From Branchiostoma floridae (Eukaryota; Chordata; Leptocardii; Amphioxiformes; Branchiostomatidae), in NCBI RefSeq assembly GCF_000003815.2, contig NC_049981.1, positions 16,277,921 through 16,341,920 on the forward strand: 64,000 nt of DNA, in the 5' to 3' direction. Position numbers and translations under genes: made by a program. Position 1 is the stretch's first letter, and every line of letters starts with the position of its first letter. The notes beneath the pieces are model-generated. The model was not told where the DNA came from. It saw only the letters and a list, made by a program, of their open reading frames with translations, and made no database searches. This document shows positions 1 through 64,000 of the stretch, one piece after another.

Positions 1-189
1 ACATATTTATATAAGACTTTATACTTGACATCTATGCTTCGAAATCTGAGCTGTGCTTATTATTTCTCGGTAAAGCCGAGGACGTATTGATAACCCCACA
101 TACATGTATAAAGTCTTATATAAATGTGTACCAAAATTCAAATTATTGTGATCATTACGTTGCAGGCGACACCCTGTAACGTTAGGTAA
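1..189. repeat. Dispersed repeat copy A with a terminal inverted repeat
   Basis: Positions 35-189 recur almost unchanged at 1144-1299. The shared block includes CTGAGCTGTGCTTATTATTT and GTTGCAGGCGACACCC. In addition, the first 24 bases are nearly the reverse complement of 105-128 (GTATAAAGTCTTATATAAAT), so this copy could fold into a hairpin with a loop of about 80 bases. No coding potential is seen. The family is not recognised. Confidence 0.6.
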
Positions 190-196
190 TACCCCC

Positions 197-560
197 ATTC
201 CACTGGGACGGCGCTCTCGCGGCGCTCTCACGGCGATGGAAAATTTGACCATCGCGGTGAGAGCGCGGTGAAATCGCCATGGTCGCCATGGGAGCGCGGT
301 GAGAGCGCGGTGAGAGCGCCCTGGGAGCGCGGTGGGAGTGCCATCGCCGCGAGAGCGCCGTCACCACGGCGATGGTATGGAGCCCTGTCATACCATCGCC
401 ATGAGAGCGCCGAGGATGGCGATGCAACAATGATCGCCATGAGAGCGCCATGAGAGCGCCGAGAGAGCGCCGAGAGCGCCAATAGGGCTGAACAATGGTA
501 AATGATAGGGCCGATTCCACTAGGACGGCGATCTCACCGCGCTCTCGCTGCGCTCTCAAC
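197..560. repeat. GC-rich GAGAGCGC minisatellite-like array
   Basis: A dense array of GAGAGCGC and its reverse complement GCGCTCTC, mixed with GGCGATGG-type spacers. The two ends carry a similar direct motif: TTCCACTGGGACGGCG near 198 and TTCCACTAGGACGGCG near 514. Open frames across it are Arg/Ala/Ser-rich low complexity on both strands and are not genes. It stands out sharply from the AT-rich DNA on either side. Confidence 0.7.
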
Positions 561-978
561 TATAGTTCATACAATCTTTATTCTTGAAGAAGTATATTTG
601 ATGAATTTTTTTGTCAAATCTTACTTTTGTGTCATGAGTCACTTCCTAATTAAAATCATGGCTAATACAAATTAGATAACTACACATACAATGCTTTTAT
701 TCAGCGTTTTGTATCACATGATTTCTCCAGATTAGATATAACATAAATTGGCGAAAAAAACTCGGAGAAATGTTTAAAAAATGTACAAATGATGTACAAT
801 GAAGAAACTGAGATGGAATAATCAAGAACACAAAGGTTTATCATGTCTTGACTTATTTTTAATTGTCAACAGAATAACATTTTAGTTTTCATTACGGAAG
901 ACTTATTTTCTATACATCAAATCGTTTCACTATTTCATTATTTACCATAATAACGTGGCATGATAATGATATTCATTT

Positions 979-1126
979 NNNNNNNNNNNNNNNNNNNNNN
1001 NNNNNNNNNNNNNNNNNNNNNNNNNNNNNNNNNNNNNNNNNNNNNNNNNNNNNNNNNNNNNNNNNNNNNNNNNNNNNNNNNNNNNNNNNNNNNNNNNNNN
1101 NNNNNNNNNNNNNNNNNNNNNNNNNN
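979..1126. other. Assembly gap (148 N)
   Basis: A run of 148 unresolved bases between the GC-rich array and repeat copy B. No exon can be traced into it. Confidence 0.99.
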
Positions 1127-1143
1127 CCATAAAAAGTGCTGAC

Positions 1144-1299
1144 TGCTTCGAAATCTGAGCTGTGCTTATTATTTCTCTGGTAAAGCCGAGGACGTATTGA
1201 TAACCCCACATACATGTATAAAGTCTTATATAAATGTGTACCAAAATTCAAATTATTGTGATCATTACGTTGCAGGCGACACCCAGTAACGTTAGGTAA
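1144..1299. repeat. Dispersed repeat copy B
   Basis: Second copy of the 155-bp block at 35-189, in the same orientation, with only a few substitutions and one inserted base. A third, clearly older relative lies at about 1470-1545 (CTGAGTTGTACTTGTTATTT). The closely matching pair brackets the GC-rich array and a gap, so the whole may be one composite element. Confidence 0.65.
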
Positions 1300-2555
1300 G
1301 GGATAACGAAAAAAGTGGACAATTGCAACCTGATGTGTGCGGGTCAAATTGTCACACTCCACCCTTCTTTTTCTCGCCACCTGCCTTCTAATTGAGAAAA
1401 AACGAATGCCGGGAAAGTAATGACTCCAATGATTTGTGATTTGGAGGATATTGATTAAAGGTTTCATACTATGAAGTTGTGCCTCAAAATCTGAGTTGTA
1501 CTTGTTATTTCTGGGTGAGGCCGAGAACTTTTTGATCACTCCTCGTACTTCGGTTTCTGTTTCTGTCACCAGACGAGCCCGTTCCTGTTGCATATCTCTG
1601 TTACAAAGTTATGCATTGAATCAGATTTTAGTTGAATTCCCTGTAGTGTGGCACCACCGCGCATAGTGTTTACATGTTGCAATCTAAATAAAGAAAATTG
1701 ACAGCTAGCTGTTACTATACATCAAACTTATACTATAATGTGTATACGGACGCGTATCCAGAATAGGACGACACTCCCACATGAAGAGCCACCTTGGCAA
1801 GTGACTGGCTGTTTGCGAATCCATCATAATTGCCAGTGAATTTTGTGGCAAAACAGAAATGAAAGATGACGATATGTGTGTTACACAAAACGTATAATGT
1901 TACTTGCCGTCAGTTACCCATATGCCTAAAAGTATGTAGGTCATAATAACAACTGTTTTCGGCACTCTTCATTGAGGATACTTGTGAATTCATAGTGCTA
2001 TTTGTGTTTGGAACAAACGCTATAACCAAAATAGACCAAACTATCAGGCCTATCAACTCAAATGTTTTCTGGGTTAAAAAGAAACAACTGTAAAATATGC
2101 ATTTAATGAGACTTTCATCGCCTTGTTTTGACTTCAATAGTTTGTTTAATAAAGCCGGCCTAGATACTTAGTTGTTATTGACAACCCTTTACTCTCATCA
2201 AAAACACGTTAAGCCTCATCTGCGCTACCTATATTTTGTACTAATATAATCAAATGGTGTGTTGGATCGGTTTGCTAAGACAATGGTGTACACAGACCGT
2301 CATGTGTGTCTATGGAGTACTGGAGACGCATTCGCCTCTTGGATAAGTGGTTAAAAATAACCGTATCGCGTGTTTGAGGTGATAAACACACGTCATGAGT
2401 TTATGCGAGTAACGTCATGTGTTTGTGTATAAACACCGCAAACCGACTGCTGTCCTTGCAACCAAGACTTGTCCTTCTGTCATCATCACACATTGACAGG
2501 ACCTTCCCATGGGTTTGGTCCGACCACTCCCCAAATAATTTAAGGTCGGCGCTGG
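1300..2555. other. Intergenic, nothing coding seen
   Basis: AT-rich sequence with short open frames only, no splice-linked protein signal and no strong repeat apart from the diverged relative of the upstream repeat at 1470-1545. Confidence 0.5.
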
Positions 2556-3590
2556 GATGGGAGCAGTCTGGAATCCGACCTATTCTATAGCTGCTGAAAT
2601 AAAGTGCGTAACAGGTTGTTTCNNNNNNNNNNNNNNNNNNNNNNNNNNNNNNNNNNNNNNNNNNNNNNNNNNNNNNNNNNNNNNNNNNNNNNNNNNNNNN
2701 NNNNNNNNNNNNNNNNNNNNNNCGTCAGTTCGATTACATGTGGGATAGGTTCGCAACAAGCTCAAGTCTTTTCGCAACAAGGTACAAAGTCGTTTCGCAA
2801 CAAGGTACAAGTCGTTTCGCATCATTTGAATGTTATTAATCTTGATAGCCTAATAGTATTAGAAATCGTATTCCTAACATAATTATACTCCTTTCGCGTA
2901 AAAATTTACCGGGTGCGAAAGACAACCCCGGCGGCAGAGGAACATGGGGCCGCATGGACCTGGCAGCCCGGTTATTTTCATGCGCCGGGCGGTACAGTTC
3001 ATACGTGCACAGATAGGAGTATAATTATGTTAGGAATACGTAAACGATTTCTAATACTATAAGATTTCTAATACTATCATAATTAATAACATTCAAATGT
3101 TGCAAAACGACTTGTAATTTGTACATGTTGCGAAAAGACTTGCCTTGTTGCGAACTGACGGTTGCGAACTGACATTGTTGCGAAACAACCTGACCGCTCC
3201 AGTTCGCTCCTCTGATCACGGCAAGCAGAATTAGTCTTTTCCTGCCTTTGATTTTTTTCTTCAAATTCATCGCCGGTTGGTGCAGACCACTTTGATATAG
3301 AATAGTACGCCAGTTTTCCGATCAACGTCCAACCTGCAACTCACACATGGCTTTGCTTACAACTAACTCTCGACCACGGTCCGGGAAAGAAAGGTTAACT
3401 TAAGAGGCCGGCCATGGTTGATTGTGTGGGACAGGGGCTTTACTTTGGTACCATACTCCGCTTCAAAGTCTGCTATAGATAGACAACATCAGCTAAGGTT
3501 GTTCACAGCTGCCCTGCTTAAAGTAGCAATTTATTACGCACTTTATTTCAGTATAAACAAAACGAATCCAGACTGCAATACATAGTAAAG
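2556..3590. mobile_element. Nested inverted-repeat (foldback) element
   Basis: Inner arms at about 2740-2895 and 3018-3190 are reverse complements over much of their length, including AGTATAATTATGTTAGGAAT on the right and its complement on the left. They enclose a GC-rich centre of about 120 bases. The outer part of each arm holds repeats of TTTCGCAACAAGGTAC or its complement. A second, outer inverted pair lies at about 2560-2622 and 3525-3585 (CTGAAATAAAGTGCGTAA and its complement). The left arm is broken by a gap. No transposase frame is visible, so this is a non-autonomous foldback-type element. Confidence 0.6.
2623..2722. other. Assembly gap (100 N)
   Basis: Exactly 100 N, the usual placeholder for a gap of unknown size. 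It lies inside the left arm of a foldback element, where palindromes commonly break assemblies. Confidence 0.99.
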
Positions 3591-3930
3591 ATATCAATAA
3601 AGACTGACTTACAAAGTGCCTCATTGTGTGATGAGATATGGAATATTTCTGTGACATCATTTTTGTTGCTGCAAATTGTGTAGTTATCCTTACTTTGGAG
3701 AGCCTGACCACTGACAGAATATTCTGCAAATTGAGTTAAATCAGTCTAACCAAAAGATCAAAAGAAAGTCATATGTATTTCCAATGTTCGTAATGATATG
3801 TGTTACAAGCCTCACTATGAAGAAATATCAATAAAAACGTAATCAACAAGTAAGTAGGTCTTAAAATGGGAAATGGTGTTCTTCCGCCACCATCCAAATA
3901 CAAATCTTGCTGTAACTCCTCAGGTATCTT

Positions 3931-4132
3931 CCTTATACCCCCCTCACATTAGGCGCGATTCCATCGGACGACAAGTCTGCGAGCTCTAATTTATGAGGAG
4001 GCATGACCCTGACGGGAAGAGGAAACTCTGCCATTTCTTCGTCTGCATCATGGTCATGCCTCCTCGTAATTTAGAGCTCGCAGACTCGTCGTCCGATCGA
4101 ATCGCGCCTAATAATGTGAGGGGGGTATAAGG
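3931..4132. mobile_element. Near-perfect palindromic MITE-like element
   Basis: The left arm 3931-4008 starts CCTTATACCCCCCTCACATT and the right arm 4052-4132 ends with its complement GTGAGGGGGGTATAAGG. The arms are almost identical over about 78 bases around a 43-base loop. Only a few mismatches and short indels are seen, which suggests recent insertion or conversion. It lies just 3' of the inhibitor gene on the minus strand. No target duplication could be assigned with confidence. Confidence 0.75.
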
Positions 4133-4362
4133 GCATGAACGGAGAAGGTCATTTTTTTCATTTATTTGTCATAAGAGCGCATTTGGGAACAGTCCTGTAT
4201 TCTGACACCGCCTTTTTTCTGACATCCCTATGTTCCGATAGCCATATGTATGTTGGAGTTTAATTTAATAAGGTTTAGTTAGGAAGTGTGATACATAGGG
4301 GTGATTGTTATAGGGTGTCGGAACATAAGAGTTTCGGAGCAAAGGGGTGTATGAACTTAGAC

Positions 4363-4368
4363 TTTATT
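4363..4368 (-). promoter_or_regulatory. Candidate polyadenylation signal
   Basis: TTTATT on the plus strand reads AATAAA on the minus strand, about 40 bases beyond the stop codon of the Kunitz/antistasin gene. Spacing and sequence fit a poly(A) signal; cleavage is not shown. Confidence 0.5.
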
Positions 4369-4408
4369 TCGGTTGTGTCAGAAGAACATCATTGTTCTCA
4401 GCGCAGCT

Positions 4409-7400
4409 CTATCCGACGTAATGCTCCGGTGCGTTAGCCGACTCGTGCATGACGACCACACAGTCACAGGTAGGGCACCCGGAAGCGTCGATGCTGTGTT
4501 CTCCCTCCTGACACGGTCCGGGGCAGTCGAGGACAGGGCAGTCCAACACCGGCAGGCAGTTTGTCGTGCAGTACTCACAGCCCTCTCCGTCCGTCAGTGT
4601 CTACAGACAGGATGGCAAGGAAACGTGTTAGTCACCAAGAAGATAATGTTTTTGGCGCCAACGTTTGTAGCGTTGTTTGTGGTTTACGGTGCGGTCGCAT
4701 ACGTACGTATCATGCGATTTTGATGTAAATTTTCAAGAAGGCTGTGACAAAACCATACCGCCGACAAAGATAAGACAGCCTTCTCTCGTAAACAAACAGC
4801 TGACTTGTGCATGGCACGTGCAGGGCCCATCCCAAGAATGCCCTCAGTTTCTATTTCAGTTTCAAAGAGATTGTACTATTTTACACGCTGACCTCTCTTA
4901 ACTATTTCACGAGTTACAGTATTTACCTCTCTGGTATACCCGGCTGGGCACTTGGGACACTCCCTGAGGGGGCAGGGGCTCTCACACTGACAGAGGTCAC
5001 AGCCGAACTCGTTCTTGGCATACACCCCACCGGGACAGGCGTCGTTACAGTTCAGCTCATTGCACTCACACTGGCAGGTGTCACAACCGTACTGGTCCTT
5101 CATGTACCTACAGACACAGGGATATCGATATGTACAACAGTTATAGCTGTTATTACCTTAGACAAGAGGGTTATGTTTTTGCACATTGTTTCCATATTTG
5201 CACTTTAACTGAAAATGCAATGGATGTATTGTCATAGAATTCAGTATGTCTTGTACAAAAATACTTTTCTTTGTACTGTAACAGAACTTCTGGTTTTTAC
5301 ATCTCATGTTCTGGACAAGCTCTGATCACGATTTTAAGGTGGCAGATAGGTCTTCTGCTCTAAAAGACGAGACAATGTTGCAAGTTTCGTACCTGTAGTG
5401 TTTAATTTACGGTCAAAACTGCGGAATAAAAGCATCCAGGGGACTGAGAAAGTCTGGTCCATGTGGTCGCTGTTGACAGGATTCTTAATGCATGTAGCAA
5501 TGGGGAAACGTTTCTAACTTAGGGAACACCAAAAAAGGTGAAGAGACCTATGATAAGAACTACGATTTAGAGGGGGAGTGACAATGGCAACGACAATGAT
5601 AACCTACATGTCATTGGGGCAGGGCAGACACTTGAGTTGTGGGCAGGCACAGCCGCATGTCTGACAGCCGTTCTCGTCCGAGGCGTACAGATCGCCCGGG
5701 CACCCCTCCATACAGAACACCTCGTGACACACGTGACCCAGATGCGCATGCGTATCAGTCGCTTCAGCAAGCTCCCGAGCAGGAACTGGTGGAGAAATGA
5801 TCAATATGATTGGTCAATAAATGGATGATGTACACAATATACAGAAAGTTATGAGGAAGAGGAAGATTTCGTGAAAAGTCCTACGTTTCAGGTAGCCTCC
5901 ACAACCTCTCGTCAGTGACTCAGACTGAAGACATGCTGGTTAAAATGTATGCAAAGTCTATCCAGTTGTTTGAGCACATATAACTTTTATCTGTGCTGTG
6001 TATCTTGTTAGTTGGGTGTCTAACCTCCAACGGCGTATCAATGTATAATCTAATATGTTCATTCGAACATTTCACCAACATGGTCAAATCAAGGAGGTTT
6101 TTTTTATTGAATATTTCAGCAGAGTGTATGGTTGGGGTTTTGTCTCTTTGGCATGAACAGTGTTTTTTTAAACCTCCTTGGTCAAATAGAGGAATATTTG
6201 CCCAGCTATCTTTGTGACGTTATATGACCATGATGACGACAAACCAGGGTCAAAACGTGTGAACCTTGCAAGTGAATACTATGTAAAGGCACCAATGATT
6301 CTTGATACTTATTGGGTAACATCGATTCTCATAATTCCACCCAGTACTCTAAGACTAAGATCATGATGTCAACCTGTGAATACTAGACTACCGGTAAGTG
6401 TATTTTAGTACAATTACCGATAGTCTAGAATTGAAATCCATGTTCATAATTAACGATAGCAGCACGTCTCATGCAAGCTATGGATTTCTATCTAAAAGGT
6501 AGATAATTGCTCGTAATAGGTTCGCGAATAATTGTTCCCATACAGTTTCGCACTGTGAAGAGCCCTGCAAATACACAGCGTACTTGTGGTGCATACTCGC
6601 ATGCAAACTAGCGACTATGTTCACAACTGTTTGACGTACATGTGCATGTATGTAGCGGTCTTGAGATTGGACTCTATAGGTTTGTATACCTTTCTGGCAT
6701 GTACAAACAGAAGGTATCATTGGTTCAATCTTCAAACGCGCCGCGTGGATTATGTGTGGAGAGGGCTGTTTAAAATGTTTTGCCTACAACAGCCGTCTAT
6801 TGCCGATATCAAGAAATAAAGGAGGTCTTGATAGGGTCCCTATGTGGTAAATTGCTCAGGATGCAAGGCAATTTTGTAGACACAAACAGCAAATGTTTAA
6901 CGTCTGTATATTACAACAAGTCTGTCGGCTTTGTTGGATTTCTATGGAAAAGGTCCGGAACGTGGGACCCCGCCTCATTAATAAACTCATAGTTGACATA
7001 TTGTTCTTGAATATTTCAGCAGAGTGTGTGGTTTGGGTTTCGTCTCTATGGCATGAACAGTGCTGTAAGATCTACCTAATACTAGATCATTACATCATTG
7101 CTACATCACTGAGGACGTGATTATTCGATAAACCAGACCATTTCTGGATAAGACAACGCCTGACGACGAAAGTGTTCACAGCTTAAAGGAAAATGGGTCT
7201 TGGCTCGCCCATAGAAGGCGTTCAAAGCTGCTTATCTCCAGGCAGTCAAACCTGCATTAGTGACCACCTTTGTATAGTCACCACCTGGCCATTGCGGTCA
7301 CTTTTTATAGGTCCCTTGGATTTTACCAGACCTAAGCATTAAGAAATGGTCTATAGCAGCCACTTGTCCAACGCGGCCACGGACACACGATTTCCGGTCC

Positions 7401-10218
7401 CGTAGATACAGAAACACTGCCTATTGCTACCATACAGCGGCCGTATGTCACCCTGCGCCGAGTTAAAAATCGAAGTTTGCCAGGGTTTGGAGTCATTTTA
7501 GCGGTAGGACTTGCCTTGAACGTTAGATAGCAACAACGCAAGTCTTTGTAAGCATATTTACCAACATTGCGCATGGCAGTATTAATCATTTTCTGTAAAT
7601 TTGACTTTGGCAGGGTCAGCTGAATTTTGAGACGATCGAGACAATACTCATTGCCTTGGTGAGAAAGATTAGTGGGTACTGAAGTCATGTATAACTTATT
7701 GCCTTTGGTCAATTGATCAGCATTTTCTCTATAGTGGCCATATGTCTGTCCCTGGCGTGGCCGCTATAAACAGGTTTAACTGTATCTTTATTGGCGTGGT
7801 CCTAGGCCTACGGAAACAGAGATAGGCGCGACACTATACAGCATACAATGTGGAAATTGCAACGTCGGCTTGGTGTACCGCAAAGATGTTCATAAGTTTA
7901 TATTCTTTCTGATTTTTCAACTTTGCGATATACTTCTGTCCTTCGGAAGGTCTTATTTTGTTTTAATTACGGAGCTTGGTCCGAGTAAAAATGAAAAAAA
8001 ATAGTTTTACGACATCGCCCAATTCATAATACATATTCCCCGGGAATTGTGTCATCCGCGCCTTTCTTACAATGACTCACACTCCGGAGTTTTACAATGA
8101 CAGGATTTTCCCACGAACACTCCCCAGAAATTTCGGTCCAGGGATAGGAGTAGCCTGGAACAGTTGGCCACGTAGATTGACTTTAAGCAAAATGGGACTT
8201 CCCCGAGTTCGATTGTTATTCTATTTTTATTCAGCTTTACCACATTTGTGGGATCCCGGGAGGATTGACATAACAGGTGACAATCGCCGTTGCAAGATGT
8301 CAACCCGGAGACCAGACTGTAAGGTTTGATCTACTCACACCGGGAAGGACCCTTACTCCTTTTGATAAGAGCGTTGGGTTCTTTAACGTACGTGGGTGTG
8401 GCTCTCCCCATGTAACGTGCTATTCGAGGGATAGGACGTAAACATTTCAAAATTTTAAAAATATATAGTTTGCTGGTGCATACGACTTTTAAACACTAGT
8501 AGGCAACATTGGCAACTAGTTCCAATCACAGATGATCGCTCACATTTAACACCAACCAAGGCCTAGAAAAGGTCGGAAGGTTATGCTCAACTGACCTTGA
8601 GTAATATTCTTGTTTACAAAGCGTGACAAAAGTCCAAGATATTTGGTCAAGCATCATTAGGTTTTGTACAGGAAAACTATATACAATGTATATAGCGCTA
8701 ACGTGGCAATCGCTCTACGGTACAACACATCAGCTTCACATGCGCGCTTTTCAGTTAGTTCCAGTCACCCAGTGACATCAGACGGCCTGTCACACCTATC
8801 ATTAGAACATTTAAGAGGTCCAAAGTGATCTTAAGCACCAATATTTGTCGTTAATGCACTCTCAAATATTCTTTCAACACTTTGGTCAACACCAGAATAA
8901 AGGAACAAACTGTTCCAGGTACTGTACTCACTCCCACATCTCTCCATACACTCTCCCCAGGTGTTGAACCTGTTGGAGTTCCCCCCGCAGCCGCCGTACG
9001 GAAAACCTTCACATTTCTGCTTATCGGTGTTGAAGTAAAACGCCTGTTTGTAGTTGTCGCAGGGGCCCGACTCCTTAGGCAGGCTGCAAAAGCCTGTAGA
9101 ATGGAAATGACCATGTACGAAGGTTATGCGAGGGTAACAGTTCGTTACCGGCACTAGGCTTGGGAATTTGCGCCAACGAAAAGTATGATAAGCAAGACCG
9201 AACACACAACACACACACACCACACAGAACATTGAAATACCAGTCATTAGCATTATTTGTGTATATTTCTTGATATACCCCAGGTTTTCCCATGGGACAG
9301 AACAGGGACGATTGATCTGTGACCTGAGGTGTGGGGTCAACTCCAGCGTGCTCTCTGCCCTGCCCTAAGCACAACCAGACACTTCAAGGATAGTCCCCGT
9401 CAAATATTCTCTTTACAGTTCATGGCACCGGGCGCACAAGAGAAGAACTAGCTCTGAACACAGCCCGGACTTCCTTCTTTGTCATGCCTCATGCTTATAA
9501 ATGCCCAACCTTAATTTCATCACCATGAAAAATGGAGATATAGTTTTGAGTGTGTCTGTCTGTTTGTCTGTCTGTCTGCCTGTCTGTCTGTCTGTTTGTG
9601 TTTCCGGATGTTTGTAGTCAGCATAACTCAAGAACCTCTGGATGGATTACGATGATATTTGGTATGTGGGTGGGTGTTGGAAAGATGAAGGTCAAGGTCA
9701 ATTTTGGATCCCCTGGTATGTGACATTGGTACTGCAGCAGAAATTCCATCTCTTTGTATTTTTTGACCTGGATGTGCTATGGTCTGGTTTCAACATGTTT
9801 TGTGCCGTTATAAAGAGCAAGGCTTTAAGATTGATACAATTACTCTAGTGTAATTTCGCTGAACTAACGCTTCTTTATTCGTCCAATATTTAGTTTCTTT
9901 TCTTGGATGTAGCTTTTGCGTACGCCTGTCAAAAATTTTAAAAAGATGCAGATGTAGAAAAGCCTTAGTTTATAATCTCTGCTTCCTCTCAGCTAGTCTT
10001 AAATTTCAGTGGGTCTGGATCCAGCTTGATGTTTTTTTCTGAAGAAGAGATACTGTTTCAATAGTGTTCATATAGCCTGTAATCTATGGATCTTGTTACG
10101 TCTTGGTGCGTTAGTAACAAAAAAAAGTAAAGATAAATGAATATAACTTACTTGCGAGGAGTGCCGAGCTCCCTGCCAGATGACAGACGACGAAAACGAC
10201 CACGGCTGAGGCCTTCAT
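4409..10218 (-). CDS. Secreted Kunitz plus antistasin-like multidomain protein
   Basis: Five exons join in phase: 10218-10152, 9093-8932, 5761-5608, 5107-4927 and 4600-4409, giving 251 residues with a TAG stop. Exon 1 encodes a hydrophobic signal peptide from the first ATG. Exon 2 is a complete Kunitz domain: Cys 25, 34, 50, 58, 71 and 75 have exactly the BPTI spacing, with the FPYGGC core. Exons 3-5 (about residues 88-236) carry roughly five Cys-rich antistasin-like units of the form C-x2-3-C-P..GC-x2-C-x-C; unit 4 is irregular. Both families are normally extracellular serine-protease inhibitors. Oddly, the Kunitz P1 residue is Asp35, and the P1-equivalent positions of the antistasin units are Met, Leu, Asn, Pro and Pro. 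With no Arg or Lys at P1, trypsin-like targets are unlikely; inhibition of chymotrypsin- or elastase-like enzymes, or a non-inhibitory role, is possible. Intron 2 is long (about 3.2 kb). Confidence 0.85.
6106..6164. repeat. Short direct repeat, copy 1
   Basis: About 58 bases (TTGAATATTTCAGCAGAGTG onward to GGCATGAACAGTG) recur at 7008-7063 in the same orientation with a few changes. An inverted CAAGGAGGTTT pair also flanks this copy at about 6090 and 6175. It lies inside intron 2 of the inhibitor gene. Confidence 0.55.
7008..7063. repeat. Short direct repeat, copy 2
   Basis: Partner of 6106-6164, about 900 bases away in the same intron. The flanking CAAGGAGGTTT inverted pair is absent here. 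Confidence 0.55.
7247..7783. mobile_element. Possible old inverted-repeat element
   Basis: CAAACCTGCATTAGTGACCA near 7247 is similar to the reverse complement of the right end, near 7759-7783 (GGCCGCTATAAACAGGTTTA). The ends match at roughly three quarters of positions. A 126-codon open frame on the minus strand (7332-7712) has no recognisable domain. Weak evidence for a decayed DNA transposon in intron 2 of the inhibitor gene. Confidence 0.35.
9551..9850 (+). repeat. Microsatellite-headed dispersed repeat, copy 1
   Basis: A (CTGT)n stretch at about 9551-9600 is followed by GCATAACTCAAGAACCTCTG and TGATATTTGGTATGTGGGTG. The same arrangement (microsatellite, then AACTC(A/G)AGA, then a decaying tail) occurs at 24560-24715 on the other strand and at 32940-33280. 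It lies in intron 1 of the inhibitor gene. No protein is encoded. Confidence 0.6.
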
Positions 10219-11520
10219 TCTGAGCTGTTCACGTGAACGTTGTCGCTGTGACGAAAATTAAGAAGCCACAATAAGTGCCAAGGTAAGACACCTCTTGCGC
10301 AAGTTGGGTAGGGCTGAGTTTGATACGAGTGCTCAGCGTTCAAATAGATATAGCGCGGACTGTACCAACTTATATTAGTCACCATTACGAACATTCACAC
10401 AATATTCTAAAATCTAAATATTAATAATGAAATCAGATCTACATTGAAGATAATTTTTCCTAACAACTCAAACAGAGTGTTTTTTTAATTTAAAACCTAC
10501 TCTTTTCCTAATCTGAGAAAGTCATTTTCTTTCATACCGATAGACAAATACATGGTATGTCCCAGTCAATATTGTTCGTCCCATTGGATAATGATTTACC
10601 TATGTGTAATTGTAGTCGCCTTGGATCCACGTCGTGTTGTGTGAAGTTTGCGCCAAACTCTGGGCGATACTACATTACCGCTCCAAAACACGCGCTATTT
10701 ATACACTAGTGTTTATCCGGGTCATCAGTGCACCCCTAGTACAACATAACACCTGTACAAGCTAACACCCCGTTACTATGGCAACGTGGAAACATATGAC
10801 GTCAATCGGCATCTTGTTTTTGAATGTTCTTAAAGAGGTTTGTCTTGTGGGTATCAACATCGCTATTGGCCGACTTGTTAGTTACAATGTGCCAATTTCA
10901 AACGGGCGATTCCATTCAATACGGTCGATACCATTTCTTCCGTTTTCCCCCAAGATATACCAGATATTTTTTTCGCACCTGCCTTCGTATGTACTGTTTT
11001 AACCCTACATATAATCCTAGATTTCCTTCCTTGTATTGATAAAGGGGAAAATGTATATTCAAAACATATTATATTGAAACATCGGTTTACCCACTTCCAA
11101 GAGTGGAATAGTCCACAAACCTCACAAAATATATATAACGGTTTCCGGACTGCGAATTCGAACTTCACACATCCAATCGTTCCCGTGTATATCAAGATGA
11201 AGTAACCGATGAAGTGTGGTTCGACGAAAACAAGGTTATTGATAATGTTATTTGTGTTCACCTTTGCCCGAGTTGTCTAAATGTGCCAATCCTAAAGAAA
11301 AAGAAAGTCATATATCACATATGCGTGCCGCATTGGGCCCAGCGCAACTTTAAAAAAAGAATGTAGAATATGAATGAACGAAATAATTTGAATGAATTTC
11401 TTTATGTCGGGTATGTAACCCATAGAAACTAGCATACAAAAGATGGTTCGTGACAAAATCACCTACACAACAACCGACCTTGGCATTTTTCAATCTTTGA
11501 CTCATGTCAACATATAGACG
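10219..11520. other. Intergenic upstream region of the inhibitor gene
   Basis: Presumed promoter side of the minus-strand inhibitor gene. A TATATC-like stretch lies near 10347-10354, but the distance to the ATG and the lack of transcript data make a TATA assignment unsafe. No coding exon is recognised. Confidence 0.4.
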
Positions 11521-11900
11521 TTAAAAAGGTGAGGAGAGTAGAGCCTCCCTTGTCAAACTCTGTTGCGACACACTGAATACACTGAAGCGGGTAGACAGTG
11601 TTGTATCCCACCTTACATACATAGTTTGGTTCTTATACCAGTAGACTAGGAATCTCACAAGATATAACGGAACATTTCTGTCAATAAGCGTCTTGAACAA
11701 CAACCGATGGTTCACTCGGTCAAAAGCCTTGGACTCTATAAACACACAAAGATGGGGGGTCCCAGTGCCATGTAATATTCAATAACTTCTTTAAGAGTAA
11801 AAACACACATGTCAATATCATGCTTGGGTTTAAAGCCAAGCTGGAAGTCGGATGTCTGGAAGAAAGGTTTAAGACGACTTAGCAGCAGTGTATCACCAGA
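11521..11900 (-). pseudogene. LINE reverse transcriptase remnant with a frameshift
   Basis: On the minus strand one frame reads FQLGFKPKHDIDMCVFTLKE and continues to a stop. Shifting by one base after it then reads FIESKAFDRVNHRLLFKTLI and on to 11521. Together they match the finger/palm start of non-LTR retrotransposon reverse transcriptases (the SKAFDRVNH block). The catalytic YADD region is not present in the surviving piece. The frameshift near 11746, the truncation and the downstream decay mark it as a dead fragment. Confidence 0.75.
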
Positions 11901-13070
11901 ATATCTGGGTTAAAGTAGTGTACAATAGCAGATGTAGAATAATAGAATAAAAGATGATAAACATAATCACAATATACACGTACATGTACTTACAAACGAC
12001 CGTAACGAAAAATTACCATGGCATAACAAGAGTGTATTTAACAAAACGCTTAACCCATATTTCAAGCAGGAAATCAGCCTAAACGCGACAATTTTTCGTC
12101 TCCACATCTAACGTTTCTTCTTAAATTTTCTCAATACCATTTCACAGTTCCAAAACGGACAATACAAGCAGAATATTGTTACGTTAATATATACGTTTAT
12201 ACTACAAATTTCTTGTTAGAAATGATATTACAATCCATAAAAGATTTAAAAACGTCTATTGTCTTTACCCTGACAAGAAAAGAAAACACCAACAGAATAT
12301 CAATTCTCAATCGCATTTAAAACACATACCCTATATGAAAGAAAACCGGCTCGCACATATGTAAAAAAAATACACATGTAAAAAGTTATGAAAGTTTGAT
12401 CACAAACGGTGACTTGGACTAAAATTACACTGAAACTTAAAACAATTTAAACAGCGAAATCAGGTTTGTTCAATTCTATTATAAGAAATCTATGATATCT
12501 GTCCCGATAATGTATGTGTCGTCTGGTGAGATATTACAAGTTTACAAGCTTAAAAAAGGCTCTATGTAAGTTATAGCTGCTTGAATTACATGTGTGATTC
12601 AGTTGAGCTTGAAGTTGCGCTCTGAGACCCTAAACACAGACGTTGAATCTCTGCGGTATCATTAGAATTAGGCACCACTGTTTCTCTGTTTCCATAAGTG
12701 AAGTAGAAACATATTTTCTCTCTCTCTCTCATGTGCTCAATACAACATTTAATAGAAAGGTGTGACAAAAACCGTTGTACAACAAAACATAACAGGGTGG
12801 TTGAGGCCATCCGTCCTCGTTGGAATGTTTAATAAAGAAGTGTTATAACGTTTCAGATTGGAATTCTACTTTTCATCAATCTAATTCCTTTTAGATTGAG
12901 GAATGAGCTCTATATTTGTGTATCGTTCTTTGTATGTAACGCAATGCAGGACATGTAGTCAATGACAATGTATAATTGACTGGTCCCTTCATAGCTCTGT
13001 GGACTTCGGAAAAAGCAGACACACAAAACAAACGGACAAATAACTCACAGATGTTCTCTCATATGTAAAA
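11901..13070. other. AT-rich intergenic DNA
   Basis: No coding signal. A short (TC)n run lies near 12717-12730. Only short frames without recognisable motifs. Confidence 0.4.
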
Positions 13071-13077
13071 TAACCAT

Positions 13078-13255
13078 TGGGGTCGTGTGGCGCAACAGTA
13101 GGGTGTTTGGCCCATAACCCAGAGGTCCTGTGTTTAGTTGTCTACATCTAACGTTACATCATTAACGTTACATCATTAACTTCGGTTTAGTTCAATGGGT
13201 AGCCATGGTTGTATGTTTTTGTACAGCCAAATAAATGAAATCCAACTGTAAAGTT
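13078..13255 (+). repeat. Probable tRNA-derived SINE, degenerate head and tail
   Basis: GTGTGGCGCAACAGTAGGG resembles a tRNA A-box region and CAGAGGTCCTGTGTTT a degraded B box. The AGAGGTCCTG stretch is shared with the element at 50520. The unit ends near GTACAGCCAAATAAATGAAA. It may be a fused or partial element. Confidence 0.4.
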
Positions 13256-15390
13256 TGATTGACGGCCTGGATCTGTCTAATCGCATAAAACGACAGCAGG
13301 GTGATCGTACGTGTGTCTAGCGACATGCCCAGTTAGGCATCAGAAGTTCATCGTCTAAAAGGTAGGGCGGGATCAATAAGAGACGAGGCGTGCAGAAGCG
13401 CCTCCTGCCATGATAGATCACACTGCAGATGGGTTCATGTACATACCACCAGTCATCAGGGGACAGCCAATCGCTTCAATTCAAGGACACGCTGGAGCAA
13501 GATTAGCCTGGAGCAAGATCAACAAATTGTATTTTGTAATTTTCACAGCTATACGTTGAACAGTACATGGTGTAACCTCACTTTTGCACGGTCCAGATAT
13601 TTCAGACTTTCGTGCGATAACGTTTACTTCCAAAATGAAAATAATTTGAAGATTAACGATCACCTCCATGAATACGAAACATAACGAAGACATCCACTGT
13701 TTTATACATGTACTGGTATCACAATGAAGTTTGTTGACATTGTTAATATTTCATGCCGGTTTGTTTTCATCATGTGCAGTATCAGTATGTATGATTTCAT
13801 TTGAAACACGTAAGACTAAGTTGTTTGACTCAGGGATATCAAAATGAACAAAATACTCCTCCTCGTTTCTGCTTGGATTTTAGGATTGGCATTCTCTGCC
13901 TAATAAAGAGCATCATTGAACAACAAGAGCCATCTCTGGGAACCCTCCTCCCAAACAACACGGCCTTTCACTCCCCAAATGTCAGCCATACATCCCCCTC
14001 CCCCTACAAACACTATAGCGGACTGTGCCATGAATTATGGAGCAGCGCACTCCAGCGGGGTGGAAAGAATACCCACACAATACCGCAGCCTTTGCACAAT
14101 CTCCTGCACTCGGGCTGAGCAAATGCTACGCTAAAGGTCGCTCTCTCTCTCCATCTCGACCTACTGACAGCTAGACGTATTTTTCCTTAAAAGCCCCTTC
14201 GTGGTGGGGCGCTGTTTTGTCTTCCGTGAAATACTACGCTATGTACGTGTGTACCCCGTGAGAAAAGACTGCGTACTTCCATTGATGTTCACATAGCAAG
14301 CTACAATCAGCGGTATCAGCTGAGCATCTGTCACTCTCACATCTCCAAGAAGACAGAGATCATCAGCGTCTTGTGATTGTGAAGAAAATCAGTGATTTAC
14401 GTCTTCTGAGGAAATCACAGCCATCCACGAAGCCTGTTTATATCGACTGGGCATCCAGACAACCCGATGCATAGTGCTACTCAAAGGCGCCATTGGTAAA
14501 ATTCATCTCTATAGGAAGGCTGAACGCTGAGCAGTGATCTTTATTCATCTTCGCGTGTGGAGGAATCCCCCTTTCATAGGGTAAGGGAAAATCCCATTCT
14601 CCAAAGCTGTGGTTTTGTTGTAAATACTGTAAGTATGTAGGAGAATAGATCTAGAACATGCTGTATGCTGCGGTCAATGGTAAAGGGGGAGGGTCATCCG
14701 TATTGGAATCAGTACCCGAAAAGCAGCGGCGAATCTATACCCACCAGTCTACATGTGTACTGGGTATTTACGGATCGATGTCTGGATATAGTACGTCGGG
14801 TCACAGACCTTGGATAGCCCTACCCACTATGGGTTGATGTATACCATAGACGGCTTGTTGAAAACAACACTAGAACAAAAGTACGGGATACAGAGGGGTC
14901 CAAAATGGGTTCCTTTGCTTTGAAAAGAGAAACCATGAGTTATATCCTTGTAACTACGTGGAGAGAGAGCAAAATTACGTTACTTGTTTTGGTATGCTGG
15001 TTTTGTTTTCTACAGAAGTGAAGAATTGTGTCTCTGCTGTCGATGTGCACACCCAGTAGTTAATCTTTAGACGGAAGTAGAACTCTAGATTCTGTCAACA
15101 CTTCTCTCCCGGATGAGGTGAAATTGTCATCACTGCCCGACCATCCAAGCCGAACACTCAACCATGATTGTGTCTCCTCACTAATCACCATGGTAACGAC
15201 CCGCCCTGAATCCTCCTGGTGTAAAATTGAGGTCACATTTTCCAATTTGTCGCCTGGAGGCCGCACGATTCTTTCTCAAACATTAGCTGTTTTCAAACCG
15301 TTGCCGTTTCGTCGTAAAACTCGTGGATGCAGAAACGATCTAATGCGATGAAACTGTCTAAGTCTTCATCATACGTTTTGTTTGTCAATG
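13256..15390. other. Intergenic, no gene recognised
   Basis: Several open frames of about 70-105 codons occur, but none shows a known domain, signal peptide or phase-compatible splice partner. Confidence 0.4.
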
Positions 15391-15665
15391 CGGCATCGTG
15401 TTGGCAGTAGGGCGGTTAGCCCTGGGTTCGAATCCCCTGACATGCCACCGATGTTATGTTCTTTGGAAAACACATTTAACATGGCTTTCCTCATTGCACC
15501 CGGGTGTAAAAGTGGGTACTACCTAAATTAGGTTGGGGTCAGGTAAAAGGCAATGGAATGAGAGAGTTGGGCTTCACCTTCCAATACCGTGCCCTACGGA
15601 CACAGTGGATAACAAGTCACTAGTACTTATCCTAAGGCCTCAAAAGGCCATGGGACTAGCTTTGT
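15391..15665 (+). repeat. tRNA-derived SINE
   Basis: Contains a near-perfect RNA polymerase III B box (GGTTCGAATCC, near 15424-15434), preceded at about 35 bases by an A-box-like TTGGCAGTAGGGCGG. The body includes CACAGTGGATAACAAGTCAC and CTAAGGCCTCAAAAGGCC, which recur in diverged form at 50520-50770. There is no CCA end or cloverleaf for a functional tRNA, so it is a SINE rather than a tRNA gene. Confidence 0.65.
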
Positions 15666-18501
15666 GACACGGTATGGGAATTGGTCTTATCCTGATCGAT
15701 CAAGCCTTTATTTAGTCCTGATAGTGAAAAATGGTTTATCGATCTTTCTACACTTGCAAACTATTTACATTGACCATCTACTGCTGAATCATGGAGTAGT
15801 GTTGTCCAAAATGACAAAACAGAGTCATTACTTGCTAAAAGAAGACAGATGTAACGCTTTTCGCGGCATTACCGTAACGGTAATGGGAGAACAGCGATTC
15901 GCCTGGTCAATACAATTCATTCTATATTAGCAAGGGACTAACCATTAAGAGCCGTTGGGAGGGGGTTGCTGGAATTTTTTTTTTAATTTTTCCAATGTTT
16001 CAGGTCAACATTTTTCCGTCCTCTTTTTCCAACGCTTCTTACATTAATGACATCTCATGATTTGTATTTCTTTTTTATGATTACCCAAATTCTTCTTAAT
16101 TCGGCCTCGAACAACTAGTAAAAATCAACTCAGACTGTACGTGGTTTGGAGAAAATCATTGACATTCAACGGCAAGTAAATGTGATACTGTATAAACTCG
16201 TTTTCAAAGTGAAAGAGAAAATTATGCAACTGTAAATTCCACCTAAGGGACCTTGCATAATGATGGGAGTGATGATTGTGTATTGACTAAACACGGAGGA
16301 AACAACGCTCATTATGAGCCCCTTAGGGAACCTCCTGTAGAAATTTGATCGTCTATTGTTCGTAAAACTCGGCCATTTTAAAGGAAATCTCGCTATGATC
16401 ATTCCAATTAATTGGTTTTTCATGCCTCTGCACGAGGTAAATGAACCGTTGAAACGCCGTTGGGAGTTAATCATCGTGGGGACCATAATGTGCGACCATA
16501 TGGCCTTCTATTTGTAAAGGGAATTGTGACGTGATTGTGCTCGATTGTTGTTGTGTGTGCGTCTCTATAACATTCAGACTTTTAATTTCATAACCAATGC
16601 AAAAATGAAGACGTAACACTGAAGTATCCATTCAATCCGTTATAGGGAATTACCGATATTTTGACACCTCTTTAATTGTTTTTCATTTATACAAGGAGGT
16701 TTCAGTCAGATCCTTGAATAAGTCAAATGTTTACATATGATTAATATAAAGCGACCTCGCCAATAATGTGATATCTAGCTAGATAGGTAGACTGAATTGA
16801 TAGATATATGGCCAGACCCTCAGGCATGAGGATGGGACTAGGTAAGGTAAGATAAGGATATTAGACATAGACATAAATTGATCAGATAGATAGCTATTAG
16901 TTATCAAGAACGAAAAAGAAAACAACTTACAGCACACATCCATAGTGTGCAAGTACAGAATAATACTCTACCCCATACCAACTTCCAAGCAAAATGAGAT
17001 GAATGTTAAAGACCGTCAGGAACGTCTTTCATACGCTGTTAGAAATCGTGATATTTACAAAAAATGCCATACAACGACCACAGTGGAGTGATTAACCGTT
17101 ATAACGGCCACATCTATGATGTTTAATGCTGGCGGTGTTGCCTATCCGAGGTTTAATTCTGCCCATCAATTTCCCCACGTTGTTAAGGTCCCGGATATGT
17201 GCCGTTAACCCGCCTTTATTGTGTACATTCAATTCTGTGGAGGATTTCACTGGAATCTGTGTTCAAAGTAACGCCTTCGGAATGGAAAAATCGATCAATA
17301 AATGCGAGGGAAATATACACAGCTAGGTTACTCAATCAATATATTTGCGAAAGCTGTCTATTCTGAACTAGCCGTGTGCTCCGTAAATTCTACTCGCAAA
17401 CTATTTCTTTTGTTATGTCAGCTTTGTGTCTGTTTATGATGAAGAATTCATTTTGATACCTGCTATAACAATAACTTCTGTGCAACACAAGCTAATCTTA
17501 TTCGTTTTCTTAAATCATCTTCTTATATGCTACTCGTATATTATATTACCTTGCAAATAAAACACTAATTATGTGACGCTACATTTTCTAAATCTTTTTC
17601 GTGTCAAAAGTTTTTTGAAGTTCTTTCATTTTCCGTGCTGGTCCCATTTTTAACAGAAGAGGTTCATTTCCCATTCTTGTTTGCGATGGGTATTCCTGAC
17701 CAAATTTATCTAGCTATTTGGTACTAATTGTTAATCATGTGAACAAGAGACTGCGTTTGTTGCAGTTGTTGACAGGAGCAGGATTAAATCCCCTCGACAG
17801 TTATATTGTTCGGTGACAAAGAAACGGGATGGGTACTCCTCAAAAACTAATTATTTCTGGTTTTGTTATTCTAACTTAGTCCCTTTTTGCCACACTCGAA
17901 TGAAAGGCGGTCGAAATTCCTTTGACAGCGCTTTCTGAACGGTTGAACTGAAAAAAAGAAATTCTTTCGACTCGAAATATGCAAAAACACAATGGATCTT
18001 TTCATTATTTCAAGTGCTCTAATCCTTATCCTAGAAAAATTGAATTCATGAATAAATTCTCTATCCTATGTTCGGATTGGCCTTTGAGGTGGAACTAGGT
18101 CAGTGATTCTAAATTGATCCTTGGTCTATGTGATGATTTTGGGCCAGGGATAACAGGAGAACGGGCAAACCTGCAGGGCTGGCGGGCCCGTGAATTATAC
18201 ATGAAAATGTCTGAGGAGGGAAGTTTATGAGCTTCCTTTGACCCGTTGGCAAATCCAGTTAATTAGACGCCATCGTTGGCTTAGATACTCTATAGCTAAC
18301 ACTAATGGAATTTTAAACCTTCTTGATGTGATGTATCTTTCTACATCAATGATTACTATCCAGTAATATGTATACTCCTGTTTCTATATATCTTTATAAC
18401 AGAATGCATACAAAAGGTCTCAAGCGGATTAATCTTATGATGTTGGTTCGGTCAAACCAAATATTATTCATACTTGCGGTCACCATCTTCCTTCCAGAGT
18501 G
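15666..18501. other. Intergenic or 5' region of the PLPPR gene
   Basis: No coding exon recognised. A good splice acceptor (CCATCTTCCTTCCAG) ends at 18497, four bases before the first ATG of the next gene, so an untranslated or short coding exon could lie in this stretch. Confidence 0.4.
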
Positions 18502-21500
18502 ATGACGTCATCAAACGTACCCAGCATGCACTCGCCGACGCTGAGTGAAGAGGAGACGGAGGGGTCGGACAAGGAGGAGGAGGAGGAGGAGGAGTCTTCT
18601 CCGACCGCATCCACACGCACCGGGCATCCTCCAGTCACTCCGGCAAAGAGGAGTCTCACGATTTTACCATGTTTCATTTTTGTCGAGGTAAGTTGGCAAA
18701 TGCAGTTACAAAAATGTTTTAAAAGAAAAGATCCTTCCCACATCATGTTGCACGTAAGCTGGCGCTCATCACCTTCCTTGAGCCACACAGTTGTACAAGC
18801 ACAAATACTAGTTAAGCCACAGCATGGATGACGTCAGTGCGCTCATTAATTTTCACCTGATTTCAGAAAAAAAGAAGAAAATTTCCTTCGCCGGAGATGG
18901 TCAACATGACGAGAAAGTCACAAAATGGGCAAATGTTGTGTTGTAGCCTAATGACTGTACTTGTAGACGTAACACTAGCGAGGTAGCAATGACTGTAGTT
19001 GTAGAGGTGAAACTTCTTAAATATATTGTAAAAGGGGCACCCCTATGGAACCTAGAGTGCAGTTGCCAACTTGAAAGGTAATACCGCAATAGTGTCACAG
19101 TTTCACCACACTATACTACACTACAATAGACTTCTTGAATACAGGAATCTATACCTTGTTGGCTGTGCTATCATGTTTTTCCACTTCCAATTCTTGTTAC
19201 AACGTTTATGGCATCTTGTTTTCCTTTCGCCCTATCTCATTATTCTCGCGGTATGCAGAGAATGTCAGCGAAAAAATTACTTGCTGTGACCTTACACTAC
19301 TGCAGGGAGAAAGTCCGTTGGTAGCACAGTGTGGTCCAATTCCATATATGTATGACGGAATGCATCGACATTGAAAAATTAAAGCTAATACGAGAAGGTC
19401 ATGACTTTCTAGTCTTCCTCTAGATGGCAACATTTCCTTTCAATGACAATCTTTCACCTGCACTTTCAGTGCGTTGTGCTAGGTGGCGTTGGCGCACTGA
19501 TGTACTTCCTGCAGTTCACCAACTTCTTCCCGCCGGTCAAGCAAGGTTTTTACTGCAATGATAAAGACTACAGCAAACCCTACGTTCAGACGGAGACCAT
19601 CCCACCGTTGATAATGTACGGAGTGGCTGCTGGTCTGCCCACCATTGTGGTACGTGAAGATTTCTTCCCAATAAAAATCAATGTGAAAGACAGATCACTG
19701 CCATATACGAACTGTACTTCTGATTCTGAATATGAAATGACACAAAAACGAGTTCCGTACAATTAAAGCCTGTAGCGTATGCATTTCGTCTTCACCCCCA
19801 ATGAACTTAAGTATTGTTTTGGACTGTGTGATTGTGTGTGTGTTTTGTGTATTTTATGTATGTATGTACGTGTCTGTGTGTGCGTGCGTGGACGGATGAA
19901 GTGTGTAATACATGTATCTAATGGCCTTGTCTTGACTTACAAACATATCTGTAAAGAAACCGACACAGTTTAAAGTTTTGCTGTTTGTATTCTAGATTAT
20001 CCTAGGCGAGACCTTCCGGATGATTTTCCAGAAAGCGTCGACAAGTCAGGACCCTCCGGAGCGCACTATCCGTTCCGGAAAATGTCACGTGACGTCCTGG
20101 ATGCGTAGAGTTTTCAGATTCATTGGTAAGTACACTGTACCTCACACGTACTCTAGATTGACATATGAAACGAGTGTTTTCGGGAAAATTTACCTGGACG
20201 ACGTTTCGATGACTCAGGTAGCCCTCCTCTGGCTGGAATTTGCGCTACTACTGCATGGTGGCGTTGTGGGACTGAGGCAAACCTTTCTGAGAGCCTGTGG
20301 GCGCTGGGGCCGACGAGCTGGGTCGTCACATATACAACTGAAGGTCATGGCAACGGTTTGGATTTCAGATAAATTGAATGAAGTTGCCTTAGTGCTTTTT
20401 TTTTGCAGATGAGACACTGTCGATGTGTATTTTCTTCCCATAGGTGTCCACCTGTTCGGTGCCTGTTCGACAGTAGTGCTTGCCAACGTGCTGCAGATGA
20501 TGAGCGGCAGGCTGACCCCGTATTTCCTGACGGTGTGCCTGCCTGATTACAGCCAAGTCCAGTGCCAAGAAAACCCGTTTGTCGTGACCGACATCTGTAC
20601 AGGCACCGACGAAACCATCCAACAGGCCAGGTGGGTAGAGCGAACAGGACTAGAAATATCAGCTGTATTAATGATAGTGTAAAACAAATAGGCAAATTCG
20701 GGTTGTTATATTTTCACATGTTGACATAACAACTCAGGAAAGCCCAGTTCAATACGGTGAAACAGTGTTACTTCACTCAGACTCTCAAAATCTTGGCGCC
20801 ATTCTGGCTCTGATGACGTCAGGTTATTGACATTAACCACTATATGTATGTGGTCTCCTCAGGCCTAAAAAAATCAGTCAAAACGCAAAGTCTAGAGTCT
20901 GTACCTATCCATTTAAGATTTAGCCTAGTAGTAGCAGATTTTCCGAGAAAAGGGTCTTCTACAGGTCGTAAAGAGGCTAGAAATGTACCTGCATGCTTGT
21001 TATAGCGACCTTTGGCCTAGACGTAGAATACACCGTAACAACATAAATCAAACCGGACACTGTGACGATGCATGTAAAACATATACGCAGTAATGAGCTA
21101 CCCATAGTACCCCGAGTCTCTCAGAATGCAATGCCATCCCTGAAAGGGCTGAGAAGAAATGATGGAAGATAGAAGCACATTTCACAATGTTGCATCAGAT
21201 TCTGTATTGCAGATTGTTCATTTTCTATAGTTTGTAAGTTACTAGAGAAAACTGAGAAAAAAAGATCAGTACTTCCATGTATTTTTCCTTTAGGAAGTCC
21301 TTCCCCAACATGCCCACAGCGCTTGGAGGATACGCGACAGTTTACTTGGCGGTAAGAAACACTTCTTTAAAGTTTTGTTTTTATTTCTGTACATCTCTAA
21401 CATGTCATGCTTGCTTACTTGCTGTGGGATAATGTGTCCCCGCCAATTTGAAGTGTCTCACATGTATGTAACTTCAATGAGCCAGGTTTACCTGGCTGTG

Positions 21501-23154
21501 ACAAAAATAAAAGCATCCTTTGCCTGTGTTTGTCCCCTGTCAGTGGTACCTCCAGGTGACGCTGAGAGTGAGCGGGACCCGGCTGCTGAAGCCACTGCTG
21601 GTGCTGGGTGCTGCCGGGGCGGCCCTGATGAACGCCGTGATCCAGGTAGCCGACTATCGGTGCCACCTGACCGACGCCGCCGTGGGGTTAGTGCTCGGTG
21701 CAGCGGTGGCAACTTACCTGGTGAGCAAAATTTTGTGTGCTAAGGCGCAGGGTGCGGTCACACTCCTGTGTCTTGGCAGTTTTACGTTTAGATTAAGTTT
21801 GCACTCGAAAAATTGTCTTTTTGGTTCGACAACCAGGATACACATAGCCTGGAATTCAGACGTGTTGTGCTTTGGTCGCTCCCCTAAGGTAGGCAGGAAG
21901 CGTACCTCTGGGGAGAGACCAAAGCACAACAGGACTGGATTCCAACCTACGAAAGAATGTCAATGCTGGAAGTTGCCTGGAACTCATGTGGCAGCTTCCT
22001 TAAGGTGCACTCTCACTGCACCTGCGGCACTAGTGCGGTACTGCGGGGTTCGTAGATGACTCAACGAATGTCAGACATAAAGAACGAATTTTCTTCCGTT
22101 TTGTGTATTTTGCTGTCTTCTACATTTTTGTAAGTCATACTTTTACTTATTACGCAATATCTAAATTATTAAGAATCGCGAAAATAAGAAAACAGTGCCG
22201 CAGTGAACGAACCCCACAGTGCCGCACCGGTGCCGCAGGTGCAGTGAGAGTGCACCTTTACCATGCCACCGGAACGTAAGTGTATATTCTTACCGTATAT
22301 AGACTTATATGCATTTGTGTGTACCTATTTTTGTCTCCAAAGAGTATACAACTGCCGCGTCTCTGGTGCAACGTTAAACAAGGAGGACGGATAAACTTTG
22401 CAGCTAGTAGGTTTTAATGATATGTTAGATACCATTTCGTTCAGGGTACGTGTTGCAAGAGTTCGCATTGTATAGCTTCTATGGAGTTGTACATGTACAG
22501 TCCTTTAAATACGAGTATCCAGCCTACATGTAGTAATAGTTTTTTCGCGAGGCCTAAGAGGCGGAGCTGAGTTCTCTGCTATACCCTGACCTGTAATTAT
22601 GTGTTCAGCTGGAAAAGTCAGTGAGTTGATACTAATAATAACTTTGCATTTTTATGTTGACCTTATTGACAGCAGTTTTACATGATGACACACATACACA
22701 CAAAAGGAGGAACTTCACCCTTAACACATACACAGTTCTTAATGTCAAGGCAAGAATAAAACACTTATGAATAACTGCTTTTGGTGTAAAATCATGCATT
22801 GCCTCTGAAGGTGGTCATCTTGTAATCTTAATAATTCTTATGCTTTTTTTTAAGGTTTTCGCCATCGTCAACTGTTTTAAGCCGCTAAGGTCACGTGACG
22901 AGCTGCTCCAGTTCCTGGACACGGACAGTGACGTCACCAGTACCATCAGCCCCAGCACCATGACCCCCTCCAAACCCCTGGCCTTACCTCGCCCCAGCGT
23001 CAGGCACCCCCACAACGACTCCAATCATGACGTCAGCAATTCCAACGTCAACGATTGGCGGAAAGGAGTGGCCAATGACAGACGACCTCTGAGATCGGAG
23101 GAAAACTACATTACCAGAACGACGTCGGTGTATAACCCAGCTTATACGCCGTAA
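18502..23154 (+). CDS. Phospholipid phosphatase-related membrane protein (PLPPR type)
   Basis: Seven exons join in phase: 18502-18687, 19470-19649, 19996-20125, 20444-20630, 21294-21351, 21544-21720 and 22855-23154, giving 405 residues and a TAA stop. Exon 1 has an acidic poly-Glu stretch, then the first hydrophobic segment begins. Later exons hold the other membrane helices of the PAP2/LPP fold and an extracellular loop with CLPDYSQVQC. The 99-residue tail is cytosolic-looking and Ser/Pro-rich. Catalytic motif C1 (K-x6-RP) reads Q183...T190-P191, C2 (PSGH) is replaced by SFPNMPTALGG around 230-240, and C3 (SR-x5-H-x3-D) reads I280-Q281...C287...D291. Loss of all three is typical of the PLPPR/PRG branch, which acts as a membrane adaptor in neurite and actin control rather than as a phosphatase. 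The true start may be further upstream. Confidence 0.88.
18780..19306 (+). repeat. Dispersed repeat family X, copy 1
   Basis: From about 18825 (GGATGACGTCAGTGCG) through GTTGTGTTGTAGCCTAAT to CTTGCTGTGACCTTACA the sequence is paralleled by 28670-29023 plus 29723-29840, which is interrupted by a transposon. It occupies most of intron 1 of the PLPPR gene. No protein is encoded. Confidence 0.65.
19820..19895 (+). repeat. Degenerate (TG)n tract
   Basis: GTGTGTGTG-rich sequence with TATG interruptions inside PLPPR intron 2. Confidence 0.6.
21851..21950. repeat. Hairpin-forming inverted repeat
   Basis: GTTGTGCTTTGGTCGCTCCC at about 21863 pairs with GGGGAGAGACCAAAGCACAA at about 21912. Flanking GGAATTCAG and CTGGATTCC extend the stem to about 35 bases with a short centre. 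Intronic (PLPPR intron 6) and non-coding. Confidence 0.65.
22000..22260. mobile_element. MITE with about 49-bp terminal inverted repeats and a TTA duplication
   Basis: The element 22003-22257 begins AGGTGCACTCTCACTGCACC and ends with its exact complement. The inverted match continues through GCGGCAC...GGGGTTCG for about 49 bases with few mismatches. TTA flanks both ends (22000-22002 and 22258-22260). A 3-bp TWA duplication is characteristic of PIF/Harbinger elements, so this is probably a non-autonomous member. It sits in intron 6 of the PLPPR gene. Confidence 0.75.
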
Positions 23155-24200
23155 ATAGCGTAGTGATGATATATAAACTTTCGTGTGTACGCATATCTGT
23201 ACGTAGATTTTAGGGGATATAGAAGAATATGAAACGGTACGGGCATTGGGCGCCTCTCTCATTTTTATCTATTTCAGTATTCAATAGATATTTGCCTAGG
23301 TTACTTAATTATGGTACCCTTACATTGTACGAGATCTCCGAGCAGATGTAGACAGGCAGAATCGTAACGTGTCTTAAGCTGCCTGTTCCATTGGACACCA
23401 GGCTTTTCTCCGGTGGTGGATGGATACTTTCCTTGACCAAGTCTACTGCCTTGGCCGATATGACGATTTAGCCACTGGAAGCTAAGATCTGCCTGGAGAT
23501 TGCATTATACGCACATTGCATAGTCAAAAAAATATACGTGACGGTATTGACAGCTACAAATCAATAAAAAATCATAGACAGAAAAACAGTAATAGTTACT
23601 AATATAGCGACTAACGCCGCCAAGTTGTTAATGGACTTCAGCGTTCAGTGCCATCTCATGCTTACACATACAAGACTAAAGACTTTCTAGCGAACAAAAA
23701 AAATAGTACGAATTTTCAGATATTGCTTGTAATAAACATTCAAACAATCCCTATGATCAGTCTATTTGGACACAAACGTGATTTTGAAGCGCGAGGATTA
23801 TTTTTGTGTGTGTAGGTGCAATCTTAGAATATTCGAATGAGTTATTTTCCATATGCATGTTTTAATGAGATTCATTTATGCAGGGTACTAGTGTGTCTTT
23901 CATTGCGAATATATTTGAATATCTGGTATTTATGATGTTGTAGCTATCATTATTTGCAACATATGTTCACCGACAGAAATCGTGTTTTATGCCTGACTGT
24001 ACTTGATTGAAGCAATGTTTAGATATAGTTTCCGAAATCACCTGACAGATATTCTCGTTCCCAGGTTGGGGACACATTCAGCCCCCCTCCCCGAGCGTTA
24101 CGTGTTATTACCCAGCATGCTTGTCGTGTCGAATCGTGGTACAGATGTTGTAGCACATTGTGTGTCGTTTTACACGGTCTATCGCCATCTTACAATAAAG
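23155..24200 (+). other. 3' UTR of the PLPPR gene
   Basis: About one kilobase after the stop codon without coding signal, ending in AATAAA at 24194-24199 (within TACAATAAAG). The extent of the transcript is inferred from this signal only. Confidence 0.4.
24194..24199 (+). promoter_or_regulatory. Candidate polyadenylation signal
   Basis: AATAAA about 1040 bases after the PLPPR stop codon. Other AATAAA-like sites between may be used instead. Confidence 0.35.
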
Positions 24201-24554
24201 CATAGTTGACTTGTAAATTGGCTCTGTGAGTCTAGATGTCTGTATTCTTGTGTATTCGTTTACTTATTATCTGAGTACAGTAGAGTGCTTTGCATGTCGG
24301 GGATTTCTGCAACTTTTGTCAAACTTACAAACAAGTTAAGTGCCTTCTAGAATCATGGAGCGCAGCATCTTAATTTGAAAAAAAAAATAGAGAAATGATC
24401 CTTCAAATGTCAAACATTTGTATGTATCCAAATATTGTTCATTTTAGCAATAACGTTAATTTCAAACCCAACAGTCTGACTGAAAAGTCACACAGACTTC
24501 GTAATTCCTCAGCTCAATTCTGCCTACCTGCCTGCAGTATCAAGGGAAGCCGCT

Positions 24555-24720
24555 AGGACCCAAAAAATTTATTGATAATCATTTTCAAATTTCGCCACAC
24601 CCCACCAGTACACAAAATTTTGAAACCATACCATCCAGCTGTTCTTGAGTTATCTTGTTGACACACATGTTGACACACATACAATCGGACAGACAGACAC
24701 ACACAGACAATAATAAAGAC
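24555..24720 (-). repeat. Microsatellite-headed dispersed repeat, copy 2
   Basis: Read on the minus strand: a CTGTCTGTC/TGTGTG head, then AGATAACTCAAGAACAGCTG GATGG, matching the copy at 9551, then a body whose GTCCTAGCGGCTTCCC recalls CCCCCAGCGGCTTTC in the copy at 32940. Confidence 0.6.
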
Positions 24721-25890
24721 ATACACATTACACAGCCGCAAAGAATATTTCGTGAATGTAATAGATAACCAAATACATTATGTTTGATAACAATAGCAAC
24801 AAAGCAGCAAAAGTACTTGGGTACGTGTTGTGGCCTACGATAATTTCAATTGTACATTTATAAATGGGACAGAGATGTGTTAAATGATAAGATACGAACA
24901 ACTTCCAAGAGATATTTTGTTCAACCTCCTGTGAGAAAAACAAAGACGTTTCTGTTGTAAGTTTTTTTTCTTTATATAACTGTGCCCAAATGAACAGTTA
25001 TCTTTGTTTGTCTGGTTGATGGTAGCCTAATCAAACATGTTCCAAGGACAGGTAAACTAAGTTGTACTCATTTGTCACGTACTCAAACACTTATGATTTG
25101 CATATATATGGCGGGAAAAGACTCATTTGTACAGTTTGGTAAGTTTTCAACATATCTTGCCCCTAAAAAAGGAATCCACGTTTCCTGTCTGCTCACAAAT
25201 TGGACGGATGTGTCCTAATCCCTAACGGCCTTTCCCATTGGTTCCCTCTTCTAGTTCTACCTTCCTCTATATCTCTCATTCGTCGTTGCCACTCCTCGTG
25301 AGCGGTTGAGTGTGACGGTGCGCATGTCTACCCTATTCCCGTGTCTGTCAAGTTTGTCAATAGACAGTTCTATTCGGAGTTTACAAAGAAGAGAAAATAT
25401 GTTACTTTTGTTTGCTCACCATTGTTCTATACAGTCGACCGCTACAAAGTCCATCATAGTAATCTTTAATACCCCGTATGAGGGGGCTTTTTTGAATATC
25501 ACTAAAAAATCGCTTGATCCCGTGTGAAAATACCATTGGTAGAAAATTCAACGTTTCAAATGTACAATAACTGGTTCCACACAATCAAAAAAGGACAAGC
25601 AAAGCAACCACCCGAAACGTCTGATTGTTTTGAACTTTCTTCAGTTGTTTTGTTATGTATTCTTTTTAACCGGGTTTCTAAGATTCATCGACGTTGTCCA
25701 AATGACATTATTGAAGGGAAATATAAGGTGCATATACTGACTACTGCCTGTCTAGGTTTCTCCTTTTCTCATCATGTGCTTTGAGATCAACGCTCCCTCA
25801 ATTCTGTGCGAAAATGTGTGAATACACAGCGCATATTTTTAATCAATTGAAATCAACTTGTTGTGCTGTGATCGTGTATAATATAATTCT
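24721..25890. other. Intergenic, no gene recognised
   Basis: Short frames only; no recognisable domains. Confidence 0.4.
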
Positions 25891-26003
25891 TATTGTATAG
25901 ATATATGGTTTTATGTTGTAAATTTCAAGCTATTCAGGCTGCTACTATGTCTGCTATGTTGAAATCAATAAAGGATGATGATGATGATAATGATGAACCA
26001 TCT
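25890..26003 (+). mobile_element. Possible 3' end of a non-LTR retrotransposon
   Basis: TGTTGAAATCAATAAAGG is followed directly by (GAT)n at about 25975-25997. A poly(A)-signal-like stretch running into a short tandem tail is how CR1/L2-type LINE copies end. No reverse-transcriptase frame remains here, so the call is tentative. Confidence 0.35.
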
Positions 26004-26017
26004 TTTACTTTTCTGCT

Positions 26018-26499
26018 TAAGGTCTCAGAACACAGTATTTATCCGCGACCCCCGTCCCCAAAAGTAGTTCGGGTTAAAATAGTGCACCGCAGTACTTGCA
26101 AAGGCCGTAGTTATTCTTCCGTGTACAACAGCGAGGTGGAAACTGTGGTGAATGGTAGAGGAATATATCGTTGTTGATACGGTATAAGTTGGATTACGTT
26201 GCTCCTTCGGCCAGCGGGAATTTGCGCCTTGATACTGTTACCGGCACTTCCTGTTCGTCGCCTGCAGTTCCATGACCTACGCTGGGGGTCAAATCAAAGT
26301 GTCTTTTATGGAAAAACGAGCAGGCAAATCTATGCTCATTTTCAGATATGTTGTAGGTCGTACCCTCGACTTCAACATACTAAATTCTTGTAAATTGTAT
26401 TTGCACCTTTCTATAGGTTTTGAGTCGTCGAACCACCTCACTTTGGGGTCCTTAACCATGTAAATCCCCATAGGCGAAAAACTGTGTTCTGAGACCTTA
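26018..26499. mobile_element. Inverted-repeat element (AGGTCTCAG ends)
   Basis: AGGTCTCAGAACACAGT starts at 26020 and its complement ACTGTGTTCTGAGACCT ends at 26497. TA lies immediately outside both ends. Internally CGACCCCCGTCCCCAAAAGT on the left loosely mirrors ACTTTGGGGTCC on the right. The body of about 478 bases has no transposase. The AGGT start recalls the element at 22003. Confidence 0.65.
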
Positions 26500-28669
26500 A
26501 GGTACATTTCCTCGAGCTCAGCATTTCAAACCTTGACTTTATTCTCTTTCTTCCAATTGATAAAACAATCAACAGGCAGTTCGGACTTCACCCCCGAAAG
26601 ATTAGGAAAGTTTGCGTTCGCGCCATCCTGTTGTTTGATCTGCTTTTCAATCAAACAGTCCTGGATCCCGATAACAATTGGGCAACTATTTATCAGAGAG
26701 CGCGACAAGAGTACAACATACTAATCAATAATCTCAAGGTGACAGTAGATAGTTGCTGCCATCAAAATGGTTGCTTTATTTCAACAAATGCCACAGGACA
26801 CTTGAAATGAGCAAACTAGTCTAGCTTGCTTAAATGTTGCCAGTTTTCACGAAAAAGAGACAAAAAGCACACCAGTAACGGCAGGCATTTCCATTTAAAT
26901 GAGCGTCAAAGAAAGAACGCAGTCGTTGCAGATGTTGCCCCAACCGAAAAATACATCACAGTATCTTGACATTCTAAAACAGACAAGTTGAGACAACGTA
27001 GTTAAGTAAGATAAGCTTTAAACAGATGGGGGAAGAAAGATCCTCTTACCTTTATATGGAGTTATTGTACTCTCCTGTTTGAAACTCTAATTACGTACAT
27101 AGTAAGGTGAAACATGAATGGAAAATAAAGAGCATAGTTGTACAAATATGTACCAAATTGTGTAACTTGTAATATTTTGTAAATACATATAAATTTGAAA
27201 TATTTCTACAATGCTACACATGTTAACACTGAGATGGTATAAGATAATCATATCTTTCATCAGTCTGGGAACCATCCTCCGTAGTAACCACTGGCTCAAT
27301 ATTTTCTCTTGCTAATTTTGTTGCTCTTTGCATGACTAATAGCAATTGCGTGCCAACGTTATTTGTCAATACTGGTTATCTATTCATCTACCGCAACTAA
27401 ACCAAAATATTCTTCCTATATTCAAATATTCTATTTTAATAGAAAATTATGAGGCCGGAAAACTATATTTTTGCCGTGCCCTTTCTCGTCTTATCTGTGC
27501 CATTCTAATCAATGGTTGATATTTGCTTTGGAAGTGTTCTTATCGCATATGCACACCCCCTGGCTTGTAACAAGGTACATATACTTCTCGGCTGATTGCC
27601 AATTGTTCTGACGAACACCTCAGCTCAAGGACGGAAAGTACCCGGATGTTGAGAAGAGGGTACTGGGAAGGAAAGAACCCGGATGCTGAAAAACTTCAAC
27701 CCGAACAAGCTGTGTACAGGAGATCACTACGCAATTATCATAAGACATAGTATCTAAAAGATTTTGTGACGTGTAAAACTGTGTTTGCCATTTTAGATTT
27801 TGTGAGGAGATGGCAGTGAAAAAGATACGCGTTCGTAATTTTCTTGACAACAGACACAAAATGTGATTGGAAAACAACATTAATCTTGCAATGTATGGCT
27901 TGTTTATCAATGCTGACTGACGTCGCACGAGACGACAAGAAAACCTTGCACGGCGTGACGTCGACCTGTGCACGTAGCCAAAGTCAATCTATCACGACAA
28001 GTACTTATCTTCAGAAGATTAACCTATATGAGACGATATAATGGCGTGTTTGTCAGTCAACCATGGGGTGATCGTTAGCACACACACACTATCCGTATGG
28101 CCAATCTCATGCCTCGGAAATGTGTGGTTTCAAAGTTTCCCCTGTTATCTCTCTGAAAGTAAATAAGGCTCCGAGTTTTCGTGCTACCGGTGTGCATAAA
28201 AGGGGCCCCGGTGGTAACAGGTATCATTTCCTTCACAAGCTGACAGATCCCGTCGACAGAAACGAAGTATGTACGGACTTGTTTTTTTTTCAACAAATGT
28301 TTTAAGAACTATCGAAATCATATATCTAGGTAGTGATAGATAATGTCTTATACTTAAAGAAAGCTATATAATTTGTAAATAGTTGCACCAGGTTTGTTGA
28401 TGACTTGGTATTAAGTTAAAGGTTCTTTTTACATAACCGATTGTCAACAATTGTAGTTGTTTTGCTATACCTAAATCATCTCATCAAGTCAAATCAGTTA
28501 TTACGACCCAGACGTATAATATAGTAGGTAGCAGAATGAGTAACGTTGGAAGGCAATTGTTGTCAGTTTTGCACAGAATATATGATCCAGGCACAAACTA
28601 CCAACTATTAGCTACAGATTTTCATCTATCGTACGAAGTAAGGCCACATGCACAGCAAGTAAACTTTAT
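26500..28669. other. Intergenic, no gene recognised
   Basis: No exon-like frame with known motif; AT-rich with ordinary complexity. Confidence 0.4.
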
Positions 28670-29840
28670 GGATGACATTAGCGCGCGCATCAATTTTTGC
28701 CTGATTTCAGAAAAAAAGGTTTTTTTCCTCTTCGGGGATGGTCAGATTGACCAAAATAGGCAAACGTGCAAACATGTTGTGTTGTAGCCTAATAATCATA
28801 CTTGTAGAAGTGACGCGAGGGAGGTAGCCATGACTATAGTTGCAGAAACTTGTTGGATAGCTATAAAAGTGCCACTAATATGGAAGCCATGACTGTAGTT
28901 GCCAGCTTGGCAAGTAATACCGGTGTGCCACACTAGTATTACTTTTGCTGCACTAGTTCACTTCTGTAATGCAGGAATGAATGCCTTGTTAGTTTCGTCA
29001 CTTCAAATCTTATTACAACGTTTAGAGTCCATTCCAAGACACCATGAGGGTTTTTAGGCGATATTTATAATTAGTCTGAATTATTTTGAATAAAAGAATA
29101 TCTGAGCCACAATAATCAAACTATTTTCAAAAAATTGACTAAGAAAATACTCATTTATTTGAATTTCTTTGAACATTTTAGAAACATTCTGAAAGTAACT
29201 GTACAAAAATATCTTTATTTAGAATAATTGTGAAACCTCTCTGTGATTATTTCACATTTACAAATATTTACAAAAAATGGTAAACCTGGCCAAATGGTAA
29301 AATTAGTTTATTGCCCCCATAAAAGTAAGCCCTCTTGTTGCATCTGTATATTTTTAGATTTCACTGCTGGGTACTGGTGGATCCTTTGTGGTGGGCCATT
29401 GTTGCATGGCACCCAGCCATACTTTGCAAGGATGTGTGAATTGCTATGTTCCCAGCCCACCGAACCATTTACAAAAAATGGTAGAAAATGGTAAATAATG
29501 GTAGAATGCTGTTATCATTATTTAGACACCATTAGAAGTATCCAATTCCACACCATGAATATTTCCAAAGTTTTACAGGACCAGGGAAATATTTATAAAG
29601 TTGAAACAGTGTTGAACATATTTCTGAAGTATCAAATGTCCTAGACATATAATTACAAAACTTTAAAATCAATTCTAAACAATGGCAACAAACATCCGCA
29701 TGGTGTTTTGGAATGGACTCTATTGTGTCTATTTTGAAAATTTAGCCTTTTTTTACCCATCGTGGTTTTTTTCGCTCTATCTCATTATTTTTGCATAGGA
29801 TGTCATCCATAAAACTTGCTTGCTGTGGCCTAAGAAGAAA
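28670..29840 (+). repeat. Dispersed repeat family X, copy 2 (interrupted)
   Basis: Parallels 18825-19306 (GTTGTGTTGTAGCCTAAT and CTTATTACAACGTTTA are shared) up to 29024, then resumes after an inserted element at about 29721 and ends near CTTGCTTGCTGTGGCCTAAG. Confidence 0.65.
29023..29722. mobile_element. Nonautonomous TA-inserting element nested in family X
   Basis: The element 29025-29720 starts GAGTCCATTCCAAGACACCA and ends TGGTGTTTTGGAATGGACTC, a 22-25 bp inverted repeat with about one mismatch. TA flanks both ends. Its 696-base AT-rich body has only short frames, so it lacks a transposase. TA duplication is typical of the Tc1/mariner superfamily, but the family is not proven. Confidence 0.75.
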
Positions 29841-32690
29841 ACATTCATTGGTATGATATCTATCTGTTGACATCAATATCATATTTATCATCATTTAAGG
29901 GGAAAGAGAATGTATTGTTGACAGTTGCGATTTAGCCAAAATGGTTGCACCACACTTTGTTTTTTCAACAAACAACACGTGTTGAACCGACGACATTCCT
30001 TGTGCAATTCTATATCAAGAAAGAAAAACAAAACGTAGCCGAGTTGCCATGGGGGCTCTATGAACGTTATAATTGTTTCTCTCTCTAGAAAAAGATGATA
30101 ATTTGTTCTGATTCTTACACTGAAAGAGGAGAGGATGGCAATGTAAACGTTAACGTTCACTGATATCTCCTTGTATAATTATTTCCATCTTCCGAGTTAA
30201 TTGCCCTGTAGTGATCTAATGACCCTCTTTTGACCAATCCCTTTAAAGAAAAAAAAAGATAAGATACGTACATATGTGTCAATATTTGGAAAAGGCAGTC
30301 TGTCTGCTGCATAAAATATCTGTAAAAAGTATCCATGATTTTGAGAATCTTACAGTAAGTACATTTGTGTTAACAACTGGTTAAAATGTGTGTCGCTTCC
30401 CATCTCAAGTAGGTAATGACATGACACATTAGTACATAAGAGCTTACTTTGAGAGCTTAGAAGACATAAAGATGTAGCCGTTGTACGATTGCAACATTCC
30501 CGTATTAAGCTTTCTTGATTGTTTTGAGTAAGGCGTGATCATCATGTAGACATGAACACGTTCAACGCAAGGATAGAATTAAAACGATTCATTTTCAGGC
30601 GAATTTAGAATGTGTTGACGTTACAGCTATGTAATTACATAGTAACACATTTTGCAATGTTTGGTATTTGGGCACACTCTTTTGCCTCAAATTGTTTAGT
30701 GCAGTAAAACATTCACATCAATGTCTGTCTGTGTCTTGTAACCTTCTACTGTGTTTGCTGAACATAATTCTATGTCACGAGGCAAGCGGCATGGTTCCAG
30801 AGCAAAGGTTTGCGTGTGAAGTAGCAGACGTTTCGAAAACAAAGTTCGGAAACAACGCCCCCTTTTGGCGCATGCGTCCAAGCGACGTGTCATGATAGTC
30901 ACAAATATCCGGAATATGAAGGCCAGGGTCTTTTTTGGGCATCCTAACACCTTTTATTAGTGTTGCATCAGAACGACTGTTTCCCATATCTTTCGCAGGT
31001 ACTAAATCGCTACTTCACGCAGGAATGCATGACTATGTCTGACCCGATGCCCTGCGTTTATTGATATATCTTTAGGTAAACAAGTTTTTATTGAAACTAA
31101 GTTGAAGATGGTCAATGGTCACCTTACAAAGGTGAAGGTAGCATTTAATTCAACGACGACTGTGCCGGGCGTCCTTGCACTTTGGTCCCCAATAAAGGAA
31201 CTCGCGTGCGTTACAACAACAGACAGAAAGTTTTCAAGGACAAATAGTATACGTCACTAGTAAGTGACGTCAGGAATGAACCAATAGGGTTGACGATAGA
31301 AAATGTTTAACAAAGGTATACAATATAGAATAACTAGAACATGAAAACAAACTTGAACAAAGTATTATAGTAAAACAGGAATGATTAAAACTACAGGAAG
31401 AAATGAATTCTAGAAGAAAACATGTGACAGAAGACAATACTCCAGAAATACAGTTATTCAATCTTTTAAAAGTTTTAAACATTACCATTTCAACAAACCG
31501 GATGCCAGTGATAGTCCCGGCGTACGATGTTTTTCCAAAGTTAATGTACATACATACGAGCAAATACAGGAAACCTTGCATCTAATGCGCAAACTTCCTG
31601 TGGAACACAAACATCCGAAGATAATTTGACAGCCATCCGTTTGCAAAGTGGACTACTGTTAAAATTAAGTTCTGTCATTCAGCAATTAGAGCTCAACTCA
31701 TTGTTGTGAATACAAAATCTTCCGATTCTGGAAAATCTCCAGACAGACAAAGCAAAGAAACGGACCATTGTAACTCGCCTAACTGGATAGTGCTCCCTTC
31801 CCATGCAGACCAAGTACGGGTTCCAATGTAATTATAACTAGTCATTGAAAGTTAATGGCTGGCCCAAAGCAGGTATTTGGATTAAAAAAAATAGTACCTT
31901 AAGAAACAGAATAGTTGTTTCTGGAGTTGTGTTTTCCCCCTTTTACACTCAAAATACTCCCGCGCATATTAGCAATGTCATTTTGGTCATTATCTCGCTA
32001 ATCTATATAGACATCACATACAAAACCGAGGGGTAATGTCCACTTTACACCTCATGGCATGACGCGATGTATCAGTTCCAACTTGTCAGGATCAGAACAA
32101 TCCTACATTGTCCTTTTTTCGCAACGCCTCCATAATGCCTGAGGTAATAATAGGGATGGAGGATAGTTTTTGCAAAAAGAAAAACCGATTTTGTTGGAAA
32201 TAAACTTTATTGTAATCGTTCTGAATCAATATGGGGTGGTCACTGTGCCATTAAAAAGCGAAAAATATGTCTAAAATTAGCTGCAAACTATATCTTCGTG
32301 TGGTCTAACAGGTCACAACGCATGAACGTATTTACATATCCGTGTTGCCCTTTTCTCCAGACTCATGGTCAGTCACTGATGAAAACTAGTGGATGCTATC
32401 TGACTTCAAGGAGAAGTTTCTCCAGTTCCTTGTATTATTTTGAATCATGCATGTGTGGCATGTCTGTTGTTTCAGAACCAAACAATCACGTTACTATGGC
32501 AACCGCCTGCAGACATATTTCAGAACAAAATCAAAACTGGCTGGGGAAGGTGCTCGGCAGAGTCAAGAGCCCAAGGTTAGCAAGGTTAGAATATTTTCAT
32601 GTTATTGGTGCTCTCATAGATCATCCGCAAATCATTGGACAAAGCATTGGCCAAAGTGATATATGTTGCTTTGGTCAATAACAGGTAATT
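29841..32690. other. Intergenic, no gene recognised
   Basis: No coding exon identified on either strand. Confidence 0.4.
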
Positions 32691-32700
32691 AATGTGAAAA

Positions 32701-32719
32701 GCGAGAGAGAGTGAGAGAG

Positions 32720-32795
<76 letters not shown>
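32701..32795 (+). repeat. (GA)n microsatellite
   Basis: Almost pure GAGAGA for about 95 bases. Apparent Ser-Leu frames across it are artefacts. Confidence 0.95.
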
Positions 32796-32798
<3 letters not shown>

Positions 32799-32939
32799 CA
32801 TTCAGTGTCCTAGTAACATGTGGAGAACGTTTGCAAAATGTGCTTGATTTTTTTGTATTTATAGCAATAGTGTTTTCTTTCTTTTGGGGCTGAGTCATCC
32901 TCCAAGTGTCCAAAATCAATCAAAGGCTTGTCGAAAGCG

Positions 32940-32972
32940 TGTGTATGCGTGTGTATGTATGTTTGTGTGTGC

Positions 32973-33010
<38 letters not shown>

Positions 33011-33285
33011 ATAACTCGAGAGGCTTTGGATAGATTCTGATGATATTTGATTGGTGTGTAGGGGTCGGGGATACAAATATCAAGTTTGATCATGTCCCCC
33101 AGCGGCTTTCTATGGTATTGCAGTGGAACTGCCGTTTTGATATCTCGTATTCTGGACATGCTGTATAGTGTTAGATAGCCCTTGCCATAAGATTGAACCA
33201 ATGTGCGACTTTTTTTAACTGCAAGGTAAATTTTGTTTCTACCTTTGATGAGAATAACTCCAGAACGTGATACCGGTTCGTCATG
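32940..33285 (+). repeat. Microsatellite-headed dispersed repeat, copy 3
   Basis: A (TG)n tract at about 32936-33006 is followed by TTTGCATAACTCGAGAGGCT and TGATGATATTTGATTGG, matching the copies at 9551 and 24555. Ends just 5' of the P450 gene. Confidence 0.6.
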
Positions 33286-33312
33286 TTTTGGGGCATGTTT
33301 TATTACTGCAGC

Positions 33313-36300
33313 ATGCTGCATGATGAGTTCACCGTCGTGGCAGGAGGCATCACCCTCATCATGCTCGCCAGGTACCTCCTCCTCGTCGGACCAATGGGAA
33401 CCCTGCTGATGACGACGTCACTCCTCCTGTCCGTCCAATGGCTGCTCCGCCCGCGGAACTTCCCGCCGGGACCCTGGGGACTACCCGTGCTGGGCAACCT
33501 GCACCAGATCGCTGTTGACCCCATGAAGAGTTTGACAGAATTCGGAAAGAAGTATGGAGACGTATACTCTATCAGGGTAAGCATTCTGCAGGCTGATCAG
33601 AACGCAACATGACCATGGTTTGACATGGTTTTGAAAAATGCAAGGAAGGAAAACTTTTGCTTAAGATTCATGTTCTTTCATTCATGAGGTCAGATTTTTG
33701 ATAGATTTAGTGGAATGTTAAGGGATTGGGTAAGCATTTTCGACTTGCTGGATTTGTATCTTCAGGTTTGGTATTCAATGTTTTATTGCAGTTATTTCAA
33801 AACAATGAAGATATGGAGAAATATACCCTGAAGTACTTGTTGCTATTGCGGCATGTCGGCAACATGTGATGCCGAAGGGATGAGTGAATGCGTTAGAGAG
33901 TAATTTAGAGGGTGATTGAGTGAAGAAATGAGTGATCGACAGTGTGTTTGAAAACAGGTGGTAATTTCATATGCTATTCTACATTCATTTTTTTGTGTGT
34001 GCCATAGATTGGAATGGACAATGTCGTGATCCTTTGTGGCTGGGACGCCTTCAAAGAAGCCATCGTAAACAAGGCTGACGAGTTCCGCATGCGGCCCTCC
34101 CACCTCTACATCTACAAAGAATATGCAGACTCTAAGGGTACGTGTCTATTAACTATGTACTATGTACCCTTTATGACCACACATGTCTGGACTTTAGGGA
34201 TGCCCGTTTAGAGCTTGTTTTATATGACATTATTTTGTAGCTGGTGTGTTTAAAATAATTTAGTCCTATTTTCCAGGCATTGGATTTGTCAACGATGCCA
34301 CAACTCACAGGCTGAACAGAAAGTTCGTTCTCAAGACTCTGAAAGAATTCGGTCTCGGTAAACAAACCCTAGAAGAAGACATCGCCCAAGAGGCCCGCTA
34401 TCTGTGTCACCAGATCTACAAGCATGACGGCAAACCGATTGGCAAGATGGGAAGCATGCTGACCAGGTCGTCCGCCGGCATCATCCTGCGCCTCGTGTTC
34501 GGTAAGCATTACGAGTGGGAGGACCCGGAGTTCAAACTCTTCGTGGGGAACATCACGCGCGGGTTCGAGCTGATGACGATGTACGGCGCCATCTTTAACG
34601 TGTACCCATGGCTGAGGTACATCCCTTACGTCAAATCCTTGGGACAGGCCGTCATGGACAACATGTCAGACTTTAAGAAACTCATCCTCGACAAGATTGA
34701 GCAGCACAGGAGCAGCCGAGTTCCAGGGAAACCGAGGTTCGTTTGAACATTAGTGTTTTACAAAGGCTACGATTCAATTATTATCATACTGAGGTAAAAG
34801 ATGAGAAAGCTCAAGCCATGCGTTGGACAATATTAGATGTATCGTATGAGTGTTATAAATTACCCGAGCAGCCTTGGTAACGTCTGCTCCACCCATTGAT
34901 GAGGTTTGTCAAGCTTGCTTTTGCTTGATGTTACTGGCTTGGGGAGAACTTCGGAGATGTTGCTATAATCAGAGTTAGTTCAGTACCCAGGAGTGGTCCA
35001 GGTGGCCTTGTACTGAGCAAACGTATTTGTTTGCGATGATGTTTTGTTCAGCTAAGGAGCGTTTACGCGTGTTATTGCCGTGCCTGTCACCATGTTGGTG
35101 TCTCCCTTTGCACCAGGGCCTCCAACTGTCCACTATTGAACGTCTTCCTCTCGAATGATACCAGTAGAACAGAAAATTTATAACGTTATAACGTTATAAA
35201 TAAAGAACAGAAAATTTTATGTACGTTCGATCCATTGAAATGCAAATAAAGACACCAACTATGGATATGGCGGTCAGTACCTGCCTGTTTCATTGAGTGA
35301 CCTTTTCTCTGAATCCCTCCTTACAGAGACCTTGTCGACGCCTTCTTCGACGAGCTGGAAGACAACAGTGGAGTGAACGACTTTTCCCATCTACTCCCGA
35401 TGGTGGCCGATCTTCTGACAGCCGGGATGGAGACAACCGCCACTACTCTGCACTGGACTGCTCTCTACATGGCGCTGTACCCTGACGTACAACGGAAGGT
35501 CCAGGACGAACTGGAGGCGGCTGTAGGGAAAGGCAAAGCCCCCACCTTAGCCGACGTCTCGAAGCTTCCCTTCACGGAGGCGACGATCAAGGAGATTCAG
35601 CGCATCTGCAACGTCGCGCCCCTAGCGGTTCCCAGGATGACCACAACTGATGTTGAGCTGAGAGGCTATCACATCCCCAAAGGCACCCAGGTTTGTTGTT
35701 TTACGGCTATTCAATCTTCACAAATCTCCACGTCGCCGTTGTGTTTTAAAAAAAAATCCCCTTTGTTAAACACACTTGTTAAACATCCATCTGTACACAG
35801 GAAATACTGATATGACGACTGACATCTATACGTTTCCATGTTCCATTAGGTGTGCATGAACCTGTACACCGTTCACATGGACCCGAAGTATTTCTCGGAA
35901 CCGGAAGTCTTCAATCCCAACAGGTTCCTAGGGGATGATGGGAAGGTACAGAAGATGGAGGCATTTGCTCCCTTTTCTGCAGGTATGTTTCGTCTGTTGT
36001 CTTTTCTGTTTTGGGGATGTATTTGCCTTTATAGTAGCCGGAATCTAGCAGGTGGCATGACGTAACAATCCAACATGGTGGCGACCGGGGACAGCAGCAA
36101 AACCAATACACTGGATTTAGTTATTATATTTGAAATAGTTTCTTATTTGTCACGATGCTTTCGCAGGTCGCCGGGTTTGTATCGGAGAGCAGATGGCCAG
36201 GAACGAGCTGCTGATCTTCTTCACCACCATGATGACGCACTTCACCTTCAAGCTGCCAGAGGGCGCCCCTACTCCGGACTTAAGCAAGGGGAAGCTCGGG

Positions 36301-36375
36301 ATCACCCTGAGCCCACCAGACTTCGAAGTTCTCGCCGTCAGGAGGACGAGTGGAGACATCATAGAAAACATCTAA
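33313..36375 (+). CDS. Cytochrome P450, CYP2-clan microsomal monooxygenase
   Basis: Six exons join in phase: 33313-33576, 34008-34137, 34277-34736, 35327-35690, 35850-35982 and 36167-36375, giving 519 residues and TAA. A hydrophobic N-terminal anchor precedes the Pro-rich hinge NFPPGPWGLPVLGNL. The I-helix has AGMETT (317-322), the K-helix EIQR (374-377), the meander EPEVFNPNRF, and the heme-thiolate loop PFSAGRRVCIG with Cys455 as ligand. These place it in the CYP2 clan: oxygenation of hydrophobic substrates at the ER with NADPH-P450 reductase. In the C-helix the usual W-x3-R reads H142-R-L-N-R146, so the heme-propionate-contacting Trp is His. A splice-acceptor-like TTTATTACTGCAG lies just before the chosen ATG, so a 5' UTR intron, or the in-frame upstream ATG at 33283, is possible. 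The substrate cannot be told. Confidence 0.9.
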
Positions 36376-36470
36376 AGGATATTTCTATAAGAATCCAAAA
36401 GTGAATTGTCTAACAAGATTTAATGTCAGTATTAACTATGACATACTTAGCTTTGTGAGGTGCAATATAC

Positions 36471-36724
36471 CAGCCAGGCCTCCAGATAAATGTTTCCTCT
36501 GTGTACATGAAAGACCTTTATCAGCGGGTTACATATATCATTAGCTTAAACATATCATATAAAGAGACTGCAAATTTGAAACCGTCGGCCATGATATCAG
36601 CCAGGCCTCCAGATAAATGTTTCCTCTGTGTACATGAAAGACCTTTATCAGCGGGGTACCTATATCATTAGCTTAAACATATCATATAAAGAGACTGCAA
36701 ATTTGAAACCGTCGGCCATGATAT
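36471..36724 (+). repeat. Tandem duplication, two 127-bp copies
   Basis: 36471-36597 and 36598-36724 are head-to-tail copies that differ at about two positions (GCGGGTTACATATATC against GCGGGGTACCTATATC). They lie about 100 bases after the P450 stop codon, probably in its 3' UTR. Confidence 0.9.
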
Positions 36725-37840
36725 CCCTGAATATCATGTTATTTTAAACAATTGATATAGGTTACCCTGCGGATAAAGGTGAATAACGCTAATTCGCACT
36801 GAACACAAACGAGTGCACTGTCCACAGAAAATATATTGTTGACTTTTACTTCGCAGTGCACACGTCATTGCAAAAATAGATATAAAACTGAACATTTCAA
36901 GATTCACAATATTATCAACCTATATAGCTATAACAAGGGGCTTCGCACAGAATTTTCTGTCATGATATTCATGACATTTTCAGAGTGATATCATACAGCT
37001 TTTCTTTTTTAGCTCAGTATTACTCAAGAACTTGAAAACTGTCTACCATTCACATAGTTTGTTTTATAGTTGATTGTGCAGAAATTAGCAAACTGCATGT
37101 ACCTGCGCTAACATTTAACATATTAACTCAACTGAAAACAACAATAACAACTTTTCATGTTTTTATTGCTTCCATCGAAAAGTACAATATATGGTTAAAA
37201 ACCCATCCAGATCTACTCTACAATGTCGCCTGTGACTATTGGTACCATAAAATACACATTTATCCGTGATTCGGACCGCCGTGTTAACAAACTCATTCGA
37301 AAGATGCTGATAACGTATTATGTAGGTTGTAACAAAATCCAGGTCTGCTTCAATGTTTAGTTGTGCTGTTTATGATGCATTATCTTAAGATGTCAAAAAT
37401 GTACAAAAAGCTGCCCTGTGTAGGCCCTGGGAACAAACTAGATTCTAGCTAGGGTAAGTAATCTTGGATCCCGCAGAACAAACTAAAAATAATCGTAAGT
37501 TGGTTTCAGCTGCAGATCTTGTATATATTCTGAGTATCTTAATAATGGATGTAAATAATTGAATGATAGAACAGAATGTCAGGTAAACAGCTACAATTTG
37601 TAGCTATTTTATGTTGCTTTAACCTGTATGATGTTTATATTGTAAGATATGATTATAACATATGTTGCAACACATTGATGCAAGAAGATCCTAATTGTAA
37701 AAGAGAAACAATATGTATTCATAATTCATTCTACAAAGAAAATGATATATGAAAACTTGTATATTGAAATACAGAGAATTTTATCATTAAAATTTTCAAA
37801 GCTCCTTAAAACGTTTGTATTTACATATTTATTTATCATG
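36725..37840. other. Convergent 3' region between P450 and TLR
   Basis: AT-rich sequence without coding signal between two genes that point toward each other; likely holds both 3' UTRs. Confidence 0.5.
37828..37833 (-). promoter_or_regulatory. Candidate polyadenylation signal for the TLR
   Basis: AATAAA on the minus strand only 7 bases beyond the TLR stop. That is very close; another candidate is the TTTATT near 37160, so this one may not be used. Confidence 0.25.
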
Positions 37841-40800
37841 TTAAACCGTAGTGGTTTGTTGAAGTGCGACGCGTATTTCAGAAGGTTCTTGTTCCATGTT
37901 TCGAACTAGCTCCTCGGGTTGCCTTGGTCGGGGCATGGCGTAAACCAGCCGTTCCCAAAACCGTTCGTCCCCCCACCTTAGATACGTGTGCGTCTTTATG
38001 TAGTGTTTGATTTCTGGAGGGGCGTCGTCAACAGATATTTCCTCCAGGAGAATCATGATCAAACGATTGGCGCAATCCCGTAAAACCTGCGCATGCGCAG
38101 CTTGAAATTCCAGCTGGCACCAATCGCTGTCTAGGAAGTTTCTAGAGACAACCACGATGGTTCGTCTACTCTCCTCAACCGCGGTCAAAATGTTCTCAGC
38201 AATAGGAACACCCGGAATGAAGTCACGGTGGTGAAGACAGACTCGGAAAGGAGGATCTCTACTTTCAAGGCCTGGTAACATGTGCTGAAGGATAAAGTCT
38301 AGGTCATGTTGACTGTAGGACAAGAAGGCATCGTAAGGTTTGTCCGTGTTTTCCCGCTCTTCTTTGAATCGCCATCCGTACCGTGCATAGAGGTAAACTT
38401 GTAGGTCTTCCTTCCTCTTATGCAGCACTATCCCAACTAATATCAGTAAAGACAGGAGAACAACGACAATAGAGAAACCAATGGTAATCCTGCTCTTTCT
38501 CTCTGCGTTTGCAAGATCACAATGAAGGATATCTGACGAAAGAGATCCGACATTTTCTTGAACTTGGTTTTGTTCATGTGTACATGTGACATTTCCCTCA
38601 CTCAGAATCGATTTTGTGTTCAGCATCCAGTATTTGAGCCACAGAATATCACAATCACATACGAAGAAGTTTCCCCATAAGGACAAGTGTTGCAAATTTG
38701 TTAAATCAGAGAACAAATCATTTGACAGAGCTTTCAATAGGTTGTGTCCTAAATGCAATACTTGTAATAATGGTAAATGCCGAAAGGCGTCCTTTTGAAC
38801 AGCTCTAACCCCGGATCTGTTCAGGTACAGCTCTCGCAAGTTTTCTAAATACATAAACTGATGTCCTGTGATTTCCTCCAAGTTATTTCCGTCCAAATAG
38901 AGAATTTCCAACAATGGAATGTGGCTAAACGATATCGAATCAATTTTTGTGATGTTATTTTTGCTAAGATACAACTCTCTGGTTATCGGAGCTTCCATAA
39001 AGGCAGTTTTCTCAATTCTCATAATGCTGTTCCGTCCGAAATGAAGGATTGTTGCTGAACTTGGAATCCCGTTAGGAACCACAGATAAATTCCTTTCTGA
39101 ACAGTCAAAAAGTTCATTCCAAGGGGAAAGAGTAGAATTTTGTTCACCTTGAACCATGCAACCGCAAGTAGAAGGACAGTCCCACTTCTGACACCATGTT
39201 TGAGATGGGCTGAGATCTTCGAGCTTTATTCCACACAAGTTTTCAGGTGCCTGGCACGTCATCTCTTTAAAGTCTGTATTTGTGTACAAAGCTCCATTTT
39301 GGGCAGTTCCAATGTTCTGCAAGAGCTCATATATCCCGCAATCACATATGACTGGGTTATGACGCATTAGAACCGTCAACCTGTGATGCAGGCCAATTTT
39401 GGCGTATCTATAGCGATCATTATTGTCTATGACAAGCCTGGGCAAACTGAAAAAGCTGAATCTATCAAGTCGAAATGGAATAGATAGCAGTCTGTTCCAG
39501 CGCAAATCTAGTGTGAGTATGAGTTGCTTTGATGACTGACTCTCACTTATATCAAAGTACGAGTTGGTGGCATAAACTGTCGTCAGTGAGTTGTGTGACA
39601 GATTCAGAGTGACCGTTCTCTCAGCTACTGCGAGTGATGGCAGAATGGATGCATCTAGAGTTGATACGTTGTTGAATGAAATGTCGATATCTTCACAATA
39701 TTTAGACAATAAGCCCGAAAGAAACCCCTCGACTGACGTCAGAGAATTATGATGAAGTGTTAACGATTCTAATCTAACAAGAGGCTTAAAGGCGTCCATG
39801 GAAATATCAGTGAGATGGTTGTAGCCAAGCTTTAAAGATGTCAAAAGGTGTGAACCAAGAAATACTTCGTCTGATAGTGACTCTAAGTAGTTCCCTTCAA
39901 GATTCAGTGAACGTAATGCTGGCAAACTGTTGAAGGGTGAAATTCCTATGTGTGACAAGTTATTGTAGCTCAGGTCCAACGATATTAGCGACTGCAACCC
40001 TTCAAACCCGTCCTCTTCGATTGCTGATAGAAGTCCCACGGATAGATCCAATTGTTCAAGGCTACCAAGATGCAGAAACGTTCCGTTTTGTATCGTCAGA
40101 ATACTATGGTGATGCAAATCAAGTATTCTGAGATTCGACAGCCCATCAAACGAACATGGATATATAAACTGAAGGGATCCTCTAGTAGGATACTTCAGAC
40201 CTGCGGGTCCGGGTAATGTTACATTTCTGACTGGACCCATTAAGGATAGAACTAGTGTGCCTAGCCCTGGTAAGGCTTCGAAGGGGGAACCATCCAAAGT
40301 ATCCAGGAAGTTAGCTCTGATATACAGATTTTGGAGATTTGGCATATTTGCAAATGAGTCAGACATGTTGTTTATTCGATTGACCGACATGTCAAGCGAT
40401 CTAAGCTTTGGCATGTTGTTGAAAAACTCCGGCATTAATTCGGGTATGTCGTTAAAAGAAAGGTCCAATTCTTCTAAGTTCATAAGGGGAGCTTGCCCAT
40501 TCGTTTGGTGATAGATGGCCTCTGGAAATGTATCCAGGTATAGCCAATGCAGTGACAGTTTCTTTAACTGTGGTACGGACGAAAAAAGATCCTGGTCCAA
40601 CCTTACTGGATCTAGAGGTTCATTTATACGAGAGAATTCAGTGTGTTGATCATAGCCATCGGTGAAAAGCGAAATGCTGTTTCCTATATCTAGAAACTCA
40701 ACATCTGCCAATCCGGCCAACACTTCCTTTGTTATTTCCGCTTCAAAACAATCCAATATACGCAGTGTCTTTATGAACGACGGTAGCTTGTCAAAAACAG

Positions 40801-41086
40801 TAAAATGGTAGCTGCTGATTTTGTATCTACAATCTACGAGCAGCTGAGTGACCGTTGTATCGAAAAAGTCAACATTAACAATGGATAAGGCAGATATTTG
40901 TGAGCACATACAGGTGTATGTTGAAATAGAAGTTTGAAGTGCACACACGTAAAGCTGACCGCGACCGACGAGTATGTCGCCATTGTTGCTGAGGGTAGGC
41001 CGCCTGTTCGATGCTGTAGTCATGGTAACGTTTCGGTTGCCATGGCAGACGGCACCGATTAACATGAAGAACAGAAGACCCTTCAT
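37841..41086 (-). CDS. Toll-like receptor, multiple-cysteine-cluster type, single exon
   Basis: One uninterrupted frame of 1081 residues. A signal peptide (MKGLLFFMLIGAVCHG) leads to an N-terminal Cys-containing cap and about fifteen leucine-rich repeats. A first C-terminal cysteine cluster (CDCGIYELL, about 577-636) is directly followed by an N-terminal-type cluster (CPSTCGCM, about 637-672), more repeats, and a second C-terminal cluster (CDCDILWLKYW, about 807-857). A membrane helix follows at about 866-889, then a TIR domain (917-1060) with YDAFLSYS (box 1), RDFIPG (box 2/BB loop, Pro kept) and FW (box 3). The doubled cluster is the Toll/protostome-like (mcc or P-type) layout, not the single-cluster vertebrate layout. 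It should sense extracellular ligands and signal through MyD88-type adaptors. Intronless coding is common among lancelet TLRs. The ligand is unknown. Confidence 0.95.
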   Translation of the reverse strand: MKGLLFFMLIGAVCHGNRNVTMTTASNRRPTLSNNGDILVGRGQLYVCALQTSISTYTCMCSQISALSIVNVDFFDTTVTQLLVDCRYKISSYHFTVFDKLPSFIKTLRILDCFEAEITKEVLAGLADVEFLDIGNSISLFTDGYDQHTEFSRINEPLDPVRLDQDLFSSVPQLKKLSLHWLYLDTFPEAIYHQTNGQAPLMNLEELDLSFNDIPELMPEFFNNMPKLRSLDMSVNRINNMSDSFANMPNLQNLYIRANFLDTLDGSPFEALPGLGTLVLSLMGPVRNVTLPGPAGLKYPTRGSLQFIYPCSFDGLSNLRILDLHHHSILTIQNGTFLHLGSLEQLDLSVGLLSAIEEDGFEGLQSLISLDLSYNNLSHIGISPFNSLPALRSLNLEGNYLESLSDEVFLGSHLLTSLKLGYNHLTDISMDAFKPLVRLESLTLHHNSLTSVEGFLSGLLSKYCEDIDISFNNVSTLDASILPSLAVAERTVTLNLSHNSLTTVYATNSYFDISESQSSKQLILTLDLRWNRLLSIPFRLDRFSFFSLPRLVIDNNDRYRYAKIGLHHRLTVLMRHNPVICDCGIYELLQNIGTAQNGALYTNTDFKEMTCQAPENLCGIKLEDLSPSQTWCQKWDCPSTCGCMVQGEQNSTLSPWNELFDCSERNLSVVPNGIPSSATILHFGRNSIMRIEKTAFMEAPITRELYLSKNNITKIDSISFSHIPLLEILYLDGNNLEEITGHQFMYLENLRELYLNRSGVRAVQKDAFRHLPLLQVLHLGHNLLKALSNDLFSDLTNLQHLSLWGNFFVCDCDILWLKYWMLNTKSILSEGNVTCTHEQNQVQENVGSLSSDILHCDLANAERKSRITIGFSIVVVLLSLLILVGIVLHKRKEDLQVYLYARYGWRFKEERENTDKPYDAFLSYSQHDLDFILQHMLPGLESRDPPFRVCLHHRDFIPGVPIAENILTAVEESRRTIVVVSRNFLDSDWCQLEFQAAHAQVLRDCANRLIMILLEEISVDDAPPEIKHYIKTHTYLRWGDERFWERLVYAMPRPRQPEELVRNMEQEPSEIRVALQQTTTV

Positions 41087-41211
41087 GTTTCGGATGAAAC
41101 CTTCCTATGGTACAGATGTGATGCCGCTGTTCTGGTACACTCCAGTGATGCATCCAATTCTATGGAAAATGGACAAAGAAGAGTGTCACTACCTCTGGAA
41201 TCATAAATTTA

Positions 41212-41372
41212 GAACATGAAAACACTCAAATGGTGTCAACTGTCCATCAAACGCATTTCCAACAAATTCAAAAGCCCTAGGATGAAGATGTCATTACAAA
41301 TTCGAAAGGTAAAGCCGGTCATACCAAAGCCACCCCCAAAATGCTAAGACTTCAGCAAAAATCTCCCAACCA
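41212..41372 (+). repeat. Unclassified dispersed repeat, copy 1
   Basis: GGTGTCAACTGTCCATCAAA and CGCATTTCCAACAAATT recur with moderate divergence at 43533-43700, in the same orientation. It lies just upstream of the TLR start. Confidence 0.6.
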
Positions 41373-43532
41373 AAGGCCTTTCAATGGTTTAGCTATCTGT
41401 TTACTTTTTTTGTTGTTTCTAATTCAAAGAAAACAATATCGATAACAACACGCATGACAGGTATATATTTAACTTAATTTTGGTCTCGCCAGTCTAGAAA
41501 ATTAATGTCTATTGTACAAGGGGTGCAGTGCCGGGCAACTAAATTCATTTTAGCGCCTCAGTCTACCCACCTACCTACTGCAAGGAACGACTTACAGCGT
41601 TATGACCATGGTTTTCTACTCCGGTCCAAACGCAACAACATGACGTACTTTAGACAACAACGACGTAGTTTGACAATGTACTTTGGCGAACTACGGCGTA
41701 ATTCACACAACTGGCTCCAATACGACTTAAGAATGTCGTAGCTGCCTGAAGTACGGTCTGACTCAACAACTGCTTAGTAATAATCCTAGCCTGACTAGAT
41801 CGCTCCTAGCCCGACAGTTACGGTCCCCTCATTTACCCCAGCCAGTGAGAGTTTGTGTAAACACAGACTAATACTAACCCAACTTCTGTACTTTCAGCCA
41901 TACTGCGATGCTGGACTACAGCGTCTTAAGATTACCCCACCATTTTACATCACCTTGACACATAACGTTACATGTATTCTCCCCCAAATACACTACACCG
42001 AGAACATTCCAGTGCCTCGCGATTTTGAAAACCAGAAGAATTGCCTTAGGGTGGGGTTTTGGTCGTTTTGTAATCCTCGGAGGAGAGATCAGTACATGTT
42101 TTAACATGATAGCTACTTATATCTTATATGTGTGCTAACTATGTTCACACCGACGTTAGGCATCCTTCATTCCTTCACCTGGAATCTGTACAGTACATAT
42201 GGTCCCACCTGTGACATAAAACTGGTGACAGCGTTAGAGAGCTTGCAGCGCTGACCTGCCCGGGTCACACGTGATCTGTTAATGCTGTCTCACCGGTTAA
42301 CCTGTCAGACGTGGTCTGTAGATGCTATCTAACCTTTCACCTGCCCTCACTAACTGACTTTAGGCAAAATGTCCAAGGTCAGTGGAAAACGTAGGTACTC
42401 ATTGTGGAAGTCAGGATCTAACTTGCATAATGTATCATTTTCCATGAAAGGGCTCTCATACATATGACTATCATGTGACATTTGAAGCTGAGGGGGGGGG
42501 GGGGGTCGTTAGATATTATCTATATGTGTATTTGTATTCAAACACATGAATGATTTGTACAATTGACGAGGACATACTATACATATGTACATATACTGGT
42601 ACATGGCGGGAATTAGATACTTGTGGCATTTAAAAAGGGTAAACTTATTAGGTTGTTGTGTAGCACCTCGTAGTTTTGTTGTGTAGCACCTCGTAGTTAG
42701 GCTAAAGAGCGTCATAGTTCAGCCAGACCGTACTTCACGTACTTCAAGTACGAGTTTAATGAATGGAGTAGAAAACCATACAAATACCATGCTCTTTTCC
42801 TTACTTTACCCAGCGACAGCATATTAGCTTGAAGTACATTTTCTTAAAAGACAGCATCTCTGTGAATGACCCTTCTTTGTGCCATCACAACGTCAGGTTA
42901 CTATTGTCGTTCATCCAACATAAACATAAGTGCAGCGACTGGAATTGATACTCGTAATCTGGTCCCGTCCATCACGTACCCCCATCTTGTCACGTACGCA
43001 CAGTTTCCACCCAAGTGAATTACTTTGGTAACAGAATTTTCTATCATCTGATCGAAACGCGTTGCTTCTATTTGAAAACGATAATGAGAGGTAATTAGGA
43101 TTCCTTTAGAAAAAGTCTTTGCCTTTCACGTATCGTACATACATGTATGGCTCGTGGTACTGTATATAGACTCAGCAGCCATAAATAGTCATGTACTCTA
43201 CAGTCTACACTACATGTATGAGAATCTACTTTAAGTAACTTTCTAGATATAGTGAGACAAAACCCTGTTCAGATTGACGGAACACAGCTTCCTGAAATAT
43301 CTAGAATTTGTAAAGTAAATATCTCCCTACCCGTGTGATGAGGGAACGGCGATGTTAGAAAGCTTGCAGCCCGGATCCGTCGCGGAAGTATTTCTGCATG
43401 AAATGACGCCCAACCGATTTGTGCAAGTCACGCAGGTGGGTTAGCGCGGAGTGTTTACTGTAGATCTTGAAATGTTCGCGTTACTTTTACTTCTGCGATT
43501 TTCGCATTGGCTTCTCCTCCTGGGAATCGTGA

Positions 43533-43700
43533 ACATGTGTTTTAAAAACACTCGAATGATGTCAACTGTCCATCAACGCATTTCCAACAAATTTGAAAGC
43601 CCTCAGATGAAGGGGTCAATAAGAATTCGAATGGTTAAGTTGGTTTTTCCATAGCCACCCTCCAAAAATTGCTAAGGCAAAAATCTCCGAACTAACTTCC
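43533..43700 (+). repeat. Unclassified dispersed repeat, copy 2
   Basis: Partner of 41212-41372: ATGTCAACTGTCCATCAACG, CATTTCCAACAAATTTGAAA, then a looser match through AAAAATCTCC. Confidence 0.6.
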
Positions 43701-44604
43701 CCACCCAGCGCCCCCACCCAGGCACTGATCGGGTAGTACAGGGATTTCTACAGCAAAATGTGTACTAGCCTCAGGTCAACAATGTATATAGACACGTGTA
43801 CAGTGGTACATAAATGACCTTTCAGACAGCATAACTGTAAGTATAAAAGTAGCCTTAAGTAGCTATCGTAAGTAGCTTTGGCAGGTTTAATTGTGCAACC
43901 AAGTTTAGAAAATCTTCTTTAAACAGCATTACAGCACAACATGCATTTTTGTAATGTGACTTGATATACCGCTGACGAGCGCACTACAAACTGTTTACAG
44001 AGACAGAATGTGACCTGGCTCGGATGTTTGTTTACTAAATAAAAGAAGACATTTCTTTTCTCTACTGTCACCCCAGCAAGGTCGACAACGTGCTATGCAT
44101 TTAAATCAAAACTTGATAACGAGACAAAGAAGGCACTAGAGTGGAAGAAATGCACCTATAGTATCACGTAGGCCACTAATGGTAGCTATTTTGTAATGCG
44201 TGAAAAGTACGTCTTCTAGCACAAACAGTACCTCAAGCTATAACTTGATTTAACAAACAGCGCACTTCACAAGTTACTTCAATGTTACTATTGTACAGTA
44301 TAAGTGTCGAAGGAGTCGTCGATCTAGCCTCCTACACCGGCCTCTCTGGGCATTGGCGTATGTTTAAAAACTTCGTACTCATAATGCAACACCTGGAAAG
44401 CTTCATATGTGAAAACTGAGATGTTAAACATACCAGACAACAGCTTCCTTTCTCAGAGTCCCGCTCTGACTTTGTCTCCGTTTAGCCACCAACATCTGAT
44501 GACGTCATGTCCTTGCCTGTCGCATCCATATTTCACAGTTCTGCCAAATGCACGGTAAAGTTATAATAACGTTATCATGTTCGTGATGTAGAAATCACAG
44601 TAAC

Positions 44605-44875
44605 TAAGGGCGTGGTCACGTACGTCGTACGATCACCGTACGATCTCTAACTTTGGGTATTTTGAGGACAGGCATGTACTTGTCATGCTAAGTTCAGCTG
44701 TCTTGAACACTAAAGGTTGTCTTAGATCCTTGTCGATGGTTGGTTCCGTCACAGCCTGCTTGAAAATCCTATGGCACCAAAAATTGTATACGTATGATTA
44801 TCGCAAGGCCTATGTGATAGTGCCCTATTAAGGCCCCGATCACGTACGTCCGTTCGTACATTGTACGATTTACGG
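44605..44875. repeat. Paired GTACG-rich repeats
   Basis: GGTCACGTACGTCGTACGAT at about 44615 and GATCACGTACGTCCGTTCGT at about 44839 are direct repeats of about 45 bases about 224 bases apart, each partly self-complementary. They may be the ends of an unrecognised element. Confidence 0.35.
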
Positions 44876-44967
44876 CGATAAGGATTTTAGCACTCTAAAT
44901 CAAAGTCTCTTTGCGTGCTCTTGTCCAAAACACCAAGAAGAAAACAACATACAGTTGACGGACTTAC

Positions 44968-45090
44968 GTTTACTTCCACGGTCTCAGAGCGCTCAGCGAA
45001 AGAACGTGTCTCCGTTGTGGCAATGTTGCTGTGAAAGCTTGTTAGATTCCAACCTTTGGACACAAACATGGAGTCAGTGCGTCCAGCCAT
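44968..45090 (-). CDS. Weak candidate first exon, unidentified
   Basis: A 41-codon frame starting MAGRTDSMFVSKGWNLTSFH ends at a strong donor, AAC|GTAAGTCC. The pattern of a Trp followed by spaced Arg/Glu (SFAERSETVEVN) faintly recalls tektin N-termini, but no downstream exon was found, so the identity is not claimed. It may be a chance frame. Confidence 0.2.
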
Positions 45091-45467
45091 TTTATTTGGT
45101 GCAAAGGGACAGCATTTGTTCGGCTAAACCTTATCAAGACGTTGGCAGCTTTGAAACCATTATATAAAAGAGTACACATCTTGTAACCTTTGAACAAGAG
45201 AGATTACATGTAGGTACAATCTATCAAATATGTTTTCGCTGACATCGACATAATTGACAAGCGCAGACGTACAGTTGTCATACAGCATCCTCTGAGAACC
45301 GTTGAACTGATGCGAGCATGCGAATGAAAGAATTGCCAAAACGTGGTTTTCATTATGGAATCTGAGTCGTCAGAATACGGTTGAACAAATGACAAACACA
45401 CAGATTATGGTATACCGAACAATAGATGTTTAAGCTTTGTTCTTTCACGTCTACTATTAACTAGGTG

Positions 45468-45580
45468 TGTACTGGAAATAGTTCACAAATTAGTGATCGG
45501 TGCCGTTCAGAGACACGCACAAGTTTGAGGTCATTATTTACTTTGTCTCAGCCCAAAATATAGCACAGGCTGCAGCACTA
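45468..45580 (+). repeat. Direct repeat flank, copy 1
   Basis: GGTGCCGTTCAGAGACACGC through GGCTGCAGCACTA is repeated at 46494-46613 about 1 kb away, in the same orientation, with moderate divergence. Confidence 0.6.
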
Positions 45581-46493
45581 AGCTGTTAACGTTGGTCATT
45601 TTGACGCTTACTTCTTTGAGAGGGCCCGAGAGTTAGCAGGTGAGCTATTCGACTTGACTAACATTTTCTTACGATAGACTTAAATTTTCAGGTGTTTCAT
45701 TTCTATGTATGCGGTCTTGTGGTGGGACATATGTGACTTTCCTAGGCCAAAACGAGCGCGGTATTTTGCTAACAAAAGAACACCTAATACGCCATGTTTT
45801 AGTTAGAATGGTAGCAAGTTTAATCAGCAGAAAGCACGGATGAAAGACAAAAACGTTAGCCAGAGAGTCACTCTTTATTCTTCATGTCTCAAGGGCCGGT
45901 CACCGAGCTCGATTCAAATCATCATTTAACGGTGGGAGTGTTACCTCACTGCATGGTGTTTGTTGGCGTGTTTGGAGGGTGCCGTGTACACTACTTTATG
46001 TTTTTCAATTGACGGCATACTAGTATATGTGTTTTTACTTTGACTTTGACATTCTCCAACTGCTTTGTATGATTTTCAGTACTGTTCACATCTATGTAAA
46101 TGTTATGCAGGACATTGCGCTACATTCGTTAACTTACTTAAGATGAGTTTACATTAGGATTCTACTCGTACGAGTCAACTTTACGTTATCTTGCTTAAAG
46201 CAATGAGTTACCACAGAAATGTGACATCGCCATGTCTGATAAACTGAAGCTGGTATAACAATCGTTACATCAGACTTAGACAACGAACGTCAAGATGCTC
46301 AAATTCAAGATGTCATCATTTTTGACGATAAACAGCTATGGAACTTGTCATATTTGGTTCAATTTAAAGTTTATCAAATTGATTCGTGACATATCGCAAT
46401 ATTTAGTGATTGCACACTCCGACAGACAGTAGATATGTGATAGACTGAACACATGAAACTTTACCACCCAGGGTAGTAAAATTAATGCAGGGT

Positions 46494-46613
46494 GTGTCGT
46501 GGAAATAGTCCGCAACTTTTGTGACGTAGAGTCAAGTGTGTTCGGTGCCATTCAGAGACGCGCACAAGTTTAGGGTCAATATTTACTTTGACTCAGCCCA
46601 GGCTGCAGCACTA
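46494..46613 (+). repeat. Direct repeat flank, copy 2, ending at a LINE tail
   Basis: GGTGCCATTCAGAGACGCGC through GGCTGCAGCACTA. Immediately after CACTA the minus-strand LINE tail begins, whereas copy 1 continues differently, so the LINE appears to have inserted at this point. Confidence 0.55.
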
Positions 46614-47402
46614 TGAGACTTTAGACTTTCAGACTTTATTTGAAAATCCACTAGTGAAGTTCCGGATCCAAGTGAGACACTCGTCAATGGTTGTGCCTAG
46701 CAGTTTTACTTCTGTAACTTGTTCTATGCTCTTACCGTCCACAGTCAAGACAAGTTTGGGCCTTTCTGACATTTTAGGTTTACTTTCGAGAACTATGCAT
46801 TTTGTCTTTGATGCGTTCAGGAAAAAAAATGGTTCGTTCTTACCCAGTTGCAGATATTGTTCACTTCTGTTTGTAATTATATATAAATTACTGGAGATTG
46901 CCTCAATTGCAGGGTCACAGGTGTAGGCTGAGGTGTCGTCAGCGTACATATCTGCTGTGGCTTGACTTACAGCAAGTGGCAAATCATTTGTGTATGTAGT
47001 GAATATGAGGGGCCCCAAACAACTCCCCTGGGGAACACCACATGGTAGTTCCAAGAAGGAAGAGTTAGTGCCATTAATGTGGACACATTGTTGCCTTCCT
47101 GTCAAGTAACTTGCCATCCATGTAGTTGTGGATTCGCTAAAGCCATAGCAGCCAAGTTTCTGGAGTAGACGGCTGTGATCGACAAGATCAAATGCTGTCG
47201 AGAAATCAAGAAAAATGGCGCCAACTAGGTTTCCCTGATCTATACTATGATGCCAGTCATCTACCATGTGTAGCAGTGCCGTGCATGTTGAATGGTTTTT
47301 CCTGTATGCATGCTGGTGATTAGACATAAGTGAGTTCTGTTGGAAACTAGAGTTCGGCGACCTCATACCTCCATGAATATTTAGAGCTTTTGTTAATTTC
47401 AT
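46614..47402 (-). mobile_element. 5'-truncated non-LTR retrotransposon (reverse transcriptase)
   Basis: An open frame of 257 codons (47402-46629) encodes reverse-transcriptase blocks: HAYRKNHSTCTALLHMVDDW, FLDFSTAFDLVDH, GVPQGSCLGPLIF and the catalytic MYADDTSAY. The Jockey/CR1 kind of LINE is the likely source. The copy lacks an endonuclease and the 5' part, and its end has tandem AAAGTCT-type units (read on the minus strand), a typical LINE tail. The frame is intact within the fragment but the start is not a natural one. Unlikely to be active. Confidence 0.85.
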
Positions 47403-47639
47403 GCAAATGACTTAACATTAACATGATTTATGCATGGTGTTGTTCATCATGTCGAAAGTAAAATTCTTAATTCAAATCATTAATCAAGTTGTTTTGCAAT
47501 TTTTGCATAAGTTCCTTATTTGCATTTTTGATATCTGCATATGTTCCACCGATTATAATTAACAAGTGTTACATACATCGAAGTCCAGTTATTGCAAACA
47601 ATGGAATTATACAGTTTCCTCATTAATCATGCAAATTAA

Positions 47640-48150
47640 GTCCTTATTTGCATAAAAAGCATATCATTATGAACATCTTTGCCTAAGCTACCTGCATACC
47701 TAAAATGCAGGCAATCCCCCGTTCCTTTCTGCAGTTATCCTCTTTGGAGTGTCTTGACAAAAACGCCCCTGCAGTTCCACAATTGAATGTTAGGGGACTG
47801 AAACTTGCCCCACTTTGTCATGTCGCTAAAAGCTATCTACCACCAAATGTCACGACCATATTACGTACGGGACAAGAGATACATTGAAAAAACTGCTATG
47901 ATATAATATTCTCATTAGTTATGCAAATGTACTCCTATTTTGCATAATTAGTATTTTATCTTGTACAACATTGTCTAAGGTACCTACATACCAAAAATCA
48001 TGAAAATCCGTTGTTCCCTTCTTGAGTTATCCTCGTCAGAAGTTTTTGACAAAAATGCCCCTGCTATCCCAAAACTAGACGCTAGGGGGCCCAAACTTAT
48101 GTCATTTTTTCCTGAGCACAAGAGCTATCTAATACTCAAAGATCTTGACT
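47640..48150 (+). repeat. Two tandem units, period about 292 bp
   Basis: CCTAAGCTACCTGCATACC (47682) and TCTAAGGTACCTACATACC (47974) begin parallel units that share GAGTTATCCTC/CAGTTATCCTC, TTGACAAAAA(C/T)GCCCCTGC and a GGGG(A/C)C(T/C)(G/C)AAACTT stretch. The AT-rich, TTTGCAT-containing sequence at 47400-47640 may be a third, older unit. Confidence 0.65.
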
Positions 48151-48260
48151 AGGGCTGGGTATCGGTACAGCGTACCGGTACAAAACCGGTTTTTCTTATT
48201 GGACCGGTCCAGAAAAACCGGACCTGAAAAAATTTGGTGCACCGGATGTTGGACCGATTA
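48150..48260 (+). repeat. ACCGGT-rich repeat
   Basis: GGCTGGGTATCGGTACAGCG followed by TACCGGTAC, ACCGGT, GGACCGGTCC and ACCGG repeats in about 100 bases, several of them palindromic. Non-coding, just upstream of the Rab gene. Confidence 0.55.
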
Positions 48261-48728
48261 GAAAATTAACAGATTATTTTATCAGGCATATACACGTTTT
48301 GGCGCTTGCAGGTGGAAGAAAATAACAAGAGTGAAGTAGAGTAGAGTTTATAGTAATTTCTACCAAGTTTTACAGCCAATCGTACAGGTGCAGTTAGCGT
48401 TGAAGGATTTTAAAACACCAGTGTAAGTCTAATACTCCACCAAACAGATCTCTTTCCTTAACAGCCATTAACGTTCTGAGTTTAAAGTCCGGGTTTTATA
48501 GGGGCCCACATACAACCTTCAGAAAATGTCTAAGAAACGTTTTAAGTGGCATCATACGTGGTTAGTGTTTTTTTTTTCAAATTAAGACTTTCAGATAACG
48601 ATTTGTTTAATACCAGAGTCACCGTGCTCTTGTTTGATACGAGAGTATATTTTTCTGTTTTGTGGGTTCGGTTTCGTCTCTGGCTTGCGTCATTTCGTCT
48701 TTTACACCAACCCAGTGTGAAAACAAAC

Positions 48729-50966
48729 ATGGCCGCCGCTCCAGCAGACGAACCGCCGGTCTTCAAAATCCTGGTGTTAGGCGACATCGACGTCGGAAAA
48801 ACATGCTTTATACACCGATTCTGTGGGGGAGGATTTCTAGAGAGCTACATTTCAACTATTGGTGAGCCCCAAACCCATACTTTTCGCGTAAATGGACAGA
48901 AATTCCGACACCCTTATGTGTGTTGACATAACTTTACCAGGGCTTATCTGACAATGCAAACTCGTTTCTTTATTTTGTGTCATTTTTGCAGCAATAACAG
49001 TTTGTTCTAGTCTCACAGAGGTCAGGAATTGACCACAGAAGTCTCAAGTAGTTGACAATCTGACGGAAAGATGTGAAATGTTGTTAACGTTACATGATTG
49101 CCAAACACCCCATAAAATTCGACTGCAAATTATTTGTGTAACGTTAACGTTGTTTACGTTTATTTACCCAAAGCACACTCAGAAGGCTGATGTGATTTAT
49201 ATTCAAGTCAGTCAGTTCCTTACGAAACAAAATACGGAAATTTTATTACCAGGTTACTATCAATGTATTAGCACAGGTTATCAGAAATAAGTAAACAAAA
49301 ATAGCAGAAATGTAACGTTACGTACAATGGTTGATAATCACATGGTTTACCGGTTCCTCATGTCATGCAAGTTGATGTCATGTAATTAACGTTAATTCTT
49401 AAACAGGACATGTTTGTGAGAGCTAAAATTGCACACACCTCAAGTATTACATGGATTCCATCTAGAAGTATGCAGGCCCCAGCTGGCAAATCTACAGCAT
49501 TGACATAACACATTACAGTAACTGAAATTATTTTTACTGAAATTATAACATACAGTACAAAATAATACGTATTTCAGTATACTGTCAGCGTGTGTTTGTA
49601 ACTTGTTAGAGTATTGAAATGATACAATAGTGACATAAAACAATAAACCCGAACTGAAACGATGCTGGACTAAGATTCGGACAGAAACATTACAGTACTA
49701 GTATAAATGTTACAGTATTGTACCCAAGAGGAGGGGTGCAGTTTGTCAGGCTAACCTAATCTTGTCAGTTAGAATATTTTACAGGATGTTATTTCAAAAT
49801 ACATTATGCAGAGTGAGTAGGTGTGTAAGTGTAGACGTTGCATTTCTTGAACCCTTGCTAGTACAATGTACATGGTAACAAACCATTGTGGAAGGAATCC
49901 GCTGTTTAACGTCACTGATAACAATGTGTGTTTTGGCGGGCCACAAGGGCTGATTTAACTAAAGATTTGTCAAGAGCTGCACCTGTTTAACTCTAATGCA
50001 GTTGAAGTCTTTATTGTATATATTGTATTTGAATATCTCAATTGTACCTGAATATTTTCCAGGTTGTTTGTTTTAAGATGAATAAGGTCTTGATTTTAAA
50101 CACACATTAGGTAGGTCTTTATACAGCTGCTACCACTCAAAAGTACCTTTGACATTTATTCAAATCTCCAAACAGATGTACATGTATAGTAGGGTGGAGC
50201 TCAGAGTTTAAGGCATGCTTTGAGGCTTGCTTTTTAGGGTTCGCTTAAAAGGCTGGGCTGTCTACCAGGCCAGGCTACCTGGCCTGTCTACCTGGCCTGG
50301 CTATCACGTCAGGCTAATCAGATCCCCCCATTCACAGCCCCATCATATGGCACTCAGCCAAAATAGCTGATTGGCAGGCATAGTAATTGCTAATCTCCAA
50401 CACTGTCCTGAGTGAGTGACCTGAGGTTGACCTGTCCACTGGCTGGACCCTTCGGGAATGTGTCTGGGAGGCCTTCCTTGCAGCGTGTCAGGAACACATT
50501 CAAGTACTGCACCAGTACTGTGTTGGGTAAATGCTTTAGGGTGTTAGACCTAGAAAACAGAGGTCCTGGGTTCAAATCTATATCTATTTAAATCTAAATC
50601 CTTCGACATGTCACAAAATCTGTGCTGTTTACAGTACTTTCCCCACTCCAAATTATACAAGGGGGTTGGAGAGATTGTTGGCAGTGGAAGGAGAGGATTG
50701 GGCTCTGTCCTGGACACAAAAATTGTGCAGTGGATAACAATCCACAGCCTCAAAAAGGCTATGTGAGTACCGAGATTGTATATGTCAACATGGCATACTA
50801 GCATAGAGAACAAGGAGGTGCATGTAATTATACCCCCTTGGTCAGTTCAAGTTTAGCTTTACAGTGATTTATCAATTTTATGCTCTTCCTTCTTGTTGCA
50901 CGAGCTGCACGTTCTAGAAGATAGATATTCAATAAGGAAACAAATTTCTGTTGCTGGCAAGCCCAT

Positions 50967-51004
<38 letters not shown>

Positions 51005-53697
51005 TCACACACACACACAAACATACACACACACAGTACTGGTACTTGTGTTCCTGGCTGCAAGGAAGGCCTCCCAGACACATTCCCGAAGGGTCCAGCC
51101 AGTGGTGGACAGGCCAACCTGGGGCCACTGGCAGTGTTGGAGATTAGCAATTACTATGCCTGTCAATCAGCTATTTTGGCTGAGTGCCATATGATGGGGC
51201 TATGAATGGGGGGATCTGATTAGCCTGACGTGATGGCCAGGCCAGGTAGACAGGCCAGGTAGCCTGGCCTGGTAGACAGCCCAGCCTTTTAAGCAAACCC
51301 TTGCTTTTTAATACTTCCTTCTTTCACTATGCACCAACTTGCATCTGCTTGGAGATAATACAACAGCCATTGGTTGAATGTATAATCAATTCTGTAAATA
51401 ATATCTTAATACATACCATTGAATGTCATTATTGATGATTATTTTCATTTGTATTTCAGGCATTGACTTTAAGGAGAAAATGGTCAAATTGGATGGTGAA
51501 CCATACAAGTTGCAGATATGGTATACCTACTTAGTTTCTTTTATTATGATAATACATAATCTTAATCTTATGTCTAAATCATAAACATTGAATTCAGCTT
51601 CTGCTACCATCACTTAGTCTAATAGACTAGTAAGAAATAGTAATCGTTCAAAGTGTTCATATGTTATAAGTTGAACTTGATTAAAGTTTGATACATTAGA
51701 ATCTATTACCATAACTGTGTTTCAGGGACACTGCAGGCCAGGAAAGATATCGTACCTTAACTACAGCATACTACAGGGGAGCTACGGTAAGTCTTTTTTA
51801 AATTGTATTTCACAATCTAGATAGATAATGTATGTTTACTGTTTTGGGTATTGGTGCAGGCATCTCTTTTTTCACTGTTGGCTTTTACTGTTGGATGTCA
51901 TAATCAACTCTCTCTGCCACAGTTTTATTTTGTAACTCACGTACTGACAGGCTGTCTAAAATCTATGTTCTTTCTTCTAACAACTACATTTTCACAAACT
52001 AGAATAAATGTATGTACAATGTCACGTAGCTATAGCTCTTCAGTTTGAAGTCTATTTCATGCTGACATTGTGATTTTTTTATTGCTATATGGTGGCATTA
52101 AAGTTAGAATCTGAATATCTTTCTTGTTTACTCTACAGGGAATCTTACTGATGTATGACATAACAGGGGAGACATCTTTCATCGACCTGGCAAAATGGTT
52201 GAGAAATATTGAACAGGTAAGTAATGGCTGAATCTGAGATCACTGTCAATAGGTCACACATTGTTAACTTACGGTAGTCACCTCCATAATCTTGGGTTCA
52301 CACAGGGGATTAGATACACACACAGTAGATCCCAGGTTACTTACACCCCTTCCACTCAAGCTGTAAACCATTTGATAACTGTTACATTTATTGTGTGTTT
52401 TGTACAACTATTATTTTCTTTCCTCAGAATTCATCCACAGATGTACAGTTATTACTGGTAGGAAACAAGTGTGACATGGAGAACAGAGTGGTAGAGCTGG
52501 CAAGAGCACAAAAGGTACGGGACTTTTGTTTTTGGCACTTACTAGGCCTGGAGCTTTGTGAGCTCAAGAGCAAAACAAAACATTCCAACTATCGTTACTA
52601 TGCAAGAATCTTTCAGTTTGATTTGAATGTATGCCGTAGGAAATGTTTGGGGTTCATATAGGGGTGTTCCAGATTAACATTCAAAAAGCGTTTTGGGTGA
52701 GGGTATTTAGAGCACTATCACATGCAGCTGTTGTTTATTCATGTTTCAAATAAAGTTGCTCTCCAGTTAAATGCGACCAACAATACGGTATATCATGTAT
52801 ACACTGAGAATCACTTGTCAGTATATTTTACATGGTGAGAAAAGTCGACCTGATGGCCAATTTGTTGTTATCTGAACCTTCGTAGAAGGAACATTGTATA
52901 AGTTATGATGCTACATTTCTTCTTCTTCAAGCAAAGAAGGTCAATGACCTACCCCAGACAGCTGTCACCATGGTTACTGGAGTGTGTCAGACACCCTGTG
53001 GTGTCAGATTACACAATGTAGCAGGTGGCAGGTAGAAGAGAGTTATTATAAGGGGCTGGTCATTATACACTATGAATATGTTTGAATCAATGTAATAATC
53101 AGAGCAGTTGTGTGCTGGCTAGACCAAGTAATTTAAAAGATAAAAACATTATTTCTTACAAATGGTACCTTTCTTACCTCTTTAAATTTTTTGTTTCTAT
53201 CCCTTTTGTTTTGACCAGCTTGCAGAGAGCTTTGACCTGGAGTTGATAGAAGCCAGTGCCAAGGAAAATATTAATGTGGAGGAGGTAAAAAAAAAGAGTA
53301 TTACAGTAATAGTACCTTTAATAATTGGATTTGTAATGTATTAAATATTTTTAAATAAAACAATTTTAAAACTTTCAGAAACTTTATGTTACAAGAATGA
53401 GTGTTTTTCAATTTCTTTGTACATTACACTAGACTCTAAAAATAGTGATAACGACTTAAGTGTGAAACAAATAGAGATATAGACTCTGTTCGACAATTGG
53501 ATTATGTTTACATGATTATGAATTTCAGAATGTTTTTTGAATCCTACCTTTTCCAGGCATTTCTAGCATTGGCAAAGAAAATGAGTGAATCGAGATCACG
53601 GAAACTGTCACGAAAACACAGCGCTCGTGATGTCATCAGATGGGACAAGCTCGACCAATCAGATGAAGAGTTGAAGAAGAGCAGTTGTAGTTGCTGA
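48729..53697 (+). CDS. Rab3-like small GTPase
   Basis: Seven exons join in phase: 48729-48861, 51460-51520, 51726-51786, 52139-52216, 52428-52514, 53219-53284 and 53557-53697, giving 208 residues. All guanine-nucleotide motifs are present: P-loop GDIDVGKT (18-25), switch 1 YISTIGIDF, WDTAGQE (65-71), NKCD (124-127) and EASAK (151-155). The C-terminus ends CSC, a double geranylgeranylation signal of CXC type. Matches such as QERYRT.TTAYYRGA, LLVGNKCDME and the KMSES segment point to the Rab3 neighbourhood (regulated secretion), but an invertebrate-specific Rab paralogue is possible. Ile20 in the P-loop replaces the more usual Ser or Asn. The ATG has a good context (AAACATGG). Intron 1 is 2.6 kb and carries a large inverted repeat. 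Confidence 0.92.
50520..50775 (+). repeat. tRNA-derived SINE, diverged copy
   Basis: A B-box-like GGGTTCAAATC near 50570 follows GAGGTCCT. The body CAGTGGATAACAATCCACAG then CCTCAAAAAGGC matches the SINE at 15391. Confidence 0.55.
50971..51035 (+). repeat. (CA)n microsatellite
   Basis: CACACA tract of about 65 bases with TTCACA and AACATA interruptions in Rab intron 1. Confidence 0.9.
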
Positions 53698-55882
53698 TCT
53701 TCCATCCCAAGTGCACCTAAGCTAATTGTCCTGCATTTTCACCTAACACCCGGGGCAAGAGCCCTCATTGTTGAATATACATTATCTAAACTATACAGTA
53801 TCAGCTACTGTATACCTTAACTGAAATTCAGCAGAAAAATTTTCAATACAAAAATTGGACTCACCCTTAACTCTGCAACTAACTCCAGTTTTCTTCACTC
53901 TGCTCCTATGATGTCACATTTGCAGTAGAACACATGCCATGTGATTGTATCAATAGAAATGAAGCTTATGTATGTTGGTCAGGAAAACCAGTAACTTTAT
54001 AAAGACCTTAATATTGTGCCATGCTTTTATGTCATTGGGTATGTTTTATGCTTTGATTTCCTTTCCAACATATGCCCTTATGAACCACAGCAGGACAACT
54101 TATGATGTTGCACAGAATCCACTTTAGGTTTGTGTGATTTTGCCGTGAAGAATTAGATCAGTATCAGGGAATGTCAGGTTGAGCATTAAGACTGTATGCA
54201 CTGGTTTTATTGTTTCCTATGCAGTGATATTTGTTGCATGTGGAGTTTGAAGACACAGTGACACTGTATATTTTGATGAAATTTAACAAGTCTTTTACTT
54301 CGTTTATGAAGGTTAGACATCCAGGTAAGCAATATTTAAATACAATTCAATCTCTATTGAAGTCTTTTACTTCATTTATTTATTGTTTTGCTAGAGTGTC
54401 TGTCTCTTCCTCTTTTTATATTTATATTTGATATGTTTTCTTTTTTGCTTATACATGTACTTCTGACAAAACGTATGTATTTGCGCACATAATTGTTATC
54501 ATTGAAATATCTTAAGAACGTAACCAAGTATGTGATTTCTTCCTGTGCACCCATCTATACACCTGACTGGTAACAGCATGACTGGATGTTAGATTGTATT
54601 TGATCTAGAATTCAAATTGTGAAAAAAGTTTTCCAGTAGAAGGTAGTTCATTGTTATATATTTTTTTTCATTTTATACAAAATACATGTCGTCAACATGA
54701 CCAATCATGTTTTTGATTTGTAAGTTTGACTTAAAGTTCTTAATTCAGTTAGCATGTCAACATTAAACCTCCAGCAAATCATATTAACTTGAAAATATCA
54801 GAACTTTTATTCAATTCTTATGAATTGTTTTACCTAATGTTATATCTTGAGCATTATCCAAATGAAATGAAAATGTATGTACTTATAATATTGTATGATG
54901 TCCCAAAGAGCCCTTAGACCAAAGGATAACTGCTTCCAAGAGATTTAAGGTATTTTCTGTGTGTTTGAATAAAGTTTGAGTTTCAACTTTGTGGGTTTTA
55001 GGTTTGTTTAATATTGGCTGTTGTTGATCTAAATGAAGTTGTCACAGAAAGTACATGTATGACATTATTCATCCTACCACTTGTAAAATGAGCTGTATTG
55101 TGCCTTAGTTATGTCCAACTAAAGATTTAGGTACTGTATAAGAAAAAAATCCCTCTTCAGTAGAGTAGAACGTGTTATCAAGAACAGTATTGTAGCATCC
55201 TCACTAGCTATAAACCAATGCCTGGAGTTAGATATGCACAAGCTATGTGACAGGTTGTTCATTGTAACATATCCAGCTATCGCCATATGCCTGCAAAGGG
55301 CTGAACAATATAGAATAGGTGACTTCAATGTCTTAATAACATAAACACCTATAACAGAAACACTCAGATAGTCAAAGCATTTTCAACTGACACAAGCTCA
55401 TACAACACCTGCTGGTGTAAACAGATGTTGAGAATTTTATTGGAAGCCCTGACAGTCCTTTTTGTGCAATACAACATTTATCTTGAGAATGTTTACTAAG
55501 TGTCATCAGACATTGCAAAAACTAGATCACCCATAGGTGTGTAGTATTGCTGGTAATGTCTGCATACACATGGAAGGATTATGTCTTCTTTTCACAGCTT
55601 CTATCCTCAAAATGTAAGACAACATTTGTTAGATTGTGCAGAAGTTCTGGTGTATCTGTTATTTAATAACCGATAATAAGAAATATTGGAATGTCAAGTG
55701 AGCTCTTCTAATTCTGCAATCAACATCATTAAACAAGAATATCAAGAAAAATTCAGCTAAATGGACACATTGGTAGTGCATTGTATATAACCCCTTAGTG
55801 TTGGTTCTAAGCAGTGATGTTGAATGGCTGTCAGCAATCTTCTTTGACTTCTGTGGGAGTTCAGCCAAGACTTGAGTCCTGG
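53698..55882. other. Rab 3' UTR and convergent intergenic region
   Basis: No coding signal. AATAAA at 54968-54973 (TTTGAATAAAGTTTGAG) may end the Rab transcript. TTTATT at 55436-55441 reads AATAAA on the minus strand and may serve the aldo-keto reductase. Confidence 0.45.
54968..54973 (+). promoter_or_regulatory. Candidate polyadenylation signal for the Rab gene
   Basis: AATAAA about 1.27 kb after the Rab stop codon, followed by a T/G-rich stretch (GTGGGTTTTAGGTTTG) that fits a downstream element. Confidence 0.4.
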
Positions 55883-58800
55883 CTAAGCCCTGGCAGCCAT
55901 GGGCTCCTCACTGGGCTTCTTGATGAATGGATAGAACTTGTGCTTTTTCACCCTGAAACCCAAACCAAGATCATATTTCCAAACTGATGCCCTACTGGGT
56001 AGTTTCCCCTTGGTGCATTACCTACCAACCGTGACAGATTTGTTGGTATTATCTTCTACCTCAGCAGTGTGCAGGCTAGCATGGATGATCAAAAATGAAT
56101 TATTTATCCTTTGCCAAGGAGGTCATGCCTTTTAAGGCACTGCCATTTCCGGTTTTAACATCTTGTATTCTGAACCAGCCGTAGTCGTGATATTAGAGTG
56201 TTGAAGAGTAAGGTATGAGGTCATGGAACTCTAGTTATTGATACTTACGACTCATAGCGCAGGGCACGCCAGTTCTTGTTCAGCACATCCAGCCTGGTCA
56301 TGTCGTCGTCACTCAGCTTGAAGTCAAAGATCTGAAGGACAAACATAATATTACAATTGAAGTTTTCAACTGTTTGCATAAATTATGTAAAAGAGTAGTA
56401 TTTTTTAAACAAACTTTAAAGCTTTCTTTCCAACACAAGAAAAATCTACACAAACTAGATTGAATTCCCAAATTCATTCCTTTGATGTCCTTCCTGATGC
56501 GAGGCTTTATCGAAACCAGAAACCTTTGGCTTTTCCAGCTCATCTCTTCATAACCTCCTTAAAGAATAGTCCAAGAATAAACCCTTCTGTTACAGTCTAA
56601 TCCAAAATGGTTATTCTAGCTGAAACTGTGTGATTGTTGTTACCTCTGTATTCTCCTTGATTCTGTCTGGGTTGGAACTTTTGGGAACCACTGAGATCCT
56701 CTGCTGCACAAGGTAACGCAGGATGATCTGGACAAAGTACAAGTGAACTGATAATGACAAACACATGACTTTTTGTGCAAAATGATATCTATTTTACATT
56801 GTATAAGCGAATATACTTGACACCAGCCACCTCAAAAATGTACAATCTGAAGTCAAAACAAAAAACTCCAGAATTATCCTGCTGACCTGAGCAGGGGACT
56901 TCTCATAGCTCTCTGCCAAAGCTTTGATCTCTCCATCATTCAGAAGTCGTGGGTCATCGTCCTTACGGCTGAAACAAACACATCCACATAGTTGACCTTA
57001 AATCACTTAATATGTGATGCACATTTTTTAGACTTCAGACATTGAATTGATACTCAATGGAACATAAGGGTTGTCAACTCTTATTTTGGTTGGAGACTAA
57101 ACTGTGTCTGGAAGGATATCAGAGTATGCGGCCTAACCAGCATCAGTCTGTAGGATAGGGATGCTTGTAATAGCGTTATGAAGATTAGCTGACTGCTGCC
57201 CACCCATGTCAGGGACCCTACCACCAGTATAATCAAATACTAGAGACTAACTAAGAACTAAGGAATGCATTGATGAAAGTTTAAAATCGTCTCACTTCAA
57301 TCATGGCACCATAAGTAGGCTCCACCCATGAGGTGTTACCAAAAACTCTGATTTGGTCGTTTGTTTTCTGGACAAAATGAAAAGTGTTTATGCTTACATG
57401 GGGCTGTCAGGTGCACCAAAAGAGCTGAAGGCAGTGACGGCAATCTGATGGTCCTTACAGAACTTCACCATCTCCTCCTGGGATAGGTACGGATGCAGCT
57501 CCATCTGGGAAGGAACAAGTTTTCTTCAAGGAGTTAAGACTTCATCTTAAGTTAAGAGGGATTTTCATTAAAACACCTAAGGGATGGCACAGGATTGTAT
57601 AAGGCAGGGAAGGTACAGTATAGTGCAGGGTGGGAGAAAGCACATGAAGAAAACAACACATTTTCATCAGCAGGGCAATGCGACTTGTGGGAGGATGGGA
57701 TTGAGGGTAAGACAAAATTCACAGTGGTGTATTCTGTATCCGGATGAGGAGTGGCACAAAGGATAGTACGGGGTGGGAGGTCGTCATTCAGCACCAATGA
57801 ATTAGGAGGGTGCAGGATAGAGGTTGGAGAAAGGTCCTTCAGTACTAAGGTAAGGGACAGTATGGAATGTAACAGGATTGGATGGTCTTTCAGCACTAAG
57901 GAAAGGGATGGTCTATAATACTACAGGATGGGATGGTCTTGCAGTACCAAGGGAAGGGATAGTACAGAAAACTACAAAATGGGGATGGTTCTTCAGCACT
58001 AAAGAAAGGGATGGTATAGAATACTACAGGATGGGGTGGTCTTTCGGTACTTAGGGAATGGATAGTATAAAATATTACAAGATGGGGATGGTTCTTCAGC
58101 ACTAAGGAAAGGGGTGGTATAAAGTACTACAGGATGGGATGGTTCTTCAGCACTAAGGAAAGGGATAGTATAGAATAATACAAGATGGGGATGGTTCTTC
58201 AGCACGGAAAGGGATGGCATAGAATACTACAGGATGGGATGGTTCTTCAGCACTAAGGAAAGGGATAGTATAGAATGATACAAGATGGGAATGGTCCTTC
58301 AGCACTAAGAAAAGGGACGATACAGAATACTGTAAATGCATATAAGTTTGCGGGGATTTAATTTCGCGGTAGCGGGAAGAAGGACCTTTCGCGATGGATT
58401 CAAGTTCGCGGTAACACCTTAGACTGCAGTCTAATACCATAATAGAAAAATATTTGCGGTTTTTTTAAGTTCGCGGTGAAGTGGTCAACGCGAAAACCGC
58501 GAACATTAATCCACCGTGAACATTTCTGCATTTACAGTATTACAGGATGGGGTGGTCTTTCAGCACTAAGGAAAGGGAAGGTACAGAATACTACAGGATG
58601 GGGATGGCTTTTCAGCACTAAGGAAAGGGATGGTACAGAATACTACAGGATGGGGATGGTCTTTCGGAACTAAGGAAAGGGATGGTACAGAAAACTATAG
58701 TATAGGGATGGTCCTTCAACACTATAGAATAGTACAGTATTGGGATGTTAAGGTAGTACTAAGGTTGGGAAGGTAGCAGTATAGTAGTTAGTGCAGGGGT

Positions 58801-61800
58801 GGGGGATATAACAGGGTGGGAATGGTCCTTTCACACTAAAGCTAGGAATAATACAGCATAGTACAGGGTTGGTGATGGACTTTAAGCAGAGGAATTTTCT
58901 TCAACACTAAGGAAATGGGAGGTTACAATATAGTACAGTGTAGAGGATGCTGGGGAGGATACAGAATAGTATTGGGTGGGGGAAGGTCCTTCAGCATTAG
59001 GGCTAGGGAGGGTACAGGATGGTACATGGTGGGGAAGGTCTTTCAGCACAAAGGCTGGGAGAGTACAGGATGGAAAAGAGCGATNNNNNNNNNNNNNNNN
59101 NNNNNNNNNNNNNNNNNNNNNNNNNNNNNNNNNNNNNNNNNNNNNNNNNNNNNNNNNNNNNNNNNNNNNNNNNNNNNNNNNNNNNNNNNNNNNNNNNNNN
59201 NNNNNNNNNNNNNNNNNNNNNNNNNNNNNNNNNNNNNNNNNNNNNNNNNNNNNNNNNNNNNNNNNNNNNNNNNNNNNNNNNNNNNNNNNNNNNNNNNNNN
59301 NNNNNNNNNNNNNNNNNNNNNNNNNNNNNNNNNNNNNNNNNNNNNNNNNNNNNNNNNNNNNNNNNNNNNNNNNNNNNNNNNNNNNNNNNNNNNNNNNNNN
59401 NNNNNNNNNNNNNNNNNNNNNNNNNNNNNNNNNNNNNNNNNNNNNNNNNNNNNNNNNNNNNNNNNNNNNNNNNNNNNNNNNNNNNNNNNNNNNNNNNNNN
59501 NNNNNNNNNNNNNNNNNNNNNNNNNNNNNNNNNNNNNNNNNNNNNNNNNNNNNNNNNNNNNNNNNNNNNNNNNNNNNNNNNNNNNNNNNNNNNNNNNNNN
59601 NNNNNNNNNNNNNNNNNNNNNNNNNNNNNCTTACTATTCAAGAGTGACATCCAAAGTCGCAAAGAAAATTAACAGTTCATGTTTGAAAAAGATTGAAGTA
59701 ACAAGTGAAAAACATAACAGTTGTTTTCAGTACTGTATGAGTTCACAGTGAGTAGTCAAATTCACAAACTTGAAGAGACACAGCAGAGATGTCAGAGTTA
59801 ACAGTATACCCACCTTCCAGGTGATGGTATAGTCAGTGTCATCAAAGAACAGGTTGCCTTCCCTGTCCCTGGGGAAAAGGGTGCCATCTCCTGGGTTCTG
59901 TTGGGAGTTGTTGGGACAAAAAAATAATTTCATAAATGTCACATCCACAAAAACTTACTGTCCCTTGTTAAATGTTTAACTTAAAGAGAGATTGTCTCTA
60001 AAATAGGTAATTTTTCTGATTTTTTTAACAATATGTTGAAATAGATATTTATCAGATGATGATTAGGAAATAGTAACAAAGGCAAAAACAATCTATGAAC
60101 TGTTTAAAAGTAACATAATTTTATTAGACATTTTCATTATCTGAAGCCGAAGTCCAATCACAGTGAGTCACCTAACATCACAGTTTTGGTGTTGCCTGAC
60201 CCTGTAAACAACAGGTAGTTGAGTGTCAAATGGTTATTTCAGTGTGCTACAGGTTAATGCCATACCCTGAATGCCCATGGGGTGTGGATCAGGTACATGT
60301 CCAGATAGTCCAGCCCAAGCCTCTTCAGACTGTCCAGAGCTGCCGGACGCACATCTTTAGGGTCATGGTGGGTCGCCCACAGCTTCAGGAAAGGACAAAA
60401 AGTACCAGGCTATTTGTTTACAAACAATACGAGCTGAAAGCACAATAATCAAACTCATGCTTCTATATACCCTTCAACATTAACTGGTCAGGCCCTAAAG
60501 GCCAACACCACTAAGCTAGGAAAATACTGAGAAAGAACTGGCCACAAAGGCTGTGAGTGGAGCTCAATATAAAAACCTGGACAGTGAGAATAAAGTATAT
60601 GTTACACTAAGACGGATTTTTAAGGGAAGAAATCACAAATTTTAAACTAATTGTTGTCCATTTTAAATCTGACAGGATGAATGTGCGTTAAACAATTGAC
60701 AGCATGTTATGTGGACAAAGTTTTCAAATGACAACAAAAGTGCACCTTCCCAGTGATGAACATCTCCCGCCTGTTCACAGTTTTGTCCAGAATCTTGTCC
60801 TTGATGGCCCTCCCCACTTCTTCCTCATTCTCATAGGCATGGGCAGTGTCGATATGGCGGTATCCAGCATTGATGGCTGCCTTCGTGCACTCGTAGGCAG
60901 TTTTCTGTGTTATGGTACACAAAAGTCTGAATTAGTTACTGTCAACTCATCTTACCGTACTGGGATGCATTTCTGCAGTAATAGAGCATAAATAATGTTC
61001 ATGATGATGTGATGAGTTCACTGTAAGAGCTCAACACCAAAGCCTGTAAACACAAAACCACTGGAAATGGTTCTCAATTTCTGGTATCTTTATAGATANN
61101 NNNNNNNNNNNNNNNNNNNNNNNNNNNNNNNNNNNNNNNNNNNNNNNNNNNNNNNNNNNNNNNNNNNNNNNNNNNNNNNNNNNNNNNNNNNNNNNNNNAT
61201 CTTTATAGATAAGAGGCTTTAGAAATTTGTTAAAAGGATGCACAAAGTTCATAATGCATAACGTTAATGTAAGGGTTTTTATTATAGATAAATTGAAGCA
61301 GCAGACATAGTGGGACAGAATGAATAAATGAAAAGAATACAATTCTTTTATGAAGAAAAGGTGGAAAGAAATACAGTAAATAAGGAAGGCAATGAGATGA
61401 AGAAAATGAAAATGGAAAAATAAATATAAATGAATGAATGATAGAGTGAAAGAAGAGAAGGAAGAAAAATGAAAGAAGGGAGAGCAATGGGTTTAAAAAA
61501 TAGTATGAAAGAAGGGAAAAAACGAGAAATGACAGCTTTTCACCTTGTACTCCTCGGATTTTAGTGGCAGCAGTTTTCCACCCATGGTGTAAGCATATGG
61601 AACCTAAAATGGGAAAAATAAATAAATCTTACCATGTAAAATTTTGTCCGATGTGGCATGTCAGCGACTCTCCGAATTGCAGTCTACTTATATGTTTGTT
61701 CCACACATTATTTTGCATAACAGTTTCTAAATCAGTTAAAGTCAGAGAAAGGTTTATCGTCATTCATATCTGAAGATAGTCAAAGACCTTCGTATAAGAA

Positions 61801-62179
61801 TTAAAATGGCCGACAAACACAAGGTGAAATTTAAAACTCCCTCCCCCAGAATGAATTACCATGTGAATTCCATGCAAAACACAGGTGACAGGTGATAGCA
61901 AAATGTGAAATAGAAATGGTAAAAATATGACTGGGTTGTATATCCACAAGACAAACACCTTATAACAACCGAAATTACTGCAGTGTTACATTTAACTAAC
62001 GTTACATAAAAACAACAGAAACAAGTGTCCGTGTGACCTTCGCAATCGAAGAAAAGAGACACATGCACAATTGGCCGTTAATACAGTTTTACGAAGTTAC
62101 TTACCCTCCAATAAGTTCCAAGTCCCAGCAAAGGCAGTCTAGCCCCGTTGGACAGCTTGATAGCTGTACTAGCTGCCAT
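55883..62179 (-). CDS. Aldo-keto reductase (AKR1-like), one exon missing in a gap
   Basis: Exons in phase: 62179-62105, 61603-61544, 60904-60746, 60382-60266, 59897-59814, then one expected exon in gap 59085-59629, then 57504-57398, 56968-56887, 56727-56644, 56331-56249 and 55952-55883 (TAG). It is an NADPH-dependent cytosolic carbonyl reductase with a TIM-barrel fold. The tetrad is Asp64, Tyr69, Lys98 and His131, at exactly the spacing of human AKR1B1 (43/48/77/110). Cofactor residues appear in [14 protein letters not shown]. The motif GLGTYW starts the barrel. The missing exon should carry the conserved AMEEL...GISNFN segment between DTDYTITWK and MELHPYLSQ. Exon 2 (60 bases, phase 0 on both sides) adds 20 residues absent from ordinary AKRs. 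The substrate is not predictable. Confidence 0.9.
57560..59084. repeat. Minisatellite, about 51-bp units, in an AKR intron
   Basis: Imperfect tandem units carry TTCAGCACTAAGGAAAGGGA and TACTACAGGATGGGATGG. They are regular (about 51 bp) between 57880 and 58330, resume at 58540 after an inserted element, then become ragged and run into the gap. Frames across it are artefacts. Confidence 0.85.
58328..58539. mobile_element. MITE inserted in the minisatellite with TA duplication
   Basis: The element 58330-58537 starts CTGTAAATGCA and ends TGCATTTACAG. TA flanks both ends. Comparing with neighbouring units (ACAGAATACTACAGG) shows insertion at their TA. The body has several short TTCGCGG/CCGCGAA inverted motifs and no frame. 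A nonautonomous Tc1/mariner-like element is the likely class. Confidence 0.8.
59085..59629. other. Assembly gap (545 N)
   Basis: Unresolved stretch entered through a minisatellite on the left. It falls where one conserved aldo-keto reductase exon is expected. Confidence 0.99.
61099..61198. other. Assembly gap (100 N), probably spurious
   Basis: The 13 bases ATCTTTATAGATA end the left flank (61086-61098) and begin the right flank (61199-61211). Overlapping contig ends suggest no sequence is really missing. Lies in intron 2 of the aldo-keto reductase. Confidence 0.85.
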
Positions 62180-63888
62180 TTTTCTGCAAATTTTGGAGCT
62201 CAAAAATATCACAATTCAGCTCAGCTCACCACTCTTCTCTTCTCTGTCTGGTCTCGTTCTCAGACGTAAACATGAACTTTTGGAACAATGTAATACCGTA
62301 GGGGTGCCAACCGCTTATGTATTTTATGGTACAGTACTGTATCTTTATATTGCTATAATAGCTTTGTATCTTTCTCATGTAGACTTGAATTAAATATATT
62401 AACCATGACACGCGACATAAGATATTTATGGTAAGGGTAAAGCGAAATAAAATATAAATGTATTGTACGTTTTCCCCATATGGAAATAATGGACGAGGCG
62501 AGACTATAAGTCATGTGATCAAAACACGTGGAACACAGCCAAGTCAAATGTTTTCGTGAAACCGAAGGTAAAATAAGTTGGGAAACAGTGTTTGTATCTA
62601 TACTAAGACCGATCACATGCTCTAATTAAAATCTTTGGTACCAAAGTAAATGTTTAAGACTAAAAGGAACAGTAATGGATCTAAACCGGATTTGTTGAGA
62701 CAAATTAGAAGTGAGTTTAAGAGATTGTCTGTTATTGGTTAACTTATGTGAAGTATTTATTCACACAAGTACAGCGATCCACTTTGTTACTTTATTCCAT
62801 AACAGCTGATTCATGTTAAAACATTCGTTACCGTTGCATCTATATATACTGTAGTAAAGCTCAGGAACATTTGCATAGATGGTATGGCCAGATAACAAAA
62901 GTGGATGTATTATCAAATCACAGGCTAAACTTCTTTCCATTGATTCAGTCGCAGTTGATAAAATTGATGGCAAACTTAAAGAGAACGCAGTGTTACAATT
63001 TCTATATTTCCCCTGTGTACATCACCTATTCATAGAGCTATTTCACGCGTATTATTAGGGTTATGTAATGTACAGTTGATGAAACTGCACTCGATTACTT
63101 TGACGGTCTATCAGCGACATCTTGCGATTTATTACTGTATTGCAGGTCCATACTGAGCTTATTTGTGCCAGGTGTTCTGCTTACTTACTGCTGCTTCAAG
63201 TCGAGTCCATTCGACCTCGAGTTGTGATGGCAGACCTGTACTGATTTGTATTTTCCTACACCAGTGTAGTTTGTTACTGGATGTTGGTATTACGTCAGGC
63301 CATTAATATCTTTATAGTGTGTATCCTGTCTATATTTCTATGTGTATGTTGCTACTGATTGACAGCAGGGTATAATTGTATTTCCTTGTGATGCAATATA
63401 TTGTCTTCCGCACGATGTCCCTATTGTCCTATAGATTGGTCGCTAGTCTCCATCAGCTATTGCAGCGTCGAACTGAGGAGGGGACGTCTTACTGTCTGAC
63501 AGAGACGAACTTGATTGTAGCACTGCCTGAGACTGTTCTCTCTTCTGAAATCATAACACAAAATATGCTTCAGAAATCTAAATCAATATCTTAAGACAAG
63601 AAACGAGCCATTTTGTCAGAGAATTTTAGGAAATTTAAAAGTAAACATGGAAAGATCAGCCCTGAGATTGATTTAAAATGGGGCTCACATACACACATAG
63701 GTATTAGTCATAAAGGAAGGCCTGAACTAAGATGGAAGGACAAAGATTGGGCAGACTAAACATACTTGAGGAGGGTCGGGTCTTCCGAAAGGACTGAAAG
63801 AAGCGATACTCTCTAAAGAACGACCCTGCGGCTTACTTTGGAAAGATACATGTAACATTTTATGAGTTCACTAGATGATTTAGCGTAC
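62180..63888. other. Intergenic between AKR and the right-end gene
   Basis: Upstream side of the aldo-keto reductase and downstream side of the partial right-end gene. No exon was recognised; a C-terminal exon of the right-end gene may lie here undetected. Confidence 0.35.
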
Positions 63889-63989
63889 CTTGTATCTTCT
63901 CTTGCCGCACGGACTTTTGGCAAATAGGACTTGCACCAAAGTCACGACCAACGCCAGACCAGCCATACCCGCAAGGATGAAGAACACAC
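63889..63989 (-). CDS. Partial ionotropic glutamate receptor-like exon (membrane helix 4)
   Basis: One exon bounded by TTCTACAG|G and AAG|GTACGC, entering with two bases and leaving in phase 0. It reads GVFFILAGMAGLALVVTLVQ followed by VLFAKSPCGKRRYK: a hydrophobic helix, then basic residues. AMPA/kainate receptors have a similar fourth helix (GVFYIL..G.GLAL followed by Lys/Arg) at this place, so an iGluR is the best guess. Another multipass protein cannot be excluded. The rest lies beyond the window. Confidence 0.5.
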
Positions 63990-64000
63990 CTGTAGAAGCA

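Follow-up and report, generated by a model that had tools for sequence, protein, structure and literature searches.

A predicted secreted lancelet protein that joins one Kunitz module to five antistasin modules and has no basic P1 residue in any of them

Results

The whole stretch of DNA that we analysed, called the window here, is 64,000 nucleotides long. Reading of its open frames and splice sites places a gene at 4409-10218 on the minus strand, with the ATG at 10218 and the TAG ending at 4409. The spliced frame of 780 nt encodes 259 aa and is assembled from five exons separated by four introns. Every intron has a GT donor and an AG acceptor, the reading frame is single and continuous, and the intron phases (1, 1, 2 and 0) are in agreement at every exon joint. 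A preliminary description of this DNA had given exactly these coordinates, and its gene model proved right. The gene is made up as follows.

10152..10218, minus strand: exon 1, with the start codon and a predicted signal peptide (MKASAVVVFVVCHLAGSSALLA); phase-1 donor GTAAGT (from the open reading frame and the donor)
8932..9093, minus strand: exon 2, the Kunitz exon, phase 1 at both ends (from Pfam PF00014 and the exon borders)
8936-9088, minus strand: Kunitz cysteines C25-C75 (from the translation)
9056..9058, minus strand: codon of the Kunitz P1 residue, Asp35, followed by P1' Asn36 (from the translation and alignments to PDB Kunitz chains)
5608..5785, minus strand: exon 3, with a linker, antistasin unit 1 and the first part of unit 2; phase-2 donor
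5649-5729, minus strand: antistasin unit 1, P1 Met, loop MEG (in exon 3)
Split between exons 3 and 4, minus strand: antistasin unit 2, P1 Leu, short loop LP
4927..5107, minus strand: exon 4, with the remainder of unit 2, unit 3 and the first part of unit 4; phase-0 donor
4984-5064, minus strand: antistasin unit 3, P1 Asn (in exon 4)
Split between exons 4 and 5, minus strand: antistasin unit 4, P1 Pro, short loop PK
4409..4600, minus strand: exon 5, with the remainder of unit 4, unit 5, a C-terminal tail and the stop codon
4460-4540, minus strand: antistasin unit 5, P1 Pro, loop PGP (in exon 5)
4363..4368, minus strand: possible polyadenylation signal (AATAAA/ATTAAA, a short motif match only)

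The hydropathy of exon 1 averages 2.91 over its best ten residues, and this exon is predicted to encode a signal peptide, the cleavage site of which was placed by inference. At the other end of the gene, 40 bases separate the stop codon from the possible polyadenylation signal, and further motifs of this kind begin at 4269 and 4166. The protein has 37 cysteines: one in the signal peptide, six in the Kunitz domain and 30 arranged as five sextets. We predict that the product is a secreted cysteine-rich protein with one Kunitz and five antistasin modules.

The window holds several other open frames. A long one at 37844-41104 (minus strand) has leucine-rich repeats and a TIR domain and resembles a Toll-like receptor; two at 34264-34743 and 35313-35807 (plus strand) match cytochrome P450. 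A reverse-transcriptase-like frame at 46632-47411 (minus strand) is probably part of a mobile element. A Ras-like frame at 48546-48923 (plus strand) scores over the Pfam cut-off, and a weaker Ras match at 52329-52658 (plus strand) lies below it.

A Pfam search with the spliced protein found Kunitz_BPTI (PF00014) at E 2.9e-16 and 59.9 bits, against a curated cut-off of 21, and Antistasin (PF02822) at E 3.3e-7 and 31.1 bits for the whole protein, against a curated cut-off of 21.2. The match to both domains is beyond chance. The domain content first read from the letters, a Kunitz domain and about five antistasin units, is thereby confirmed, with both domains over their cut-offs; the five antistasin stretches were accepted under a permissive threshold (each at E up to 10), and the best of them covers residues 151-177. 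The Kunitz domain had also been called perfectly spaced. Indeed, its six cysteines (C25, 34, 50, 58, 71 and 75) have the spacing of BPTI, the GGC core is present, and the domain aligns without gaps with the PDB chains shown. A search of the lancelet's own genome with PF00014 found the Kunitz exon (C3:16286856-16287011, 63.9 bits); the window's antistasin units are not among the own-genome PF02822 matches at E up to 0.001. When the antistasin part alone was searched against the PDB, there was no match up to E 10. A profile made from the five units brought up hirustasin, guamerin and gigastasin at E values of 0.06-0.21 only; antistasin itself came at E 4.3, amid chance matches, so we use these alignments for register and not as proof of homology on their own. 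The leech antistasin domain has a ten-cysteine pattern (PMC6265900, in excerpt). We did not find the leech-type N-terminal four-cysteine part before the cores of the lancelet protein: its five units hold 30 cysteines, and none lies between C75 and C96.

To fix the P1 register, we aligned the five units together and then compared their profile with hirustasin (P1 Arg) and guamerin (P1 Met) in the PDB alignments. The residue after the reactive-loop cysteine is Met, Leu, Asn, Pro and Pro in units 1 to 5, and the Kunitz P1-P1' pair is Asp35-Asn36. The same residues had been assigned at the outset in all modules, and the register matches both hirustasin and guamerin. Units 2 and 4 lack one residue in the loop (Cx2C in place of Cx3C), and because of this it is doubtful that P1 of the Leu unit and of the first Pro unit is a canonical site. 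Between core cysteines 2 and 3, the gap is three residues in 41 of the 42 units listed from the genome and four in the remaining one. The Cys3-Cys4 spacing of the window's units (11 in units 1, 2, 3 and 5; 14 in unit 4) differs from that of the listed genome units, which is 10 in 42 of 42, in a list biased to profile-like units. Since the list favours Pfam-like units and missed the window's own, further genome units with a spacing of 11 or 14 may be absent from it. On the Kunitz side, Asn is found at P1' in none of the 25 other reactive loops of the genome, and ten aligned Kunitz domains (from five chains of the 138 PDB matches) carry Ala, Gly or Val there. The Kunitz P1' Asn, the two short antistasin loops and the Cys3-Cys4 spacing of 11 or 14 are the distinctive, new features of this protein.

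The absence of a basic P1 had been described against the premise that both families mostly use Arg or Lys at this position. The source of this expectation is the characterised leech inhibitors, and the premise holds for five named ones (PMC6265900, in excerpt); Leu is at P1 in an insect antistasin gene (PMC10545863, in excerpt). It does not hold in this genome, where P1 is non-basic in 33 of the 42 listed antistasin units and in 12 of 26 Kunitz loops. These counts come from the same assembly (513,431,437 bases in 431 contigs). PF02822 at E up to 0.001 gave 42 units with P1 read in all, comprising 9 with Arg/Lys, 13 with Asp/Glu and 20 with other residues; among the listed units, then, the acidic class is larger than the basic one (13/42 versus 9/42). 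PF00014 gave 30 matches including the window's, four of which are without a reactive loop and were excluded from the P1 count. The other 26, three of them entered by hand owing to a short start, cut end or insertion, divide into 14 with Arg/Lys, 5 with Asp/Glu and 7 with other residues, the window's included. With the window's gene left out, 11/25 Kunitz loops are non-basic and 4/25 acidic. At the own-genome rates, and assuming independent modules, the probability that a one-plus-five protein lacks a basic P1 altogether is about 0.13. This figure is a yardstick only, as the modules within a genome are related to each other and the lists give minimum counts. A protein without a basic P1 in any module is not beyond chance, and most of the surprise disappears because non-basic P1 is common in both families in this genome. 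Across the genome's Kunitz loops, having a P1' outside the set Ala, Gly and Ser was not significantly linked to a non-basic P1 (Fisher p 0.09).

The searches also turned up two groups of modules outside the window. A dense array at C3:21200696-21214191, on the gene's own contig at a distance of about 4.9 Mb, holds 19 of the 42 listed antistasin units; its P1 residues are very mixed (A, S, R, K, D, E, T, H and P), with 6/19 basic. Four near-identical Kunitz domains at C8:7213900-7215340 and C8:8978459-8978731 have K, E, R and D at P1; P1' and P2' vary too, and 12 of 51 columns are variable overall. Diversifying selection on the reactive sites of the C8 domains is possible. A better lead than the window gene may be the occurrence of acidic P1 residues across the two families, together with the P1 variation on C8. 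The nearest own-genome Kunitz domain to the window's is identical at 25/51 positions and has P1 Glu and P1' Asp. Contig C145 was considered as an allelic copy and rejected, with a Kunitz domain only 41% identical; the DNA of window positions 3001-14000 had no match in the first 9999 of the 415906 bases of C145.

Discussion

We favour, with a probability of about 0.4, the reading that this protein is a secreted scaffold with the Met unit, at most, inhibiting an enzyme of the chymotrypsin/elastase type. Directly established for it are the reading frame, splice borders, domains, P1 residues, loop lengths and base rates. One gene would give rise to a secreted chain in which five closely packed six-cysteine antistasin cores come after a Kunitz module. 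This Kunitz module would have kept its fold and lost a working canonical loop, with its acidic P1 and bulky P1'. Four of the five antistasin units would have altered loops, two of them shortened (Leu and Pro) and the others with Asn and Pro at P1. Unit 1, which has a full-length loop and the guamerin-like P1 Met, would be the only module likely to act still as a canonical inhibitor, and its target would be a chymotrypsin/elastase-like enzyme. The remaining modules would serve as stable spacers or protein-binding surfaces. For the single transcript, secretion, disulfide pairing, acting module and target, we rely on inference.

A scaffold with at most one working head is favoured because an acidic Kunitz P1 weakens binding and because the loop and Met of unit 1 resemble guamerin. 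Guamerin inhibits chymotrypsin- and elastase-like enzymes (PMC6265900, in excerpt), and poeciguamerin, which has Met at the same position in its printed sequence, inhibits elastase and not trypsin (PMC10342134, in excerpt). Given P1 Asp and P1' Asn, canonical inhibition of serine proteases by the Kunitz domain is unlikely. In BPTI, an acidic P1 gives weaker binding to trypsin and chymotrypsin than do aromatic, large hydrophobic or polar residues (PMC3407930, in excerpt, citing Helland 1999). Since a polar P1 such as Asn binds better than an acidic one (same source), unit 3 is not to be dismissed on its P1 alone. The preliminary description had offered two alternatives, a non-trypsin target reached through the Met and Leu units or a loss of inhibition. 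The Met unit has a full-length guamerin-like loop; the Leu unit, with its shortened loop, is a weak candidate. Other authors do not dismiss Leu units, since chymotrypsin inhibition was proposed from sequence for an insect antistasin with P1 Leu (PMC10545863, in excerpt). Against the favoured reading, the loop of unit 1 may not be held as in guamerin, because the N-terminal four-cysteine part is absent and the Cys3-Cys4 spacing is 11 and not the 10 of guamerin. Asp at P1 need not abolish binding either, because 3btd, a BPTI-trypsin complex among the PDB matches of the Kunitz domain, still forms with what we take to be the P1-Asp variant of BPTI.

It is also possible, and nearly as likely as a scaffold with one working head, that the whole protein is no longer a protease inhibitor and has become a binding or matrix/mucosal scaffold with a non-inhibitory Kunitz domain. 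The altered loops and cysteine spacing of the antistasin units point in this direction, as do the acidic P1 and P1' of the nearest own-genome Kunitz domain. Among the PDB matches are the Kunitz domain of collagen VI alpha-3, presumably non-inhibitory, and, as the top single-domain match at 53.8 bits, mambaquaretin-1 (P1 Asn), which we take to be a receptor ligand. However, unit 1 retains its full-length P1 Met loop, and the likeness to mambaquaretin-1 (26/53) is not above that to the inhibitor boophilin domain 1 (27/53, 55.0 bits). With boophilin equally similar, we rejected a special link to mambaquaretin, and the likeness says nothing on function.

A multi-headed inhibitor of unusual targets seems rather unlikely. 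Such targets would be either cysteine proteases or enzymes that tolerate Asp, Asn or Met in the P1 position, of which Asp/Glu-specific serine proteases are one example. Acidic P1 recurs in this genome (5/26 Kunitz loops, the window's included, and 13/42 antistasin units), which may mean use and not decay, and the near-identical Kunitz paralogues on C8 include both E and D beside K and R. The Fasciola inhibitor FhKT1 (P1 Leu) acts on cathepsin L-like cysteine proteases and on no tested serine protease; however, it also depended on Arg19, which is Gln in the lancelet Kunitz domain (PMC7692546, in excerpt). The bulky P1' Asn, absent from the other 25 Kunitz loops, and the two shortened antistasin loops also argue against unusual targets.

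There is a small chance that two genes or splice forms, one for a Kunitz protein and the other for an antistasin protein, were misjoined across the 3146-base intron. False fusions are documented in lancelet gene models (PMC4967905, in excerpt), and AATAAA/ATTAAA motifs lie inside this intron at 8231, 7967, 7792 and 6108. By the two own-genome profile lists, no other locus pairs Kunitz and antistasin within 1 Mb; the closest pair elsewhere, on contig C1, is about 1.1 Mb apart. Separate genes are nevertheless disfavoured, because the phase-1 donor of the Kunitz exon joins the phase-1 antistasin acceptor in frame and because one crude scan of the intron found no hydrophobic start exon with a phase-1 donor, which would leave split antistasin exons without a signal exon. 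The same scan recovers exon 1, and elsewhere it gives at least one candidate in 2 of 15 equal chunks. The Kunitz and antistasin exons probably belong to one transcript.

Very unlikely, finally, is that the lancelet's Kunitz and antistasin modules form an inhibitor repertoire diversified at P1, with acidic residues there as functional choices, for instance against microbial or the animal's own Glu/Asp-specific proteases, with the window gene contributing acidic Kunitz and Met antistasin heads.

The non-basic, often acidic P1 residues in both families are a warning against naming trypsin inhibitors from domain names. The genome also offers natural P1 variants that can be tested, some of them on near-identical scaffolds.

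Among known proteins, guamerin shares P1 Met in a C-x3-C loop with unit 1 of the lancelet protein. It differs in being a single ten-cysteine domain with a Cys3-Cys4 spacing of 10, whereas the lancelet has tandem six-cysteine cores with 11 or 14. Gigastasin (PDB 5ubm), presumably of leech origin, has more than one antistasin unit, like the lancelet protein. One of its units likewise spaces its cysteines 4-3-11-2-1 and has Gly, a non-basic residue, at P1, but its aligned chain is without a Kunitz domain, and another stretch has P1 Arg (a weak match, -3.0 bits). Mambaquaretin-1, with P1 Asn, has Ala at the equivalent of BPTI residue 20, as does the lancelet Kunitz domain; mambaquaretin-1 has Gly at P1' and is a single domain, and the likeness is an ordinary one. 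In the limited literature set searched, no paper was found that brings antistasin, Kunitz and amphioxus together. Mixtures of Kunitz and antistasin are already in print for insects: BmSPI56 of Bombyx and PxSPI44 of Plutella likewise combine the two in one predicted protein (PMC3278429 and PMC5309989, both in excerpt). The insect proteins add further modules (WAP and TSR in the first; WAP, thyroglobulin type I and WR1 in the second), whereas one Kunitz and five antistasin modules are all that was found in the lancelet protein, and the window gene adds a simple chordate example of this mixture.
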